64,000 nt of DNA. Source: Apostichopus japonicus. Lineage: Eukaryota; Echinodermata; Holothuroidea; Aspidochirotida; Stichopodidae. Both the position numbers and the translations under genes were made by a program. Positions 1 through 64,000 of this stretch are shown in pieces (position 1 is the first letter of the stretch; each line of letters starts with the position of its first letter). Below the pieces are notes generated by a model. It ran no database searches. It saw nothing but the letters and a program-made list of their open reading frames with translations, and was not told the origin of the DNA. The stretch spans positions 28,547,501-28,611,500 of the forward strand of contig NC_092580.1 of assembly GCF_037975245.1 (NCBI RefSeq), written 5' to 3'.

Positions 1-301
1 TACCCGATTGCGAGTAGGCCGACTGTTAACTATTAAAAATTTTCTCTAAGCGATATTGCCAATTTCCATTTTTGTATAGCCTAACTATTCTATCTACCTC
101 AATTCAAAACGTAAATATCGGACAAACTAATGAAAAGAGAAGAGATTATCAAACATAAATTTACTTAAAATTCAATATTCGGGGAAAGTCGACTTTGCCT
201 CCCTTTCCCCCGAAATATTGACCCTGCAAGCCTGTATGTAGGCCTACTACCTTTACCTTGGAAAAATTTACAAAACATATATGGCTACTAACATGGCTAC
301 T
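1..301. other. Non-coding, nothing recognised
   Basis: AT-rich sequence before the first satellite array. I see no exon, RNA gene or transposon end in it. Confidence 0.5.
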
Positions 302-2214
302 AAGGGGCCAGGGGTCGTATCTATCAAAATCCTGTATGTTTGGTCCGGCATAAATGTGTTTAGATTATGCAATTTGACTGTAATTATCCAGTCTTAGCAC
401 AATACTGATATTACGACTATCGAGAGAATAAGACCCTCTTTGGGCATACGGACGGCAATGAGGGGGTCAAAATGTATTCTGTTAGGGAGCCAGAGGTGGT
501 ATCTATCAAAATCCAGTATGTTTGATCCGGCATAAATATGTTTAGGTTATGCAATTTGGCTGTAATCAGCCGCCGGTATTATAACTAAACTGAAATAACA
601 ACTATCGATTGAAAAGCGCCCTCTTTGGGCATACGGACAACAATGAGGGGGTCGAAATCATTCCTGATACGGGGCCATGGAGAGTATCTATGAAAATCCA
701 GTATGTTTGGTCCGGCATAAATATGTTCAGTCTATGCAATTTGACTGTAATTAGCCAGTCTTAGTACAATACTGATATTACGACTATCGAGAGAATAGGG
801 CCCTCTTTGGACATACGGACGACAATGAGGGGGTCAAAATCATTCCTGATACGGGGCCATGGAGAGTATCTATGAAAATCCAGTATGTTTGGTCCGGCAT
901 AAATATGTTTAGGTTATGCAATTTGACTGTAATTAGCCAGTCTTAGTACAATACTGATATTACGACTATCGAGAGAATAGGGCCCTCTTTGGGCATACGG
1001 ACGGCAATGAGAGGGTCAAAGTGTATCCTGTTAGGGAGCCAGAGGTCGTATCTATGAAAATCCAGTATGTTTGATCCGGCATAAATATGTTTAGGTTATG
1101 CAATTTGACTGTAGATAGCCAGTCTTAGTACAATACTGATATTACGACTATCGAGAGAATAGGGCCCTACTTGGGCATACGGACAACAATGAGGGGGTCA
1201 AAATGTATCCTGTTAGGGAGCCAGAAGTCGTATCTATGAAAATCCAGTATGTTTGGTCCGGCATAAATATGTTTAGGTTATGCAATTTGACTGTAATTAG
1301 TCAGTCTTAGTACTATATACTGATATTACGACTATCGGGAGAATAGGGCCCTTTTTGGGCATACGGACGGCAATGAGGGGGTCAAAATCATTCCTGATAC
1401 GGGGCCATGTAGCGTATCTATGAAAATCCAGTATGTTTGGTTAAATATAAATATATTCAGTTAATGCAATTTGACTATAATTAGCCAGTCTTATTACAAT
1501 ACTGATATTAAGACTATCCAGAGAATAGGGCTCTCTTTGGGCATACGGACGGCTATGAGGGGGTCAAAATCATTCCTGATACGGGGCCATGGAGAGTATC
1601 AATGAAAATCCAGTATGTTTAGTCCGGCATAAATATGTCCAGTTTATGCAATTTGACTATAATTAGCCAGTCTTATTACAATACTGATATTACCACTATC
1701 GAGAGAATAGGGCCCTTTTGGGCATACGGACGACAATGAATGGGCCAAAATCATTCCTTATACGGGGCCATGGAGAGTATCTATGAAAATCCAGTATGTT
1801 TGGTCCGGCATAAATATGTTTAGTTAATGCAATTTGACTGTAATTAGCCAGTCTTATTACAATACTGATATTACGACTATCCAGAGAATAGGGCCCTCTT
1901 TGGGCATAAGTACGGTAATGAGAGGGTGAAGATGTGTCCTGATACGGGGCCAGGGGTCGCATCTATCAAACTCCAGTATGTTTGGTCCGGCATAAATATG
2001 TGTAGGTTATGCAATTTGGCTGTAATAAGCCAGTCTCAGTACAATACGAATATTACCACTATCGAGAGAATATGGCCCTCTTTGGGGATACGGACGGCAG
2101 TGAGGGGGTCAAAGTGTATCCCCTTAGGGAGCCAAGGCTCGTATCTATGAAAATCCAGTACGTTTGGTCCGGCATAAATATGTGTAGGTTATGCAATTTG
2201 GCTGTAGTCGGCCA
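302..2214. repeat. 182-bp tandem satellite array, about 10.5 monomers
   Basis: The word TTATGCAATTTG and the words around it (GGTCCGGCATAAATATG, GACTATCGAGAGAATAGGGCCC, CATACGGACGGCAATGAG) recur every 181-185 bp. ATGCAATTT starts at about 367, 549, 734, 916, 1098, 1280, 1464, 1646, 1827, 2009 and 2191. Monomers fall into at least two subtypes: some carry CATTCCTGATACGGGGCCATG and others GTATCCTGTTAGGGAGCCAGA at the same place. Short open frames inside are by-products of the repeat. It is unrelated in sequence to the 179-bp satellite in the right half of the window. Confidence 0.95.
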
Positions 2215-3558
2215 TGTATGCATACACAAAGGTTCAGTTACCTAAAAATATATTAAATACAAATTTGGTGTTTTTTGTCCCAATTTGACCGACAATGTAT
2301 CCGGAAAACTGGCAACCCTGCTTCAACCAAATATCCTGCTAGCAGAATATCCTGCTAACTTCAGGTGGGTACGTTGCGCGAAACATGTACTTATTGTATC
2401 CATAACGGTATTAGCACGATATTCTAAATACCTCCCAGAAAAGTGCCAGGCTTCGATTTGACTTTCTGCGGATTATGTATGGAACGCAAAAAAGGACAAA
2501 GTTCTAATTTCCTTCACCATGTTTAAAGATCAGCTTGTAGTTGTACTATAGTAACTAGTAGGCCGTCTTCCATGTCTTGTTTTTCTCTTCCTTTGCTCAC
2601 ATTTTAGGGAGACTGGTGTGACTGAAGCTTAAAATGCGGAGAAGAACCATAATTTTCTATGCAAACAAAACAGTTCTTGCACATTAGTGTAAAAATGCAG
2701 TAAATTGGTGGTATTTTCATTGATTGTGGGGACATGCCTGATTTTGGGCAACTGACCAATCACAGGGCTGCTTCCCGTGACCTATTGACCCGGCCCAATT
2801 TTTCTATGTATAATATCTACTGTAGATAGTCTAGATTACCCACTGCCAGGATATAAAGGTGACTTGCTATATACAGCCCATCCATTGCTCCAATATAAAG
2901 GAGACAACAGTCCAAATGATCAGAAAAAGTTTTGACAAAAAAAATCGGTCTTCGCTCACGTTCTGAATCATTCGGTTCAGTAGTAGCCCTGGCTCCGATC
3001 ATTGTGGTCGTATTTGTATCTGTTTTGTGTTCGTCTTTTATACACGATTGTACGTATCGTTATAGGACTCTTCTTCGATTGAGACCTCGTTTGTGACGTT
3101 TTTCATTTATTTACATGTTTTTCTATTTATTTTTGAGAGCTTTGTGCTGATGGTTTGTCTGTTCCGTGGCTGATTATAGTAATAGATTGCTGAATCTCAG
3201 CGTTCGTTCTTTACTCGTTTATCTATGTGTTATATTCTTTGCATATAGTAGCGAGATGCTGTGCCCTCCCTGTGCCCCCAGATTGAATTGTCTTGCGATG
3301 CCACTGCTGACCAGACACAAGCAGTGACCTGCATTGCCATCATCTCTAGTCTGTCAACCAGTTTGACCCCAAAATAGGGAGAATAACATTTCTCAGGGCC
3401 GAAAGATAGGGAGAACAAGGGGGAAATAGGGAGGTTGGTAATTTTCAACTGAAATGATATAAATACTCCTAAATAAGTATAGTCAACTTATGCAATACAG
3501 TGAGAGAATCATCCAATAAGTGTTTCTTGTTGTAGTCTACAGCAGCTGGCTTCGCTTT
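2215..3558. other. Intergenic, probably decayed transposon sequence
   Basis: No gene recognised. The part next to the transposase-like fragment (about 3230-3450) stays open on the minus strand for about 70 codons but has no motif I know. It may belong to the same decayed mobile element. Confidence 0.4.
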
Positions 3559-3795
3559 CTACAGGGTTTCTTTAGTAGGCTTCCATTTGAAACAGGGAAC
3601 AGTGGACTCTGGGTACTGTGACTTCATGGCTAGTATGCTAGATAGAGTCCCATCAAGCTTGAGACTTGACCGACTGTTCGTCTTGTTCTTGCGAACTACA
3701 CTGAATAGCCTTTCCTGTTCAGAGTTACTATGGGGAATTACTAAGCACGGGACTAATTGTTGGCTTATTTCAGAAATGTCGCAAGTGATGAAACA
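3559..3795 (-). pseudogene. hAT-type transposase C-terminal (dimerisation) fragment
   Basis: Reading the minus strand from 3795 to the stop at 3559-3561 gives about 78 codons. They contain PHSNSEQERLFSVVRKNKTN followed by an SRSSL segment, then LSSILAMK and CFKWKP near the end. The SNSEQERLFS...KTNSRSSL pattern resembles the C-terminal dimerisation region of hAT-superfamily transposases and domesticated hAT-like proteins (family knowledge). An in-frame TAA lies directly upstream at 3796-3798, there is no ATG, and the catalytic core is absent. I therefore treat it as the broken tail of a mobile element. It could also be the last exon of a domesticated gene whose other exons lie elsewhere, but no plausible upstream exon was seen. 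Confidence 0.55.
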
Positions 3796-3802
3796 TTAAA
3801 AA

Positions 3803-3875
3803 ACCGGGAGAATAGAATATGAAACCGGGAGATTCGGGTAAAAACCGGGAGCCTCCCGGTAAAACCGGGAGAATT
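3803..3875. repeat. Cluster of ACCGGGAG words with a hairpin
   Basis: Four ACCGGGAG words lie within about 70 bp. One forms the palindrome ACCGGGAGCCTCCCGGT. The cluster sits directly beside the transposase-like fragment, so it may be a subterminal or internal repeat of the same element. Confidence 0.5.
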
Positions 3876-5216
3876 GACTGGTCTGCTGTGGATGCAAATT
3901 ACGGTGCATCCCTGGCATTTGTGCCATTTCATGTTACAGTGCTCTACCTGAAAATGTTTGTGCTACTCCTTAAATTGTAAGTGCCCCCCCCCTCCCCTTT
4001 AATTATGAAGATAATATCATACAAATATTGCTGCCAACTACAGAGGCATTTTAGTTACGTAGGGCAACAGACTGCTTAAAGATGTTTAAGCATGACAGGC
4101 CTAGTTGGATATAGATATACAAGTCCCTTCCGCTAAATGGTTCTGTGCATGAGGCAGTGAATAAATAATTCTGTTAGTAAATCTAGGTGAAGAAGACACC
4201 CCCAATCACTGGTTTTACTGTCCATCCCAGCTATATTCTTCCATCACAGTAATTTTACCTTGGTTTACATTTCATATTTGTTTGCTCCAAACCAGAGGGA
4301 ACCATGTCCAGAATTCTGGAAGTCTAAAAAAAAAATTCTTTTGAGAGAACAGCCATACTTATTCTTCAAGTAAGGTTAAAGGTCATCTGTATTGACCGCA
4401 AATGTGCTAAAAAGACCAAAATGGTCACAGAGTACTGAAGCTATTATGCTTCTCAGATGTCCATTCATAGAGCATTGCAAAACATTGAATGGTCTTCTTT
4501 CATCCTTCTCAACGTCTGAACTAACTTGTAAGGATAGAAACTTTCAGGAAAGTTACTTTGGAACGTACGCCAGTCTAAGCATGGTGCAATTTTGATGTTC
4601 TTTATAGGTCAAAAATTCATTAAATAATAGTAGAGAAGCAAGCAAACAAGAAAACAAAACACAATTTGAATATTTTCATCTCATATATTTATAGCATATA
4701 TCTGATGAAGAGTTCCCAAATTCTTGCAAATCAAATTGTGGTAACTTGTAATATTCTTATACCCAGGCTTCAACCTCCATGCCAACAGAAAACCCTACAA
4801 CATACATATTTGTTAGTACCGCCAGTTCCAGTGAATTGTACCAAAGAATATTTTCAACTTCCTGCAGTAAATTTTCAATGCAACAGGAAAATTTGTTCAT
4901 AACATAATACACAGTTGCATCTGAGAATTGACCTGTTTGCATTTATTTCGTTTTATTTACCGTCAGAGTTGTAACGAGTCACAGCTCAAGTCATCCACTC
5001 TCCGAAAAGATTTGAATAAATTTGTTACAACACTTTCCTACAGAAATTGCAGTGATTCAGGTCATTGCTGGTAGAGACTTAGCTGAACTTTCACATAAAA
5101 TGACTCGTTACAACTCTTGTCTATTTTGGAGGATTTTCAAGGCAGCAAGAACAACTCCACAAACATCCATTTTTATCTCTCTGGGCTTTCTGGATAACAA
5201 GTCCTCTTTGTCATTC
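3876..5216. other. Intergenic region and NDUFA5 3' flank
   Basis: No coding sequence recognised. On the minus strand it should hold the NDUFA5 3' untranslated region. Two AATAAA signals (TTTATT on the plus strand) lie at 4942-4947 and 4952-4957, about 260-275 bp beyond the stop codon, and are the likely polyadenylation signals. Confidence 0.45.
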
Positions 5217-8200
5217 TCATACAGGCCACTTCCACTGATTGGGCGGGGCCTCTTCTTTTAATGGTTCCCAAACTTTCCAGCCGACAATCTTTCTAGCTAA
5301 GGAGAGCTCATCATCTGCCTGTAGGCAAAAAGATTCAAATACCAATGAACTAAAACAGAAAATTGTATTGGTAGCCATGACATTCTCAAATCTTAGTTGT
5401 TTTCATGACAGGAAAGAGGAAAAGGAGTTAATTAATCCCCTGTTTTCAAGAACAAACTTCACCTCCCTCAAGAAAAACTCCCCCCCTGCCCACCCCATTT
5501 CAGCCCCCCCCCCCCTCAATATATTGCACAACTGGGCAAATGATAATATTTCATTAACCAAAATGTCACCTTTGTCAATAACGTAAGGTAATAAGAAAGT
5601 TTCAATCATGTCATACATACCTGTCGAATTACCTCTTCAATTTGTCCAACATTAAGTTTGTTTTCTATTTTACTAACATCAGCATCCTGGAAAAGAAGAA
5701 GAAAAATTGTGATACAAAGGCTTAGTGATCCCTTGCCAGGTCTATATGAGAACATTTAATATAAATTGCTGCACACAAGTTACTTAAACTTCAGCACCAA
5801 TATGCAGACCTAACTATCAAGTCTGAAGTTCATCCAAGTTTACCTTTGGATGTACCTTATATGTCAAGTTTTCAGGGTTTTGTATCTGTTGTTCTGTAAC
5901 ATCCTATCACCCCCGAAATAGGCAAAGAGTTTTTGTACTCACTTGGAAGGTAGATTCACATATCAAGCATGAAGGTCACCAAGCTTTATCTTTCCAAATA
6001 TTGTGTTAAAAAGAATTTCGGACTTTGACCTTTGTCAACTGAAAATGACCTTTTACCTTCAGAACAGTGATTGGTTTCTTTAACTCTATAAATTGGTTCT
6101 AGTTCTACACACCATGTGTTGTACAAAGATACCTTGTGAAAGATTTAGCTAAACAGAAGACTAAGATTGGTCCATGATAAGCAACATTTATTAATATTAA
6201 AAACTAAAGTCCTGAATCACTCTTAATATAAATGAGTCTAGTAATAATTATTTTTCTGTTTACATGTATAAACAAGTCCATAACAGAAAATGTTCTAGAA
6301 AATTGTACACAGAGGTAGAGCAAAGAAGTTGTTGGCTAGAACAATGAACAGAATTTGAACAATTTGAAAGTCATTGGCCCCAAAATTTTAGCATGTTAAA
6401 ATTTGCTAAAAGATTTGAAAAGTACTCTCCTGTTGGTTCTGAATCTCCAAATTACTTCCAGATATTGAGGAAGGGTAAGAAGACAATTTAATGTCTTACT
6501 GAGAGAGAAATACTTCCAAGTTGGTTTGTTGAGCATGATTGACCATTATTTGATTTTTTTTTTAGCATACTTCGGGCCATCACTGATGACTATTAATTCA
6601 ACATAAATCTGTGTGCTGTGTGCTTACTGATTCAGTTACCTCTCCAACAAGGTAATCAAATTAATCATTTTGCATGCTTGTGAAAAAACACAGTTCAAAA
6701 AACACTACAAATCATCTTCGTAAATTGTAAACTACCATGATTAATTTGCAGGAATATACACCATCTAATGTAACACTCTTACCTTCTCAATCATGATCAT
6801 TCTATCCTTAACCATTTGCTCTGTGTACTCTCTATATCCAGATTCTTTAGGGATCTCTTGGAGGGCTCCTAGCACTTTCTCATACACAAGTTTTAGTCTC
6901 TGCAATAGTAGCATTAAAATGTTTTAAAAAAATTGTTTACATATGACACAACATTCAAGGTAAACTAGGTACAAGATGGAAAATGATTATTTGATAAATT
7001 CAAGGTGCAGACAAACTGATTAATTAATAGAATGTTTTCAGTGGACCAAACATGGTGGATCATTTTTATATAATTGAACTTCTTTGCTTTTAACTTAACT
7101 AATTTAATTATCATGTTGCACTTTACTGGACCATATTCTCACCATATATTCCTAGGGAAAACTTGCAGAAAGATTACACTTTTCTTTCAAGTTCTTGAAA
7201 AGTCAGCCCTAATGATAGTCACCATGTCTTTTCTTGAAAGTACTTGAATAATTGTTCAAGGTCTGAAAGTGCTTACCTCAAGGGGCTTGGCTTCCACAGC
7301 AAGGCCCACAAGCCCAGTAGTCTACAGGTAAACAAACAAATGGAAACTTTATGAATACCACATGAATAGGGATACCATCTATCCTGATTTCTCTGGACAA
7401 GTCTTTTAAATCTTACTTGAGAATTACAAACTTTTCTAATATTTTTAGGTAGTTCTGCAAAATGTGTAGTAAATAGAAAGGATAATAATTTCTTTGCTAT
7501 ACTTTGGCTATTAAGAGACAGACCTGCTAACCATGTACCCCCTTTTCTAAATGTTTAGGAAGTGAGATAAAAATATAAATCCATGTCTCCATGTCCTTTG
7601 TTTTGTTCTGAGTTTAATTATTCAAGATATTTATACCATTGTCATTAAACTGGGAGTCTCACCATCCAACTGTGAGATTTGGCAGGTACGTACAGGCAGG
7701 TACATACTCCACTTTGAGTACAGACAGACAAATTTTCCCTAACCGTTCTGAACTTGAGCTTACCAACTCCGACAATGTTACCAAATGCCTTGTATGTACC
7801 CTTCAAAATCAATCCTTCTTTTGTTTGCCCCTGGGTAAACTGTTTAGTGTACCATAGCCTATTTGAAGCTCAATTTCACTTAGGCCTAGCATGGCCAAGA
7901 GCAGATAATAATAATAATGTATGATTTTTATAGCACTTTATACCAGCGATAGGTTTCAGAGAGCTTTACTGAACAGAAGTTATATTACTCCTGGTCATTG
8001 ATAACCTTTCTGAGAGACAATCCCTCCAGTTGGCTGCTGTTATTTACTGTGCCCAATGACAGGTAACCTCACAGGTACCCATTTGACCCATGGGTGGAGA
8101 GAGGCAATTGAGATAAAGCAACTTTGCCAAGGTCAAAACGTAATGAACTAGGTAGCAATCGAACCAGTAATCCTTGGATCACAAGTCCGACACCTCAGCC

Positions 8201-8637
8201 AATTGGCCACCACACTCTCAAAATGGAGTTCAGCATCTTGTGCTCAGTCACAGACATGGAGAAGTCATCAATCGGATAATATAGCCATCATTCTGGTCGT
8301 TAGGGTTAAGCTAGTAAAATAAAGCTACTGTACAGAACAGTCTTACTCAAGTTAAACTGGAGCCTGTGAAGGCCTTGTGCTTACGAAGTCCACATAATAT
8401 TAATACAGTAGATATAACAGCCTACAGTATTTCAGTAGCAGAAACGGTACCCTGGTATGTATTGCCTAACGTAATTCTCTGCATGGACTTTCTTAATGTA
8501 TAGGCTAACAGTAACACTATGGGACTACGCAGCTCTAGTCTAGGCCTAACGTGTTAGAAATATGAGTCAATGTAAATGAAAGTGTAATGAGTTACACATA
8601 TGTCTCTTACTCTTACCCTTTTAAGAGGACCTGCCAT
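5217..8637 (-). CDS. NDUFA5: NADH:ubiquinone oxidoreductase subunit A5 (complex I accessory subunit B13)
   Basis: Accessory subunit of the peripheral (matrix) arm of mitochondrial complex I. It has no catalytic site and supports assembly and stability of the NADH-to-ubiquinone electron-transfer module. Five minus-strand exons join in phase 0: 8617-8637, 7277-7321, 6783-6899, 5621-5686 and 5217-5318. Every junction has GT donors and AG acceptors. The product is 116 residues, the same length as the human protein. Family landmarks are the N-terminus [30 protein letters not shown], the [11 protein letters not shown] segment, [17 protein letters not shown], and the C-terminus NQWKWPV with its tryptophan-rich end. 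The start is the first ATG and matches the conserved MAG start. The gene looks intact. A SINE sits in the first intron. Exon boundaries are inferred from sequence only; no transcript was available. Confidence 0.95.
7893..8224 (-). mobile_element. tRNA-derived SINE in NDUFA5 intron 1
   Basis: Read on the minus strand, the right end starts with a tRNA-like head: an A-box-like TGGCCAATTGGCTGAGG and a B-box-like TGGTTCGATTGC spaced as in tRNA genes. An unrelated body follows and ends in a short (ATT)n tail (plus-strand TAA repeats at about 7898-7914). This is the layout of a tRNA-derived SINE copied by a LINE. Flanking duplications were not resolved. Confidence 0.7.
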
Positions 8638-11112
8638 TTCTTCGCTCTTCACTATTTCTAGCCCGCAAGTTCAATGTAATCTTACGTTACTTTTTTCTCT
8701 CCTCAGCATTCGGAACATGTATTCCAGACGACCAGAAATTAGGTAGTCAATTCTGCTAGTTAAAAGGTTTTAGAAATATCTAGAACGAAGGGCTTATCTG
8801 AGCTCTGTTTCGGGCAAATTTCATTTCGGCATATCGATGATTTCGTAACAAGAACAACTTGAAGTAATCATACCCTTCACTGACTACAGTGGTATTTCAA
8901 AAGTGAAACGGAGATCCCAGGGGTGGAGAGCTCTGGATGGATAGCAAGGGCCAGGGTGTGAATGAAAGATGCAGATCAGTCGTGAGTCAAGGAAAGAAGG
9001 GAGTGGAGGAATTAGCTGTACACCCGCCCTTTTCAAACACTAACAAAATGAAAAAGTCTTTTGACGTCTAAAATTATATATTTTTTCTCTCTTGGGGAGG
9101 ATTCTCCCCACCCCCCCGGCTTCATTTAAATCCTAAATCCGTACCAGCACATTAGATAATATGTATACATTCTTGATGAGGTCTATCCAACTTTTTATAC
9201 ACAATAGTGACAACAATCTCTTTCCTTGCCTAATTATATCTTACATATCTATTGCCTTTTGTGATGATCACATTCGCTGCCAAGAAGCTAAGATGGCGGC
9301 ACATAAAATTCAATAAAGGCGTTGGAACAGGGGAGGCAGTAGTATGTTTCTGCCAACGCCCCCCCCCCCCCACTTTTAAAATGCGGTTCTGGACCCTTCG
9401 CATTAGCAAAATGAGTACCAGGCAATTAAATGATCATTGTTTTCTTTCATATAACCCACGACCTGTCCGTTTTCAAGTTCTCAAAATTTCGAAAACAAAC
9501 CTAAAATATAGACGAATATAGTCAATATTTCGCACAAACACCGAAAATTGAGTATATGTAACCTTTTGCTATCCTAAGTTGCCTTTACCAGCCTACCTTA
9601 ATCCTCAATTTCCAGTATGCAGAAGTTGTAGATCGGAACATAGAAGTAATTGAAACTGTCGACATTTTGGGATGCAACACTACAAAAGTATTAATTTTGA
9701 GCAAAGAGTCAACATGTTAGGTAAATAGGTCGAAACTTTGAGATGACATAGTCTAAGATAAATGATATACTCCCTGTATCAAAGTAATTTATTTAAAAAA
9801 AAATTCTGGGGAAGATTTTGAAACTGGTCACAGGCTTTTCTGTGGCTCCCCAATCTATAACATTTGGATAAGCTTTTTAAAACCAATAACCATTGAAGAA
9901 TGAGGTGGAAATTAGTCTGTATGAGAGGAAAGCTGGTGCCCTAGCCTGACTAAAAGCCTGGAGTGGAGTGGGGGGGGGGGAGGGGGTTCAGAAATAATAT
10001 ATCATCATACTCTTCAATCACAAAGGAAATTTATTTCCATGAAGTCTTCAATACTCTCTGCACACAAAGTTTATAAATCTGTACAAAGAATAACAAATGG
10101 ACAAAAACCAGACAAACAAATGTGCTAATCTATGAACATTTATTTACATGATAAAGAATACATTGCAGAAACATAAGGGTTTTGTTAATTAGTTGATAAA
10201 TGATGTTAAAGTATTGTCACAGTGACTGTTGATCAGTCTATGCTGGACACTGAAAATAAGTTTTCTTCTTCTTTGGTTTAAGTTATTTTGATTAGATTTT
10301 ACAACGATAGATTTGCAGGAAAAAAAAGGACTGTAATCATTCTACTTAAAGGAGCATTCCAGATATTTTCATATTTTAAAAGTGAATATCTTTAAAAATA
10401 GACTACATAAAGAAAAACATTAATTGCACCACAATGTTTTACCCCATCCTTCCTCAAATCATCCTTTAATAATTGGATTTTAAATTTTATTTTATAATAT
10501 TAAATTTCTTATAAAACCAAATAGCACTAAAAAAATTCAATTTTGTTATCTGCTTGGTAGTTTAAAAAAAAAAAATAAATAAAATGTTTTACTCGATGAT
10601 GATTATTTTAAGCTAGAGAATGAGAGGAAATATGTATTGTTGTATGATGCTTGGTAGGCGAAATTTTCACTTGAATTGATCATGATTATTTAAATTTGAA
10701 TATGAGAGAAAATATATATGGTTGTACAATACAACAGATTTTACCCTCAAGCAAGAAACAGTATGTCCCTTGGACCTGATTAATCCATAGAAGAGCTTCA
10801 GTAAATTTTTGCACAAAGCAGCTTTCCTTGCACTGGCAGTTAACTTTAACAACAAAGTTACATATCAAATCTTCAAGGTGACTACATAGCATTGTAGTAG
10901 AATCTCTGGTTTGTTGGGTGGATAATTGGGTAGGGAGGAGGTTATGTCCTTCACTTAATTGTTAAAACATATAAAAAAAACAAGGAAACATCTTCTTCTG
11001 TATTGTTTTATTTAAAAATCTTAAAAATGCCTTCCATGTGCATCAAATCTCCAGGGTTTGAACTAGTAATGTTCAAAAGTTGTGTATGTATATTCTATAA
11101 AATTACAAGTTC
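8638..11112. other. Intergenic region between NDUFA5 and CFAP276
   Basis: No gene recognised. It should contain the NDUFA5 promoter on the right side of 8637 and the CFAP276 3' end. A minus-strand AATAAA at 11007-11012 lies about 100 bp beyond the CFAP276 stop and is a good polyadenylation candidate. Homopolymer runs occur at about 9359-9371 (C) and 9970-9981 (G). Confidence 0.5.
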
Positions 11113-11671
11113 TTATGTCGTGTAGAAACCGCCGTCGTGTTTCCTCGAGTAGCCGCCGTTGGTGGCAGCGCTGTGATGGCTCTCGATGGCACCCTTCACG
11201 CTATCAATACTTTCCTTCTTTGGGTTCTGGATAGATACTTTCTTTATAGATGGCTCTGTCTTCTCTTCGTCTGTCACTACTTCCTTCTGAACACGATTTT
11301 TAAGGATTCGACTAAGGGATGAAGAAAAAATATGGGTGTAATCATTTTAAATTCCAATATTGGTCAATACAATATGACCAGGGCTAAAAATTACAGATCA
11401 AGAGGGCATGGCAAGTTTTGCCTTTGATTTTCATTAAAAGTATCTGTATGGCAGAACACCACATATACCTCTTCAACTTTAAAGGGCACCAAAGCAATTT
11501 TTGAAAAAATTTGAATTATGTCAAAGGCTACAATTACTCACCCGTGATCTTTTCCGATAGTTTCTGGTTGAATTAAAGTTCTAGAAGTTGGTTCTAATAA
11601 TTGGTTGTGGTGATCATAGTCTGCTTTAAGTATGAAATCTAAACTGTCTTTTGGAGCCTGTCAAGGAATTT

Positions 11672-11702
<31 letters not shown>

Positions 11703-13697
11703 GAAGTTGACTCCAGGATAAAGCAAATTACTGTTCAGGGGAAAAAGAGGAATTTTTACAATTCTGTATCGAGCACTTGATGAAGACTGTATCACCACAG
11801 AATCAAGATATGAATAGCATATATGTGTGAAATGGTTACATTGTATCTGGTAGGAGAATGCTTAGCAAACCTAGTTATCAAGGCATTCTTGTAAATTATC
11901 AATGATAAGAATACATTCCAGATATGGATGAATTTATCCTTTTACTCCAAAGGGGAATGAAACATAATTCTAAACATCCACATGAAAATTTTCAGTCAGT
12001 TCTCACAAAGTTAATTGTGTTCAGAAGTGAACTTGAAATAAATGTGACATTGCATACATGTTTCTCTATCCCTAAAAAACTTACATCCAATTTCCCACTT
12101 GTTTTCAAACAGTAGGCATATGTATACACCATATTCACTGTTATTTTAGAAACTCTAAGTTCTATCCCAGTTGTAATCCTAAATCAAAACAAAAGAGTGA
12201 CTGATACAGCAAGACAAAAGTTGTCACAGTCTGTCTATGACATCACAATTGCTTGCTTAACTTCATTGTGACAAGTTCAACCAATGATATCTCAGAAGTG
12301 AGGCACTGAAAGCATATTTCTTTAGGATCTCATAGTATGTTCTCTGTTTAATGGTTAAAAATTAAATTTAACTTCAACGGACTTAATACTTCAAAATTTT
12401 ATTTCACACATACCTTTGGATCGTAATGATGTACTTCTCTTCTGGCACTAGTCAGTGTGCAGGTTTCATATAATCTATTCCATGGGTCCTTCTTTTGGGC
12501 TAAATGAGTTGGTTCACTATATGCAACATTCTGTTATCAACACAAAAGAAGAAAAAAATTAAATTTCAAGAAGAAATTTGATATTATTATATGTTATGTG
12601 CCAACCTTTCATCCTGTTTGTATGATAGTTAACATGGGTCCTCTAATTACACATGAATAACCTTATTTACATATAAATGACTAATATATACTTTTAGATT
12701 CACTCAAAACATATACGCCAATGTCCCGAAATGGGCAACATACCAAAGAATGAAGATGAGAACAGTATACAATAAACAAAAACACAATTATATACAATTA
12801 ATGATCAATTATATGATTGAACAGTATATGTACAATAACATTACAGTTTTATTAATATTATAACAGGATAGATGCTTTAAGATCATCAGATGCAATACTG
12901 AAAATAACATAATTATACATTCATCTTAATTTAATTGATAACTGAGATTTGTGACACAAGTCCCCACAGAAAACAACTGTGGATAGATGCAGACAATTCC
13001 TTAATTACATGCAAACAGATAGAAACCTGTTATGCATCGAGGCCTATGAACAATGCAATTAGAGTAACAAATACATGAGAAATTCAGTTTGCATCATCAA
13101 CTGAAGTGAAGACCAAGAACTGATCACAATAATCAAAGTACTGAAAATGATGACAGGCTAATGGGCCTAGGCATTGCATGTTGTCGTCAAAAGTTCTCTA
13201 TTAGGAACATGATAAACCCCTCATATTTTCGTAATACATTTGTGCATTCCTAGAATAGCAAGATATTAATGCCTAGGCTACCAAGTTTGAGAGAACTGAG
13301 ATAGACACTAAGAGTTAGGTATGCAAGTAATTTACCCAAACTTTAAGAGCATGTATGAGCTAGGCTACATTATGAGTTTTGGTATGGTCGCCGAATTGTT
13401 TGGCAACGGTTTGGCTTTAGTACTACTAGAAGGCTACACCCTTACTAGGCTAGAATAGAATAGGATTTAATAAAAGTTGGGCCTAGGCCTATGTCTAGGC
13501 TATGTAACTTAGTTAGGACTGAACCTGTGGTACTATGCTAGGCTATGTTAAATATAAAGTAAGAAAAGAGTCTGCGATGAACAAACCAAATGTGTAATTG
13601 TTTAGAAACTTACCGTTGTAAAATTTTGGCCATTCATAAAATCACTGTCATTTTGTAGTTGTGGAAATGGATACGGATCTCTAGTTGACATCTCCAT
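11113..13697 (-). CDS. CFAP276: Cilia- and flagella-associated protein 276 (C1orf194 homologue)
   Basis: Small protein of motile cilia; the vertebrate family member is a microtubule inner protein bound inside the axonemal doublet (family knowledge). Four minus-strand exons: 13614-13697, 12414-12530, 11542-11657 and 11113-11311. The first two junctions are phase 0 and the last is phase 2 (CACGG/GTGAG, then TTAG/TCGAATCC). The product is 171 residues; the human one is close to 169. Conserved landmarks are the [14 protein letters not shown] start region, [35 protein letters not shown], and the very conserved end [15 protein letters not shown] followed by [19 protein letters not shown] chose the ATG at 13697 because it gives an N-terminus like the family's. 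An in-frame upstream ATG at 13832 would add 45 poorly conserved residues. The middle (between IGKDHG and NPKKES) is lysine/glutamate-rich and diverged. Confidence 0.92.
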
Positions 13698-14430
13698 ATT
13701 TAGGCTAGTTTGTAACCGGTGGGGGTGAGTGTGTAGCTGAGACGTCTGTTCCAATTGATGTGTAGATTCTGTATTGCCGCAGTTACAGCAAACAATCAAG
13801 AAACAGATGTACTTGCATGCTCGTGTAAACAATGAACTGGTTGCTAGGAAACAAGAGAGGGCGCTACAAAGGAAACGTTTCGCGGACTCTGGCCGTGCTG
13901 TTACATTATGTGCTCAAAGCGTCTCGTTATTCGGAAACATTCCAACTTCCAGCCTACTCTTTTTATTTATAATAACAAAATAAGTAACAACTAACAAACA
14001 TAACTTTAAAAATATTAAAAGTCGGCCCAACTAAAGTGAAGATTTTGGAACAATTGTGGCACTTAACTTAATTTTCCCCAGACCGTGGGAAAAGGTTGCC
14101 TAACTTTAGTTCCGTGGTTATAACGATTAACAAATAAATATAAGGGGTGTTATCATACAAATAAGAGTCACTGAATCCACTTAAAATTTCCAATACAGTG
14201 AAAATGAAAAACTGGAATATTTTTGAATTAGAATGATTATAGTCATACGTTTACGTTTTTTTTCTTTTCTTGTCTCTCGTATTTTGATTTTGATTGTCTT
14301 ATTGATATTGTCTACTTTGTTTGTTTCTCCCAACAATTTACGGAAGGGTTCATACTTACAAGCTCACCTGAGCTTCCTTTGAGTTCCTTTTTAGTCTAAT
14401 TGATATGTTATGCTATATTATATATATTAC
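13698..14430. other. Intergenic, CFAP276 upstream region
   Basis: Probable 5' untranslated and promoter region of CFAP276 (transcribed leftward). No X-box or other defined regulatory site was confidently seen by eye, and no other gene. Confidence 0.4.
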
Positions 14431-15053
14431 CAGGGGCGGATGCAGGATTTGTGACAAGGGGGGGGGGGGTCTGACTGGTCCAGCCTCGCCAGAACGTAAG
14501 ACTATCTAAGCGGAGCGCCACCATCCGTTGGCGCGGAGCGTACCATAACATTTTTGGGCTTTACAAACCCCCCCAGATGGCCGGAAACGGCACTTCCCGA
14601 GTATTCTAAGCTGCATGTACCTAGCCTGAAAATATGGATCTCATGTCTGCAATTTCTCAATTGATGAGAAAAAAACAATCTATGAAATATGGTAATACAT
14701 ATCAGATGAGTTGAGATGATACAAAAATCATAATGCCTTTAGCCCTCAATCCCCCTCCCGTTCCGTCACCACTGTTTGATGCAGGGCCGGATCCAGGATT
14801 CTGGAAGGGTGAGGGGTTTGGCCTCCAGTTATCCTAGGGTTTAAGGGGAGTGGGTTTCCCTCTATCCATTGTGAAATTCTTGGATATTTAAGTACAACAG
14901 GGAACCCCCCTCAATTTAGCCATGCAAAGCACCTCTCTCTTTTTTTCTCTCTTTTTTTTTTCTCTTTTTTTCCCTCTTTTTTTTGGTTTTTTGGCCAAGA
15001 GCAGGGGGGTCCGGACCCACTGGACCCCCCCCCCCCCTCTGGATCCGCGCCTG
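14431..15053. mobile_element. Non-autonomous DNA transposon(s), MITE-like
   Basis: The left end CAGGGGCGGATGCAGGATT and the right end GGATCCGCGCCTG form imperfect terminal inverted repeats around a non-coding, GC-spiked interior with G and C homopolymers. A second left-end-like sequence, CAGGGCCGGATCCAGGATT at 14782, suggests nesting or a compound element. The interior (about 14500-14640) carries the CTAAGCGGAGCGCCA core also found in the elements at 36,4xx and 36,7xx and, inverted, at 38,1xx. I could not find a convincing 8-bp target duplication: the flanks share only ATTAC. Confidence 0.6.
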
Positions 15054-17984
15054 ATTACATTATGCTGTTTGAATGTTCTTGATGATACCGGTTCTGACTT
15101 GTGTTGTAACACTCCGTGTTAGAATTCAAACTCAACTTAAATAATACGATGGTACCATTTAATCATTGGATGCAATTGAAAAAGTTACTTTTTTACTAGC
15201 TTTGAGGTACAGATCCAATTAGTGACCCTTTTAACGATATTTTCCTATATAATGAGACATTATAATTGAACGTTTTAGTTGAAATAAAACATATTGACGC
15301 CGTGATGTAATTGCTACGTCACATGATAATCAATTTGACATGCCATACTTAACTGAGTGTGGCGGTGCACTGCGTACATTGTACCCATGATTTGTGTAAA
15401 CCTGAAAGTTAACTTTCTCAAGTAACTTGATGTACGTGCTATTGACTTTATGGCTTACATCATTCTATTGTGTGATCAAGTCGGGAGCCTAGCTCGGTCC
15501 AACACAAGCATGAAGTTCTTCACAAAGATAAAGCTATTATCCTAGTATTCGCGCTCACGTCAATACAATAGGACTAGTTCATATGTCAATTCATTGCCCT
15601 GTGTTAATACAGTGATAGCAGATTGAAACGGAATAGGAGAAGTCACGTCACAGGTCCTGCAGGGCTGATTGTATTCACATGTTAATTAGAAGTTCATCTG
15701 GACTTGATAATACCCCCCCCCCCCCCCCAACATTGCATTAACTTATCGATGTTGTTACGGTTTGATAGTTTATCAATATACACTGTACGTATATCTTATC
15801 AGTAGAAAAGTTTTTCTTTTCTTCGTTGAGTTAAAGTGGATCAGTTTCCTCGAAATGTACAAGATTCTACATTAACAAAGGCAAATCTCAGCAACGGACG
15901 CCAACTGATGTCACGAAACGAGGGCTATCAGGATCACACTCCCTCTCCACGACAATGTAACTTAGACCCCCTCCCTCATAACAAATATGGTGGTTGTGTC
16001 CATGGGTGCTACGACAGGAGTGTATTACGAGAGTGGCTTAGTATAGTGTTATAACAATTTATGACGAGGGAAATGTTAGAAAAGCATTGAGGTTTTGCAT
16101 ACAAATTGCTTTAACTCCATCAAATGTTTTCCTTTCATTTCAACAAGGTATTCTTTTTGGTGTATACCATACTTGGAAATGTGGAAAGCACTTTCTGAAG
16201 TCAAAGCAAAATCACAAGTCCTTGAGGGAGACTCGAACAACCCCTCCCATCCTCCCACTCATCCGTGTCCATCCATACATCTCCTATAAAAAAAAAACAG
16301 AAAGAGGGGAACACATAGGATTGACATATTTGATTGAGCTTACCACTTTTTATTAATGCAAGGCCTCCTTGGCAAGAAAAGCATTTGAAATGAAAACCAA
16401 AATAATGTTCCAATTACAAAGAAGCCAATTCGCTATTTCAATGACAGCATAATTGGTAACATTAATCCAATTGCATAATTTAAGGGATATTAAGGCTGAC
16501 AACTAAAAGCAAAAACACACATATATAACAGAGCTTATGAAATGAAGCACATTGATCCAACTCACTGCTTTACAGCTTTCCAGATTATATGACCTTCAAA
16601 AATAATCCAATTTCATGACGGTGGTGCTACTTTCTGTCGGCAAAGTTTGATCAAGTGACTTCATAACAGCTAAAAAAGTTAATTTTAATTTATATGTAGG
16701 GGTCCGCATTGTATCAGTGAGAAATGATGAGAAACAAAATGTCTGGTATGTTGCCCATGTATGACAACACAAATTATCGTGAAATGTACTTTAATATTCA
16801 AATGAAATGAATAAATTTCAAAAGTTTATATCCCAGCAACAGAATAAGTTATCAAGAGGGAGAGCTGGATCACACTGTCTCTTTTTTCCCCTTGCTCTGT
16901 GATAATTTTTTTTTGAAAATTTTCAGGCTAAAATATCCCTTTAAAAGACAGCTTGATGAATAACTTTGCCCTCTACAAATAATATTACGCTGCAAAGAAT
17001 GCAATGAAATGGACAGAAAAAACCTATTCTCTATATGCACCCAACTTGTTTGGTGTTGTTTCTTCTAGTAAGTTGGGTGCATTTTGCTTGGTGTTACTTC
17101 TCATGTTTAGGCTGGAGTATAACTGTATTGTCCAGTGTTATTCTATCTGGTTGCCTGTTTAGGTGTCCTTGGCACTATCTGTATCAATTTAGTTCACGTT
17201 CCTCTTTGGTGTTTTTCTGTACTTTTAGTTAGTTAAGTCGGTGATCACATCCATCATGCTTTTGCTTTGTGTCACTTCCTTCTATGTAGCTAGTTTTTTT
17301 TCAATCGTTCATCTTTCTCCTCATAATTTAACCCTGTTTGTTCTTCTTGTCTTGAATTGTTTCCCTGATTTTGATTATCGTCTTTGTCTTCACTAGCCAT
17401 GATTCTTCTTCAGACTGCTCTCAAATATACAACAATCTCAACAAATTTTTACAAAGCATAAAAAAGTTAGCATACCAAATTGCCAAATAACACAATCCCC
17501 CCCCTCCCCCCCAAAAAAAACATAAATAAAAAAACATAAAGAGAGAGAGAAAAAGATATAGAATGCCTACGGGTAGAAACAAGGTATAACTAGAGCAAAG
17601 TATCGACATGATTTGAGAACCCCAGCCATAAAGTATGAAACCATGATACTTGGCTTAAATGCTAGATATCTCTGTGAAGATCAATTTCCCCAAACAGCTA
17701 AGACAAATCTTGTTCCATTCAGGAGGTATAATAACTTAAAAGGCATGTCTGGGAGCTGTCATGTTGCACATCTGTGATGTCACAGTGCCACTAGGATCTG
17801 AGCCCTATTACATATTCTGTGTTTTTCTGTTCGTATTTTCAAATTAAAATGAGAATGAAACCAATGCCATCACTGGATCAGGCTAAAACGTTAATTTTTT
17901 TCTTAAATGAGCCCATCTTTAGAGCTGAAGATAGACATGATAATAAATAAAGACAAGCAAGAAAAACTTGAAGCACAAGTGTTA
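15054..17984. other. Intergenic, no gene recognised
   Basis: AT-rich sequence with a poly-C run at about 15713-15728 and short C/A runs near 17500. Open frames here are short, mostly lack an ATG and match no family I know. Confidence 0.45.
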
Positions 17985-18070
17985 GGAGTGTAAGCTGAGT
18001 GGTTAACGCCGGTGCCTTCCAATCGTAAGGTCCAGAGTTCGAGTCACTCCAAGATTAATGTATGTCGTCC
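17985..18070 (+). mobile_element. tRNA-derived SINE head
   Basis: An A-box-like AGCTGAGTGGTTAACGCC and a B-box-like AGAGTTCGAGTCACTCC at tRNA-like spacing, with the GGTGCCTTCCAATCGTAAGG anticodon-side sequence between them, resemble a Ser/Leu-type tRNA gene. The acceptor ends do not pair properly and unrelated sequence continues to the right, ending near a CATACATACATACA run at about 18213-18229. A SINE is more likely than a working tRNA gene. The right end is uncertain. Confidence 0.55.
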
Positions 18071-19450
18071 AGTTACAGAGTTGTTGACAATTGACAATTC
18101 CTAATCATGGACATTAAATATGAAATTAGAGACTGACTTTGGACAGCTTGCGGCTTTGATAAGCCAATGATGGCTTCTTTGCAAGTTCCTGCTTGCAGGA
18201 GGATCTAAAATACATACATGCATACATACAAGTCGGCTTGCATTTAGGCTTGATCAAGTCCTCCCACCCTGTTGGTGAAAGAAGGTTTAATCTACAGTAT
18301 ATACTAAACGGAATAAGGTTTTCTAAGCTGTTTGGGGAAGTTGTTCATGACAGTAATTTCTATGACATGAAACCAATAGTTCATGTCTCCTTTAAACTTA
18401 GACAGAAACTATATCTTCATTTTTAAGGTCGTTACGACACATGCTTTGTTACGGCTGTTACAGCATATGCTATACAATGCTATGCGTAAGCTTGCACAAA
18501 TGGTATATATCCCTATCATGTTGCATTATTGTTTACAATGCATGCATGAACATCCTATTACAACTTACTGTCATAAATTTACAATATGTGCTATAAAATA
18601 TGTTACAACATAAACTACAAGTAACAGATCTATATTATTATTTTTGTTACATTACTATTACGACAAAATCCTTTGTTACAACATTTGAACTGTCACAACA
18701 TTTGAGTTGTTACAACATAACATTTGAATTGTTAAAAAATGTGATGTAATATGGTTTAACCAGAAAAAGAAAATTGTTCAGTGGTTCTGTTGCCCAAACA
18801 TAACTACTGATAGAAAGATATGCTATTAAATGGTTTGAAAAACACATACGCTACCAGAAAGCTTGAACAGAAACTATATCTCTATTTTGTTGCCTAACTG
18901 TTCGTTGCACAAGTACTTGGACCAGTAAATCTGACAGGGTTTTGAAATATTATTCTTTACATACAACAGACTCACTTAAGTTTCTTGATCAGCTCCAACC
19001 TACGATAACCTTTAACAGTCTGGATTATGCTGCCACAAAATTAAAACATCCTAAAAAGGCTCCGTCTTAAAAAAAAGTTGCATAAAATAAATTAAAACAG
19101 ACTGTTGCAAATTCTTGATGGAATGTTATTTGTATAATAACAGCAATATAAAGGTATGCAAATTTTTTAACAAGCACCACAAGATCTGATACTTGGGTTG
19201 AACAGCCCAATGAATGTGAAGAGGCATAAGTCCTTTTCCTTGACACGTCGTTCTGAAGGCTACTAATTTTGTTCGCCCAAAGTGTCTGCCAGAATGGTTG
19301 TCTTGCTTGCATCCTTTACATTCATCAATATATTTGAATAGCCACTAGCTTGTGTTTCCGTTTCAAAGGCAGTGTGTTCACATGAGGAGAGTGGTGGGTG
19401 TATTGGTACTCTAAGGGAGGGGGGGGGGATGGGAGGGGCAGATGAGGAGG
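18071..19450. other. Intergenic region and BAP1 3' flank
   Basis: No gene recognised. The right part is the expected 3' untranslated region of BAP1 (minus strand) and contains a G-rich run at about 19419-19430. No clear polyadenylation signal was found close to the stop codon. Confidence 0.4.
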
Positions 19451-22400
19451 CTACCTATTTTTGCCAGCTTTTTTCTTCATCTTATCTCCGCTTGGTCTCT
19501 GCTTTCTCTTTGATGTTGATTTTCTCCGAGAGAGTTTGCTTCCAGAGATACCCTGACGTGACTTAAACTGAGAGTGTTTCTCTATCAGGCCGGTGAGCTT
19601 GCCCTGCTCAGCTAACATGGACAGGAATGTAAACAAGAACGGGTCGTAATTGTGGGTCCTCCGGCAGTCGTCAATCTGATATGGGAAGAAGGGTAATGAT
19701 CAATCATATTTCACCACTTTTCTTCTTTTTACAACAATTAAGTTCCTTTATTCATTTTTCTCTCTAATACTTTGAAAGTGTAGTTTATACTGATTGAAAT
19801 GACAATTTAAATAATGTCATCTGAGTAATAATCAAATAAGATAAGAATATAAATAAATATTATTTTTACATACTTTTTGCTCTATGTATCTGTTTTTATA
19901 TGCAAGGTAAAATTTCTACTCTCTCTCTCCAATTCCTGCAGCCCAGCCCCCCACCCCCCCCCCCCCCTTTCTACCCAAATAATAAAAAAGTAGAAAGTTA
20001 CACACAACTAAACTGCTAATTTGTGGCATTGTCAAAACGGATGTTCTAAACCAAATACTCATCAGCTGTATTGAGGTCTAGCCTCATTGCAATCAATTTA
20101 GAACTATGGTTTGCAATGGCTAATATGGTATACAGCACTACTTGAGTAACCAAACAAGCGAGCTTGGTAGAAAATGTACTAGGATGAATAAACTTCAATG
20201 CAATACAAACCCACTGTTTGGACAAAAAGTGAAACTTATTGTTACCAAATTGTGCAGTACCCAAGATATAATTTGGAGACCCTATAAAATATATGTTAAT
20301 GTTATCCATATCCATAGAGTACAGAGAAAACAAAATTTATCATTTTTACCTTATATTTTGCCCTCTTTTCTTTTTCGTCTTGGACTTTTTGCTCAAATTG
20401 CTGGATTTCTTCTTCCACACTTTTCATCATCTCCAGAAGTTGCTGCTCCAAAAAAAAAAAAAAAAAAAGGAAAAGAAAAGGGGGAAAGAAAAGAAGGAAT
20501 AAAAAGGAGACAAATATAAAATAATATCACAAATGGATTTTTATGGTCACTCAAGATTCACATGTTGGCATTTTTCCTTATTCATGTAAGACCAACATTC
20601 CATTTTTCTTAACAGCAGTTTATTCTTCAGATGTTAATTGCTCAAAGTATGTCAATGGTTAATTAACATATGTAATTAACACATGTAAATAATTAACATA
20701 TGTCTATTTATATGAGGTGTACAAATGTCAGATGTTTGAGAGTTACAAGACATGAAGCAAGTTGTCAATTAACCATTTATGTTAATTGTGATGCAAAAGA
20801 GGAGCTCTGGCAAACATTCCTGCTTTCTGGACATTAATTGTTAAGGAGCCGCGTGTGGCTCGTGAACCACTGTTTGGCCTGCCGTGATATAAAATGATAT
20901 AACTAACATGACTAAGTTTTTCTTGATATCGGAGTAATTTTTCATATGTTGATAATAATGACAGAAACCTTTAACTGACATAATGAAAAGCAGACCTTCA
21001 AAACAGCTCAATGGCTACACTACAGCATACATTTGCAAATTACAAGACCATATCAGATGATAAAAACCTTAACCCAAAATTTGAACCCATTGCCTTCCCT
21101 ACATAAGGGTTTCATTTTATAATTTACGCACCGTTGGTGTTACTGAGATTGATATGGCGGGCTTTACTTTATCAAACTTAACTTACCCTTGGGGTAAATG
21201 GACTAGCCCCATCCAAATCAGCTGCACTTTCAAGGCTCTTAGATGTCATACTTGTTCCTTCCTCCTGTTTCTTAGCCTGTGCATGTTTAACCTTAGATGT
21301 CGGGGAAGTTACCAGACCAGATCTCAATTCCTTTCCACCAGAATCCAACCTTCTCCTTCTCAGCTCCAGATTTGCTTCTTCATCCTCCAACCTTTGGATG
21401 CGCTCTTTATCCTTTTCGATGACGTCGATGATCTCTTCCAGAGTCCTCCGTTCCTCCGTGTAGGAGCTAGCTTTCCACTGTTGGAACTTTGTAACCTTTG
21501 CCGAGTTTGGACTGTTGGCTCTAGAATGGTTCAGGGACCTCATCGGTGAATTGAAGGCGCTCCCGACCTCAGAGGCGGAATCCGTGCTGTAATTGCTGAA
21601 CGGGGATGAAGGGGTGGCGGTTTTCTCAAACAGGGTCTGGATGGTCAGAGGTTTAGCTATGTCTGACAGAACTACACATGGTGGGAGGGAGAGGTTTTCT
21701 GATTCCAGGCCATAGGGGGAGGAGGAGGCAGGAGGAATGAGAGGCTGAGGAGGGTTGTAATCAATCAGGTCTCTCTTGATGGAGTCTGCAATTTGAGATT
21801 CACTGCTCGTTGAGGATGTTTCCGCACGTTTGCTAGCATCGGAGTTGCTCACCGTGTCGCCTTCCATCTCAGATTCAGTTGAAGGGCTGGAGGCCTCGTC
21901 AGCTGAGGGTAGACTCTTAGCGTAGTTGTGATTGTCAAGAGCTGATGGCAGTCTAATGGTATATGAGAGAGGAAGAGAATGTACAGCATGTTAATGGCAG
22001 TCTAATGGTATATGAGAGAGAGTAAAGCATGATAAACCAGTTAGGTATGTACTTTAATACATATACTAAGGGAAGAAGTCATACAATTGAAGTTAAAAGC
22101 AATCTTCCATTAGTTAGAAGACCAACGGTTTAATATGCGCACAGTATGTTGAACAAGCAGATTTTGATGGTCATTTTATGATAGTCAGTCTTGAGTAAAC
22201 ACATCTGCCTTTCAAACACAGAACAATGTTTAAATACCGTGCAGAGACCGGTAACACTTCCACCTTCTTCTTGGACTTGTGGTGGTGCTTCTTCTTCCGT
22301 TTCTTCCGTTTATGATGGTGATGATGATGGTGGTGGTGGTGGTGATGGTGGTGTGATTCTGTCACCTCCACTGGTTTAATGACAGCCTCCGAAGCCTCCA

Positions 22401-25400
22401 CCACTCCTACCAGTGTTATCCTCTCCTCTGGGGTGACACTCATCTCAGCCGTCGAGCTTTCTCTTATCTCTACTGGTTTAACATCGTCCATCTTCATCTC
22501 CTCTTTCTTGATATCTGTTTCATCTGTCCCGAAATTCTTCATCGCATCTTTCTTTTTAATGTCTTCAATTTTCTGTTGCTCTTCTCTGATAAGCTATACA
22601 AAGACATAATTCATTTCCAAAGAAGATTTATGATAAAAGTTTTTCCTTTAAAACGAGTGAAAAATCTCCTGCTGATATTTTGGTTATCCCATCATTGAGA
22701 TACAATGTAACTTTATATGTTAGTTTCGTCAAGACTGACCCTTTCAGACAGGTTACCAGACACATAACAAGAACTTACTGGATAAAACAACTTTATCTTT
22801 TGGACGACCTAAAGGTAAAAGCTTGCTTCTCAAAGAACAACATACAAAATTTCTTTAAAATCAGCAAACATGATGGAATTTATCACTCTCTTAATACTTC
22901 TGGAAATCAACAAATCTGAATTTGAATAGCTTTCACATAATCAATGAGATTGTCAATGAAAAGTTAGATGGACTGACAAGTGGACAGAAGCACCTTTCAA
23001 CTATTTAACACATTGTATTGAAGTGTTGAATATCACTAATTTAAAATAAGGTTAGGATGTAGATATTGGACCAGAAAAGAAGAAAGACCCACCTTACTGA
23101 TTAATTCAAGGGTAAGAAATGCATTCTTATTTATTTGAAATATTTTTTGACTATGCACACAGCAATTGCAAGATGGTTTAAGTTAAGACGCCTAAGTTGG
23201 TTTCCAACACACTATGGCATATTTTGCACCTCTTGAATTAAATTCCCATCTAACACTTTTGTTAATACTAGCAATAGCCATAGGTGACATATTCAATTTT
23301 TTTGTGCACATCTTGCATATTACTGTGACAAAAACAGTATGAACTTTTCCTGCATATTAAAATAATCTATACATGTATAAACAAGCATAAAAGTTACATT
23401 TCAATAAATTGAATAAAAAGATTCCACAGGAAGGAGAGCGAGAGAGAGATGACTCTTCCTTACCCTCTGTATGGCCTGTCGGATAATCTGTCTGTTGGTA
23501 CGTAGAGTGTTTAGTTTCTCTTCGTAGCTCGACTGTCTGTCTGAGACCACTGCCATGAGATTGAAACGTATGTCGGACTCTCCTCTGAAGTGAGGAACCA
23601 AAAAAAAAAAAAAAATTAATTTAGGGATACCTTGGAAATGTGGTAATGGACACATAATGATTATATTGACCAATATGTGATAGAGTGCAAAAAATATTTA
23701 TTTATGACAGTATAAAGCATTGGCACTTGGTCACAGATATGGGTTACACTGATGACAACATTCCCTTAGCTGTCATTAAGACTAGGTTTGTAATATTACT
23801 TTCAACCATGTTGATAACATCCATTCAGTGTTTGAATTTTGAATGAAACACAGAAATGTTATTTCCATTTAATTTTGTGCAATTGTATCAGTGAACTTCA
23901 TGACTGTTTTACAGAACTTCATGTAGGGTTGGGCGATATATCGAAAATTATTATTATCGCGATAATTTTTTTTCAAGACGATATTTTTTGAGGATTGAAC
24001 ATATGACGATAATTTCTTGTAAAAGAAATTTGAAATAAATGTGGAAAAAATGCGATTATCCTTTTTCCGTTTTATGGGTAAATGTTATTCTAGCATTCCA
24101 TGGTTGAGAAAGTTGGAAAGAAATAAAGTTTATCAACTTCATTTACTGACTTTGAACTTCTTAAAAAAAAAAACGTCTTTTACAACACTGACTGTAGTCT
24201 GTATAGAGGGAAAAACTCTGAAAATGAGTAGAGAAATTACCAATTGTGTACGAACAGTAAGTTGGTTCACCTTTCAAATTTTACGAAAGATCGAGCAAAA
24301 TACTTTCGAAAAATTCACGCGAAACTGGCATATCGTGCTAAATGCAACTAATGTCATGTAAACAAGGCTCTAGTTCACCGATTTATGAATAAACAATAAG
24401 TCCACATCTGGTGTTAAGCGGGAGAAAAAGAAAGTATTTTCTAGAATTTCCCCCAAAAAAGAGGAAAAATTAATATCCTACCATAGTTAAGTGTATAGTA
24501 AATAGCCTAACCACTTCGTCGGTTACGGATCTCACGTAACAACAAAAACATAACTTATTGTTTTCTACAAGGACATGGAAACAATATTTAGCATTTAGTT
24601 AATCATGCAAAGTGGCTTAAAACGTGGGATTGCAAGGTTTACTTTCATAAAGACGTCCATACTGTAGCTATTGGGGCCTTGATATCGTGCTATGTCTGCT
24701 ATACTGTAGACTGTGCCTCGTGTATCATGGGGAATAGATTGTTTTGTTCATACGGAGGAGTCGGTTGGCTTGAGGTGTGTTTTTCTTACCTTAATGTTAC
24801 GGGGATATTTACCTACTTTTCTTGAACGTCTAAGATAATATTTCGCATAACTTTACCGATCCTTTATTGACTGACCTAAGTTTTTCTAGAGTGGAGCCAA
24901 AATAGTTTACGCCGTGAAAAGTTTTTTGGAAACGTGCCAAAAATGTTAACAAACAGGTGTTAGACAGGGGGGGTAGCACATGTACTGTAGCCTACCGTGA
25001 TATTTAAGTAGGGGTAAGCACTGCAGATGTAAACTGATGTACGTATAGTGCACGCTGTTCATTGTTAGGCAGTCTAGAAACGGGTCTTTACCGAACGTAG
25101 TTTGTTTCATATATATCGAAAGTTTTGTAAGTTAAACTTTTTAAAGATTGTAAGACAGATTAAATTATTTTCATTTTATCACATAATATAGCTGCTCTAA
25201 CTTGTCATTTCAAAATTTTCATCAGTTTCGTGACAATTTAAATTTAAAAAGTTGTCAGTATTTTGAATCCTCAACTTACGAATTTTTTATCGCCAGACAC
25301 ACAAAAATAATACTAAAATTTTCTGTGGTTATTTATTTTCAAGGGAACAGTTCATAACAAACTCAGATATTCTCTTTGAATGTCCCCACCATATATCTCT

Positions 25401-28400
25401 CTTTCTCCGTCCACTCAAAGCTCGACATTTACGCTAATTCTGATAGAGGAAAAATTATCGTAATTATTGAAATATTGCGATAATTTTTGAACTATTTATC
25501 GTGACGTTAAAAAGCAATTATCGCCCAACCTTAACTTCATGTAAGGTCACTTACTTGTTTTTCTTTATCTGAAATACATGTCAAACTTCTGCTATAGCTG
25601 TGTGCTATTGTCATTTACCAATACTTAATATGCTATAACTATCTTAAAACTGTCTCACATCTGCAATTCCGCACAAAACAACCAGACCAAATCAATACAA
25701 ATTCCTCACCCTTCATTTTCCAATCGTTCAGCAATGACCCTTCTGAACTTTTCAGTCCAGTCTTCTGTTTCTGCCCATGGTCCTTAGCATGTTTAAGAAA
25801 GGGTAAAGCAAGAAAGGTAAAATGTGGTTCACTTGAAAGTGCAATACTAATAATATTAAAAATTAATAATAATAAAAATCAAAGAGTTTCTGCTATCGAT
25901 TGACCTCTTTCACCCTGATTGGTCCGCAAACTTAAAACGTACCGCCATTTCGAAAATTTTGTAGTTCTATAAATTTTTGTGAGACACCCTATACCAGTTT
26001 CACTTTGTAACCTTCCCTGTCCCTCACAGTAGCTACCACCACTTGTAGCATCCTGTATCACTGATACCAAGTTGCTATAGCCCACCCTTCCCCCCCTCCA
26101 ACTATTTCACAACTGATCCAACAGCACATACCTGACTCAAAGCCTGAACAAACACTAAGTGCCCTTCTAATTTCCCTCCTAGCTGTCCTAGCTTTTGACC
26201 TAATCAATGGGTGTTTCTGCTATGTCCATTTCAACCTTTTGTCTTGATTCACTTACCGTGATCGATTGGATAAGGCTTCAGACCATCCAGCTCAAAGAGA
26301 CGATCCTTAATGGGCACATAGCTCACAAAATGAAAGGTATCTCCCGAGGTAGTTTTAGTCAAACCACTCAACTGCTTCTCAGGGAGTCTTGGAGGTTCGG
26401 GGTGAGCGTGGGAATTGTGGACTTTAGCAATCTCAGGCATGTTTCCAATGGCAAAGCCTTTACTCTGGGGTATGAGGAAGAGTAAAAGTTAACAAAATCA
26501 TCCCATAGGATCTTTTTAATGTACGATAAAGCTATGTCAAGAATCTACAGTACCAAGTGACTGTGCATGCATATACTATCCTGATTACAATTTATTAGCT
26601 CTAGATGATATGAAGTGGACTGTGTAATCTTCATTATTGTCCAAATGCAAAATATTCCTCACATGTCCCAGTTTTAAACCTTCCCCTTGTCACAGTATCC
26701 CAAATATGGAGGATGCTAAAGTAACATCTTAATATTGATTTCGGAGAAAAAGTGGTTTCAGGATGGTCTGAGAGAGTACCTGTTACATAATTACCATCAT
26801 AACCCTTTTCTAGTCAAATCTGGGTTCCATACTGCTTCACTTGATATCTAAAAAGGTTTTAATGAATGAAATCATGTGATCCCTGGTAAAACAGTATGCA
26901 AGATAAGGCAGCTTTGAGCAGGAATCCCTCTGCAAAGAAATGGCTGAATAGTGATTGCCACAAACTAAGGGCTGGATTGCTTAGTTCGTAGAATGCACAG
27001 TACTTGCTATCCTTAAGTTCCTGGTTCAAGTCTCTTTCTAGCCAAAAATTTCCTTCTTCTTTTCATTTGTTCATAATTTCCCAGTCAATTTTCTGTTGTT
27101 CATTTGATGATCTAAGAATTAAAGTTGTTAAATCAGAAAGGAACTCATTGCGTTACCTCTGGGCTAAAATTTCTTGTAAAGTCCTTGAACTCTGACAGTG
27201 TCTTGCCTAGCTCGACATCACACGGGCAGTTCAGTAAGATGCTAAGCAGGGCATGGGTGGCACATGAATCTGGAACGACCTGTAAGAATAAATGGTAACC
27301 ATATAGCTTTTCAAAATCAACTTCAAATGAGCTTGACAGATTCACTGCTATACACCAATATGATCTTATTTTTATAAATTCCACATATACAATGATGTAT
27401 GGTTTCAGCAAAACTTCTATTTCTTAAAGGGCTAATAATGAAACCATAATTGCTAATTATAAATATAATGAATTAAAACTGATCATGAAACCAAACTTGC
27501 TAAATATGATGAAAATGCCCAAAATACTTTAGAACTTGTGCCCACAAGTTAAGCATTCTCCAGCAACTTTGGAATCAGTATACTTCATGATTGATATTAA
27601 TAGCTTTAAAGAAATGTTAAAGTGATACAAATATAATGAATTTTGTGTCCAACAAATTATGCCTACTTGCTTCCCTATGTAGTTCCTTCTAGGGGGTAGT
27701 ACTCTGGTCTGTATGGGTACAGTGTATCAAGTGTAATGAACTTGAATAAAAAAATGGGTTACAGCTTCCTACCTGATGAGCAAAGAACATGTCTTTAAGG
27801 ATGCCTTCATCTCTGACACATGCTTCATCATCCACTGATACCTTCCTGCGAGCCCGCCTCTCCTCGATCCACTTGAAAAGGAAGATGAACCCATAGACTG
27901 GTCCTTCCACTGGTTTTTGTAGATCATATATCTCTTCAACCTGGATGCCCTCCACACCTGAACAAAACATTTCAAAAGGTAAATTAATGTACTTACTACA
28001 GGTGGTAATGTTGGGGGAGAGGTTGGAAGACAAGTGGAAGAAGAGTGGGAGAGGGGGAGGGGAAAGTCTTGTAAATTATGCACCTCATGTTATTTCTTCT
28101 CCTTTTGATGTGAGTTTGACACAACAGCCTGGAGGGTATCTTTCCAGTCCTGTGGATATGCATTTATGCACTGTAGATTACTTTGGTAACTATTTAGGCA
28201 ATTAGGCAGTGAGTTAGCAGTTATTAGTTTCGACCCATCATACTGACAATAGCTCACTGATTCTGTCTGTAAATTCTGAATGTGAACTCACAACCTCTGC
28301 ATATTACAATATGAAGTGTACTCACCAAATTCTTGTACCAGGAGTGTAAATAACCCTGTGTGAAGAAAGAGTAAGGACTAATTAAGCATGCATATTAATT

Positions 28401-28987
28401 TTCTAAATATTCATTAGAGTTGATACAAGACTATTTTTATCAATGATCATTACGTATAATGGAAAAGTTTCAAACAGGTATAGGCCTACAGCTGTGTGAG
28501 ATTCACTAGGTGAAACTATGCTAGGGTTTAGCCTAGACCTATACTGAAGAGGCCTAACATAGGACAAAGTTAATTGACAACACAAAGGTCAGGCCATATT
28601 GCTTAATATAAAGGAAAAAGAAATGCATTGGATCTAACATTAAGCTACAGTATAGTATGTGAAACAAGGACTCAAGGAGTGCATTGTGTTACGTCACAAT
28701 AGTAAAAGGAGGCTATAGGCCTAGATGAGTTACACTATTAAATGTTAAAAATTAAAAATAAATTGAAGGGCCTAACCATGGTCTAAGTAGGATATTGATT
28801 CAATGATTGTGTTACTCTTGTCACAGTTTGCAATACATTGTACTTTACAGTGCCAATAGGTCAACTGGCTAACAATAACCTGGCCTAAGCCCAACTTGTA
28901 ATAAGACCTTAGTAAATAACAATGAACCCCTGTGAGTTTCATTACTTTACCTGGGTCGCTTTCTAATTCCAGCCATCCTTCGTTCAT
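19451..28987 (-). CDS. BAP1: Ubiquitin carboxyl-terminal hydrolase BAP1 (PR-DUB catalytic subunit)
   Basis: Nuclear cysteine deubiquitinase. With ASXL proteins it forms the PR-DUB complex that removes ubiquitin from histone H2A (family knowledge). Eleven minus-strand exons: 28951-28987, 28326-28355, 27773-27957, 27157-27279, 26257-26464, 25710-25782, 23464-23584, 22238-22593, 21187-21952, 20350-20442, 19451-19675. All junctions keep frame, giving 738 residues (human about 729). Domains in order: UCH catalytic domain (from [13 protein letters not shown] to about residue 240) with oxyanion Q84, nucleophile C90 in [11 protein letters not shown]170 in [10 protein letters not shown] and D185 in LFELDG; a 14-histidine run at 340-353 followed by lysine/arginine clusters; HCF-1-binding motif NHNY at 385-388; a [15 protein letters not shown] patch at 500-514; a probable coiled coil at about 543-577; a UCH37-like C-terminal domain at about 633-695 containing [13 protein letters not shown] and [20 protein letters not shown]; and a basic nuclear-localisation tail. 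It looks intact. The exon 10 acceptor is ambiguous by one glutamine codon. Confidence 0.96.
21952..22001 (-). repeat. Duplicated 3' splice site at BAP1 exon 9
   Basis: The acceptor context ATATACCATTAG/ACTGCCAT occurs twice on the minus strand, 49 bp apart (exon starts at 21952 and 22001). Only the inner one (21952) gives the conserved reading [10 protein letters not shown]. Use of the outer one adds 16 codons and reaches a TAG made by the inner acceptor itself. Confidence 0.75.
23924..25533. mobile_element. 1.6-kb hAT-like DNA transposon in BAP1 intron 6
   Basis: The left end TAGGGTTGGGCGAT and the right end ATCGCCCAACCTTA are inverted repeats with one mismatch. They are flanked by a perfect 8-bp direct repeat, ACTTCATG (23916-23923 and 25534-25541). 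An 8-bp target duplication with a TAGGG-type end is characteristic of hAT elements (family knowledge). Both subterminal regions are rich in GATAAT/ATTATC words. The interior has no recognisable transposase, so it is probably a non-autonomous copy. It lies between BAP1 exons 6 and 7 and does not touch the exons. Confidence 0.85.
26970..27046 (+). mobile_element. Degenerate tRNA-like SINE fragment in BAP1 intron 4
   Basis: GGATTGCTTAGTTCGTAGA followed about 35 bp later by CCTGGTTCAAGTCTC resembles tRNA A and B boxes. Flanking stems do not pair. A small SINE remnant is more likely than a tRNA gene. Confidence 0.35.
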
Positions 28988-29210
28988 GATAGCCCTGAGA
29001 TCAAAATCAAAAGAAGCTCGGGGAAGGATTTAACCCCAGTAACAGTAATAGAAAAGGTCAAAATATACTCAAATCGCTGCTTGGACCTGGATATGAAAGT
29101 ATTACAGTAACAACACACAGTAGTAATAGTATGGGCCTGACAATGTAGTCGATGTACGTAGTGATGTATACCGTACCGCCGTTGTTCACTGCAGCAGAAT
29201 GGTGAATTGA
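28988..29210. promoter_or_regulatory. Probable BAP1 5' flank and promoter region
   Basis: These 223 bp separate the BAP1 start codon from the first base of the large repeated unit. The unique upstream sequence must lie here unless the promoter extends into the repeat. No TATA box or other defined element could be assigned by eye. Confidence 0.3.
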
Positions 29211-29379
29211 CCGGTGTGAAGTTAGATACTTATTCCCCGTTCCTCGTTCGACATTCGCGAATGAGTAACTGATACCTATTCAGTTGCGTATTCGACAATG
29301 GTATCGACGTAACACCTCTGGCAAGACAAAAGCTTTCTTACAAGATGTTCAACATTTGGTCGTGGAAAGAGGTTTATCT

Positions 29380-30842
29380 ATGGCCCATGGGTCATATGAA
29401 CTCTAATGACTATGTAGAAGGGTACCATAATGCATTTTGCCCGGTCCAAATAGTTCTTGACCAACTAAAATGACTAGTACTTCATCAGTTCTTAAATTAA
29501 TGTAAAAAAATTACTTTAGGCCCTAATCAAGACTAGCACGCCTTGGACTACCTTACCAATGGGTCATATGAATTCTTAACACATTGTAGAAGTGTACCAT
29601 AACGCGTCTTGCCCGGTCCACAGAGTGCTTGACCAATTAAAATGACCATTAAATCAACATTTTTTTTAAATAAATGTAACGGGAACTGAAATTAAAACAT
29701 TTGGGCCTTAATCAAAACCAGCACGCCTTGGACCGCCTAACCAATGGGTCATAGGAAGTCTAAGGACATTGTAGAAGGGTAACATAATGCGTCTTGCCCG
29801 ACCCAAAGAGTGCTTGACCAATTTAAATGACCACTAATTCATTCCTTTTTTTAATGAGTGTAACGGGACCACGAAAAAGCTTTGGGCCCTAATCCATGCA
29901 GCACGCCTTGAATCACCAAACCGATGGTTAACATGAACTCTAAGGACATTGCATAAAAGTACCATAATGCGTCTTGCCCCGTCCAAAGAGTGCTTGACCA
30001 ATTTAAATGACCACTAAATCATTACTTCTTTAATGAGTAAAATGGGACAACGAAAAAGCTTTGGGCCCTAATCCATGCAGCACGCCTTGGATCACCAAAC
30101 CGATAATTAACATGAACTCTAAAGACATTGTAGAAGAGTAACATAATGCGTCTTGCCCCGTCCAAAGAGTGCTTGACCAATTTAAATGACCACTAAATCA
30201 TTACTTCTTTAATGAGTGTAACGGGTCCACGAAGAAGCTTTGGGCCCTAATCCATGCAGCACGCCTTGGATCACCAAACCTATGGGTAACATGTACTCTA
30301 AGGACATTGTAGAAGACTACCATAATGCGTCTTGCCCGGTCCAAAGAGTGCTTGACCAATTAAAATGACCACTAAATCATTACTTCGTTAATTAATGTAA
30401 ATGGATCTGCCAACATCTTTAGGCCCCAGTCAAGACCAGCACGCCTTGGACCACCTAACCAATGGGTCATAGGAAGTCCAAGGACATTGTAGAAGGGTAC
30501 CATAATGCGTCTTGCCCGGTCCAAAGAGTGCTTTACCAATTTAAATGACCACTAAATCATTGCTCCTTTAATGAGTGTAACGGGACCACGAAAAAGCTTT
30601 GGGCCCTAATCCATGCAGCACGCCTTGGATCACCTAACCAATGGTTAACATGAACTCTAAGGACATTGTAGAAGAGTACCATAATGCGTCTTGCCCGGTC
30701 CAAAGAGTGCTTGACCAATTTAAATGACCATTAAATCATTACTTTTTTAATGAGTGTAACGGGACCACGAAAATAATCACTTTGGGCACTTATCAAGGCT
30801 AGCACGCCTTGGACCACCCAACCATTGGGTCATATGAATTCT
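29380..30842. repeat. 179-bp satellite, array 1, about 8 monomers
   Basis: Words such as CATAATGCGTCTTGCCCGGTCC, GAGTGCTTGACCAATTTAAATGACC, TTTGGGCCCTAATCCATGCAGCACGCCTTGGA recur every 179 bp (for example the AAATGACC word at 30005, 30184 and 30363). The first monomers are the most diverged and the later ones more uniform. The array ends against the transposon that starts at 30859. Confidence 0.95.
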
Positions 30843-30858
30843 TATTTATGGCCGCATG

Positions 30859-32058
30859 CAGGGACGTAGCTAAGGCCTGATGATTGGGGGGGTGGGTGTA
30901 GTGGCTGAAATTCCAACTGGATGGGTTTTGGAGCCGGAAAATTCCGACTGCTGCCTTGTACCCCCCCTTCCTCCCAGCACTACTCGTCAACGAAACGGTC
31001 AGTGTCAGTCAGACACCCTATCTTTCGCGACTGCACTTTTGTTCCGAACTTTTTTTCGGTACTGTTGTACCCCTTGCCCTCACTTCACAAACTTATTAAT
31101 CACTGTGGTTAATTAAGCGAGTAAGCAATTGAGTATAGGTTATCTGCTTGAGAGGCTACATAGACTACTAACTACAAAAGCTATGTTCATGTAACAAAGA
31201 GGAAAACAACAAATTTTCAACAAATTATATTCGACGACATAGTGAGATTACCCCAAAATACAGTGCTTTTTCCTATCGCGCTTAATATTATTTTCTTGGG
31301 TGGGGGGAGGGGGTGAGACTATTTATCACTCACATGAAAAAAGGATTTGGAATTTGGAGCATTTGGAATGAATTTAACAATTAAAAATTTTGCAGAAAAA
31401 TGTTGAGTTGACGAGATACGATAAGTTGTCACTTAAACATTTTGCAGAAAATTTTTCAATTGCTCAGATGGAATGAAGTGAACAATTGAACATTTTGCAG
31501 CACGTCCAATTCACGAGATACGATAGGTTGTCAATTAAACGTTTTTCAGAAAGTTGTTCAATTGCTCAGTTAAAGCAACTGAGCAATCCAACCTTTTTTC
31601 TGTTTTTTGATAAGATTTTATCTTGTACTCTAAACAATTTACTGAAAAATTTCACCTTATAGGGCAAAGTGTTTCTTATGTTGATGGCATTTTTAAGCTT
31701 CCGTAGATTAGCATTGAGCGTTTTAACTGTATACGATGTACAGTATTTTTGTTAGGCATTTTTTTTACGGTATTCAAAATTATAACAAGTTTTGTATGGT
31801 GGAGTGCAAGGATAACGAGATACAATTTCTCAATTTGACAAGGAAAACGTGATAAATATGACTGATTAAAGGTCAATTGTGGCCGAAAACTTTAGGTCAC
31901 TAACAAATTACAAGAATATATGAATATTAGAGTGCGACAGTCGGAAAAATTAGAGTGCGACAGTCGTAAATTCCGACTGTCGCACTCAAATCTTCCAACT
32001 ATCGTCAGTTTTGCCAAGATTGGGGGGTGAGACACCCCCTACAACAGCGACGTCCCTG
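30859..32058. mobile_element. 1.2-kb non-autonomous DNA transposon, CAGGGACG family, copy 1
   Basis: The ends CAGGGACGTAGC and GCGACGTCCCTG are inverted repeats. The flanks are GCCGCATG (30851-30858) and GCCTCATG (32059-32066), an 8-bp target duplication with one change. The interior has no coding capacity. It contains repeated segments of about 100 bp built on CAATTGAACATTTTGCAG and CGAGATACGATA (31360-31600) and a strong hairpin at 31953-31987. The 8-bp duplication points to the hAT class. Confidence 0.85.
31953..31987. repeat. 14-bp perfect hairpin inside the CAGGGACG element
   Basis: GAGTGCGACAGTCG, 7 bp loop, CGACTGTCGCACTC. A further direct copy of GAGTGCGACAGTCG starts at 31930. The second element copy keeps the hairpin with one mismatch at 48775-48809. 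Confidence 0.85.
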
Positions 32059-33330
32059 GCCTCATGTCTTTATATGGCCAAATTCTGTAGCAAAGCTTTT
32101 ACAATTTTAGAACGTTACCTCTAAATGACTTCCGAATTCATTGATATGTCAGCATACATAACACTGTAACTTGCGCAAATCACTTACGAAATTTCAGGCC
32201 TAATCAAAGAGGGAAATTGCAATGTGGGAGTCATTTGAACACAGTGGCATAAAGCAACAGCATCTTTCCAGGGCTAAAGAAAGACTGTAACAGGCTTGTA
32301 GCAGGCTCAAAGGCGTAGGAACCGGGGGGGGGGGGCTGGGGGGCGCCAGCCCCCAGTGAAAAATATGGGGGGGGGGGAGGTATCGTTCCGCCCTCCCGTT
32401 CCGCCCTCCCCCTCCCCTTAGACCCCTCCCCCAGGTCGGCCATCAGTCTTCAGCCCCCCACTCAGAAGTACCTTCCTACGCCACTGAGCAGGCTTGTGGC
32501 AGACTTGTGGCAGGGCTTGCAGCAGGCATGCACTGTCATAAAAGCTCAACTGAAGCTTACAGCCGGACAAACAATGAAAATAATGAACAATCCCCTAGGC
32601 CTACCATGCATTAATGGCACATGCAGTAAGGTTCAAACAAAGAATGAAGAAGAGGCTATTTCTGATATTTAACTCATTTGGCAATACAAATGCGAAAATG
32701 CAGTTAAACTGTCAACATGCTGCAGGTTATTTCAGTTATCTATCAATTTTAATGGTTCGACACTAGGGAGCAATCACCCTGTAATAAATATGACCTCTCA
32801 GTGTTGTAAAGGTAATTCCATGGACAAGGTAGGCAGTCAGTTCGTAAATAGGTATCACTTAGTTCGAGCCTAATGGTCAAGCGCTCTTTAACGAGAGACA
32901 ACTTCCAAGAAACATCCTGAACGAACCGTTGAATTATAATTAGAACGCATGGTCCTTTGTTCCGCTCCTTCACATTTATCGTATGAAGTATTGGGTAATA
33001 GTGATATGGAGCATCTTTTCACATAGCTTGGTAAAATGTACCAATTCTACCATATTGAAGTAATTTTCGAAAATTACTCTTCTACAAGTACATTTCAATC
33101 CAACTAGAGAATAAATGAGGAAGTTGGGGGGGGGGGGGTGGGGGAGGGCTATATGTTAAGCATGGTACATATCTTGGGACTTCTATACTTCAGTAATTGA
33201 CCCAGCATATAGCCTACTTTATATTAAACGAAGACTGGTGCCTGCTTATCTTTACAGGTGGATATACATGCGTGAACGTACATTATAGCACCTCTCCAAC
33301 ACGAAGGTTGTGATCAGTGTAATAAATTTA
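32059..33330. repeat. Post-transposon segment, repeated in unit B
   Basis: This non-coding segment reappears, diverged and with deletions, at about 46431-47611 and again at 48893-50275. It holds the small hAT-like element at 32308 and a G run at about 33125-33137. Confidence 0.75.
32308..32486. mobile_element. 179-bp hAT-like MITE
   Basis: The ends CAAAGGCGTAGGAAC and CTTCCTACGCCACTG are inverted repeats. They are flanked by a perfect 8-bp duplication AGCAGGCT (32300-32307 and 32487-32494). It is a short internally deleted relative of the element at 36051. The paralogous place in unit B (near 46680) lacks it. Confidence 0.88.
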
Positions 33331-36042
33331 ACCTTATGGAACAATCCCGAGTGTCAGTTAGCTTCAGGATTAAAACACCTTTCGAAGCTACCAACAGCTG
33401 CACCTGTTACGAATACGAAACAAAATTACAAACATGTGCTGTATACATGGCATAATGATATCACGTCCGTTAGGAGTATTGTTTTTCGTGTCCTGTTATT
33501 CCTAAACAGACAACAGCCGGTATTCTTTTGTTGGGAGAATACCATTGCGTTTCGTTTATGCTTGATGACCATAGTTCCTTCATGACACTGCAATACGGAA
33601 ACCCCGACAAGCCGTTCTGATTTCCTAGCTTTCGGTGTTTGTGTAGATTAAATTACCTTCTGATATGTTCATTGGGTCTACGATACAATGCAATCTAGTA
33701 TTCACTGCATAATGTGTTTTCGAAAGGACGTAATCTTTGTTCCAGTAGTGGTTAGCGCGTGCTCCCCCCAATTATCTTAGCAGCTACCCTTTCCACGATC
33801 GCTCATAACGAGGCTTTATACTTGTTTTGTTACTTTATTGCCGCGATGAATCTTTTCTCATATCTTGTGATATATAGCCTACCGTGTTCGTTTAGGTTCG
33901 TGGTGGATAAGCAAAAACGACAAGAAAATACATGAGAAATTCACCTGCGGCAGAAATGAAGCATTATTCCACTGAACATTTGGTAGCTTGTCACAAACGG
34001 TAGGTTTTACATTACAATCGCCGAAATGTTGGGGGAAATTCCCGTAGTGTGGTCAAGGTTTACAGAATTTTGCAAATTAGCGTCCTATTCCATTGGGGTA
34101 ACGTTACGATTGGTCAATATAATTAAGGTTTGTCATGGGTCGTGTATCGTGGGCACAAATTCGTCCACCATAATATTAACCTGGACAAGACTACATACTT
34201 CACCCAGATATTCCTTATTGCACTTATATCAGTTTGCATGTAAAAGGCTTGTTTGTATTTTCTGCTGCAGAGTCCGACTCGCAAAGAGACGAAATCTTAT
34301 GCAAAACAGAAATGAATAAACATTGTTGAAATCTCTGTGTACGTTTTGTAGTGCATGAAGCATAAATAGAGCCAAAAGGGAAAGGGAGGATTCTTGCTTT
34401 TACCGTGAGAGGAGGAGGACTACACTGTGCAAGTTAAAGTAGAATTCTATGGTGTTCGGGTAGTAGGAGGCCGGGAGGGATGTTTCGTGCGCTCATCTAA
34501 GCAAGAGTAGGGCTTTTGGGTACCTGGTGTGAGGGGTGTGTGGGTGTGGGGGGGGGGGCACATTTTCGTCACCATTTTGAGAAAACTTTGTTTCAGTAAA
34601 GGGGAATTAGATGCAAAATGGTTCTATCAGTTTATTTACTTCCAGTACCTTCCTGAATAGGATATGCCTTTGGAAGAAACTTACGCGACAGCTCAGAGCC
34701 ACACGTGCTGCAACGTTTAACGTTCTTCTGTCCTTCATCGATGTACTCTCTTCGCTTCTTCTTATATGCGATAGTTGCACACGTTCTTACTGAAACTGTC
34801 AATATCATCCCGATGATTTATGGCCGTACACGGATCCTCGCCTTGCCAGGAATTAATGACACAGAAAAGCATAAGAAACAACGTAAACTCTCTTGATTTG
34901 TTCTCACCGAAATGGTACTCCATTTATCTTAAACTATTAAAAATTTTCTTAGTTAGATTTGGATTTTCCCACACCAACGTTCCTCCTGTGAAGTACGCGT
35001 TCGACACTAACGTAACGTCTGTTAACGGGATGCTCACTTGAGGCTTCCGTACATAAAAATATATTACCGTATGAATTTTCAATGTCACTGTGTAGAGTTT
35101 ATCATTTACATTAAGCTGAACTTAGTGAACATGGGGTGTTTTCTGGTGCGATTTACACCCCTTCCCCCAGCTGGTGAGTTAACTTTACAACACAGCTTTC
35201 TTTTCTTTCAATAACTTTCCAATATTTGGAAATTCCATCACTGTTTATGTTAAGATAATGTTTAAAGTATTAACGTGTTAATGATATATGATTATTTTAA
35301 TTATAGGCCTCTACATTGTAGAGAGTTTATTTAATCCTATCACTTAGCCAGTAGCCTCGCGATTTGTAAATCATAAGATATCTTACGGTACAATATTAAA
35401 TATTAAAAGTTAAAGAAATATTAAAAGTTATATTCACATCACGGCTCTGAGGCCGGTGTCACGTGGTCGGCATTCAAGTGATGTAAATTCAAAATTCTCA
35501 GTTCCAGTGCTCCTACGTTTCACAATTTTGGATTAAAGAAAACTTTTGATGATGGAACGTCTTATCTTTGTTTTAAGAAAGAAAGAAAGGAAGGGAAAGG
35601 AGGAATATACATAGGTGATACGAGCCATAATTATAACTATGAAGAGACGTACAAAATTGTGATTGTCTGATATGAAAGACATGAAAGCATTGACTCAAAT
35701 TTATGTCCTTGCTTTATATCTCTCTGTCTGTCTATAGAAATGAAACCCTCTGTCTTACAATAAATGTTTGAAATCAAGTAGGCTGGTATAAAATTCCCTA
35801 CACCAGACAGTAACCAATGGCGACGGTAGTCCCATAAAGTGCTTCAAATTCTTTTCTTACTTGATATGATCTAATGTTAATATGGTGAGATACTTCCTCA
35901 TTGCCAGTGGATGCGTAAACTGGCCACCTCTACTCACTTTCAGTTCTGGCTTTAGATCGTTTTCTACTGATGCACCCCATCCCCAATCTTGATTCCTACA
36001 CAGAGAAATACATCTTTTGCCCAAACTTCACTTTTGATGTTG
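33331..36042. repeat. Block with candidate exon 1; duplicated at about 51340-54046
   Basis: The left 600 bp are clearly diverged between units. From about 34000 the two copies are nearly identical. Apart from the candidate first exon at 35131-35173 I see no coding sequence: the 97-codon frame starting at 34026 is interrupted by a stop in the unit B copy. Confidence 0.75.
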
Positions 36043-39000
36043 CTGAAATCCAAGGGCGTAGGAACCGGGGGGCTGGGGCGCCAGCCCCCCAGTGAAATAT
36101 ATTGGGCGGAAGTATCATTCCTCCCCCCCTAGCTCCGCAAGTCAGAAAACCCCTTTTTCATTTCCAAATGAGAAAAAAATCTCATTTGGAGCACCAAATT
36201 ACATCTAAGGCCAGGTGAAAATGCAAAATTATTTACAAAACTGGAGTGGGTGTTGAAGTGTGCTATATTGCACCAAATTGCGTCTGAGTCCACCTAGAAA
36301 TGCAAAAAAAAAATCCAAAGGGGGACACCCCTCCCCTTATACCCCTCCCCCAGGCCGGCCATCAGTCTTCAGCTCCCCCCACCCCAGGCGCGGCGGAACG
36401 GGAAAATTATTGGGGGGGGGGGGCTAATGTGTGCATGGAGACTATCTAAGCGGAGCGCCACCATCGGTTGGCGCGGAGCGTACAAGAAAATTTTGTGTTT
36501 TTTCAAACACCCAGATGGCCGGAAACGGCACTTCCCGGGTGTTTTATGCTGCGAATACCTAGCCCTAAAATATGGGTCTCAAGCCTGCAATTTCTCATAT
36601 TGCACGTAAAAGTCTGTAAAAACATTGTAATTTGTATATTCGATGGTGTTTTAAGAGAGTAGCTATTACTCGTAGTGTACTCGCAAAGACGTTTTTGAGT
36701 GTAGTAAGGGCAGTGGCGGAGCTAGGGGTATTGGTCAGGGGGGCAAGAATGGTCTGTAGGGGCGCTTTCGACACTATCTAAGCGGAGCGCCACCACAGGT
36801 TGGCGCGGAGCGTACAGAAAAGTTTTGATTAAGATACTCCCTAGATTGCAGGAAATGACCCTTTCCGGCCCCTACTAATTTGCAGATAAACGGAGAATAA
36901 ATAGGTGTCGTCGCCATTGTGTCGGAAAATTACACCAACAGAATATGACAAATGTCAATAGGTATATGAGAGCGCAACAAAATAGTCAATAATCGCGAAT
37001 AAGTAAAAAGTAGTGAAAAGCTGAAAAGGGCGCCAGCAGTCCATTTGAGTCCATCGGGGGGGGGGGGGCATCCGCCCCCTGACTGTATATATGAACGCTC
37101 CGCCACTAAGAAAGGGGATGTTGGAGGACTGGCTGAAATGAGGCAAGACATTGGCCTAAGACGAAGTTGTGTTACGCTTACCGGTACTCACACTCACTGC
37201 TTCCACTTTTCACGGGGCGTGAAGACGCGGTTGGGGTGACAATGTGGTCTATAGCCAGGGGACGGGCCGAGGGTCCCCCAGCAATTACTAAAATTATTGT
37301 ACCTATATAGTATACGTGTGCATCGGACAGATCGACAAGTATGCATTGAAAAATGGGCAGATGCACGTTTCGGAGCCTTGGTAAATATTGGGGGGGCTTA
37401 TCATGAATTTGCCCCCTCAACTTTTTCATTGGGGGGCTGAGCCCCCCAAGCCCCCCCGGTTCCGCCGCCACTGCCCCACCCCCACTCAAAGTATCTTCCT
37501 ACGCCACTGCTGAAATCGGTCTTCAATAGGCCATATCGATACTTGGCCTGATGCCAAATCGGGTAAAGTTCACAGGCAAAGCACAGGGAAGATATTTTAG
37601 TGAGATATTGGGTGCGGGGACAGTTGACTGAACAAATAAACAAAGGTGGTGTTTAACAATAGGAAAGTATGTGTTTGACAAAGGTAAAACATTGTACGAA
37701 GACAAGATTTCACTACTTCATGCACTCGTTTTTGAGAAACAAAGTAGTCGAATTTTCAAAACAAATATGTAAATGTAGAGTAAAGCAGTACACATTTGAG
37801 AAATCGTTTGAGACATACAACAACAACAAAAAATCGGTATATGTAGTTTCGAAATTTAAAGGGGGAAAAGTAGTAGTCTCAATTATTTACAATTTCTTAT
37901 GTTCTATCTGGGCCACTATAAAATTCGTATGGAGAGGCTCGTAAAACCGCGCCCATTTCTGCCCACCTTTCCCACTATTTGTTAGCTTACAAGGGCGGCG
38001 GAACCGGGGGGGCACAGGGGGCACGTGCCCCCCCACTTTTCCTCAGGGTTAAAAATGTGCCCTTTTTCTACATAAAAATTGAGGTGTCTCAAGTTAGCAA
38101 GAGGCCAGGGAACCGGAATGAACACTCGGGAAGGGCCGTTTCTGGCCATCTGAGGGGTTTGTAAAACCAAAAATTTTCTTGTACGCTCAGCGCCAACCGA
38201 CGGTGGCGCTCCGCTCAGATAGTCGTGCATACAAGTTTGGATATTGCAGAGCTAGTATGCATATTTTCTATGAAAGGGGTGGGGGGAGGGCGTTGATGGA
38301 GTGATGTGTATACGCAAAAAAGATAATACAATAAGAGTTATAAAAGGGTACTAAATATAAGGCTACATCAGTCCAATCGAATTTCTGCAAATTAAGTGCC
38401 CTTTGATGTCGGTGCCCCCCAGATTAAAAGTGCTTCCGCCGCCCTTGTTAGCTTATCATATAACCACGCCTCTTATTATAATTTGGAAAGATATTCTTCA
38501 AATATTTCAAGGTATAAGTTATTCTGTAACACAAAGAGAGCATGGCAATATATGGGGAAGAGGACCCAAACATTCCCGTCATTGAAGGTTGGCATATAGA
38601 CTTTGGATGTTCAAAATTCTTTTTTGATTCAGATTTAACTTAAGTTCGTTATCATTGTTTATTCGATTTTGTTGTTAGGTTTGCTACAATGCAGCTTCAT
38701 GCAGCCCCCCTCCCCATCCCTTCGGACCCGCCCACCATATGGGACCTACAAATACGTTCCACGGAAATTTAATTCTTCTCTCCACATATATTTTTGTGTT
38801 TTAAACGAGAAACAAAGATAAAAAACAAAGACGCCAAATTCAAAATTTTCCGGGGACTTCGTCGCCTGTTACCCATTTGTCTTAGTTATTTTCATAATTC
38901 GTTTCTTTATGTTAGTTATTTGTGTACTCTATGTACAGGGAGTGTCTCACTAGATAAGCCCACAATGATTTTTTTGATACACTTGCTTTCACATTCCATA

Positions 39001-42000
39001 ACTCTCTGCATTAGCTAATTAAAATGTGTACATGTTGTGAGAAAAAAAAAACAAATAAATAAACGAAACGAAACGATAATGTGGTCGTTTATGGCGTAAT
39101 TCGGTTTTCACTTAAGATAATGATGTTTTATGTCAAATCGAAATGTTTAAATCGGATTTGTTCACCCCTAATTTCAACTTTCATCTAAAACATATGATAT
39201 TTTGCTATTAAATGGTGACGTTTTACTTTGAAGTTTTAAACGTGTTTTTTCCTTATTTATAGCTTATTTTAGCATGAACACCTATATTTGAGTAATTGTG
39301 ACATCTCAATTACACTCGTGAGATTAGACGTGTTTGCTATATCATCCTTTCTCTTTGAGTCACTTCATTGATATTTCTGATCTGGTCTTTACATTCTCTG
39401 TTTTTCATATACTTTTCCAGTCCAGTGTACTGAGGATCATGATATCCAGGATGTCCGACATGATAGGAGCCTACTTGGTCTCCAGATTCATCCTCCCAGG
39501 GTTCAATCAGTTCCTACAGAGTTTGGTACGCCGTCATGTTTGTTAAATGTTCATCTTATTGCAGGATATGTAAAGCATTAACAGATTATTCTTACCAGGA
39601 TTTTAGTATCTTGATATATCATAATCCAAGAAATTAGAAACTTCACTTCAAGTAATATGTTAATATCCCTGCTTTCTCTGCCAACATATTGGCTTCATTA
39701 AAGTAAGATTACAAGAAATATTAAGTTGTTAAAGCAAACTTACTAGTTCCACGATCCATCGCTATAGTTACTACGTATAATTATCATGCATATTCATTAA
39801 CTGCAATATATTGAACAGCCAGTTGGTACAAATTTTCCAATGCTTCACCACGTTATTGTCTTATATTGAACAGCCGTTTTAAACTTTATCAAGTATAAGC
39901 GAGGTGTTCACACATCGTCAATGCGATTGCTTTGAAGCAGGATATGAAAGTACATCAATACCAAATATTGTCCCAACTGAGTGATATTAAATAAACCACT
40001 GTATCAATGTAACCACATATGTAATCAATTTAACCACGACTTCAAGTTTCCTTAATATTTGATTCGTATCTCGTAACGTTAACAATTCCCGAACGTTTAC
40101 TATCAAACCTAACCCCTAAAACATTGATCCATCCTCAAGTTTCCTTAATATTCGGTTCGTATCCCGTAACGTTAACAATTCCCAAACGTTTCCTTACTAA
40201 AGTATCATATTTAATCAAGGTTGGGCGAAATGACCAGGCTGGTTGGGGGAAATGACCAGGCTGGTTGGGCGAAATGACCAGGCTGGTTGGACGAAATGGT
40301 AAGGTTGGGCGAAATGGCAGTTGGGCGAAATGGTTGTTGGGCGAAGTCCTTCCGTCGAGTACTTGTAAGTCAAGTACATCCGGGTACTTCGGGTTTCGAG
40401 TTACAAGCTCTAGTCCGATTACTGTTTTAATAATCCAAGTACCGAAATGGAGTACTTTTTCATCCGGCTTCTTTTTCGAGTACTTTTTCGAGTTCCATAT
40501 AAAAATTCCGTTAAGTTAATGTTCAAAGATTAAATTTAAAGGGGGAAAAGTACTAGTCTCAATTATTTACAATTCTTATGTTCTATCTGGGCCACTATAA
40601 AATTCGTATGGAGAGGCTCGTAAAACCGCGCCCATTTCTGCCCACCTTTCCCACTATTTGTTAGCTTACAAGGGCGGCGGAACCGGGGGGACACAGGGGG
40701 CACGTGCCCCCCACTTTTCCTCAGGGTTAAAAATGTGCCCTTTTTCTACATAAAAATTGAGGTGTCTCAAGTTAGCAAGAGGCCAGGGAACCGGAATGAA
40801 CACTCGGGAAGGGCCGTTTCTGGCCATCTGAGGGGTTTGTAAAACCAAAAATTTTCTTGTACGCTCAGCGCCAACCGACGGTGGCGCTCCGCTCAGATAG
40901 TCGTGCATACAAGTTTGGATATTGCAGAGCTAGTATGCATATTTTCTATGAAAGGGGTGGGGGGAGGGCGTTGATGGAGTGATGTGTATACGCAAAAAAG
41001 ATAATACAATAAGAGTTATAAAAGGGTACTAAATATAAGGCTACATCAGTCCAATCGAATTTCTGCAAATTAAGTGCCCTTTGATGTCGGTGCCCCCCAG
41101 ATTAAAAGTGCTTCCGCCGCCCTTGTTAGCTTATCATATAACCACGCCTCTTATTATAATTTGGAAAGATATTCTTCAAATATTTCAAGGTATAAGTTAT
41201 TCTGTAACACAAAGAGAGCATGGCAATATATGGGGAAGAGGACCCAAACATTCCCGTCATTGAAGGTTGGCATATAGACTTTGGATGTTCAAAATTCTTT
41301 TTTGATTCAGATTTAACTTAAGTTCGTTATCATTGTTTATTCGATTTTGTTGTTAGGTTTGCTACAATGCAGCTTCATGCAGCCCCCCTCCCCATCCCTT
41401 CGGACCCGCCCACCATATGGGACCTACAAATACGTTCCACGGAAATTTAATTCTTCTCTCCACATATATTTTTGTGTTTTAAACGAGAAACAAAGATAAA
41501 AAACAAAGACGCCAAATTCAAAATTTTCCGGGGACTTCGTCGCCTGTTACCCATTTGTCTTAGTTATTTTCATAATTCGTTTCTTTATGTTAGTTATTTG
41601 TGTACTCTATGTACAGGGAGTGTCTCACTAGATAAGCCCACAATGATTTTTTTGATACACTTGCTTTCACATTCCATAACTCTCTGCATTAGCTAATTAA
41701 AATGTGTACATGTTGTGAGAAAAAAAAAAACAAATAAATAAACGAAACGAAACGATAATGTGGTCGTTTATGGCGTAATTCGGTTTTCACTTAAGATAAT
41801 GATGTTTTATGTCAAATCGAAATGTTTAAATCGGATTTGTTCACCCCTAATTTCAACTTTCATCTAAAACATATGATATTTTGCTATTAAATGGTGACGT
41901 TTTACTTTGAAGTTTTAAACGTGTTTTTTCCTTATTTTATAGCTTATTTTAGCATGAACACCTATATTTGAGTAATTGTGACATCTCAATTACACTCGTG

Positions 42001-43351
42001 AGATTAGACGTGTTTGCTATATCATCCTTTCTCTTTGAGTCACTTCATTGATATTTCTGATCTGGTCTTTACATTCTCTGTTTTTCATATACTTTTCCAG
42101 TCCAATGTACTGAGAATAATGATATCCAGGATGTCCGACATGATAGGAATCTACTTGGTCTCCAGATCCATCCTCCCAGGGTTCAATCAGTTCCTACAGA
42201 GTTTGGTACGCCGTCATGTTTGTTAAATGTTCATCTTATTGCAGGATATGTAAAGCATTAACAGATTATTCTTACCAGGATTTTAGTATCTTGATATATC
42301 ATAATCCAAGAAATTAGAAACTTCACTTCAAGTAATATGTTAATATCCCTGCTTTCTCTGCCAACATATTGGCTTCATTAAAGTAAGATTACAAGAAATA
42401 TTAAGTTGTTAAAGCAAACTTACTAGTTCCACGATCCATCGCTATAGTTACTACGTATAATTATCATGCATATTCATTAACTGCAATATATTGAACAGCC
42501 AGTTGGTACAAATTTTCCAATGCTTCACCGCGTTATTGTCTTATATTGAACAGCCGTTTTAAACTTTATCAAGTATAAGCGAGGTGTTCACACATCGTCA
42601 ATGCGATTGCTTTGAAGCAGGATATGAAAGTACATCAATACCAAATATTGTCCCAACTGAGTGATATTAAATAAACCACTGTATCAGTGTAACCACATAT
42701 GTAATCAATTTAACCACGACTTCAAGTTTCCTTAATATTCGATTCGTATCTCGTAACGTTAACAATTCCCGAACGTTTACTATCAAACCTAACCCCTAAA
42801 ACATTGATCCATCCTCAAGTTTCCTTAATATTCGGTTCGTATCCCGTAACGTTAACAATTCCCAAACGTTTCCTTACTAAAGTATCATATTTAATCAAGG
42901 TTGGGCGAAATGACCAGGCTGGTTGGGGGAAATGACCAGGCTGGTTGGGCGAAATGACCAGGCTGGTTGGGCGAAATGGTAAGGTTGGGCGAAATGGCAG
43001 TTGGGCGAAATGGTTGTTGGGCGAAGTCCTTCCGTCGAGTACTTGTAAGTCAAGTACATCCGGGTACTTCGGGTTTCGAGTTACAAGCTCTAGTCCGATT
43101 TCTGTTTTAATAATCCAAGTACCGAAATGGAGTACTTTTTCATCCGGCTTCTTTTTCGAGCACTTTTTCGAGTTCCATATAAAAATTCCGTTACGTTAAT
43201 GTTCAAAGATTAGTATTGTAAGCAAACGAAAATTAATAACCTGACATCGTTGTCTTTGATTGTTATAGATGAGCTAAGCCCAGCAATTTCCACTGACCGT
43301 TGTTCATCTGAAAATGGACGCTTGGTAACCTATCCCACCGACAACCATTGA
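35131..43351 (+). CDS. Candidate three-exon gene of unknown function, copy A
   Basis: Not recognised; predicted from splice sites, phase and conservation. Exon 1 (35131-35173) starts with a good Kozak context (GAACATGG) and reads MGCFLVRFTPLPPA, ending at G/GTGAGT. Exon 2 (39421-39525, or its tandem copy 42101-42205) follows TTTTCCAG and ends TTTG/GTACG. Exon 3 (43269-43351) follows TTGTTATAG and reads DELSPAISTDRC, ends YPTDNH and stops. AATAAA lies 45 bp later at 43396-43401. Both introns are phase 1, so the 105-nt middle exon is symmetric. The product would be 76 residues. An MGC start could be myristoylated or palmitoylated (inference). No signal peptide or membrane segment is seen. The +1-shifted frame of exon 2 is also open (VLRIMISRMSDMIGAYLVSR), so the frame is not proven. 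Introns hold the nested transposons. Confidence 0.33.
36385..37473. mobile_element. hAT-like element, middle member of the nest (unit A)
   Basis: The ends CAGGCGCGGCGGAACGGG and CCGGTTCCGCCGCCACTG are inverted repeats. The 8-bp duplication is CCCCACCC at 36377-36384 and 37474-37481. The left part carries the GCGGAGCGCCA core (about 36444-36480). Confidence 0.82.
36711..37108. mobile_element. hAT-like element, innermost member of the nest (unit A)
   Basis: The left end CAGTGGCGGAGC and the right end GCTCCGCCACTA are inverted repeats. The flanks AGTAAGGG (36703-36710) and AGAAAGGG (37109-37116) match at 7 of 8 positions. The interior again contains CTATCTAAGCGGAGCGCCA. Confidence 0.8.
37990..38447. 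mobile_element. hAT-like MITE, CAAGGGCGGCGG family
   Basis: The ends CAAGGGCGGCGGAAC and CTTCCGCCGCCCTTG are inverted repeats with the perfect 8-bp duplication TTAGCTTA (37982-37989 and 38448-38455). An 82-codon minus-strand open frame inside recurs in every copy, but it overlaps the GCGGAGCGCCA core and looks incidental. Confidence 0.92.
38750..39070 (+). mobile_element. Possible LINE 3' tail
   Basis: The segment ending TACAGGGAGTGTCTCACTAG, followed by an AT-rich stretch, an A run and CAAATAAATAAACGAAACG repeats, looks like the 3' end of a LINE with a short-repeat tail. A related layout occurs at 43790-43940. No reverse-transcriptase sequence is present, so the class is uncertain. Confidence 0.3.
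39421..39525 (+). other. Candidate exon 2a (variable middle exon)
   Basis: 105 nt between TTTTCCAG and GTACG. In the phase given by candidate exon 1 it reads V-QCTEDHDIQDVRHDRSLLG and continues LQIHPPRVQSVPTEF. It differs from its two paralogues at nine sites between 39425 and 39488, while the flanks are almost unchanged. Confidence 0.4.
40219..40346 (+). repeat. Minisatellite GGTTGGGCGAAATGACCAGG
   Basis: Six to seven imperfect copies of a 15-23 bp unit built on TTGGGCGAAATG. The same array recurs at 42899-43026 and 58234-58360. Confidence 0.9.
40669..41125. mobile_element. hAT-like MITE, CAAGGGCGGCGG family, copy in second Y block
   Basis: Same insertion as 37990-38447, with the same TTAGCTTA duplication. 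It was therefore present before block Y duplicated. Confidence 0.92.
42101..42205 (+). other. Candidate exon 2b (tandem alternative of exon 2a)
   Basis: Same splice sites and length as 39421-39525. In the same phase it reads V-QCTENNDIQDVRHDRNLLG. Because the exon is symmetric (phase 1 at both ends), either copy, or both, could be spliced in without a frameshift. Confidence 0.38.
42899..43026 (+). repeat. Minisatellite, second copy
   Basis: Copy of the GGTTGGGCGAAATGACC array at 40219-40346. Confidence 0.88.
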
Positions 43352-43401
43352 ATCAATTAAATTGGATTTTAGATTTTCTGAAATTTACTCAACGTAATAA
43401 A

Positions 43402-44850
43402 CCGGATGGAGGACGACATCACAACAACAATCTTAACTAAATATGTATATTATAACATTCTCGTTTATAAGCCTGTATATAAGCCTAATATGCAGCTGAA
43501 ATATAGACAATGGTGATGATTTATGGTGTTTGCTATGTTGTTTGTACTCCTGAGTCCTTAATTTTTCCTGTAATGGGAATTTGTGATATTTCTATAATAA
43601 CGATGATCAAGTAGGTCTCAGGAAAGAGAGATCCACAGCACAAAGAAATGTAGACATATATGGCCTTGATGCGTCGAGGTATTGGCTGCTATTTGTAACC
43701 GAATAATTGGGACTACTATCTTCTTTGGAAATTCAGACAACATCCGGGGGGGGGGGGGGAGGGGAGACACCATTAAGTAACTACGGTCATGTGCTTTCTT
43801 TCTTTCTTTCTTTCTTTCCCCCTTTTCTTTACAGGGAGTCCTCTACTTTGTTAAGCCATCTGAAGATTTTTAGAGGACTTCCTATCATATTGTATATATT
43901 CACGTGATGAAACAAAATAAATAAATCAATAAATCAATGTGTGTATGTACTGACAACTATGAAATAGTACTTAAATGTTTGTTTGCTACCTCACCCCCCC
44001 GCCACCCCACCCCGAAATCCCCCCACTCCCTTCGCCCTCCATCCCATCTCATTCTGTTATCCCTCTAATTGAGGAAGTTGGTCGCCAGTGTAGTCCCCAC
44101 CATGAACCAATTTAGCTAAGGCATTTTCGTGTAGTTACAAAATCTGTAGGAATATTGTGTCAGTGTGCCTGGCATATTTGAAGTGACCAATTTGGGGAGT
44201 TTGGGGAGTGATTAGCATTGGGCAGTTTGTTTCTGGACAGGTATAGTCCATATGTGAGTCACTGAAAAACCATGTGTTTAGAAAATCATTACTCGAGATA
44301 GAAATGCACTACAGAGAGCTTCCCATTGCTTTATTTTGCACATAAGACAGCCTGCATCAATAAAGAACCCTTTTCCGAGGGGGTCACATTGATTTTATTC
44401 TTTTTTCTGTCTTCAAAAAGATTTGTTTACAATAAAAAACCAGTCGTTTTGACCTTTTTCTTCAAAAAAAATGTGAGAACAGTGAAAATCTTGATGTCAA
44501 CTAACCCTATCCGATACAACTAGCTAAGACATACAAGGAATCATGTCAGGAGCCTTCACAGGCATATGTAGAGAGATGGCTCTATATTTGGGGAAAACAT
44601 GTCAAAAATGACGTTTTTCGGTCTAAGTTAGGGCCAAAACACGGTCAAATTTCCGATAATATTTCTCCAGAATGCCTCATCCTACAGAGTAGATTTTTAG
44701 CTCTCCAGAAGCGCACACACTGAAACGCTATGCTACATAGAATTAGCAATAGAGCGCCTCCACTTTGTGAGTAATCCTTAGCAATTCAACTCGAGCATTT
44801 TTATGGAATCGAATTTCGGTCAACCACAGTTGAAACGCTTCGTGTAGAGA
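43402..44850. repeat. Distal part of unit A, non-coding
   Basis: Repeated at about 59780-61196. It holds a G run (about 43747-43760), a (CTTT)n run (about 43795-43817) and a possible LINE 3' tail (about 43820-43940, ending in AAATAAATCAATAAATCAAT). No gene recognised. A 65-codon frame near 44326 has no ATG. Confidence 0.6.
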
Positions 44851-45017
44851 CCGGTGTGAAGTTAGATACTTATTCCCCGTTCCTCGTTCGATATTCGCGA
44901 ATGAGTAACTGAGCTACCTATTCGGTTACGTATTCGACAATGGTATCGACGTAACACCTCTGGCAAGACTAAAGCTTTCTTACAAGATGTTCAACATTTG
45001 GTCGTGGAAAGAGGTTT

Positions 45018-46318
45018 ATCTATGGCCCATGGGTCATATGAACTCTAATGACTATGTAGAAGGGTACCATAATGCATCTTGCCCGGTCCAAATAGTTCTT
45101 GACCAACTAAAATGACCAGTACTTCATCAGTTCTTAAATTAATGTAAAAAATTACTTTAGGCCCTAATCAAGACTAGCACGCCTTGGACCACCTTACCAA
45201 TGGGTCATATGAATTCTTAACACATTGTAGAAGGATACCATAATGCGTCTTGCCCGGTCCAAAGAGTGCTTGAGCAATTAAAATGACCATTAAATCAACA
45301 GTTTTAAAATAAATGTAACGGGAACTGAAATAAAAACATTTGGGCCCTAATCAAAACCAGCACGCCTTGGACCGCCCAACCAATGGGTCATATGAAGTCT
45401 AAGGACCTTGTAGAAGGGTAACATAATGCGTCTTGCGCGGTCTAAAGAGTGCTTGACCAATTAAAATGACCACTAATTCATTACTTTTTTAATGAGTGTA
45501 ACGGGACCACGTAAAAGCTTTGGGCCCTAATCCATGCAGCACGCCTTGGACCACCTAACCAATGGTTAACATGAACTCTAAGGACATTGTAGAAGAGTAA
45601 CATAATGCGTCTTGCCCGGTCCAAAGAGTGCTTGACCAATTTAAATGACCACTAAATCATTACTTTTTTAATGAGTGTAACGGGACCACGAAAAAGTTTT
45701 AGGTCCTAATCCATGCAGCACGCTTTGGAACACCTAACCAATGGGTAGCATCAACTCTAAGGACATTGTAAAGAGTACCATAATGCGTCTTGCCCGGTCC
45801 AAAGAGTGCTTGACCAATTCAAATGCCCACTACATCATCACTTCTTAAATGAATGTAACAGGATCACGAATAAAAAGCATTTGGGCCCTAATCAAGACCA
45901 GAACGCCTTGGACCACCTACCCGATGGGTCATATGATGTTTTAAGACAGTGTAGAAGATTTCCATAATGCGTCTTGCCCGGTCCAAAGAATGCTTGACCA
46001 ATTCAAATGCCCACTACATCATCACGTCTTAAATGAATGTAACAGGATCACGAATAAAAAGCATTTGGGCCCTAATCAAGACCAGAACGCCTTGGACCAC
46101 CTAACCGATGGGTCATATGATTTTTTAAGACAGTGTAGAAGAGAACCATAATGCGTCTTGCCCGGTCCAAAGTGTGCTTGACCAATTTAAATAAGTAAGT
46201 AAGTAAGTATAACTTTATTGCTCCAAATAAGGAAATTAGTGTCTCGCACATCGTAACTCGTTCACTCCCCGTGCAATCAAACTTGACCACTACATCATCA
46301 CTTCTTAAATGAGTGTCC
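45018..46318. repeat. 179-bp satellite, array 2, about 7 monomers
   Basis: Same monomer as array 1, with CATAATGCGTCTTGC recurring about every 179 bp. It is interrupted near its right end by the retroposon-like tail at 46192. Confidence 0.94.
46192..46286 (-). mobile_element. Truncated retroposon 3' tail inside the satellite
   Basis: On the minus strand the segment ends GGAGCAATAAAGTTATACTT and then (ACTT)n. This is the layout of a LINE or SINE 3' end with a short-repeat tail. It breaks a satellite monomer, which resumes as ACCACTACATCATCAC at about 46286. Confidence 0.6.
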
Positions 46319-47611
46319 ATCTCATATGTTATGTATCGTGCGTTTAGTGTCAACCGGTAGCATTACAAATTGCACTTTGGACCCTCAAGGAATGAAAAAG
46401 AGAGAACTCGTTTTAAGTGCATTCCAATTAATGGCAGCATGTCTATATACATGTCCAAATTCTGTCGGAAAGTTTTTAAAATTTAAGAAAGCCTCTAAAT
46501 GACTTCCGAATTCATCGATATGTTAGCATATAACACTTTAACTTACTCAAATCACTTACGAAATTTCAGTGTTTCAGCCTAATCAAAAGGGAAAAATTGC
46601 AATGAGGCAGATATTTGAACACGATGGCATAAAGCGACAGCATCTTTCTATGGCTGTAGCAAGGCCGTAGCAAGGCTGTAGCAGGCTTGTAGCAGGCATG
46701 CACTGTCATGATAGCCCAATGAAGCTTATGAAGCTTACGGCCGGACAAACAATCAAAGAAATAAACCATGCCCTATATAGGCCTACCAAGTACCATGCAG
46801 TAATGGTACATGCAGTAACGTTCAAACATTGAACAATATCACTTTAACTCTCCTAACGTGGGTCAGAGACATTCGTAGAAGGAAAGATATTCCGATATTT
46901 CATTCATTTGGGAATACAAATGCAAAAAAGCAGTTAAACTGTCAACATGCTGCAGATTATTTCAGTTATCTATCAATTTTAATGGTTCGACGCAAGGGAG
47001 CAATCACGCTATGATAAATATGAACTCTCAGCCTTTTAAAGGTAATTCCATGGACGTTTGAAATGACGGTAGGCAGTCAGTTCGTACATCGGTATCAATT
47101 AGTTCGAGCCTAATGTTCATGCGCTCTTTTACGAGAGAAAACTTCTAGGAAACATCCTGAATGAATCATTCAATTACAATCAAAACGCATGGTCCTTTAT
47201 TCCGCTCCTTCAAATTTATCTTATGAAGTATTGAGTAATAGTGTTTGGAACATCTTTGCACATAGATTGGTAAAAGTGTATCAATTCTACCAGATTAAAG
47301 TAATTTGGCATGAAAATTTCTCTTCTGCAAGTACATTTCAATCCAATCAGAGAATAAATGGAGAGGGGTGGGGGGGGGGGGTGGATATTAAGCATGTAAT
47401 ATTTCTCTTGACTTCTATACTTCCATAATTGACTCAGCATATAGCCTAATTGATATTTACCGAAGAATTAATACATTAAATACAATTGTAAGTGATTAGA
47501 AAGTGTATTTTTGACTTAAATTAACAAACGCGAAATCGACCTTAAATCTAGCACTTTTGCTAATGGATTGAATGTGTTTTGTGTATTGTGTAAAATTTGT
47601 ATAGCTAGATT
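46319..47611. repeat. Transposon-free version of the post-transposon segment
   Basis: From about 46431 it is paralogous to 32059-33330 but lacks both the CAGGGACG element at its left and the 179-bp MITE. It lacks the MITE at 49108 too (uninterrupted CATTCAATTACAATC near 47167). A G run lies at about 47370-47381. Confidence 0.7.
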
Positions 47612-48892
47612 CAGGGACGTAGCTAAGGCATGGTGATTGGGGGTTTAGTGGCTGAAATTCCAACTGGATGGGTTTTGGAGCCAGAAAATTCCGAGTGCTG
47701 CCTTGTACCCCCGCACTATACTCGTCAACGATACGGTCAGTGACAGTCAGACACCCTATCTTTCGCGACTGCACTTATGTTCCAAACTTTTCTCGGTACA
47801 TTTGTACCACTGGCTCTCACTTCACAAACTTATCAATCACTCTATCTGGTTAGGCGAGTAAGCAACTGAGTACAAGTTATCTGCTTGATAAGCTACATAG
47901 ACTACTGACTAAAAAAGCTATGTTAATGTAACAAAGGGAAAAGTTTTTTTCAACAAATTATATTCGACGACATAGTGAATTACCCAACAATACAGTGCTT
48001 TTTCCTAGCGCGCTTAATATTATTTTCTTGGGGTGGGGGTGGGGCTATTTATCACTCACATGAATAAAAACAAATGTTCACTTCATTCCAACTGAGCATT
48101 TGGAATGATGTGAACAATTAAACATTTTGCAGAAAAATGTTGAGTTGACGTTATACGATAAGTTGTCAATTAAACATTTTGCAGAAATTTTTTCAATTGC
48201 TCAATTGGAATGAAGTGAACAATTGAACATTTTGCCAAAAATGTCCAATTGACGAGATAAGATAAGTTGTCAATTAAACATTTCCCTAAAAATTTTTCAA
48301 TTGCTCATATGGAATGAAGTGAACAATTGAACATTTTACAGCAAAAAAATGACTAATTGACGAGATTTGATTAGTTTTCAATTAAAAATTTTTCACAAAT
48401 TTGTTCAATTACTCATTTAAAGCAAGTAAGCAATGCAACATTTTCCTGTTTTTTATAACATTTTATCTTGTTATCTAAACAATTTACAGAAAAATTTCAC
48501 CTCATGGGCAAAGTTTTTCTTATGTTGATGGCATTTTTAAGCTTCCGTAGATTAGCATTGAGCGTTTTAATCGTATATGTTGTGCAGCAGTTCTATTAGG
48601 CACTTTTTTTTAGAGTATTCAAAATCATACGAAGTTTTGTATGGTGGAGTATAAAGATCACGAGATACAATTTCTCAATTTGAAAAGGAAAACATGGTAA
48701 ATATGACTGATTAAAGGTCAATTTTGACCGAAAGTTTTAGGTCACTCACAAATTACAAGAATATATGAAAATTAGAGTGCGACAGTAGGGAATTCCGACT
48801 GTCGCACTCAAATTTTCCAACTATCGTCAGTTTTACCAAGATTGGGGGTGACACACCCCCTACACCACCCCCCCCCTCTAGCGACGTCCCTG
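47612..48892. mobile_element. CAGGGACG-family DNA transposon, copy 2
   Basis: Ends and interior match 30859-32058. The right flank is GCCGCATG, as expected from the original target duplication. The left flank is GCTAGATT, which does not match, so the left side was replaced by recombination. Confidence 0.85.
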
Positions 48893-50329
48893 GCCGCATG
48901 TCTATATATGGCCAAATTCTGCAGGAAAGCTTTTACACTTTTAGAACGTTACCTCTAAATGACTTCCGAATTCATTGATATGTCAGGATATATAACACTT
49001 TAACTTGCGCAAATCACTTACGAAATTTCAGGCCTACTCAAAGAGGGAAATTGCGCTCTTTAACGAGAGAAAACTTCTAGGAAACATCCTGAATGAATCA
49101 TTCAATTCAAGGGCGGCGGAACCGGGGGGGGGGGGCACAGGGGGCACGTGACCCCCACTTTTCCTCAGGTTAAAAATGTGCCCTTTCTCTACATAAAAAT
49201 TTCGAAATAAAAAAGAGTTTGCAAAGCGAAACCCACGTCGAATGAAATATTTCGGGAAGTTTTAAATGTTTACTACCACAGGCGGGGGGGGGGGGGGCTG
49301 TAACGACTTGCCCGAAAAATCATTACCAAAATTTTCGCGCGCTACGCGCGCGTTCGACATGTTAATGTGCATATCATATAGGCATGCGTTGGTTATTACA
49401 TCGCTTGCCAATAACATACAATCATTTGCCGTGTTATAACCGTTCCAAATTGGTTATAATTATTGGGAAAGTCGTTACAATAATAATGATCATAATAATA
49501 TCAGTTTAACCATTGAAAAACACATAGAAAATTATTTTTCTTTCAGTATTTTGACATATTTCATTTGCTTTCATGCATGTATCGATCGCGTGTGCAGGGA
49601 CTTGGACTTTATAATGATTTCACCTCATTTTGTCTTTTTCCTTGTTTCCCAATTTGCACATTAGATATTGCAGTGCTAGTATGCATTGTTTCCTTGAGGG
49701 GGGGGGGGCGTTGATGGAGTGATGTGTATACGCAAAAAAGATACTACAATAAGAGTTAAAAAGGGTACTAAATATCAGGCTGCATCAGTCCAATCGAATT
49801 TCTGCAAAGTGCCCTTCGACGTTGGTGCCCCCCCAGATTAAAAGTGCTTCCGCCGCCCTTGATTCAATTACAATCAGAACGCATGATCCTTTGTTCCGCT
49901 CTTTCACATTTATCTTATAAAGTATTGAGTAATAGTGATATGGAACATCTTTGCACATAGATTGGTAAAATGTATCAATTCTACCAGATTAAAGTAATTT
50001 TGGCATGAAAATTTCTCTTCTACGAGTAGAATAAATGAGGAGGGTGGGGGGGGGGGTGGATATTTAGCATGTTACATATCTCCTGACTTCTATACTTCCA
50101 TAATTGACTCAGCACATAGCCTAATTTATATTAACCGAAGAATTAATACAATTGTAAGTGATTAGAAAAGCGTAATTTTGACTAAACGCGAAATTGGCCT
50201 AAAATCTGGCACTTTTGTTAATGGATTGAATATATCTTGTGTATTTAGTAAAATTTGTATAGCTAGATTATGGAAGTTATAATGAATATTTAGGTAAAAC
50301 TGAATAAAAGGAATTTTCTAAAAACTCAC
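48893..50329. repeat. Second post-transposon segment of unit B
   Basis: Paralogue of 32059-33330 and 46431-47611, with an internal deletion after GAGGGAAATTG and the MITE at 49108-49861 inserted. No gene. Confidence 0.7.
49108..49861. mobile_element. hAT-like MITE, CAAGGGCGGCGG family, 754 bp
   Basis: The ends CAAGGGCGGCGGAAC and CTTCCGCCGCCCTTG carry the perfect 8-bp duplication ATTCAATT (49100-49107 and 49862-49869). The interior differs from the 458-bp copies: it has a G run at about 49285-49297 and a CGCGCGCTACGCGCGCG palindrome near 49336. Two paralogous sites (near 32930 and 47167) are empty, confirming the insertion. Confidence 0.93.
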
Positions 50330-51142
50330 ACTAACTCTGGTCTATGTTTAGTTGGAATAAACCCAGTGAAACTTATGGTGGATCTGCCCTCTATACACTC
50401 CAACAGAAACTTTCTATTGAAAAATTGCCAAGAGAAGGACAAGCACATGGGAACACGATAAAATGAGAAATGCATAGAATGGCAGTACATAGGGTAACTT
50501 GGATTGGTTCATTACCAACTATGACTAATGGAGATCATCAATAAATCAGAAAGGGATTTCGGCATAAATTATGTCTGGGTAGAACTAAGTCACTTGAAGA
50601 CTATTTTGCTAAATAAACTATTAAAGTAAGTTTATCTCCGCTTGACCCGAGATGACTGATTGCCTTAGTCAGCTCTATATAGAATGTAGCAGTGGAATCT
50701 TTCAGAACCTGCGAAGGGGGTAACAGCGTTCACAAACACTTTCATGGAGAGACAGGAAAACTTCTCTGTTCTTTCAATGTGTAAATCTGTGACGTGTGAA
50801 ACGAATAAAATAAATGAAAATAAGTTCTATGAACTAATTTAAAAAAACGTTTTTTATTGCGTTGCCAGTCTTCATTAATCACTTCATTCCGAGAAATGGA
50901 GTTGCGCTAAGGTGCGTGCCCCCCCCCCTCCAATAAAAAAAAAAGTGCGCGTGTGTTTCTCCTGGGTGGGAAGGAAACTTTGTATGCTGATGATCGTAAA
51001 GCACCAATTAGCATTAATCTTGCGCGCCAAAGGTGTTGCTTTTATTTTGCATCACCACCCTGGTACACACATAGAGTAAAACTTCAAAAAAGAAAATATT
51101 GATGAATCTACTGGATAATGATTGTGCACTAGTGATTTGCAT
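50330..51142. other. Sequence found only in unit B, no gene recognised
   Basis: AT-rich; contains a C run near 50920 followed by an A run. No match to unit A was seen. Confidence 0.4.
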
Positions 51143-51268
51143 TAGTCAAGCACTCTTTTGGACCGGGTTAGACGCATAATGGTACCCCTCAACAATGTCC
51201 ATAGAATGCATATGACCCATTGGTTGGGTGGTCCAAGGCGTGCTGGTCTTGACTGGTGCCCAATTATA
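51143..51268 (-). repeat. Isolated inverted 179-bp satellite fragment
   Basis: GGACCGGGTTAGACGCATAATGG and GGTGGTCCAAGGCGTGCTGG on the plus strand are the reverse complement of the satellite words CATAATGCGTCTTGCCCGGTCC and CCAGCACGCCTTGGACCACC. It is a single, diverged monomer in opposite orientation to all three arrays. Confidence 0.9.
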
Positions 51269-51339
51269 TTTATAGGCACATTTACATACATACAGAACAA
51301 TCCCGCAAGTTGCACACTTGCTGCTGTGTGCAGTAATTT

Positions 51340-54046
51340 GTATGACTACAGTGTCAGTTACCCACAGGAGTAAACCAGCTTAGTAAGCATTAAAACGCTG
51401 CACCTGTTACCAACGAATACAAAATACAACCACGAACGTGCGCTGTATACATAAGGTGATGTCATGTCCGTTGAAAAATTGATTGTTGTTTTATTTTATA
51501 ACGTTCGAAAAAAGATAAAAGTTGCTACTCTTTTGGTGGGAGAATATAGATCATATTCGTGTATGCTTGGTGAGACAAGTAATTTCGTGCCGCTGCAGTA
51601 CGGAAACCCCGACAGGCCGTTCTGCTCTCTTAACTTTCGGTGTTTGTGTAGGTTAAATTGTGTTATCATGCGTTGATCAGGTTTCGGATACAATGTAGCG
51701 TAGTATCCAATTTCCAGTTTATTTGCCAAAGACCTAATCGTTGTTGCAGTAGTGGTTAGCGTGTGCTCCCCCAATTGTTTTAGCAGCTACCCTTTCCACG
51801 ATCCCTCATAACAAGGCTGTATGCTTTTTTTGTTGCTTTAATGCAGCGATAATTCTTCTCTTGTGTTGAGATATATAGCCTACCGTGTTTGTTTAGGTTC
51901 GTGGTGGATAAGAAAATACGACAGGAAAATAAATGAGAAGTTCACCTGCGGCAGAAATGCAGCATTCTTCCACTGAAAATTTGGTACCTTTTCACAAACG
52001 GTAGGTTTTACATTACAACTGCCGAAATGTTGGGGGAAATTCCCATAGTTTGGTGAAGGTTTACAGAATTTTGCAAATTAGCGTCCTATTCCATTGGGGT
52101 AACGTTACGATTGGTCAATATAATTAAGGTGTGTCGTGGGTCGTCTATCGTGGGCACAAATTCGTCCACCATAGTATTAACCTGGACAAGATTACATAGT
52201 TCACCCAAATATTCCTTATTGCACTTATATCAGTTTGCATGTACAAGGCTTGTTTGTATTTTCTGCTGCAGAGTCCGACTCGCAAAGAGATGAAATCTCA
52301 TGCAAAACAGAAATGAATAAACATTGTTGAAATCTCTGTGTACGTTTTGTAGTGCATGAAGCATAAATAGAGCCAAAAGGGAAAGGGAGAATCCTTGCTT
52401 TTACCGTGAGAGGAGGAGGACTACACTGTGTAAGGTAAAGTAGAATTCTATGGTGTTCGGGTAGGAGGAGGCCGGGAGGGTGTTTAATGCGCTCACCTAA
52501 GCAAGAGTAGGGCTTTTGGGTACCTGGTGTGAGGGGTGTGTGGGTGTGGGGGGGGGGCACATTTTCGTCACCATTTTGAGAAAACTTTGTTTCAGTAAAG
52601 GGGAATTAGATGCAAAATGGTTCTATCAGTTGATTTACTTCCAGTACCTTCCTAAATACGATATGCCTTTGGAAGAAACTTACGCGACAGCTCAGAGCCA
52701 CACGTCCTTCAATGTTTAACGTTCTTCTGTCCTTCATTGATGTACTCTCTTCGCTTCTTCTTATATGCGATAGTTGCACACGTTCTTATTGAAACTGTCA
52801 ATATCATCCCGATGATTTATGGCCGTACACGGATCCTCGCCTTGCCAGGAATTAATGACACAGAAAAGCATAAGAAACAACGGAAACTTTCTTGATTTGT
52901 TCTCACCGAAATGGTACTCCATTTATCTTAAACTATTAAAAATTTTCTTAGTTAGATTTGGATTTTCCCACACCAACGTTCCTCCTGTGAAGTACGCGTT
53001 CGACACTAACGTAACGTCTGTTAACGGGATGCTCACTTGAGGCTTCCGTACATAAAAATATATTACCGTATGAATTTTCAATGTCACTGTGTAGAGTTTA
53101 TCATTTACATTAAGCTGAACTTAGTGAACATGGGGTGTTTTCTGGTGCGATTTACACCCCTTCCCCCAGCTGGTGAGTTAACTTTACAACACAGCTTTCT
53201 TTTCTTTCAATAACTTTCCAATATTTGGAAATTCCATCACTGTTTATGTTAAGATAATGTTTAAAGTATTAACATGTTAATGATATATGATTATTTTAAT
53301 TATAGGCCTCTACATTGTAGAGAGTTTATCTAATCCTATCACTTAGCCAGTAGCCTCGCGATTTGTAAATCATAAGATATCTTACGGTACAATATTAAAT
53401 ATTAAAAGTTAAAGAAATATTAAAAGTTATATTCACATCAGGACCTAAGCTCTGAGGCCGGTGTCACGTGGTCGGCATTCAAGTGATGTAAATTCAAAGT
53501 TCTCAGTTCCAGTGCTCCTTCGTTTCACAATTTTGGATTAAAGAAAACTTTTGATGATGGAACGTTTTATCTTTGTTTTAAAAAAGAAAGAAAGGAAGGG
53601 AAAGGAGGAACTACGTAGTTGATACGAGCCATAATTATAACTATGAAGAGACGTACAAAATTGTGATTGTCTGATATGAAAGACATGAAAGCATTGACTC
53701 AAATTTATGTCCTTGCTTTATATCTCTCTGTCTGTCTAAAGAAATGAAACCCTCTGTCTTACAATAAATGTTTGAAATCAAGTAGGCTGGTATAAAATTC
53801 CCTACACCAGACAGTAACCAATGGCGACGGTAGTCCCATAAAGTGCTTCAAATTCTTTTCTTACTTGATATGATCTAATGTTAATATGGTGAGATACTTC
53901 CTCCTTGCCAGTGGATGCGTAAACTGGCCACCTCTACTCACTTTCAGTTCTGGCTTTAGATCGTTTTCTACTGATGCACCCCATCCCCAATCTTGATTCC
54001 TACACAGAGAAATACATCTTTTGCCCAAACTTCACTTTTGATGTTG
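51340..54046. repeat. Unit B copy of the exon 1 block
   Basis: Paralogous to about 33331-36042 with only scattered differences after 52,020. The 97-codon frame at 34026 is broken by TGA in this copy, which argues that it does not encode a protein. Confidence 0.8.
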
Positions 54047-57000
54047 CTGAAATCCAAGGGCGTAGGAACCGGGGGGCTGGGGCGCCAGCCCCCCCAGTGA
54101 AATATATTGGGCGGAAGTATCATTCCTCCCCCCCCCTAGCTCCGCAAGTCAGAAAACCCCTTTTTCATTTCCAAATGAGAAAAAAATCTCATTTGGAGCA
54201 CCAAATTACATCTAAGGCCAGGTGAAAATGCAAAATTATTTACAAAACTGGAGTGGGTGTTGAAGTGTGCTATATTGCACCAAATTGCGTCTGAGTCCAC
54301 CTAGAAATGCAAAAAAAAAATCCAAAGGGGGACACCCCTCCCCTTATACCCCTCCCCCAGGCCGGCCATCAGTCTTCAGCTCCCCCCACCCCAGGCGCGG
54401 CGGAACGGGAAAATTATTGGGGGGGGGGGGGCTAATGTGTGCATGGAGACTATCTAAGCGGAGCGCCACCATCGGTTGGCGCAGAGCGTACAAGAAAATT
54501 TTGTGTTTTTTCGAACACCCAGATGGCCGGAAACGGCACTTCCCGGGTGTTTTATGCTGCGAATACCTAGCCCTAAAATATGGGTCTCAAGCCTGCAATT
54601 TCTCATATTGCACGTAAAAGTCTGTAAAAACATTGTAATTTGTATATTCGATGGTGTTTTAAGAGAGTAGCTATTACTCGTAGTGTACTCGCAAAGACGT
54701 TTTTGAGTGTAGTAAGGGCAGTGGCGGAGCTAGGGGTATTGGTCAGGGGGGGGGCAAGAATGGTCTGTAGGGGCGCTTTCGACACTATCTAAGCGGAGCG
54801 CCACCACAGGTTGGCGCGGAGCGTACAGAAAAGTTTTGATTAAAGATACTCCCTAGATTGCAGGAAATGACCCTTTCCGGCCCCTACTAATTTGCAGATA
54901 AACGGACAATAAATAGGTGTCGTCGCCATTGTGTCGGAAAATTACACCAACAGAATATGACAAATGTCAATAGGTATATGAGAGCGCAACAAAATAGTCA
55001 ATAATCGCGAATAAGTAAAAAGTAGTGAAAAGCTGAAAAGGGCGCCAGCAGTCCATTTGAGTCCATCGGGGGGGGGGGGGGCATCCGCCCCCTGACTGTA
55101 TATATGAACGCTCCGCCACTAAGAAAGGGGATGTTGGACTGGCTGAAATGAGGCAAGACATTGGCCTAAGACGAAGTTGTGTTACGCTTACCGGTACTCA
55201 CACTCACTGCTTCCACTTTTCACGGGGCGTGAAGACGCGGTTGGGGTGACAATGTGGTCTATAGCCAGGGGACGGGCCGAGGGTCCCCCAGCAATTACTA
55301 AAATTATTGTACCTATATAGTATACGTGTGCATCGGACAGATCGACAAGTATGCATTGAAAAATGGGCAGATGCACGTTTCGGAGCCTTGGTAAATATTG
55401 GGGGGGGGGGGGGGGCTTATCATGAATTTGCCCCCTCAACTTTTTCATTGGGGGGCTGAGCCCCCCAAGCCCCCCCGGTTCCGCCGCCACTGCCCCACCC
55501 CCACTCAAAGTATCTTCCTACGCCACTGCTGAAATCGGTCTTCAATAGGCCATATCGATACTTGGCCTGATGCCAAATCGGGTAAAGTTCACAGGCAAAG
55601 CACAGGGAAGATATTTTAGTGAGATATTGGGTGCGGGGACAGTTGACTGAACAAATAAACAAAGGTGGTGTTTAACAATAGGAAAGTATGTGTTTGACAA
55701 AGGTAAAACATTGTACGAAGACAAGATTTCACTACTTCATGGACTCGTTTTTGAGAAACAAAGTAGTCGAATTTTCAAAACAAATATGTAAATGTAGAGT
55801 AAAGCAGTACACATTTGAGAAATCGTTTGAGACATACAACAACAACAAAAAATCGGTATATGTAGTTTCGAAATTTAAAGGGGGAAAAGTACTAGTCTCA
55901 ATTATTTACAATTTCTTATGTTCTATCTGGGCCACTATAAAATTCGAATGGAGAGGCTCGTAAAACCGCGCCCATTTCTGCCCACCTTTCCCACTATTTG
56001 TTAGCTTACAAGGGCGGCGGAACCGGGGGGGCACAGGGGGCACGTGCCCCCCACTTTTCCTCAGGGTTAAAAATGTGCCCTTTTTCTACATAAAAATTGA
56101 GGTGTCTCAAGTTAGCAAGAGGCCAGGGAACCGGAATGAACACTCGGGAAGGGCCGTTTCTGGCCATCTGAGGGGTTTGTAAAACCAAAAATTTTCTTGT
56201 ACGCTCAGCGCCTACCGATGGTGGCGCTCCTCTCAGATAGTCGTGCATACAAGTTTGGATATTGCAGAGCTAGTATGCATATTTTCTATGAAAGGGGAGG
56301 GGGGGGGGCGTTGATGGAGTGATGTGTGTACGCAAAAAAGATAATACAATAAGAGTTATAAAAGGGTACTAAATATAAGGCTACATCAGTCCAATCGAAT
56401 TTCTGCAAATTAAGTGCCCTTTGATGTCGGTGCCCCCCCCCCCAGATTAAAAGTGCTTCCGCCGCCCTTGTTAGCTTATCATAACCACGCCTCTTATTAT
56501 AATTTGGAAAGATATTCTTCAAATATTTCAAGGTATAAGTTATTCTGTAACACAAAGAGAGCATGGCAATATATGGGGAAGAGGACCCAAACATTCCCGT
56601 CATTGAAGGTTGGCATATAGACTTTGGATGTTCAAAATTCTTTTTTGATTCAGATTTAATTTAAGTTCGTTATTGTTTATTCGATTTTGTTGTTAGGTTT
56701 GCTACAATGCAGCTTCATGCAGCCCCCCTCCCCATCCCTTCGGACCCGCCCACCATATGGGACCTACAAATACGTTCCACGGAAATTTAATTCTTCTCTC
56801 CACATATATTTTTGTGTTTTAAACGAGAAACAAAGATAAAAAACAAAGACGCCAAATTCAAAATTTTCCGGGGACTTCGTCGCCTGTTACCCATTTGTCT
56901 TAGTTATTTTCATAATTCGTTTCTTTATGTTAGTTATTTGTGTACTCTATGTACAGGGAGTGTCTCACTAGATAAGCCCACAACGATTTTTTTGATACAC

Positions 57001-58686
57001 TTGCTTTCACATTCCATAACTCTCTGCATTAGCTAATTAAAATGTGTACATGTTGTGAGAAAAAAACAAATAAATAAACGAAACGAAACGATAATGTGGT
57101 CGTTTATGGCGTTATTCGGTTTTCACTTAAGATACTGATGTTTTATGTCAAATCGAAATGTTTAAATCGGATTTGTTCACCCCTAATTTCAACTTTCATC
57201 TAAAACATATGATATTTTGCTATTAAATGGTGACGTTTTACTTTGAAGTTTTAAACGTGTTTTTTCCTTATTTATAGCTCATTTTAGCATGAACACCTAT
57301 ATTTGAGTAATTGTGACATCTCAATTACACTCGTGAGATTAGACGTGTTTGCTATATCATCCTTTCTCTTTGAGTCGCTTCATTGATATTTCTGATCTGG
57401 TCTTTACATTCTCTGTTTTTCATATACTTTTCCAGTCCAGTGTACTGAGGATAATGATATCCAGGATGTCCGAAATATTAGGATCCTACTTGGTCTCCAG
57501 ATCCATCCTCCCAGGGTTCAATCAGTTCCTACAGAGTTTGGTACGCCGTCATGTTTGTTAAATGTTCATCTTATTGCAGGATATGTAAAGCATTAACAGA
57601 TTATTCTTACCAGGATTTTAGTATCTTGATATATCATAATCCAAGAAATTAGAAACTTCACTTCAAGTAATATGTTAATATCCCTGCTTTCTCTGCCAAC
57701 ATATTGGCTTCATTAAAGTAAGATTACAAGAAATATTAAGTTGTTAAAGCAAACTTACTAGTTCCACGATCCATCGCTATAGTTACTACGTATAATTATC
57801 ATGCATATTCATTAACTGCAATATATTGAACAGCCAGTTGGTACAAATTTTCCAATGCTTCACCACGTTATTGTCTTATATTGAACAGCCGTTTTAAACT
57901 TTATCAAGTATAAGCGAGGTGTTCACACATCGTCAATGCGATTGCTTTGAAGCAGGATATGAAAGTACATCAATACCAAATATTGTCCCAACTGAGTGAT
58001 ATTAAATAAACCACTGTATCAATGTAACCACATATGTAATCAATTTAACCACGACTTCAAGTTTCCTTAATATTCGATTCGTATCTCGTAACGTTAACAA
58101 TTCCCGAACGTTTACTATCAAACCTAACCCCTAAAACATTGATTCATCCTCAAGTTTCCTTAATATTCGGTTCGTATCCCGTAACGTTAACAATTCCCAA
58201 ACGTTTCCTTACTAAAGTATCATATTTAATCAAGGTTGGGCGAAATGACCAGGCTGGTTGGGGGAAATGACCAAGCTGGTTGGGCGAAATGACCAGGCTG
58301 GTTGGGCGAAATGGTAAGGTTGGGCGAAATGGCAGTTGGGCGAAATGGTTGTTAGGCGAAGTCCTTCCGTCGAGTACTTGTAAGTCAAGTACATCCGGGT
58401 ACTTCGGGTTTCGAGTTACAAGCTCTAGTCCGATTACTGTTTTAATAATCCAAGTACCGAAATGGAGTACTTTTTCATCCGGCTTCTTTTTCGAGTACTT
58501 TTTCGAGTTCCATATAAAAATTCCGTTACGTTAATGTTCAAAGATTAGTATTGTAAGCAAACGAAAATTAATAACCTGACATCGTTGTCTTTGATTGTTA
58601 TAGATGAGTTAAGCCCAGCAATGTCTACTGACCGTTGTTCATCTGAAAATGGACGCTTGGTAACCCATCCCACCGACAACCATTGA
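53130..58686 (+). CDS. Candidate three-exon gene of unknown function, copy B
   Basis: Paralogue of the candidate gene in unit A. Exon 1 is 53130-53172 (identical MGCFLVRFTPLPPA, G/GTGAGT). Exon 2 is 57436-57540, reading V-QCTEDNDIQDVRNIRILLG. Exon 3 is 58604-58686, reading DELSPAMSTDRC and ending HPTDNH. AATAAA follows at 58733-58738. All splice sites, both phase-1 introns and all frames are kept without indels. Exon 3 differs from copy A by two synonymous changes (CTA/TTA, TCC/TCT) and two replacements (I/M, Y/H). Only one middle exon is present here. The function is unknown, and the prediction rests on internal consistency only. Confidence 0.33.
54392..55492. mobile_element. hAT-like element, middle member of the nest (unit B)
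   Basis: Copy of 36385-37473, with CCCCACCC on both sides. The homopolymer G runs are longer here than in unit A. Confidence 0.82.
54719..55121. mobile_element. hAT-like element, innermost member of the nest (unit B)
   Basis: Copy of 36711-37108, with AGTAAGGG and AGAAAGGG flanks. Confidence 0.8.
56009..56470. mobile_element. hAT-like MITE, CAAGGGCGGCGG family, unit B
   Basis: Same insertion as 37990-38447, with TTAGCTTA flanks. Confidence 0.92.
57436..57540 (+). other. Candidate exon 2, unit B copy
   Basis: Same length and splice sites as 39421-39525. It carries its own substitutions at the positions equivalent to 39459, 39462, 39463 and 39469. Confidence 0.38.
58234..58360 (+). repeat. 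Minisatellite, unit B copy
   Basis: Copy of the GGTTGGGCGAAATGACC array at 40219-40346. Confidence 0.88.
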
Positions 58687-58769
58687 ATCAATTAAATTGG
58701 ATTTTAGATTTTCTGAAATTTACTCAACGTAATAAACCGGATGGAGGACGGTATCACGCCAACAACATG

Positions 58770-59777
58770 TTACAGTTTTATTATGTTATTTTGTAGTACT
58801 GTTCATGAGGGTGACGTCATCTTGCCTCGTTTCCGTTATAGTATTTTAATGTATTGTTGTAAAAGTGCGCGTTTGTCTGTAATATTTCTCATCTGTGTGT
58901 ACACAGGCTGCAGTGTTTACATTTATCTCTTTTCAGTACAAAGACTATCCCCATCTATCATGCATTTATGATGCCTATATGAACCATGAACACCAGTGGC
59001 ACTTCAAAACAAAGTCAGTTTGTCTTATCTATAACAGAAGGGTCCACCCCCCCCCCCCACGTCCCCGCTTGAAGGACCTCTGCAACCCACATGCGAGTTT
59101 CTAAAGTAGTCCAAAAAGGATGGTTGCCTAGGACCAAGTTTATAATCTATTTCTACAAACTTTTATTGTTGTTATTGATTACAAATTTGACACTGTTTTG
59201 TTATTTACGGTGGTGTCTGCAAACTGTAGTCCACTAAGAGACCCTGGCGAGATATGAGCAATGCCTACTGGCATTTTCAAACACTTATATCTAATAGCAT
59301 TATAGCTGCTAAATCATATCCCCAAGTCACTGTATACAATGGTTTGAACTTTTTCAAAGTTCCTCCAAAACAGATATTTTTAGATAATTTTAATGTTTTG
59401 AAATCTTGTCTTAATAGGGGAACCTTATTCTTTTTAATTGTAAGTTAGCGACATTCGCTTTTGCTTTGTATAATAAGATATTTTTCTTCAAATTCTGTTG
59501 TAATCAGCAAAGTTTTTTTGTGACATTTCAAGGTCATCATTCAGTACGTATTTTCTACAAACGTTTAAGTTAACTAAATTAATATCCTGGTACATGACTG
59601 GTTCAGACAATTATGGATTTACCGAGCAGAAAAGACTGGGTGAAAATAAACTGATTTAAGTTGAAAAATGAGTGACCATTATTTACTTAACTATTTAGTG
59701 ACAATGCAGATTACCAGTGTAAGTGTTTATCTCAGGTAAACTACCGTGTCAGCTAACAGACTGACAGTCTAGACTGT
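58770..59777. other. About 1 kb present only in unit B
   Basis: In unit A the flanks (ATGGAGGACG..., then AATCTTAACTAAATATG) are joined at about 43427. In unit B about 1 kb intervenes. No terminal inverted repeats were found, so it may be a deletion in unit A rather than an insertion. An exon-like stretch after CTCTTTTCAG at about 58936 reads YKDYPHLSCIYDAYMNHEHQ; the protein is not recognised. Confidence 0.5.
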
Positions 59778-59779
59778 CA

Positions 59780-61196
59780 ATCTTAACTAAATATGTATAT
59801 TATAACATTTTCGTTTATAAGCCTGTATATAAGCCTAATATGCAGCTGAAATATAGACAATGGTGATGATTTATGGTGTCTGCTATGTTGTTTGTACTCC
59901 TGAGTCCTTAATTTTTCTTGTAATGGGAATTTGTGATATTTCTATAATAACGATGATCAAGTAGGTCTCAGGAAAGAGAGATCCACAGCACAAAGAAATG
60001 TAGACATATATGGCCTTGATGCGTCGAGGTATTGGCTGCTATTTGTAACCGAATAATTGGGACTACTATCTTCTTTGGAAATTCAGACAACAAGCGGGGG
60101 GGGGGGGGGAGGGGGAGACACCATTAAGTAACTACGGTCATGTGCTTTCTTTCTTTCTTTTTTTTCCCTTTTCTTTACAGGGAGTCCTCTACTTTGTTAA
60201 GCCATCTGAAGGTTTTTTAGAGGACTTCCTATCATATTGTATATATTCACGTGATGAAACAAAATAAATAAATCAATAAATCAATGTGTGTATGTACTGA
60301 CGACTATGAAATAGTACTTAAATGTTTGTTTGCTACCTCACCCCCCCCCCCCGCCACCCCACCCCGAAATCCCCCCCACTCCCTTCGCCCTCCATCCCAT
60401 CTCATTCTGTTATCCCTCTAATTGAGGAAGTTGGTCGCCAGTGTAGTCCCCACCATGAACCAATTTAGCTAAGGCATTTTCGTGTAGTTACAAAATCTGT
60501 AGGAATATTGTGTCAGTGTGCCTGGCATATTTGAAGTGACCAATTTGGGGAGTTCCTGATTAGCATTGGGCAGTTTGTTTCTGGACAGGTATAGTCCATA
60601 TGTGAGTCACTGAAAAACCATGTGTTTAGAAAATCATTACTCGATATAGAAATGCACTATAGAGAGCTTCCCATTGCTTCATTTTGCACATAAGACAGCC
60701 TGCATCAATGAAGAACCCTATTCCGAGGGGGTCACATTGATTTTATTCTTTTTTCTGTCTTCAAAAAGATTTGTTTACATTAAAAAACCAGTCGTTTTGA
60801 CCTTTTTTTTCAAAAAAAATGTGAGAACAGTGAAAACCTTGAAGTCAACTAACCCTATCCAATACAACTAGCTAAGACATACAAGGAATCATGTCAGGAG
60901 CCTTCACAGGCATATGTAGAGAGATGGCTCTATATTTGGGGAAAACATGTCAAAAATGACGTTTTTCGGTCTAAGTTAGGGCCAAAACACGGTCAAATTT
61001 CCGATAATATTTCTCCAGAATGCCTCATCCTACAGAGTAGATTTTTAGCTCTCCAGAAGCGCACACACTGAAACGCTATGCTACATAGAATTAGCAATAG
61101 CGCCTCCACTTTGTGAGTAATCCTTAGCAATTCAACTCGAGCATTTTTATGGAATCGAATTTCGGTCAACCACAGTTGAAACGCTTCGTGTAGAGA
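59780..61196. repeat. Distal part of unit B, non-coding
   Basis: Paralogous to 43428-44850, including the possible LINE tail (about 60180-60285) and G and C runs. No gene recognised. Confidence 0.6.
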
Positions 61197-64000
61197 CCGG
61201 TGTGAAGTTAGATACTTATTCCCCGTTCCTCGTTCGATATTCGCGAATGAGTAACTCAGCTACCTATTCGGTTACGTATTCGACAATGGTATCGACGTAA
61301 CACCTCTGGCATGACTAAAGATGTTCAACATTTGGTCGTGGAAAGAGGTTTATCTATGGCCCATGGGTCATATGAACTCTAATGACTATGTAGAAGGGTA
61401 CCATAATGCATCTTGCCCGGTCCAAATAGTTCTGGACCAACTAAAATGACCAGTACTTCATCAGTTCTTAAATTAATGTAAAAAAATTACTTTAGGCCCT
61501 AATCAAGACTAGCACGCCTTGGACCACCTTACCAATGGGTCATATGAATTCTTAACACATTGTAGAAGGATACCATAATGCGTCTTGCCCGGTCCAAAGA
61601 GTGCTTGAGCAATTAAAATGACCATTAAATCAACATTTTTTTAAATAAATGTAACGGGAACTGAAATAAAAACATTTGGGCCCTAATCAAAACCAGCACG
61701 CCTTGGACCGCACAACCAATGGGTCATATGAAGTCTAAGGACCTTGTAGAAGGGTAACATAATGCGTCTTGCCCGGTCCAAAGAGTGCTTGACCAATTAA
61801 AATGGCCACTAATTCATTACTTTTTTAATGAGTGTAACGGGACCACGTAAAGGCTTTGGGCCCTAATCCATGCAGCACGCCTTGGATCACCAAACCAATG
61901 GTTAACATGAACTCTAAGGACATTGCATAAGAGTACCATAATGCGTCTTGCCCGATCCAAAGAGTGCTTGACCAATTTAAATGACCACTAAATCATTACT
62001 TCTCCAATGAGTGTAACGGGACCACGAAAAAGCTTTGGGCCCTAATCCATGCAGCACGCCTTGGATCACCAAACCGATAGTGAACATGAACTCTAAGGAC
62101 ATTGTAGAAGAGTAACATAATGCGTCTTGCCCGGTCCAAAGAGTGCTTGACCAATTTAAATGACCACTAATTCATTACTTTTTTAATGAGTGTAACGGGA
62201 CTACGAAAAAGTTTTGGGCCCTAATCCATGCAGCACGCTTTGGACCACCTAACCAATGGGTAACATCAACTCTAAGGACATTGTAGAAGAGTACCATAAT
62301 GCGTCTTGCCCGGTCCAAAGAGTGCTTGACCAATTTAAATGACCACTAAATCATTACTTCTCCAATGAGTGTAACGGGACCACGAAAAAGCTTTGGGCCC
62401 TAGTCCATGCAGCACGCCTTGGATCACCTAACCAATGGGTAACATTAACTCTAAGGACACTGTAGAAGAGTACCATAATGCGTCTTGCCCGGTCCAAAAT
62501 GTGCTTGACCAATTTAAATGACCACTAAATCATTACTTCTTCAATGAGTGTAACGGGACCACGAAAAAGCTTTGGGCCCTAATCCATGCAGCACGCCTTG
62601 GATCACCAAATCGATAGTGAACATGAACTCTAAGGACATTGTAGAAGAGTAACATAATGCGTCTTGCCCGGTCCAAAGAGTGCTTGACCAATTTAAATGA
62701 CCACTAATTCATTACTTTTTTAATGAGTGTAACGGGACTACGAAAAAGTTTTGGGCCCTAATCCATGCAGCACGCTTTGGACCACCTAACCAATGGGTAA
62801 CATCAACTCTAAGGACATTGTAGAAGAGTACCATAATGCGTCTTGCCCGGTCCAAAATGTGCTTGACCAATTTAAATGACCACTAAATCATAACTTCTTT
62901 AATGAGTGTAACGGGATCACGAAAAATCTTTGGGCCCTAATCCATGCAGCACGCCTTGGACCACCTAACCAATCGGTAACATGTACTCTAAGGACATTGT
63001 AGAAGAGTACCATAATGCGTCTTGCCCGGTCCAAAGAGTGCTTGACCAATTTAAATGACCACTTAATCATTACTTCTTTAATGAGTAAAATGGGACCACG
63101 AAAAAGCTTTGGGCCCTAATCCATGCAGCACGCCTTGGATCACCAAACCGATGGTTAACATGAACTCTAAGGACATTGTAGAAGAGTAACATAATGCGTC
63201 TTGCCCGGTCCAAAGAGTGCTTGACCAATTTAAATGACCACTAATTCATTACTTTTTTAATGAGTGTAACGGGACCACGAAAAAGCTTTGGGCCCTAATC
63301 CATGCAGCACGCCTTGGACTACCTAACCAATGGGTAACATTAACTCTAAGGACATTGTAGAAGAGTACCATAATGCGTCTTGCCCGGTCCAAAATGTGCT
63401 TGACCAATTTAAATGACCACTAAATCATTACTCCTTTAATGAGTGTAACGGGACCACGAAAAATCTTTGGGCCCTAATCCATGCAGCACGCCTTGGACCA
63501 CCAAACCGATGGTTAACATGAACTATAAGGACATTGTAGAAGAGTACCATAATGCGTCTTGCCCGGTCCAAAGAGTGCTTGACCAATTTAAATGACCACT
63601 TAATCATTACTTCTTTAATGAGTAAAATGGGACCACGAAAAAGCTTTGGGCCCTAATCCATGCAGCACGCCTTGGATCACCAAACCGATGGTTAACATGA
63701 ACTCTAAGGACATTGTAGAAGAGTAACATAATGCGTCTTGCCCGGTCCAAAGAGTGCTTGACCAATTTAAATGACCACTAATTCATTACTTTTTTAATGA
63801 GTGTAACGGGACCACGAAAAAGCTTTGGGCCCTAATCCATGCAGCACGCCTTGGACTACCTAACCAATGGGTAACATTAACTCTAAGGACATTGTAGAAG
63901 AGTACCATAATGCGTCTTGCCCGGTCCAAAGAGTGCTTGACCAATTTAAATGACCACTAAATCATTACTTCTTCAATGAGTGTAACGGGACCACGAAAAA
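61197..64000. repeat. Start of unit C, cut by the window end
   Basis: Begins with the same CCGGTGTGAAGTTAGATAC leader as units A and B and runs into a satellite array that continues past the end of the window. Confidence 0.9.
61350..64000. repeat. 179-bp satellite, array 3, at least 14 monomers, with trimer structure
   Basis: Longest of the three arrays. Monomer subtypes repeat every third unit. ATTCATTACTTTTTTAATGA occurs at 62171, 62707 and again about 537 bp later, and TTCTTTAATGAGTAAAATGG occurs near 63072 and 63611. This gives a higher-order unit of about 537-540 bp. The array is open at the right edge. Confidence 0.95.

Follow-up and report, generated by a model that had tools for sequence, protein, structure and literature searches.

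Three copies of a short exon-like segment in the genome of the sea cucumber Apostichopus japonicus lie in almost identical surroundings, and the initial annotation of this locus reported that they differ far more within the segment than on either side of it, a pattern that, it suggested, diversifying selection, localized gene conversion from unseen copies, or targeted mutation could each produce. The questions raised are whether this concentration of differences is real, whether it recurs in other copies of the segment, and which process could account for it. Some recent copies change several times faster than the surrounding DNA, without the replacement excess that selection on a protein normally leaves. 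The stretch of DNA analyzed (the window) is 64,000 nucleotides long (C20:28547501-28611500), and the searched genome comprises 671.6 Mb in 35 contigs. Translated exons from this genome were assembled into a ferritin that matches PDB chain 7vhr at all 173 of 173 residues, a chain described as A. japonicus ferritin (PMC8886333), which places the sequence in that species or a very close relative. The copies at positions 39421, 42101, and 57436 of the window are referred to as W1, W2, and W3, and L numbers denote fetched loci. The C20 copies are W1, W2, W3, and L001.

Nine differences in a duplicated segment

Alignment of the three window copies placed the nine differing exon sites exactly where they had been reported (39425, 39435, 39438, 39459, 39462, 39463, 39469, 39470, and 39488). 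The segment that holds them, 39425 to 39488 on the forward strand, is densest in differences across the four codons at 39459-39470, which read H-D-R-S in the majority of copies. The 120 bp before 39421 contained a single difference, at 39362, and, as described previously, there was none just after the donor, positions 39489-39849 being invariant among the three copies. The reported amino acid changes (D/N, H/N, H/N, D/I, and S/N/I, plus two silent changes) and the presence of A in at least one copy at seven of the nine sites were also borne out.

W1 is contained in a unit at 37852 to 40532 (forward strand) that is repeated in tandem at 40532-43212 with 99.3% identity, and in a larger unit at 33521 to 40532 (forward strand) that is repeated at 51526-58547 with 97.0% identity. 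Between W1 and W2, 6 of the 15 substitutions fell within 105 of the 2,678 aligned bases (hypergeometric P=1.2e-5), a 16-fold exon/flank ratio, and the densest 64-bp interval began at 39425, with a count that was reached by 2 of 2,000 permutations. The exon held 7 of the 36 substitutions between W2 and W3 (P=2.4e-4). The exon excess between W1 and W3 over 7 kb reached only P=0.036. When the first 380 bp were excluded, the densest 64-bp interval in that comparison (seven differences) started at 33903, at the unit edge; the exon had six differences per 64 bp, as did other edge intervals, and some inner intervals had five.

The module and its genomic surroundings

Of 31 aligned rows, 21 have a CAG splice acceptor at the bases equivalent to 39406 to 39408 (forward strand). 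CAT replaces it in six rows (W1, W2, W3, L001, L014, and L018), and the remaining four are not comparable. The acceptor that remains in W1, which was taken as the exon boundary in the initial annotation and delimits an exon at 39421-39525 (forward strand) in the alignment, is probably secondary. Because the acceptor of the 21 rows lies 12 bp upstream of 39421, it would yield a 117-bp exon with phase 1 at both ends (phase read by eye). By this ancestral acceptor, the W1 copy of the exon-like module occupies 39409 to 39525 on the forward strand (39 codons). The W2 and W3 copies, also on the forward strand, occupy 42089 to 42205 and 57424 to 57540, with ends set by offsets of 2,680 and 18,015 bp, respectively.

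The module sits in duplicated sequence, in units that are 97 to 99% identical, and about 32 dispersed copies, partly incomplete, were found on nine contigs (C1, C3, C9, C13, C14, C15, C17, C18, and C20). A 400-bp query gave 40 genome matches, some of which were pieces of one place. The 120-bp exon query and the protein query gave 33 matches each, counts that take in incomplete copies, one interrupted copy present as two pieces (exon query), and a second module (protein query). At C3:3.66 Mb this second module, also 117 bp long and bounded by an AG and a GT of its own, follows the first at a distance of 0.6 kb downstream; the two have 73 of 117 bases in common, and their protein score was matched by none of 20,000 shuffles.

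Several features of the copies bear on whether the module encodes protein. In-frame stops were absent from all 33 matches, partial ones included, and in a neutral simulation of 24 copies (400 runs) a stop-free outcome arose in 4.5%. Gap runs were divisible by three in 4 of 4 cases in the exon versus 53 of 169 in the flanks. The shortened modules of L012, L013, and L026 (78, 78, and 75 bp, counted by hand) keep the donor site and the reading phase. Omega was 0.88 over 24 copies, a set that excludes eight of the 32 exon matches for being partial or diverged (L012, L013, L019, L025, L026, L028, L029, and L030), and 0.92 over 17 copies, neither value being different from 1; the range across large copy sets was 0.83 to 0.92. 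These omegas count against coding, as does another forward frame of the module, which has only two stops. The frame, splice sites, and indel phase make it probable, but leave it unproven, that the module is a coding exon. A minus-strand reading that looked exon-like at first sight was rejected because it contains stops in 24 of the 33 matches. The module alone had no match in Pfam or NCBIfam and one in PDB (E=0.41), Rfam searches of the surrounding 2.8 kb returned only six matches, all under the gathering score, and the RNA and DNA folding of 39411-39530 was ordinary (z of -0.12 and 0.71).

On C3, from 22.42 to 21.96 Mb, one strand carries, in alternation, 11 module places, one of which (L027, 22.372 Mb) comprises flank only, and 11 places with similarity to a gene that, from its domains and sequence, we take to be TENT4 (poly(A) polymerase). 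PAP_assoc was found on one exon of the TENT4-like places, and the array is headed by the single match to the amino-terminal part of the TENT4 query, at 22431583. Stops are present in several of the TENT4-like copies in the array at C3:21.96-22.43 Mb (L032, L038-L044). Below the last C3 module lies a gene, presumably SPG7 (paraplegin) on the same grounds, with AAA, Peptidase_M41, and FtsH_ext on three exons; the C3 copies are placed between the end of the TENT4-like gene and the start of the SPG7-like gene. In the sampled C3 unit (L032, L038-L041), SPG7-like 5' exons come first, TENT4-like 3' exons follow, and the module is last; because the two sets of exons have this order on one strand, chimeric transcripts are conceivable. 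Joining of the module to the SPG7-like gene was considered and rejected: in exon 1 of that gene a stop precedes the ATG by two codons and exon 2 begins in phase 0, so that a phase-1 donor reads into neither (read by eye). A frame that stays open upstream of the module copy at C3:3.66 Mb, initially read as part of an integrase-like gene, was likewise discarded, since it forms part of a dispersed repeat that is matched 120 times. A dispersed repeat family matched 120 times in the genome accounts for the open frame at positions 5831-6154 of L036.

Colinearity between the C20 units and the C3 unit is partial. The best match of the TENT4 query in the window had an E value of 4.3, and within the alignable stretches C20 and its relatives had no further exon of similar length in common. 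Within window positions 29 to 46.5 kb, where at least two relatives aligned, a test for conserved splice sites and frame was passed only by the module and by shorter pieces at positions 39293, 41973, and 43269. Every large unit, like the C3 unit, contains tandem-repeat arrays with a period of ca. 180 bp, which in the window lie at 29209-30842, 45026-46192, and 61360-64000, and positions 301-2207 hold a further, separate array with a period of ca. 182 bp. C20 and one C3 unit agree at every base over a stretch of 63 bp (38876-38938), and the adjoining stretches are only ca. 81 to 86% alike; the C3 counterpart of the stretch ends at an insertion related to window positions 30854-32039. Long open frames on the minus strand at 21178-22593, which include a histidine run and a lysine-rich stretch, are possibly exons of an unrelated gene.

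Recurrence and age of the exon excess

The claim that the exon-like segment is more variable than its flanks was upheld in pairs beyond those first inspected, and in other pairs the excess was absent or reversed. Fourteen pairs were compared, which share copies and are therefore not independent. The clearest case away from C20 was L003-L009, on another contig, in which 8 of 105 exon sites differed versus 9 of 577 in the flank (P=0.0018; 4.9-fold). W3 and L001 differed at 4/105 versus 7/1100 sites (P=0.011; 6-fold). The excess was weaker in L015-L022 (6/99 versus 13/573; P=0.047), L015-L023 (7/105 versus 18/571; P=0.09), and L022-L023 (6/99 versus 16/576; P=0.12). There were no exon changes in L004-L005, L004-L006, L005-L006, or L007-L008, and no excess in L017-L018 (ratio, 1.1) or L015-L021 (ratio, 0.3). 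The relationship was reversed in L016-L021 (exon, 0/105; flank, 39/564; P=0.002) and L015-L016 (exon, 1/105; flank, 36/567; P=0.02). The five-copy L015 group as a whole lacked an excess (rate of 1.0 at an omega of 1), with 11 derived alleles in the 105-bp exon versus 30 in a 260-bp flank.

Over five nonoverlapping young pairs, two of them without exon change, the Mantel-Haenszel odds ratio was 5.1 (z of 6.2). It is conceivable that the cluster arose by chance in unconstrained orphan copies and was chosen as the most variable place; the modest W1-W3 excess, the equally variable intervals elsewhere in that comparison, and the loss of the common acceptor from the C20 copies would all fit. However, the excess is repeated by pairs outside the set initially annotated, and the odds ratio was still 3.7 (z of 3.8) without W1-W2 and 3.0 (z of 2.6) after both C20 pairs were removed, which makes such a coincidence highly improbable. 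Errors of assembly or polishing, or the mixing of haplotypes, might also be suspected in near-identical copies that are young and partly tandem. This explanation is improbable as well, because the pattern is repeated in L003-L009 on a different contig, the spectrum of changes is ordinary, with the usual transition bias (kappa of ca. 3), and none of the substitutions creates a stop in the frame used in the initial annotation.

Another candidate is homogenization of the flanks, rather than acceleration of the exon. When the C20 exons were compared with the outgroup L014, 8 to 10 of 105 sites differed, versus 2.0 to 3.5% of the ca. 490-bp homologous upstream flank (P of 0.006 to 0.016); for W1 the counts were 8/105 and 10/490 (P=0.0067). 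The outgroup itself had an exon/flank ratio of 1.0 against L018 (5/105 versus 21/443) and 1.3 against L017. Ratios for the C20 copies were 2.1 to 2.5 against L017 (P of 0.045 to 0.09) and 1.2 to 1.7 against L018, the latter not significant (P of 0.16 to 0.59). Flank homogenization as the whole cause is unlikely given the L014 result, though the comparison with L018 was not significant.

The excess depends on the age of the copies. Among 91 pairs from 14 fully homologous copies, which are not independent pairs, the exon/flank rate ratio dropped as flank divergence rose, from 7.2 (11 pairs) through 2.0 (8 pairs), 1.5 (17 pairs), and 0.73 (26 pairs) to 0.62 (29 pairs). The possibility that flanks vary as much as the exon genome-wide, which the initial annotation had raised, thus holds for old pairs, with the two lowest ratios at flank divergences above 10%, and fails for young pairs, with the highest ratio below 2%. 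The exon excess is young, and over the long run the exon evolves no faster than its flanks. A genome-wide count in which the exon was less variable than the flanks was set aside as confounded, since the flanks are not homologous in every copy. Nonhomologous flank also affects the rates below 1 of the remaining copies, and large sets were therefore judged on omega only.

Selection, conversion, or local mutation

Polarized against other copies, the C20 copies have 12 derived alleles, 9 replacement and 3 silent (hand count), in line with neutral expectation; the case is limited to these 12 changes, and the silent excess to 3, one of which shares a codon with replacements. For the C20, L003/L009, and L015 groups together there were ca. 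23 replacement and 8 silent changes (hand count, one change being readable either way), and the neutral expectation is 72% replacement. A codon model of the C20 copies with rate and omega both free gave a rate of 6.8 times and an omega of 1.23. With the rate forced to that of the flank, so that selection alone had to explain the excess, omega rose to 8.5 and the fit was worse by 3.1 log-likelihood units (2dlnL of 6.2). The L015 group had an omega of 0.34, and a value of 0.73 was obtained both for the accelerated copies together with L003 and L015 and for the HDRS codons by themselves.

Diversifying selection might nevertheless act on the encoded 39-residue module, most strongly at the H-D-R-S codons, in the manner of NPIP in primates, with the silent changes carried along in multinucleotide mutations. 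The open frame free of stops, the exon gaps in multiples of three, the in-frame lengths of L012 and L026, and the second homologous module favor this explanation, as does L003-L009, with seven replacement changes to one silent. The free fit for that pair (rate of 2.6, omega of 2.35) was not distinguishable from an omega of 1, and by itself the pair cannot separate mutation from selection. Against selection are the omegas for the 24 copies, the accelerated set, and the HDRS codons, the neutral proportion of replacement changes, and the poorer selection-only fit in C20. An excess of replacement over silent changes like that of NPIP was not found: the counts match expectation, and the omegas are not distinguishably above 1. 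Diversifying selection alone is not supported as the cause, and a selective origin of the pattern is somewhat unlikely.

Diversification of the kind associated with diversity-generating retroelements is defined by changes that start at adenines. The adenine bias hinted at previously does not reflect such targeting, because only 3 of the 12 polarized C20 changes start at A, and 25 of the 105 exon bases are A.

Localized conversion would be compatible with the clustering of changes: five lie inside 12 bp when W3 is set against the common form, and four inside 6 bp in L009. In L002 a C20-like downstream flank is joined to an exon that shares variants with L010, L011, and L020 (read by eye), and this mosaic makes exchange between copies plausible. 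Some derived alleles recur in at least one other aligned copy: 5 of the 8 seen in L003/L009 do so, as do 2 of the 11 from the L015 group. However, 9 of the 12 derived C20 alleles are in no other aligned copy (3 of the 12 are), and a 26-bp string in W3 had no other source within three mismatches in the assembly, save L001 (three mismatches). Donors within the assembly are thus disfavored. Short tracts might have come from copies or haplotypes that sit in assembly gaps, outside the searched sequence, but this origin is distinctly unlikely.

The best reading, which we hold tentatively, is that bursts of local substitution strike the exon without regard to codons; selection ranks second and conversion from unassembled donors third. 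The 117-bp module has spread through segmental duplication into ca. 32 copies. In some young duplicates (C20; L003/L009), the data show that the exon, mostly its first two-thirds, has been substituted 5 to 16 times faster than the flanks, with replacement sites not favored over silent ones. The cause may be recurrent, local, error-prone events (error-prone repair of breaks, for instance) or, in an alternative form, short conversion tracts out of copies missing from the assembly, and long-term constraint would subsequently remove most of the variation. Weighing against this reading are the small counts, the pairs and the L015 group that lack an excess, the nonsignificant comparison with L018, the L003-L009 fit, which suits selection equally, and a search for signatures of mechanism that turned up none, folding and spectrum both being ordinary. 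The stronger proposition, that a segment of an exon in an animal germ line is repeatedly hit by local, codon-blind mutation after duplication while the introns are spared, is doubtful at present. If the origin is mutational, ca. 64 bp can be a germ line substitution hotspot in an animal outside the known programmed systems; if it is selective, the module points to an echinoderm protein family that evolves fast. Because the young copies have almost identical flanks, selection and mutation are directly separable with reads, trios, and populations.

No title among the matches listed for A. japonicus genome, duplication, and gene conversion literature, or for sea cucumber paraplegin/SPG7, concerned this module family. 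Arthropod Dscam has arrays of variable exons with constant neighboring exons and mutually exclusive splicing. The module resembles Dscam arrays in having several symmetric copies of one exon on the same strand within an array, and differs in that its copies are spread over nine contigs.

The nearest known parallel appears to be the accelerated exons found in segmental duplications of primates, NPIP among them. As reported in one study, exon differences in primate segmental duplications exceed those of flanking introns in exon-versus-intron comparisons, with rapid evolution of coding sequence (PMC3906575). The module is similar to the exons described there in lying within duplicated sequence and in its exon excess over flank in C20 and L003-L009, but unlike that rapid coding evolution, C20 shows a rise in silent changes as well as in replacements. 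For NPIP (morpheus), within the LCR16a core duplicon, another report describes a significant replacement excess of exons in African apes (PMC7419210). Unlike NPIP as presented there, the module has no significant replacement excess; like it, the module belongs to a dispersed duplicated block in which the frame is kept open, with exon bursts specific to some lineages and neutral change in others (PMC7419210).
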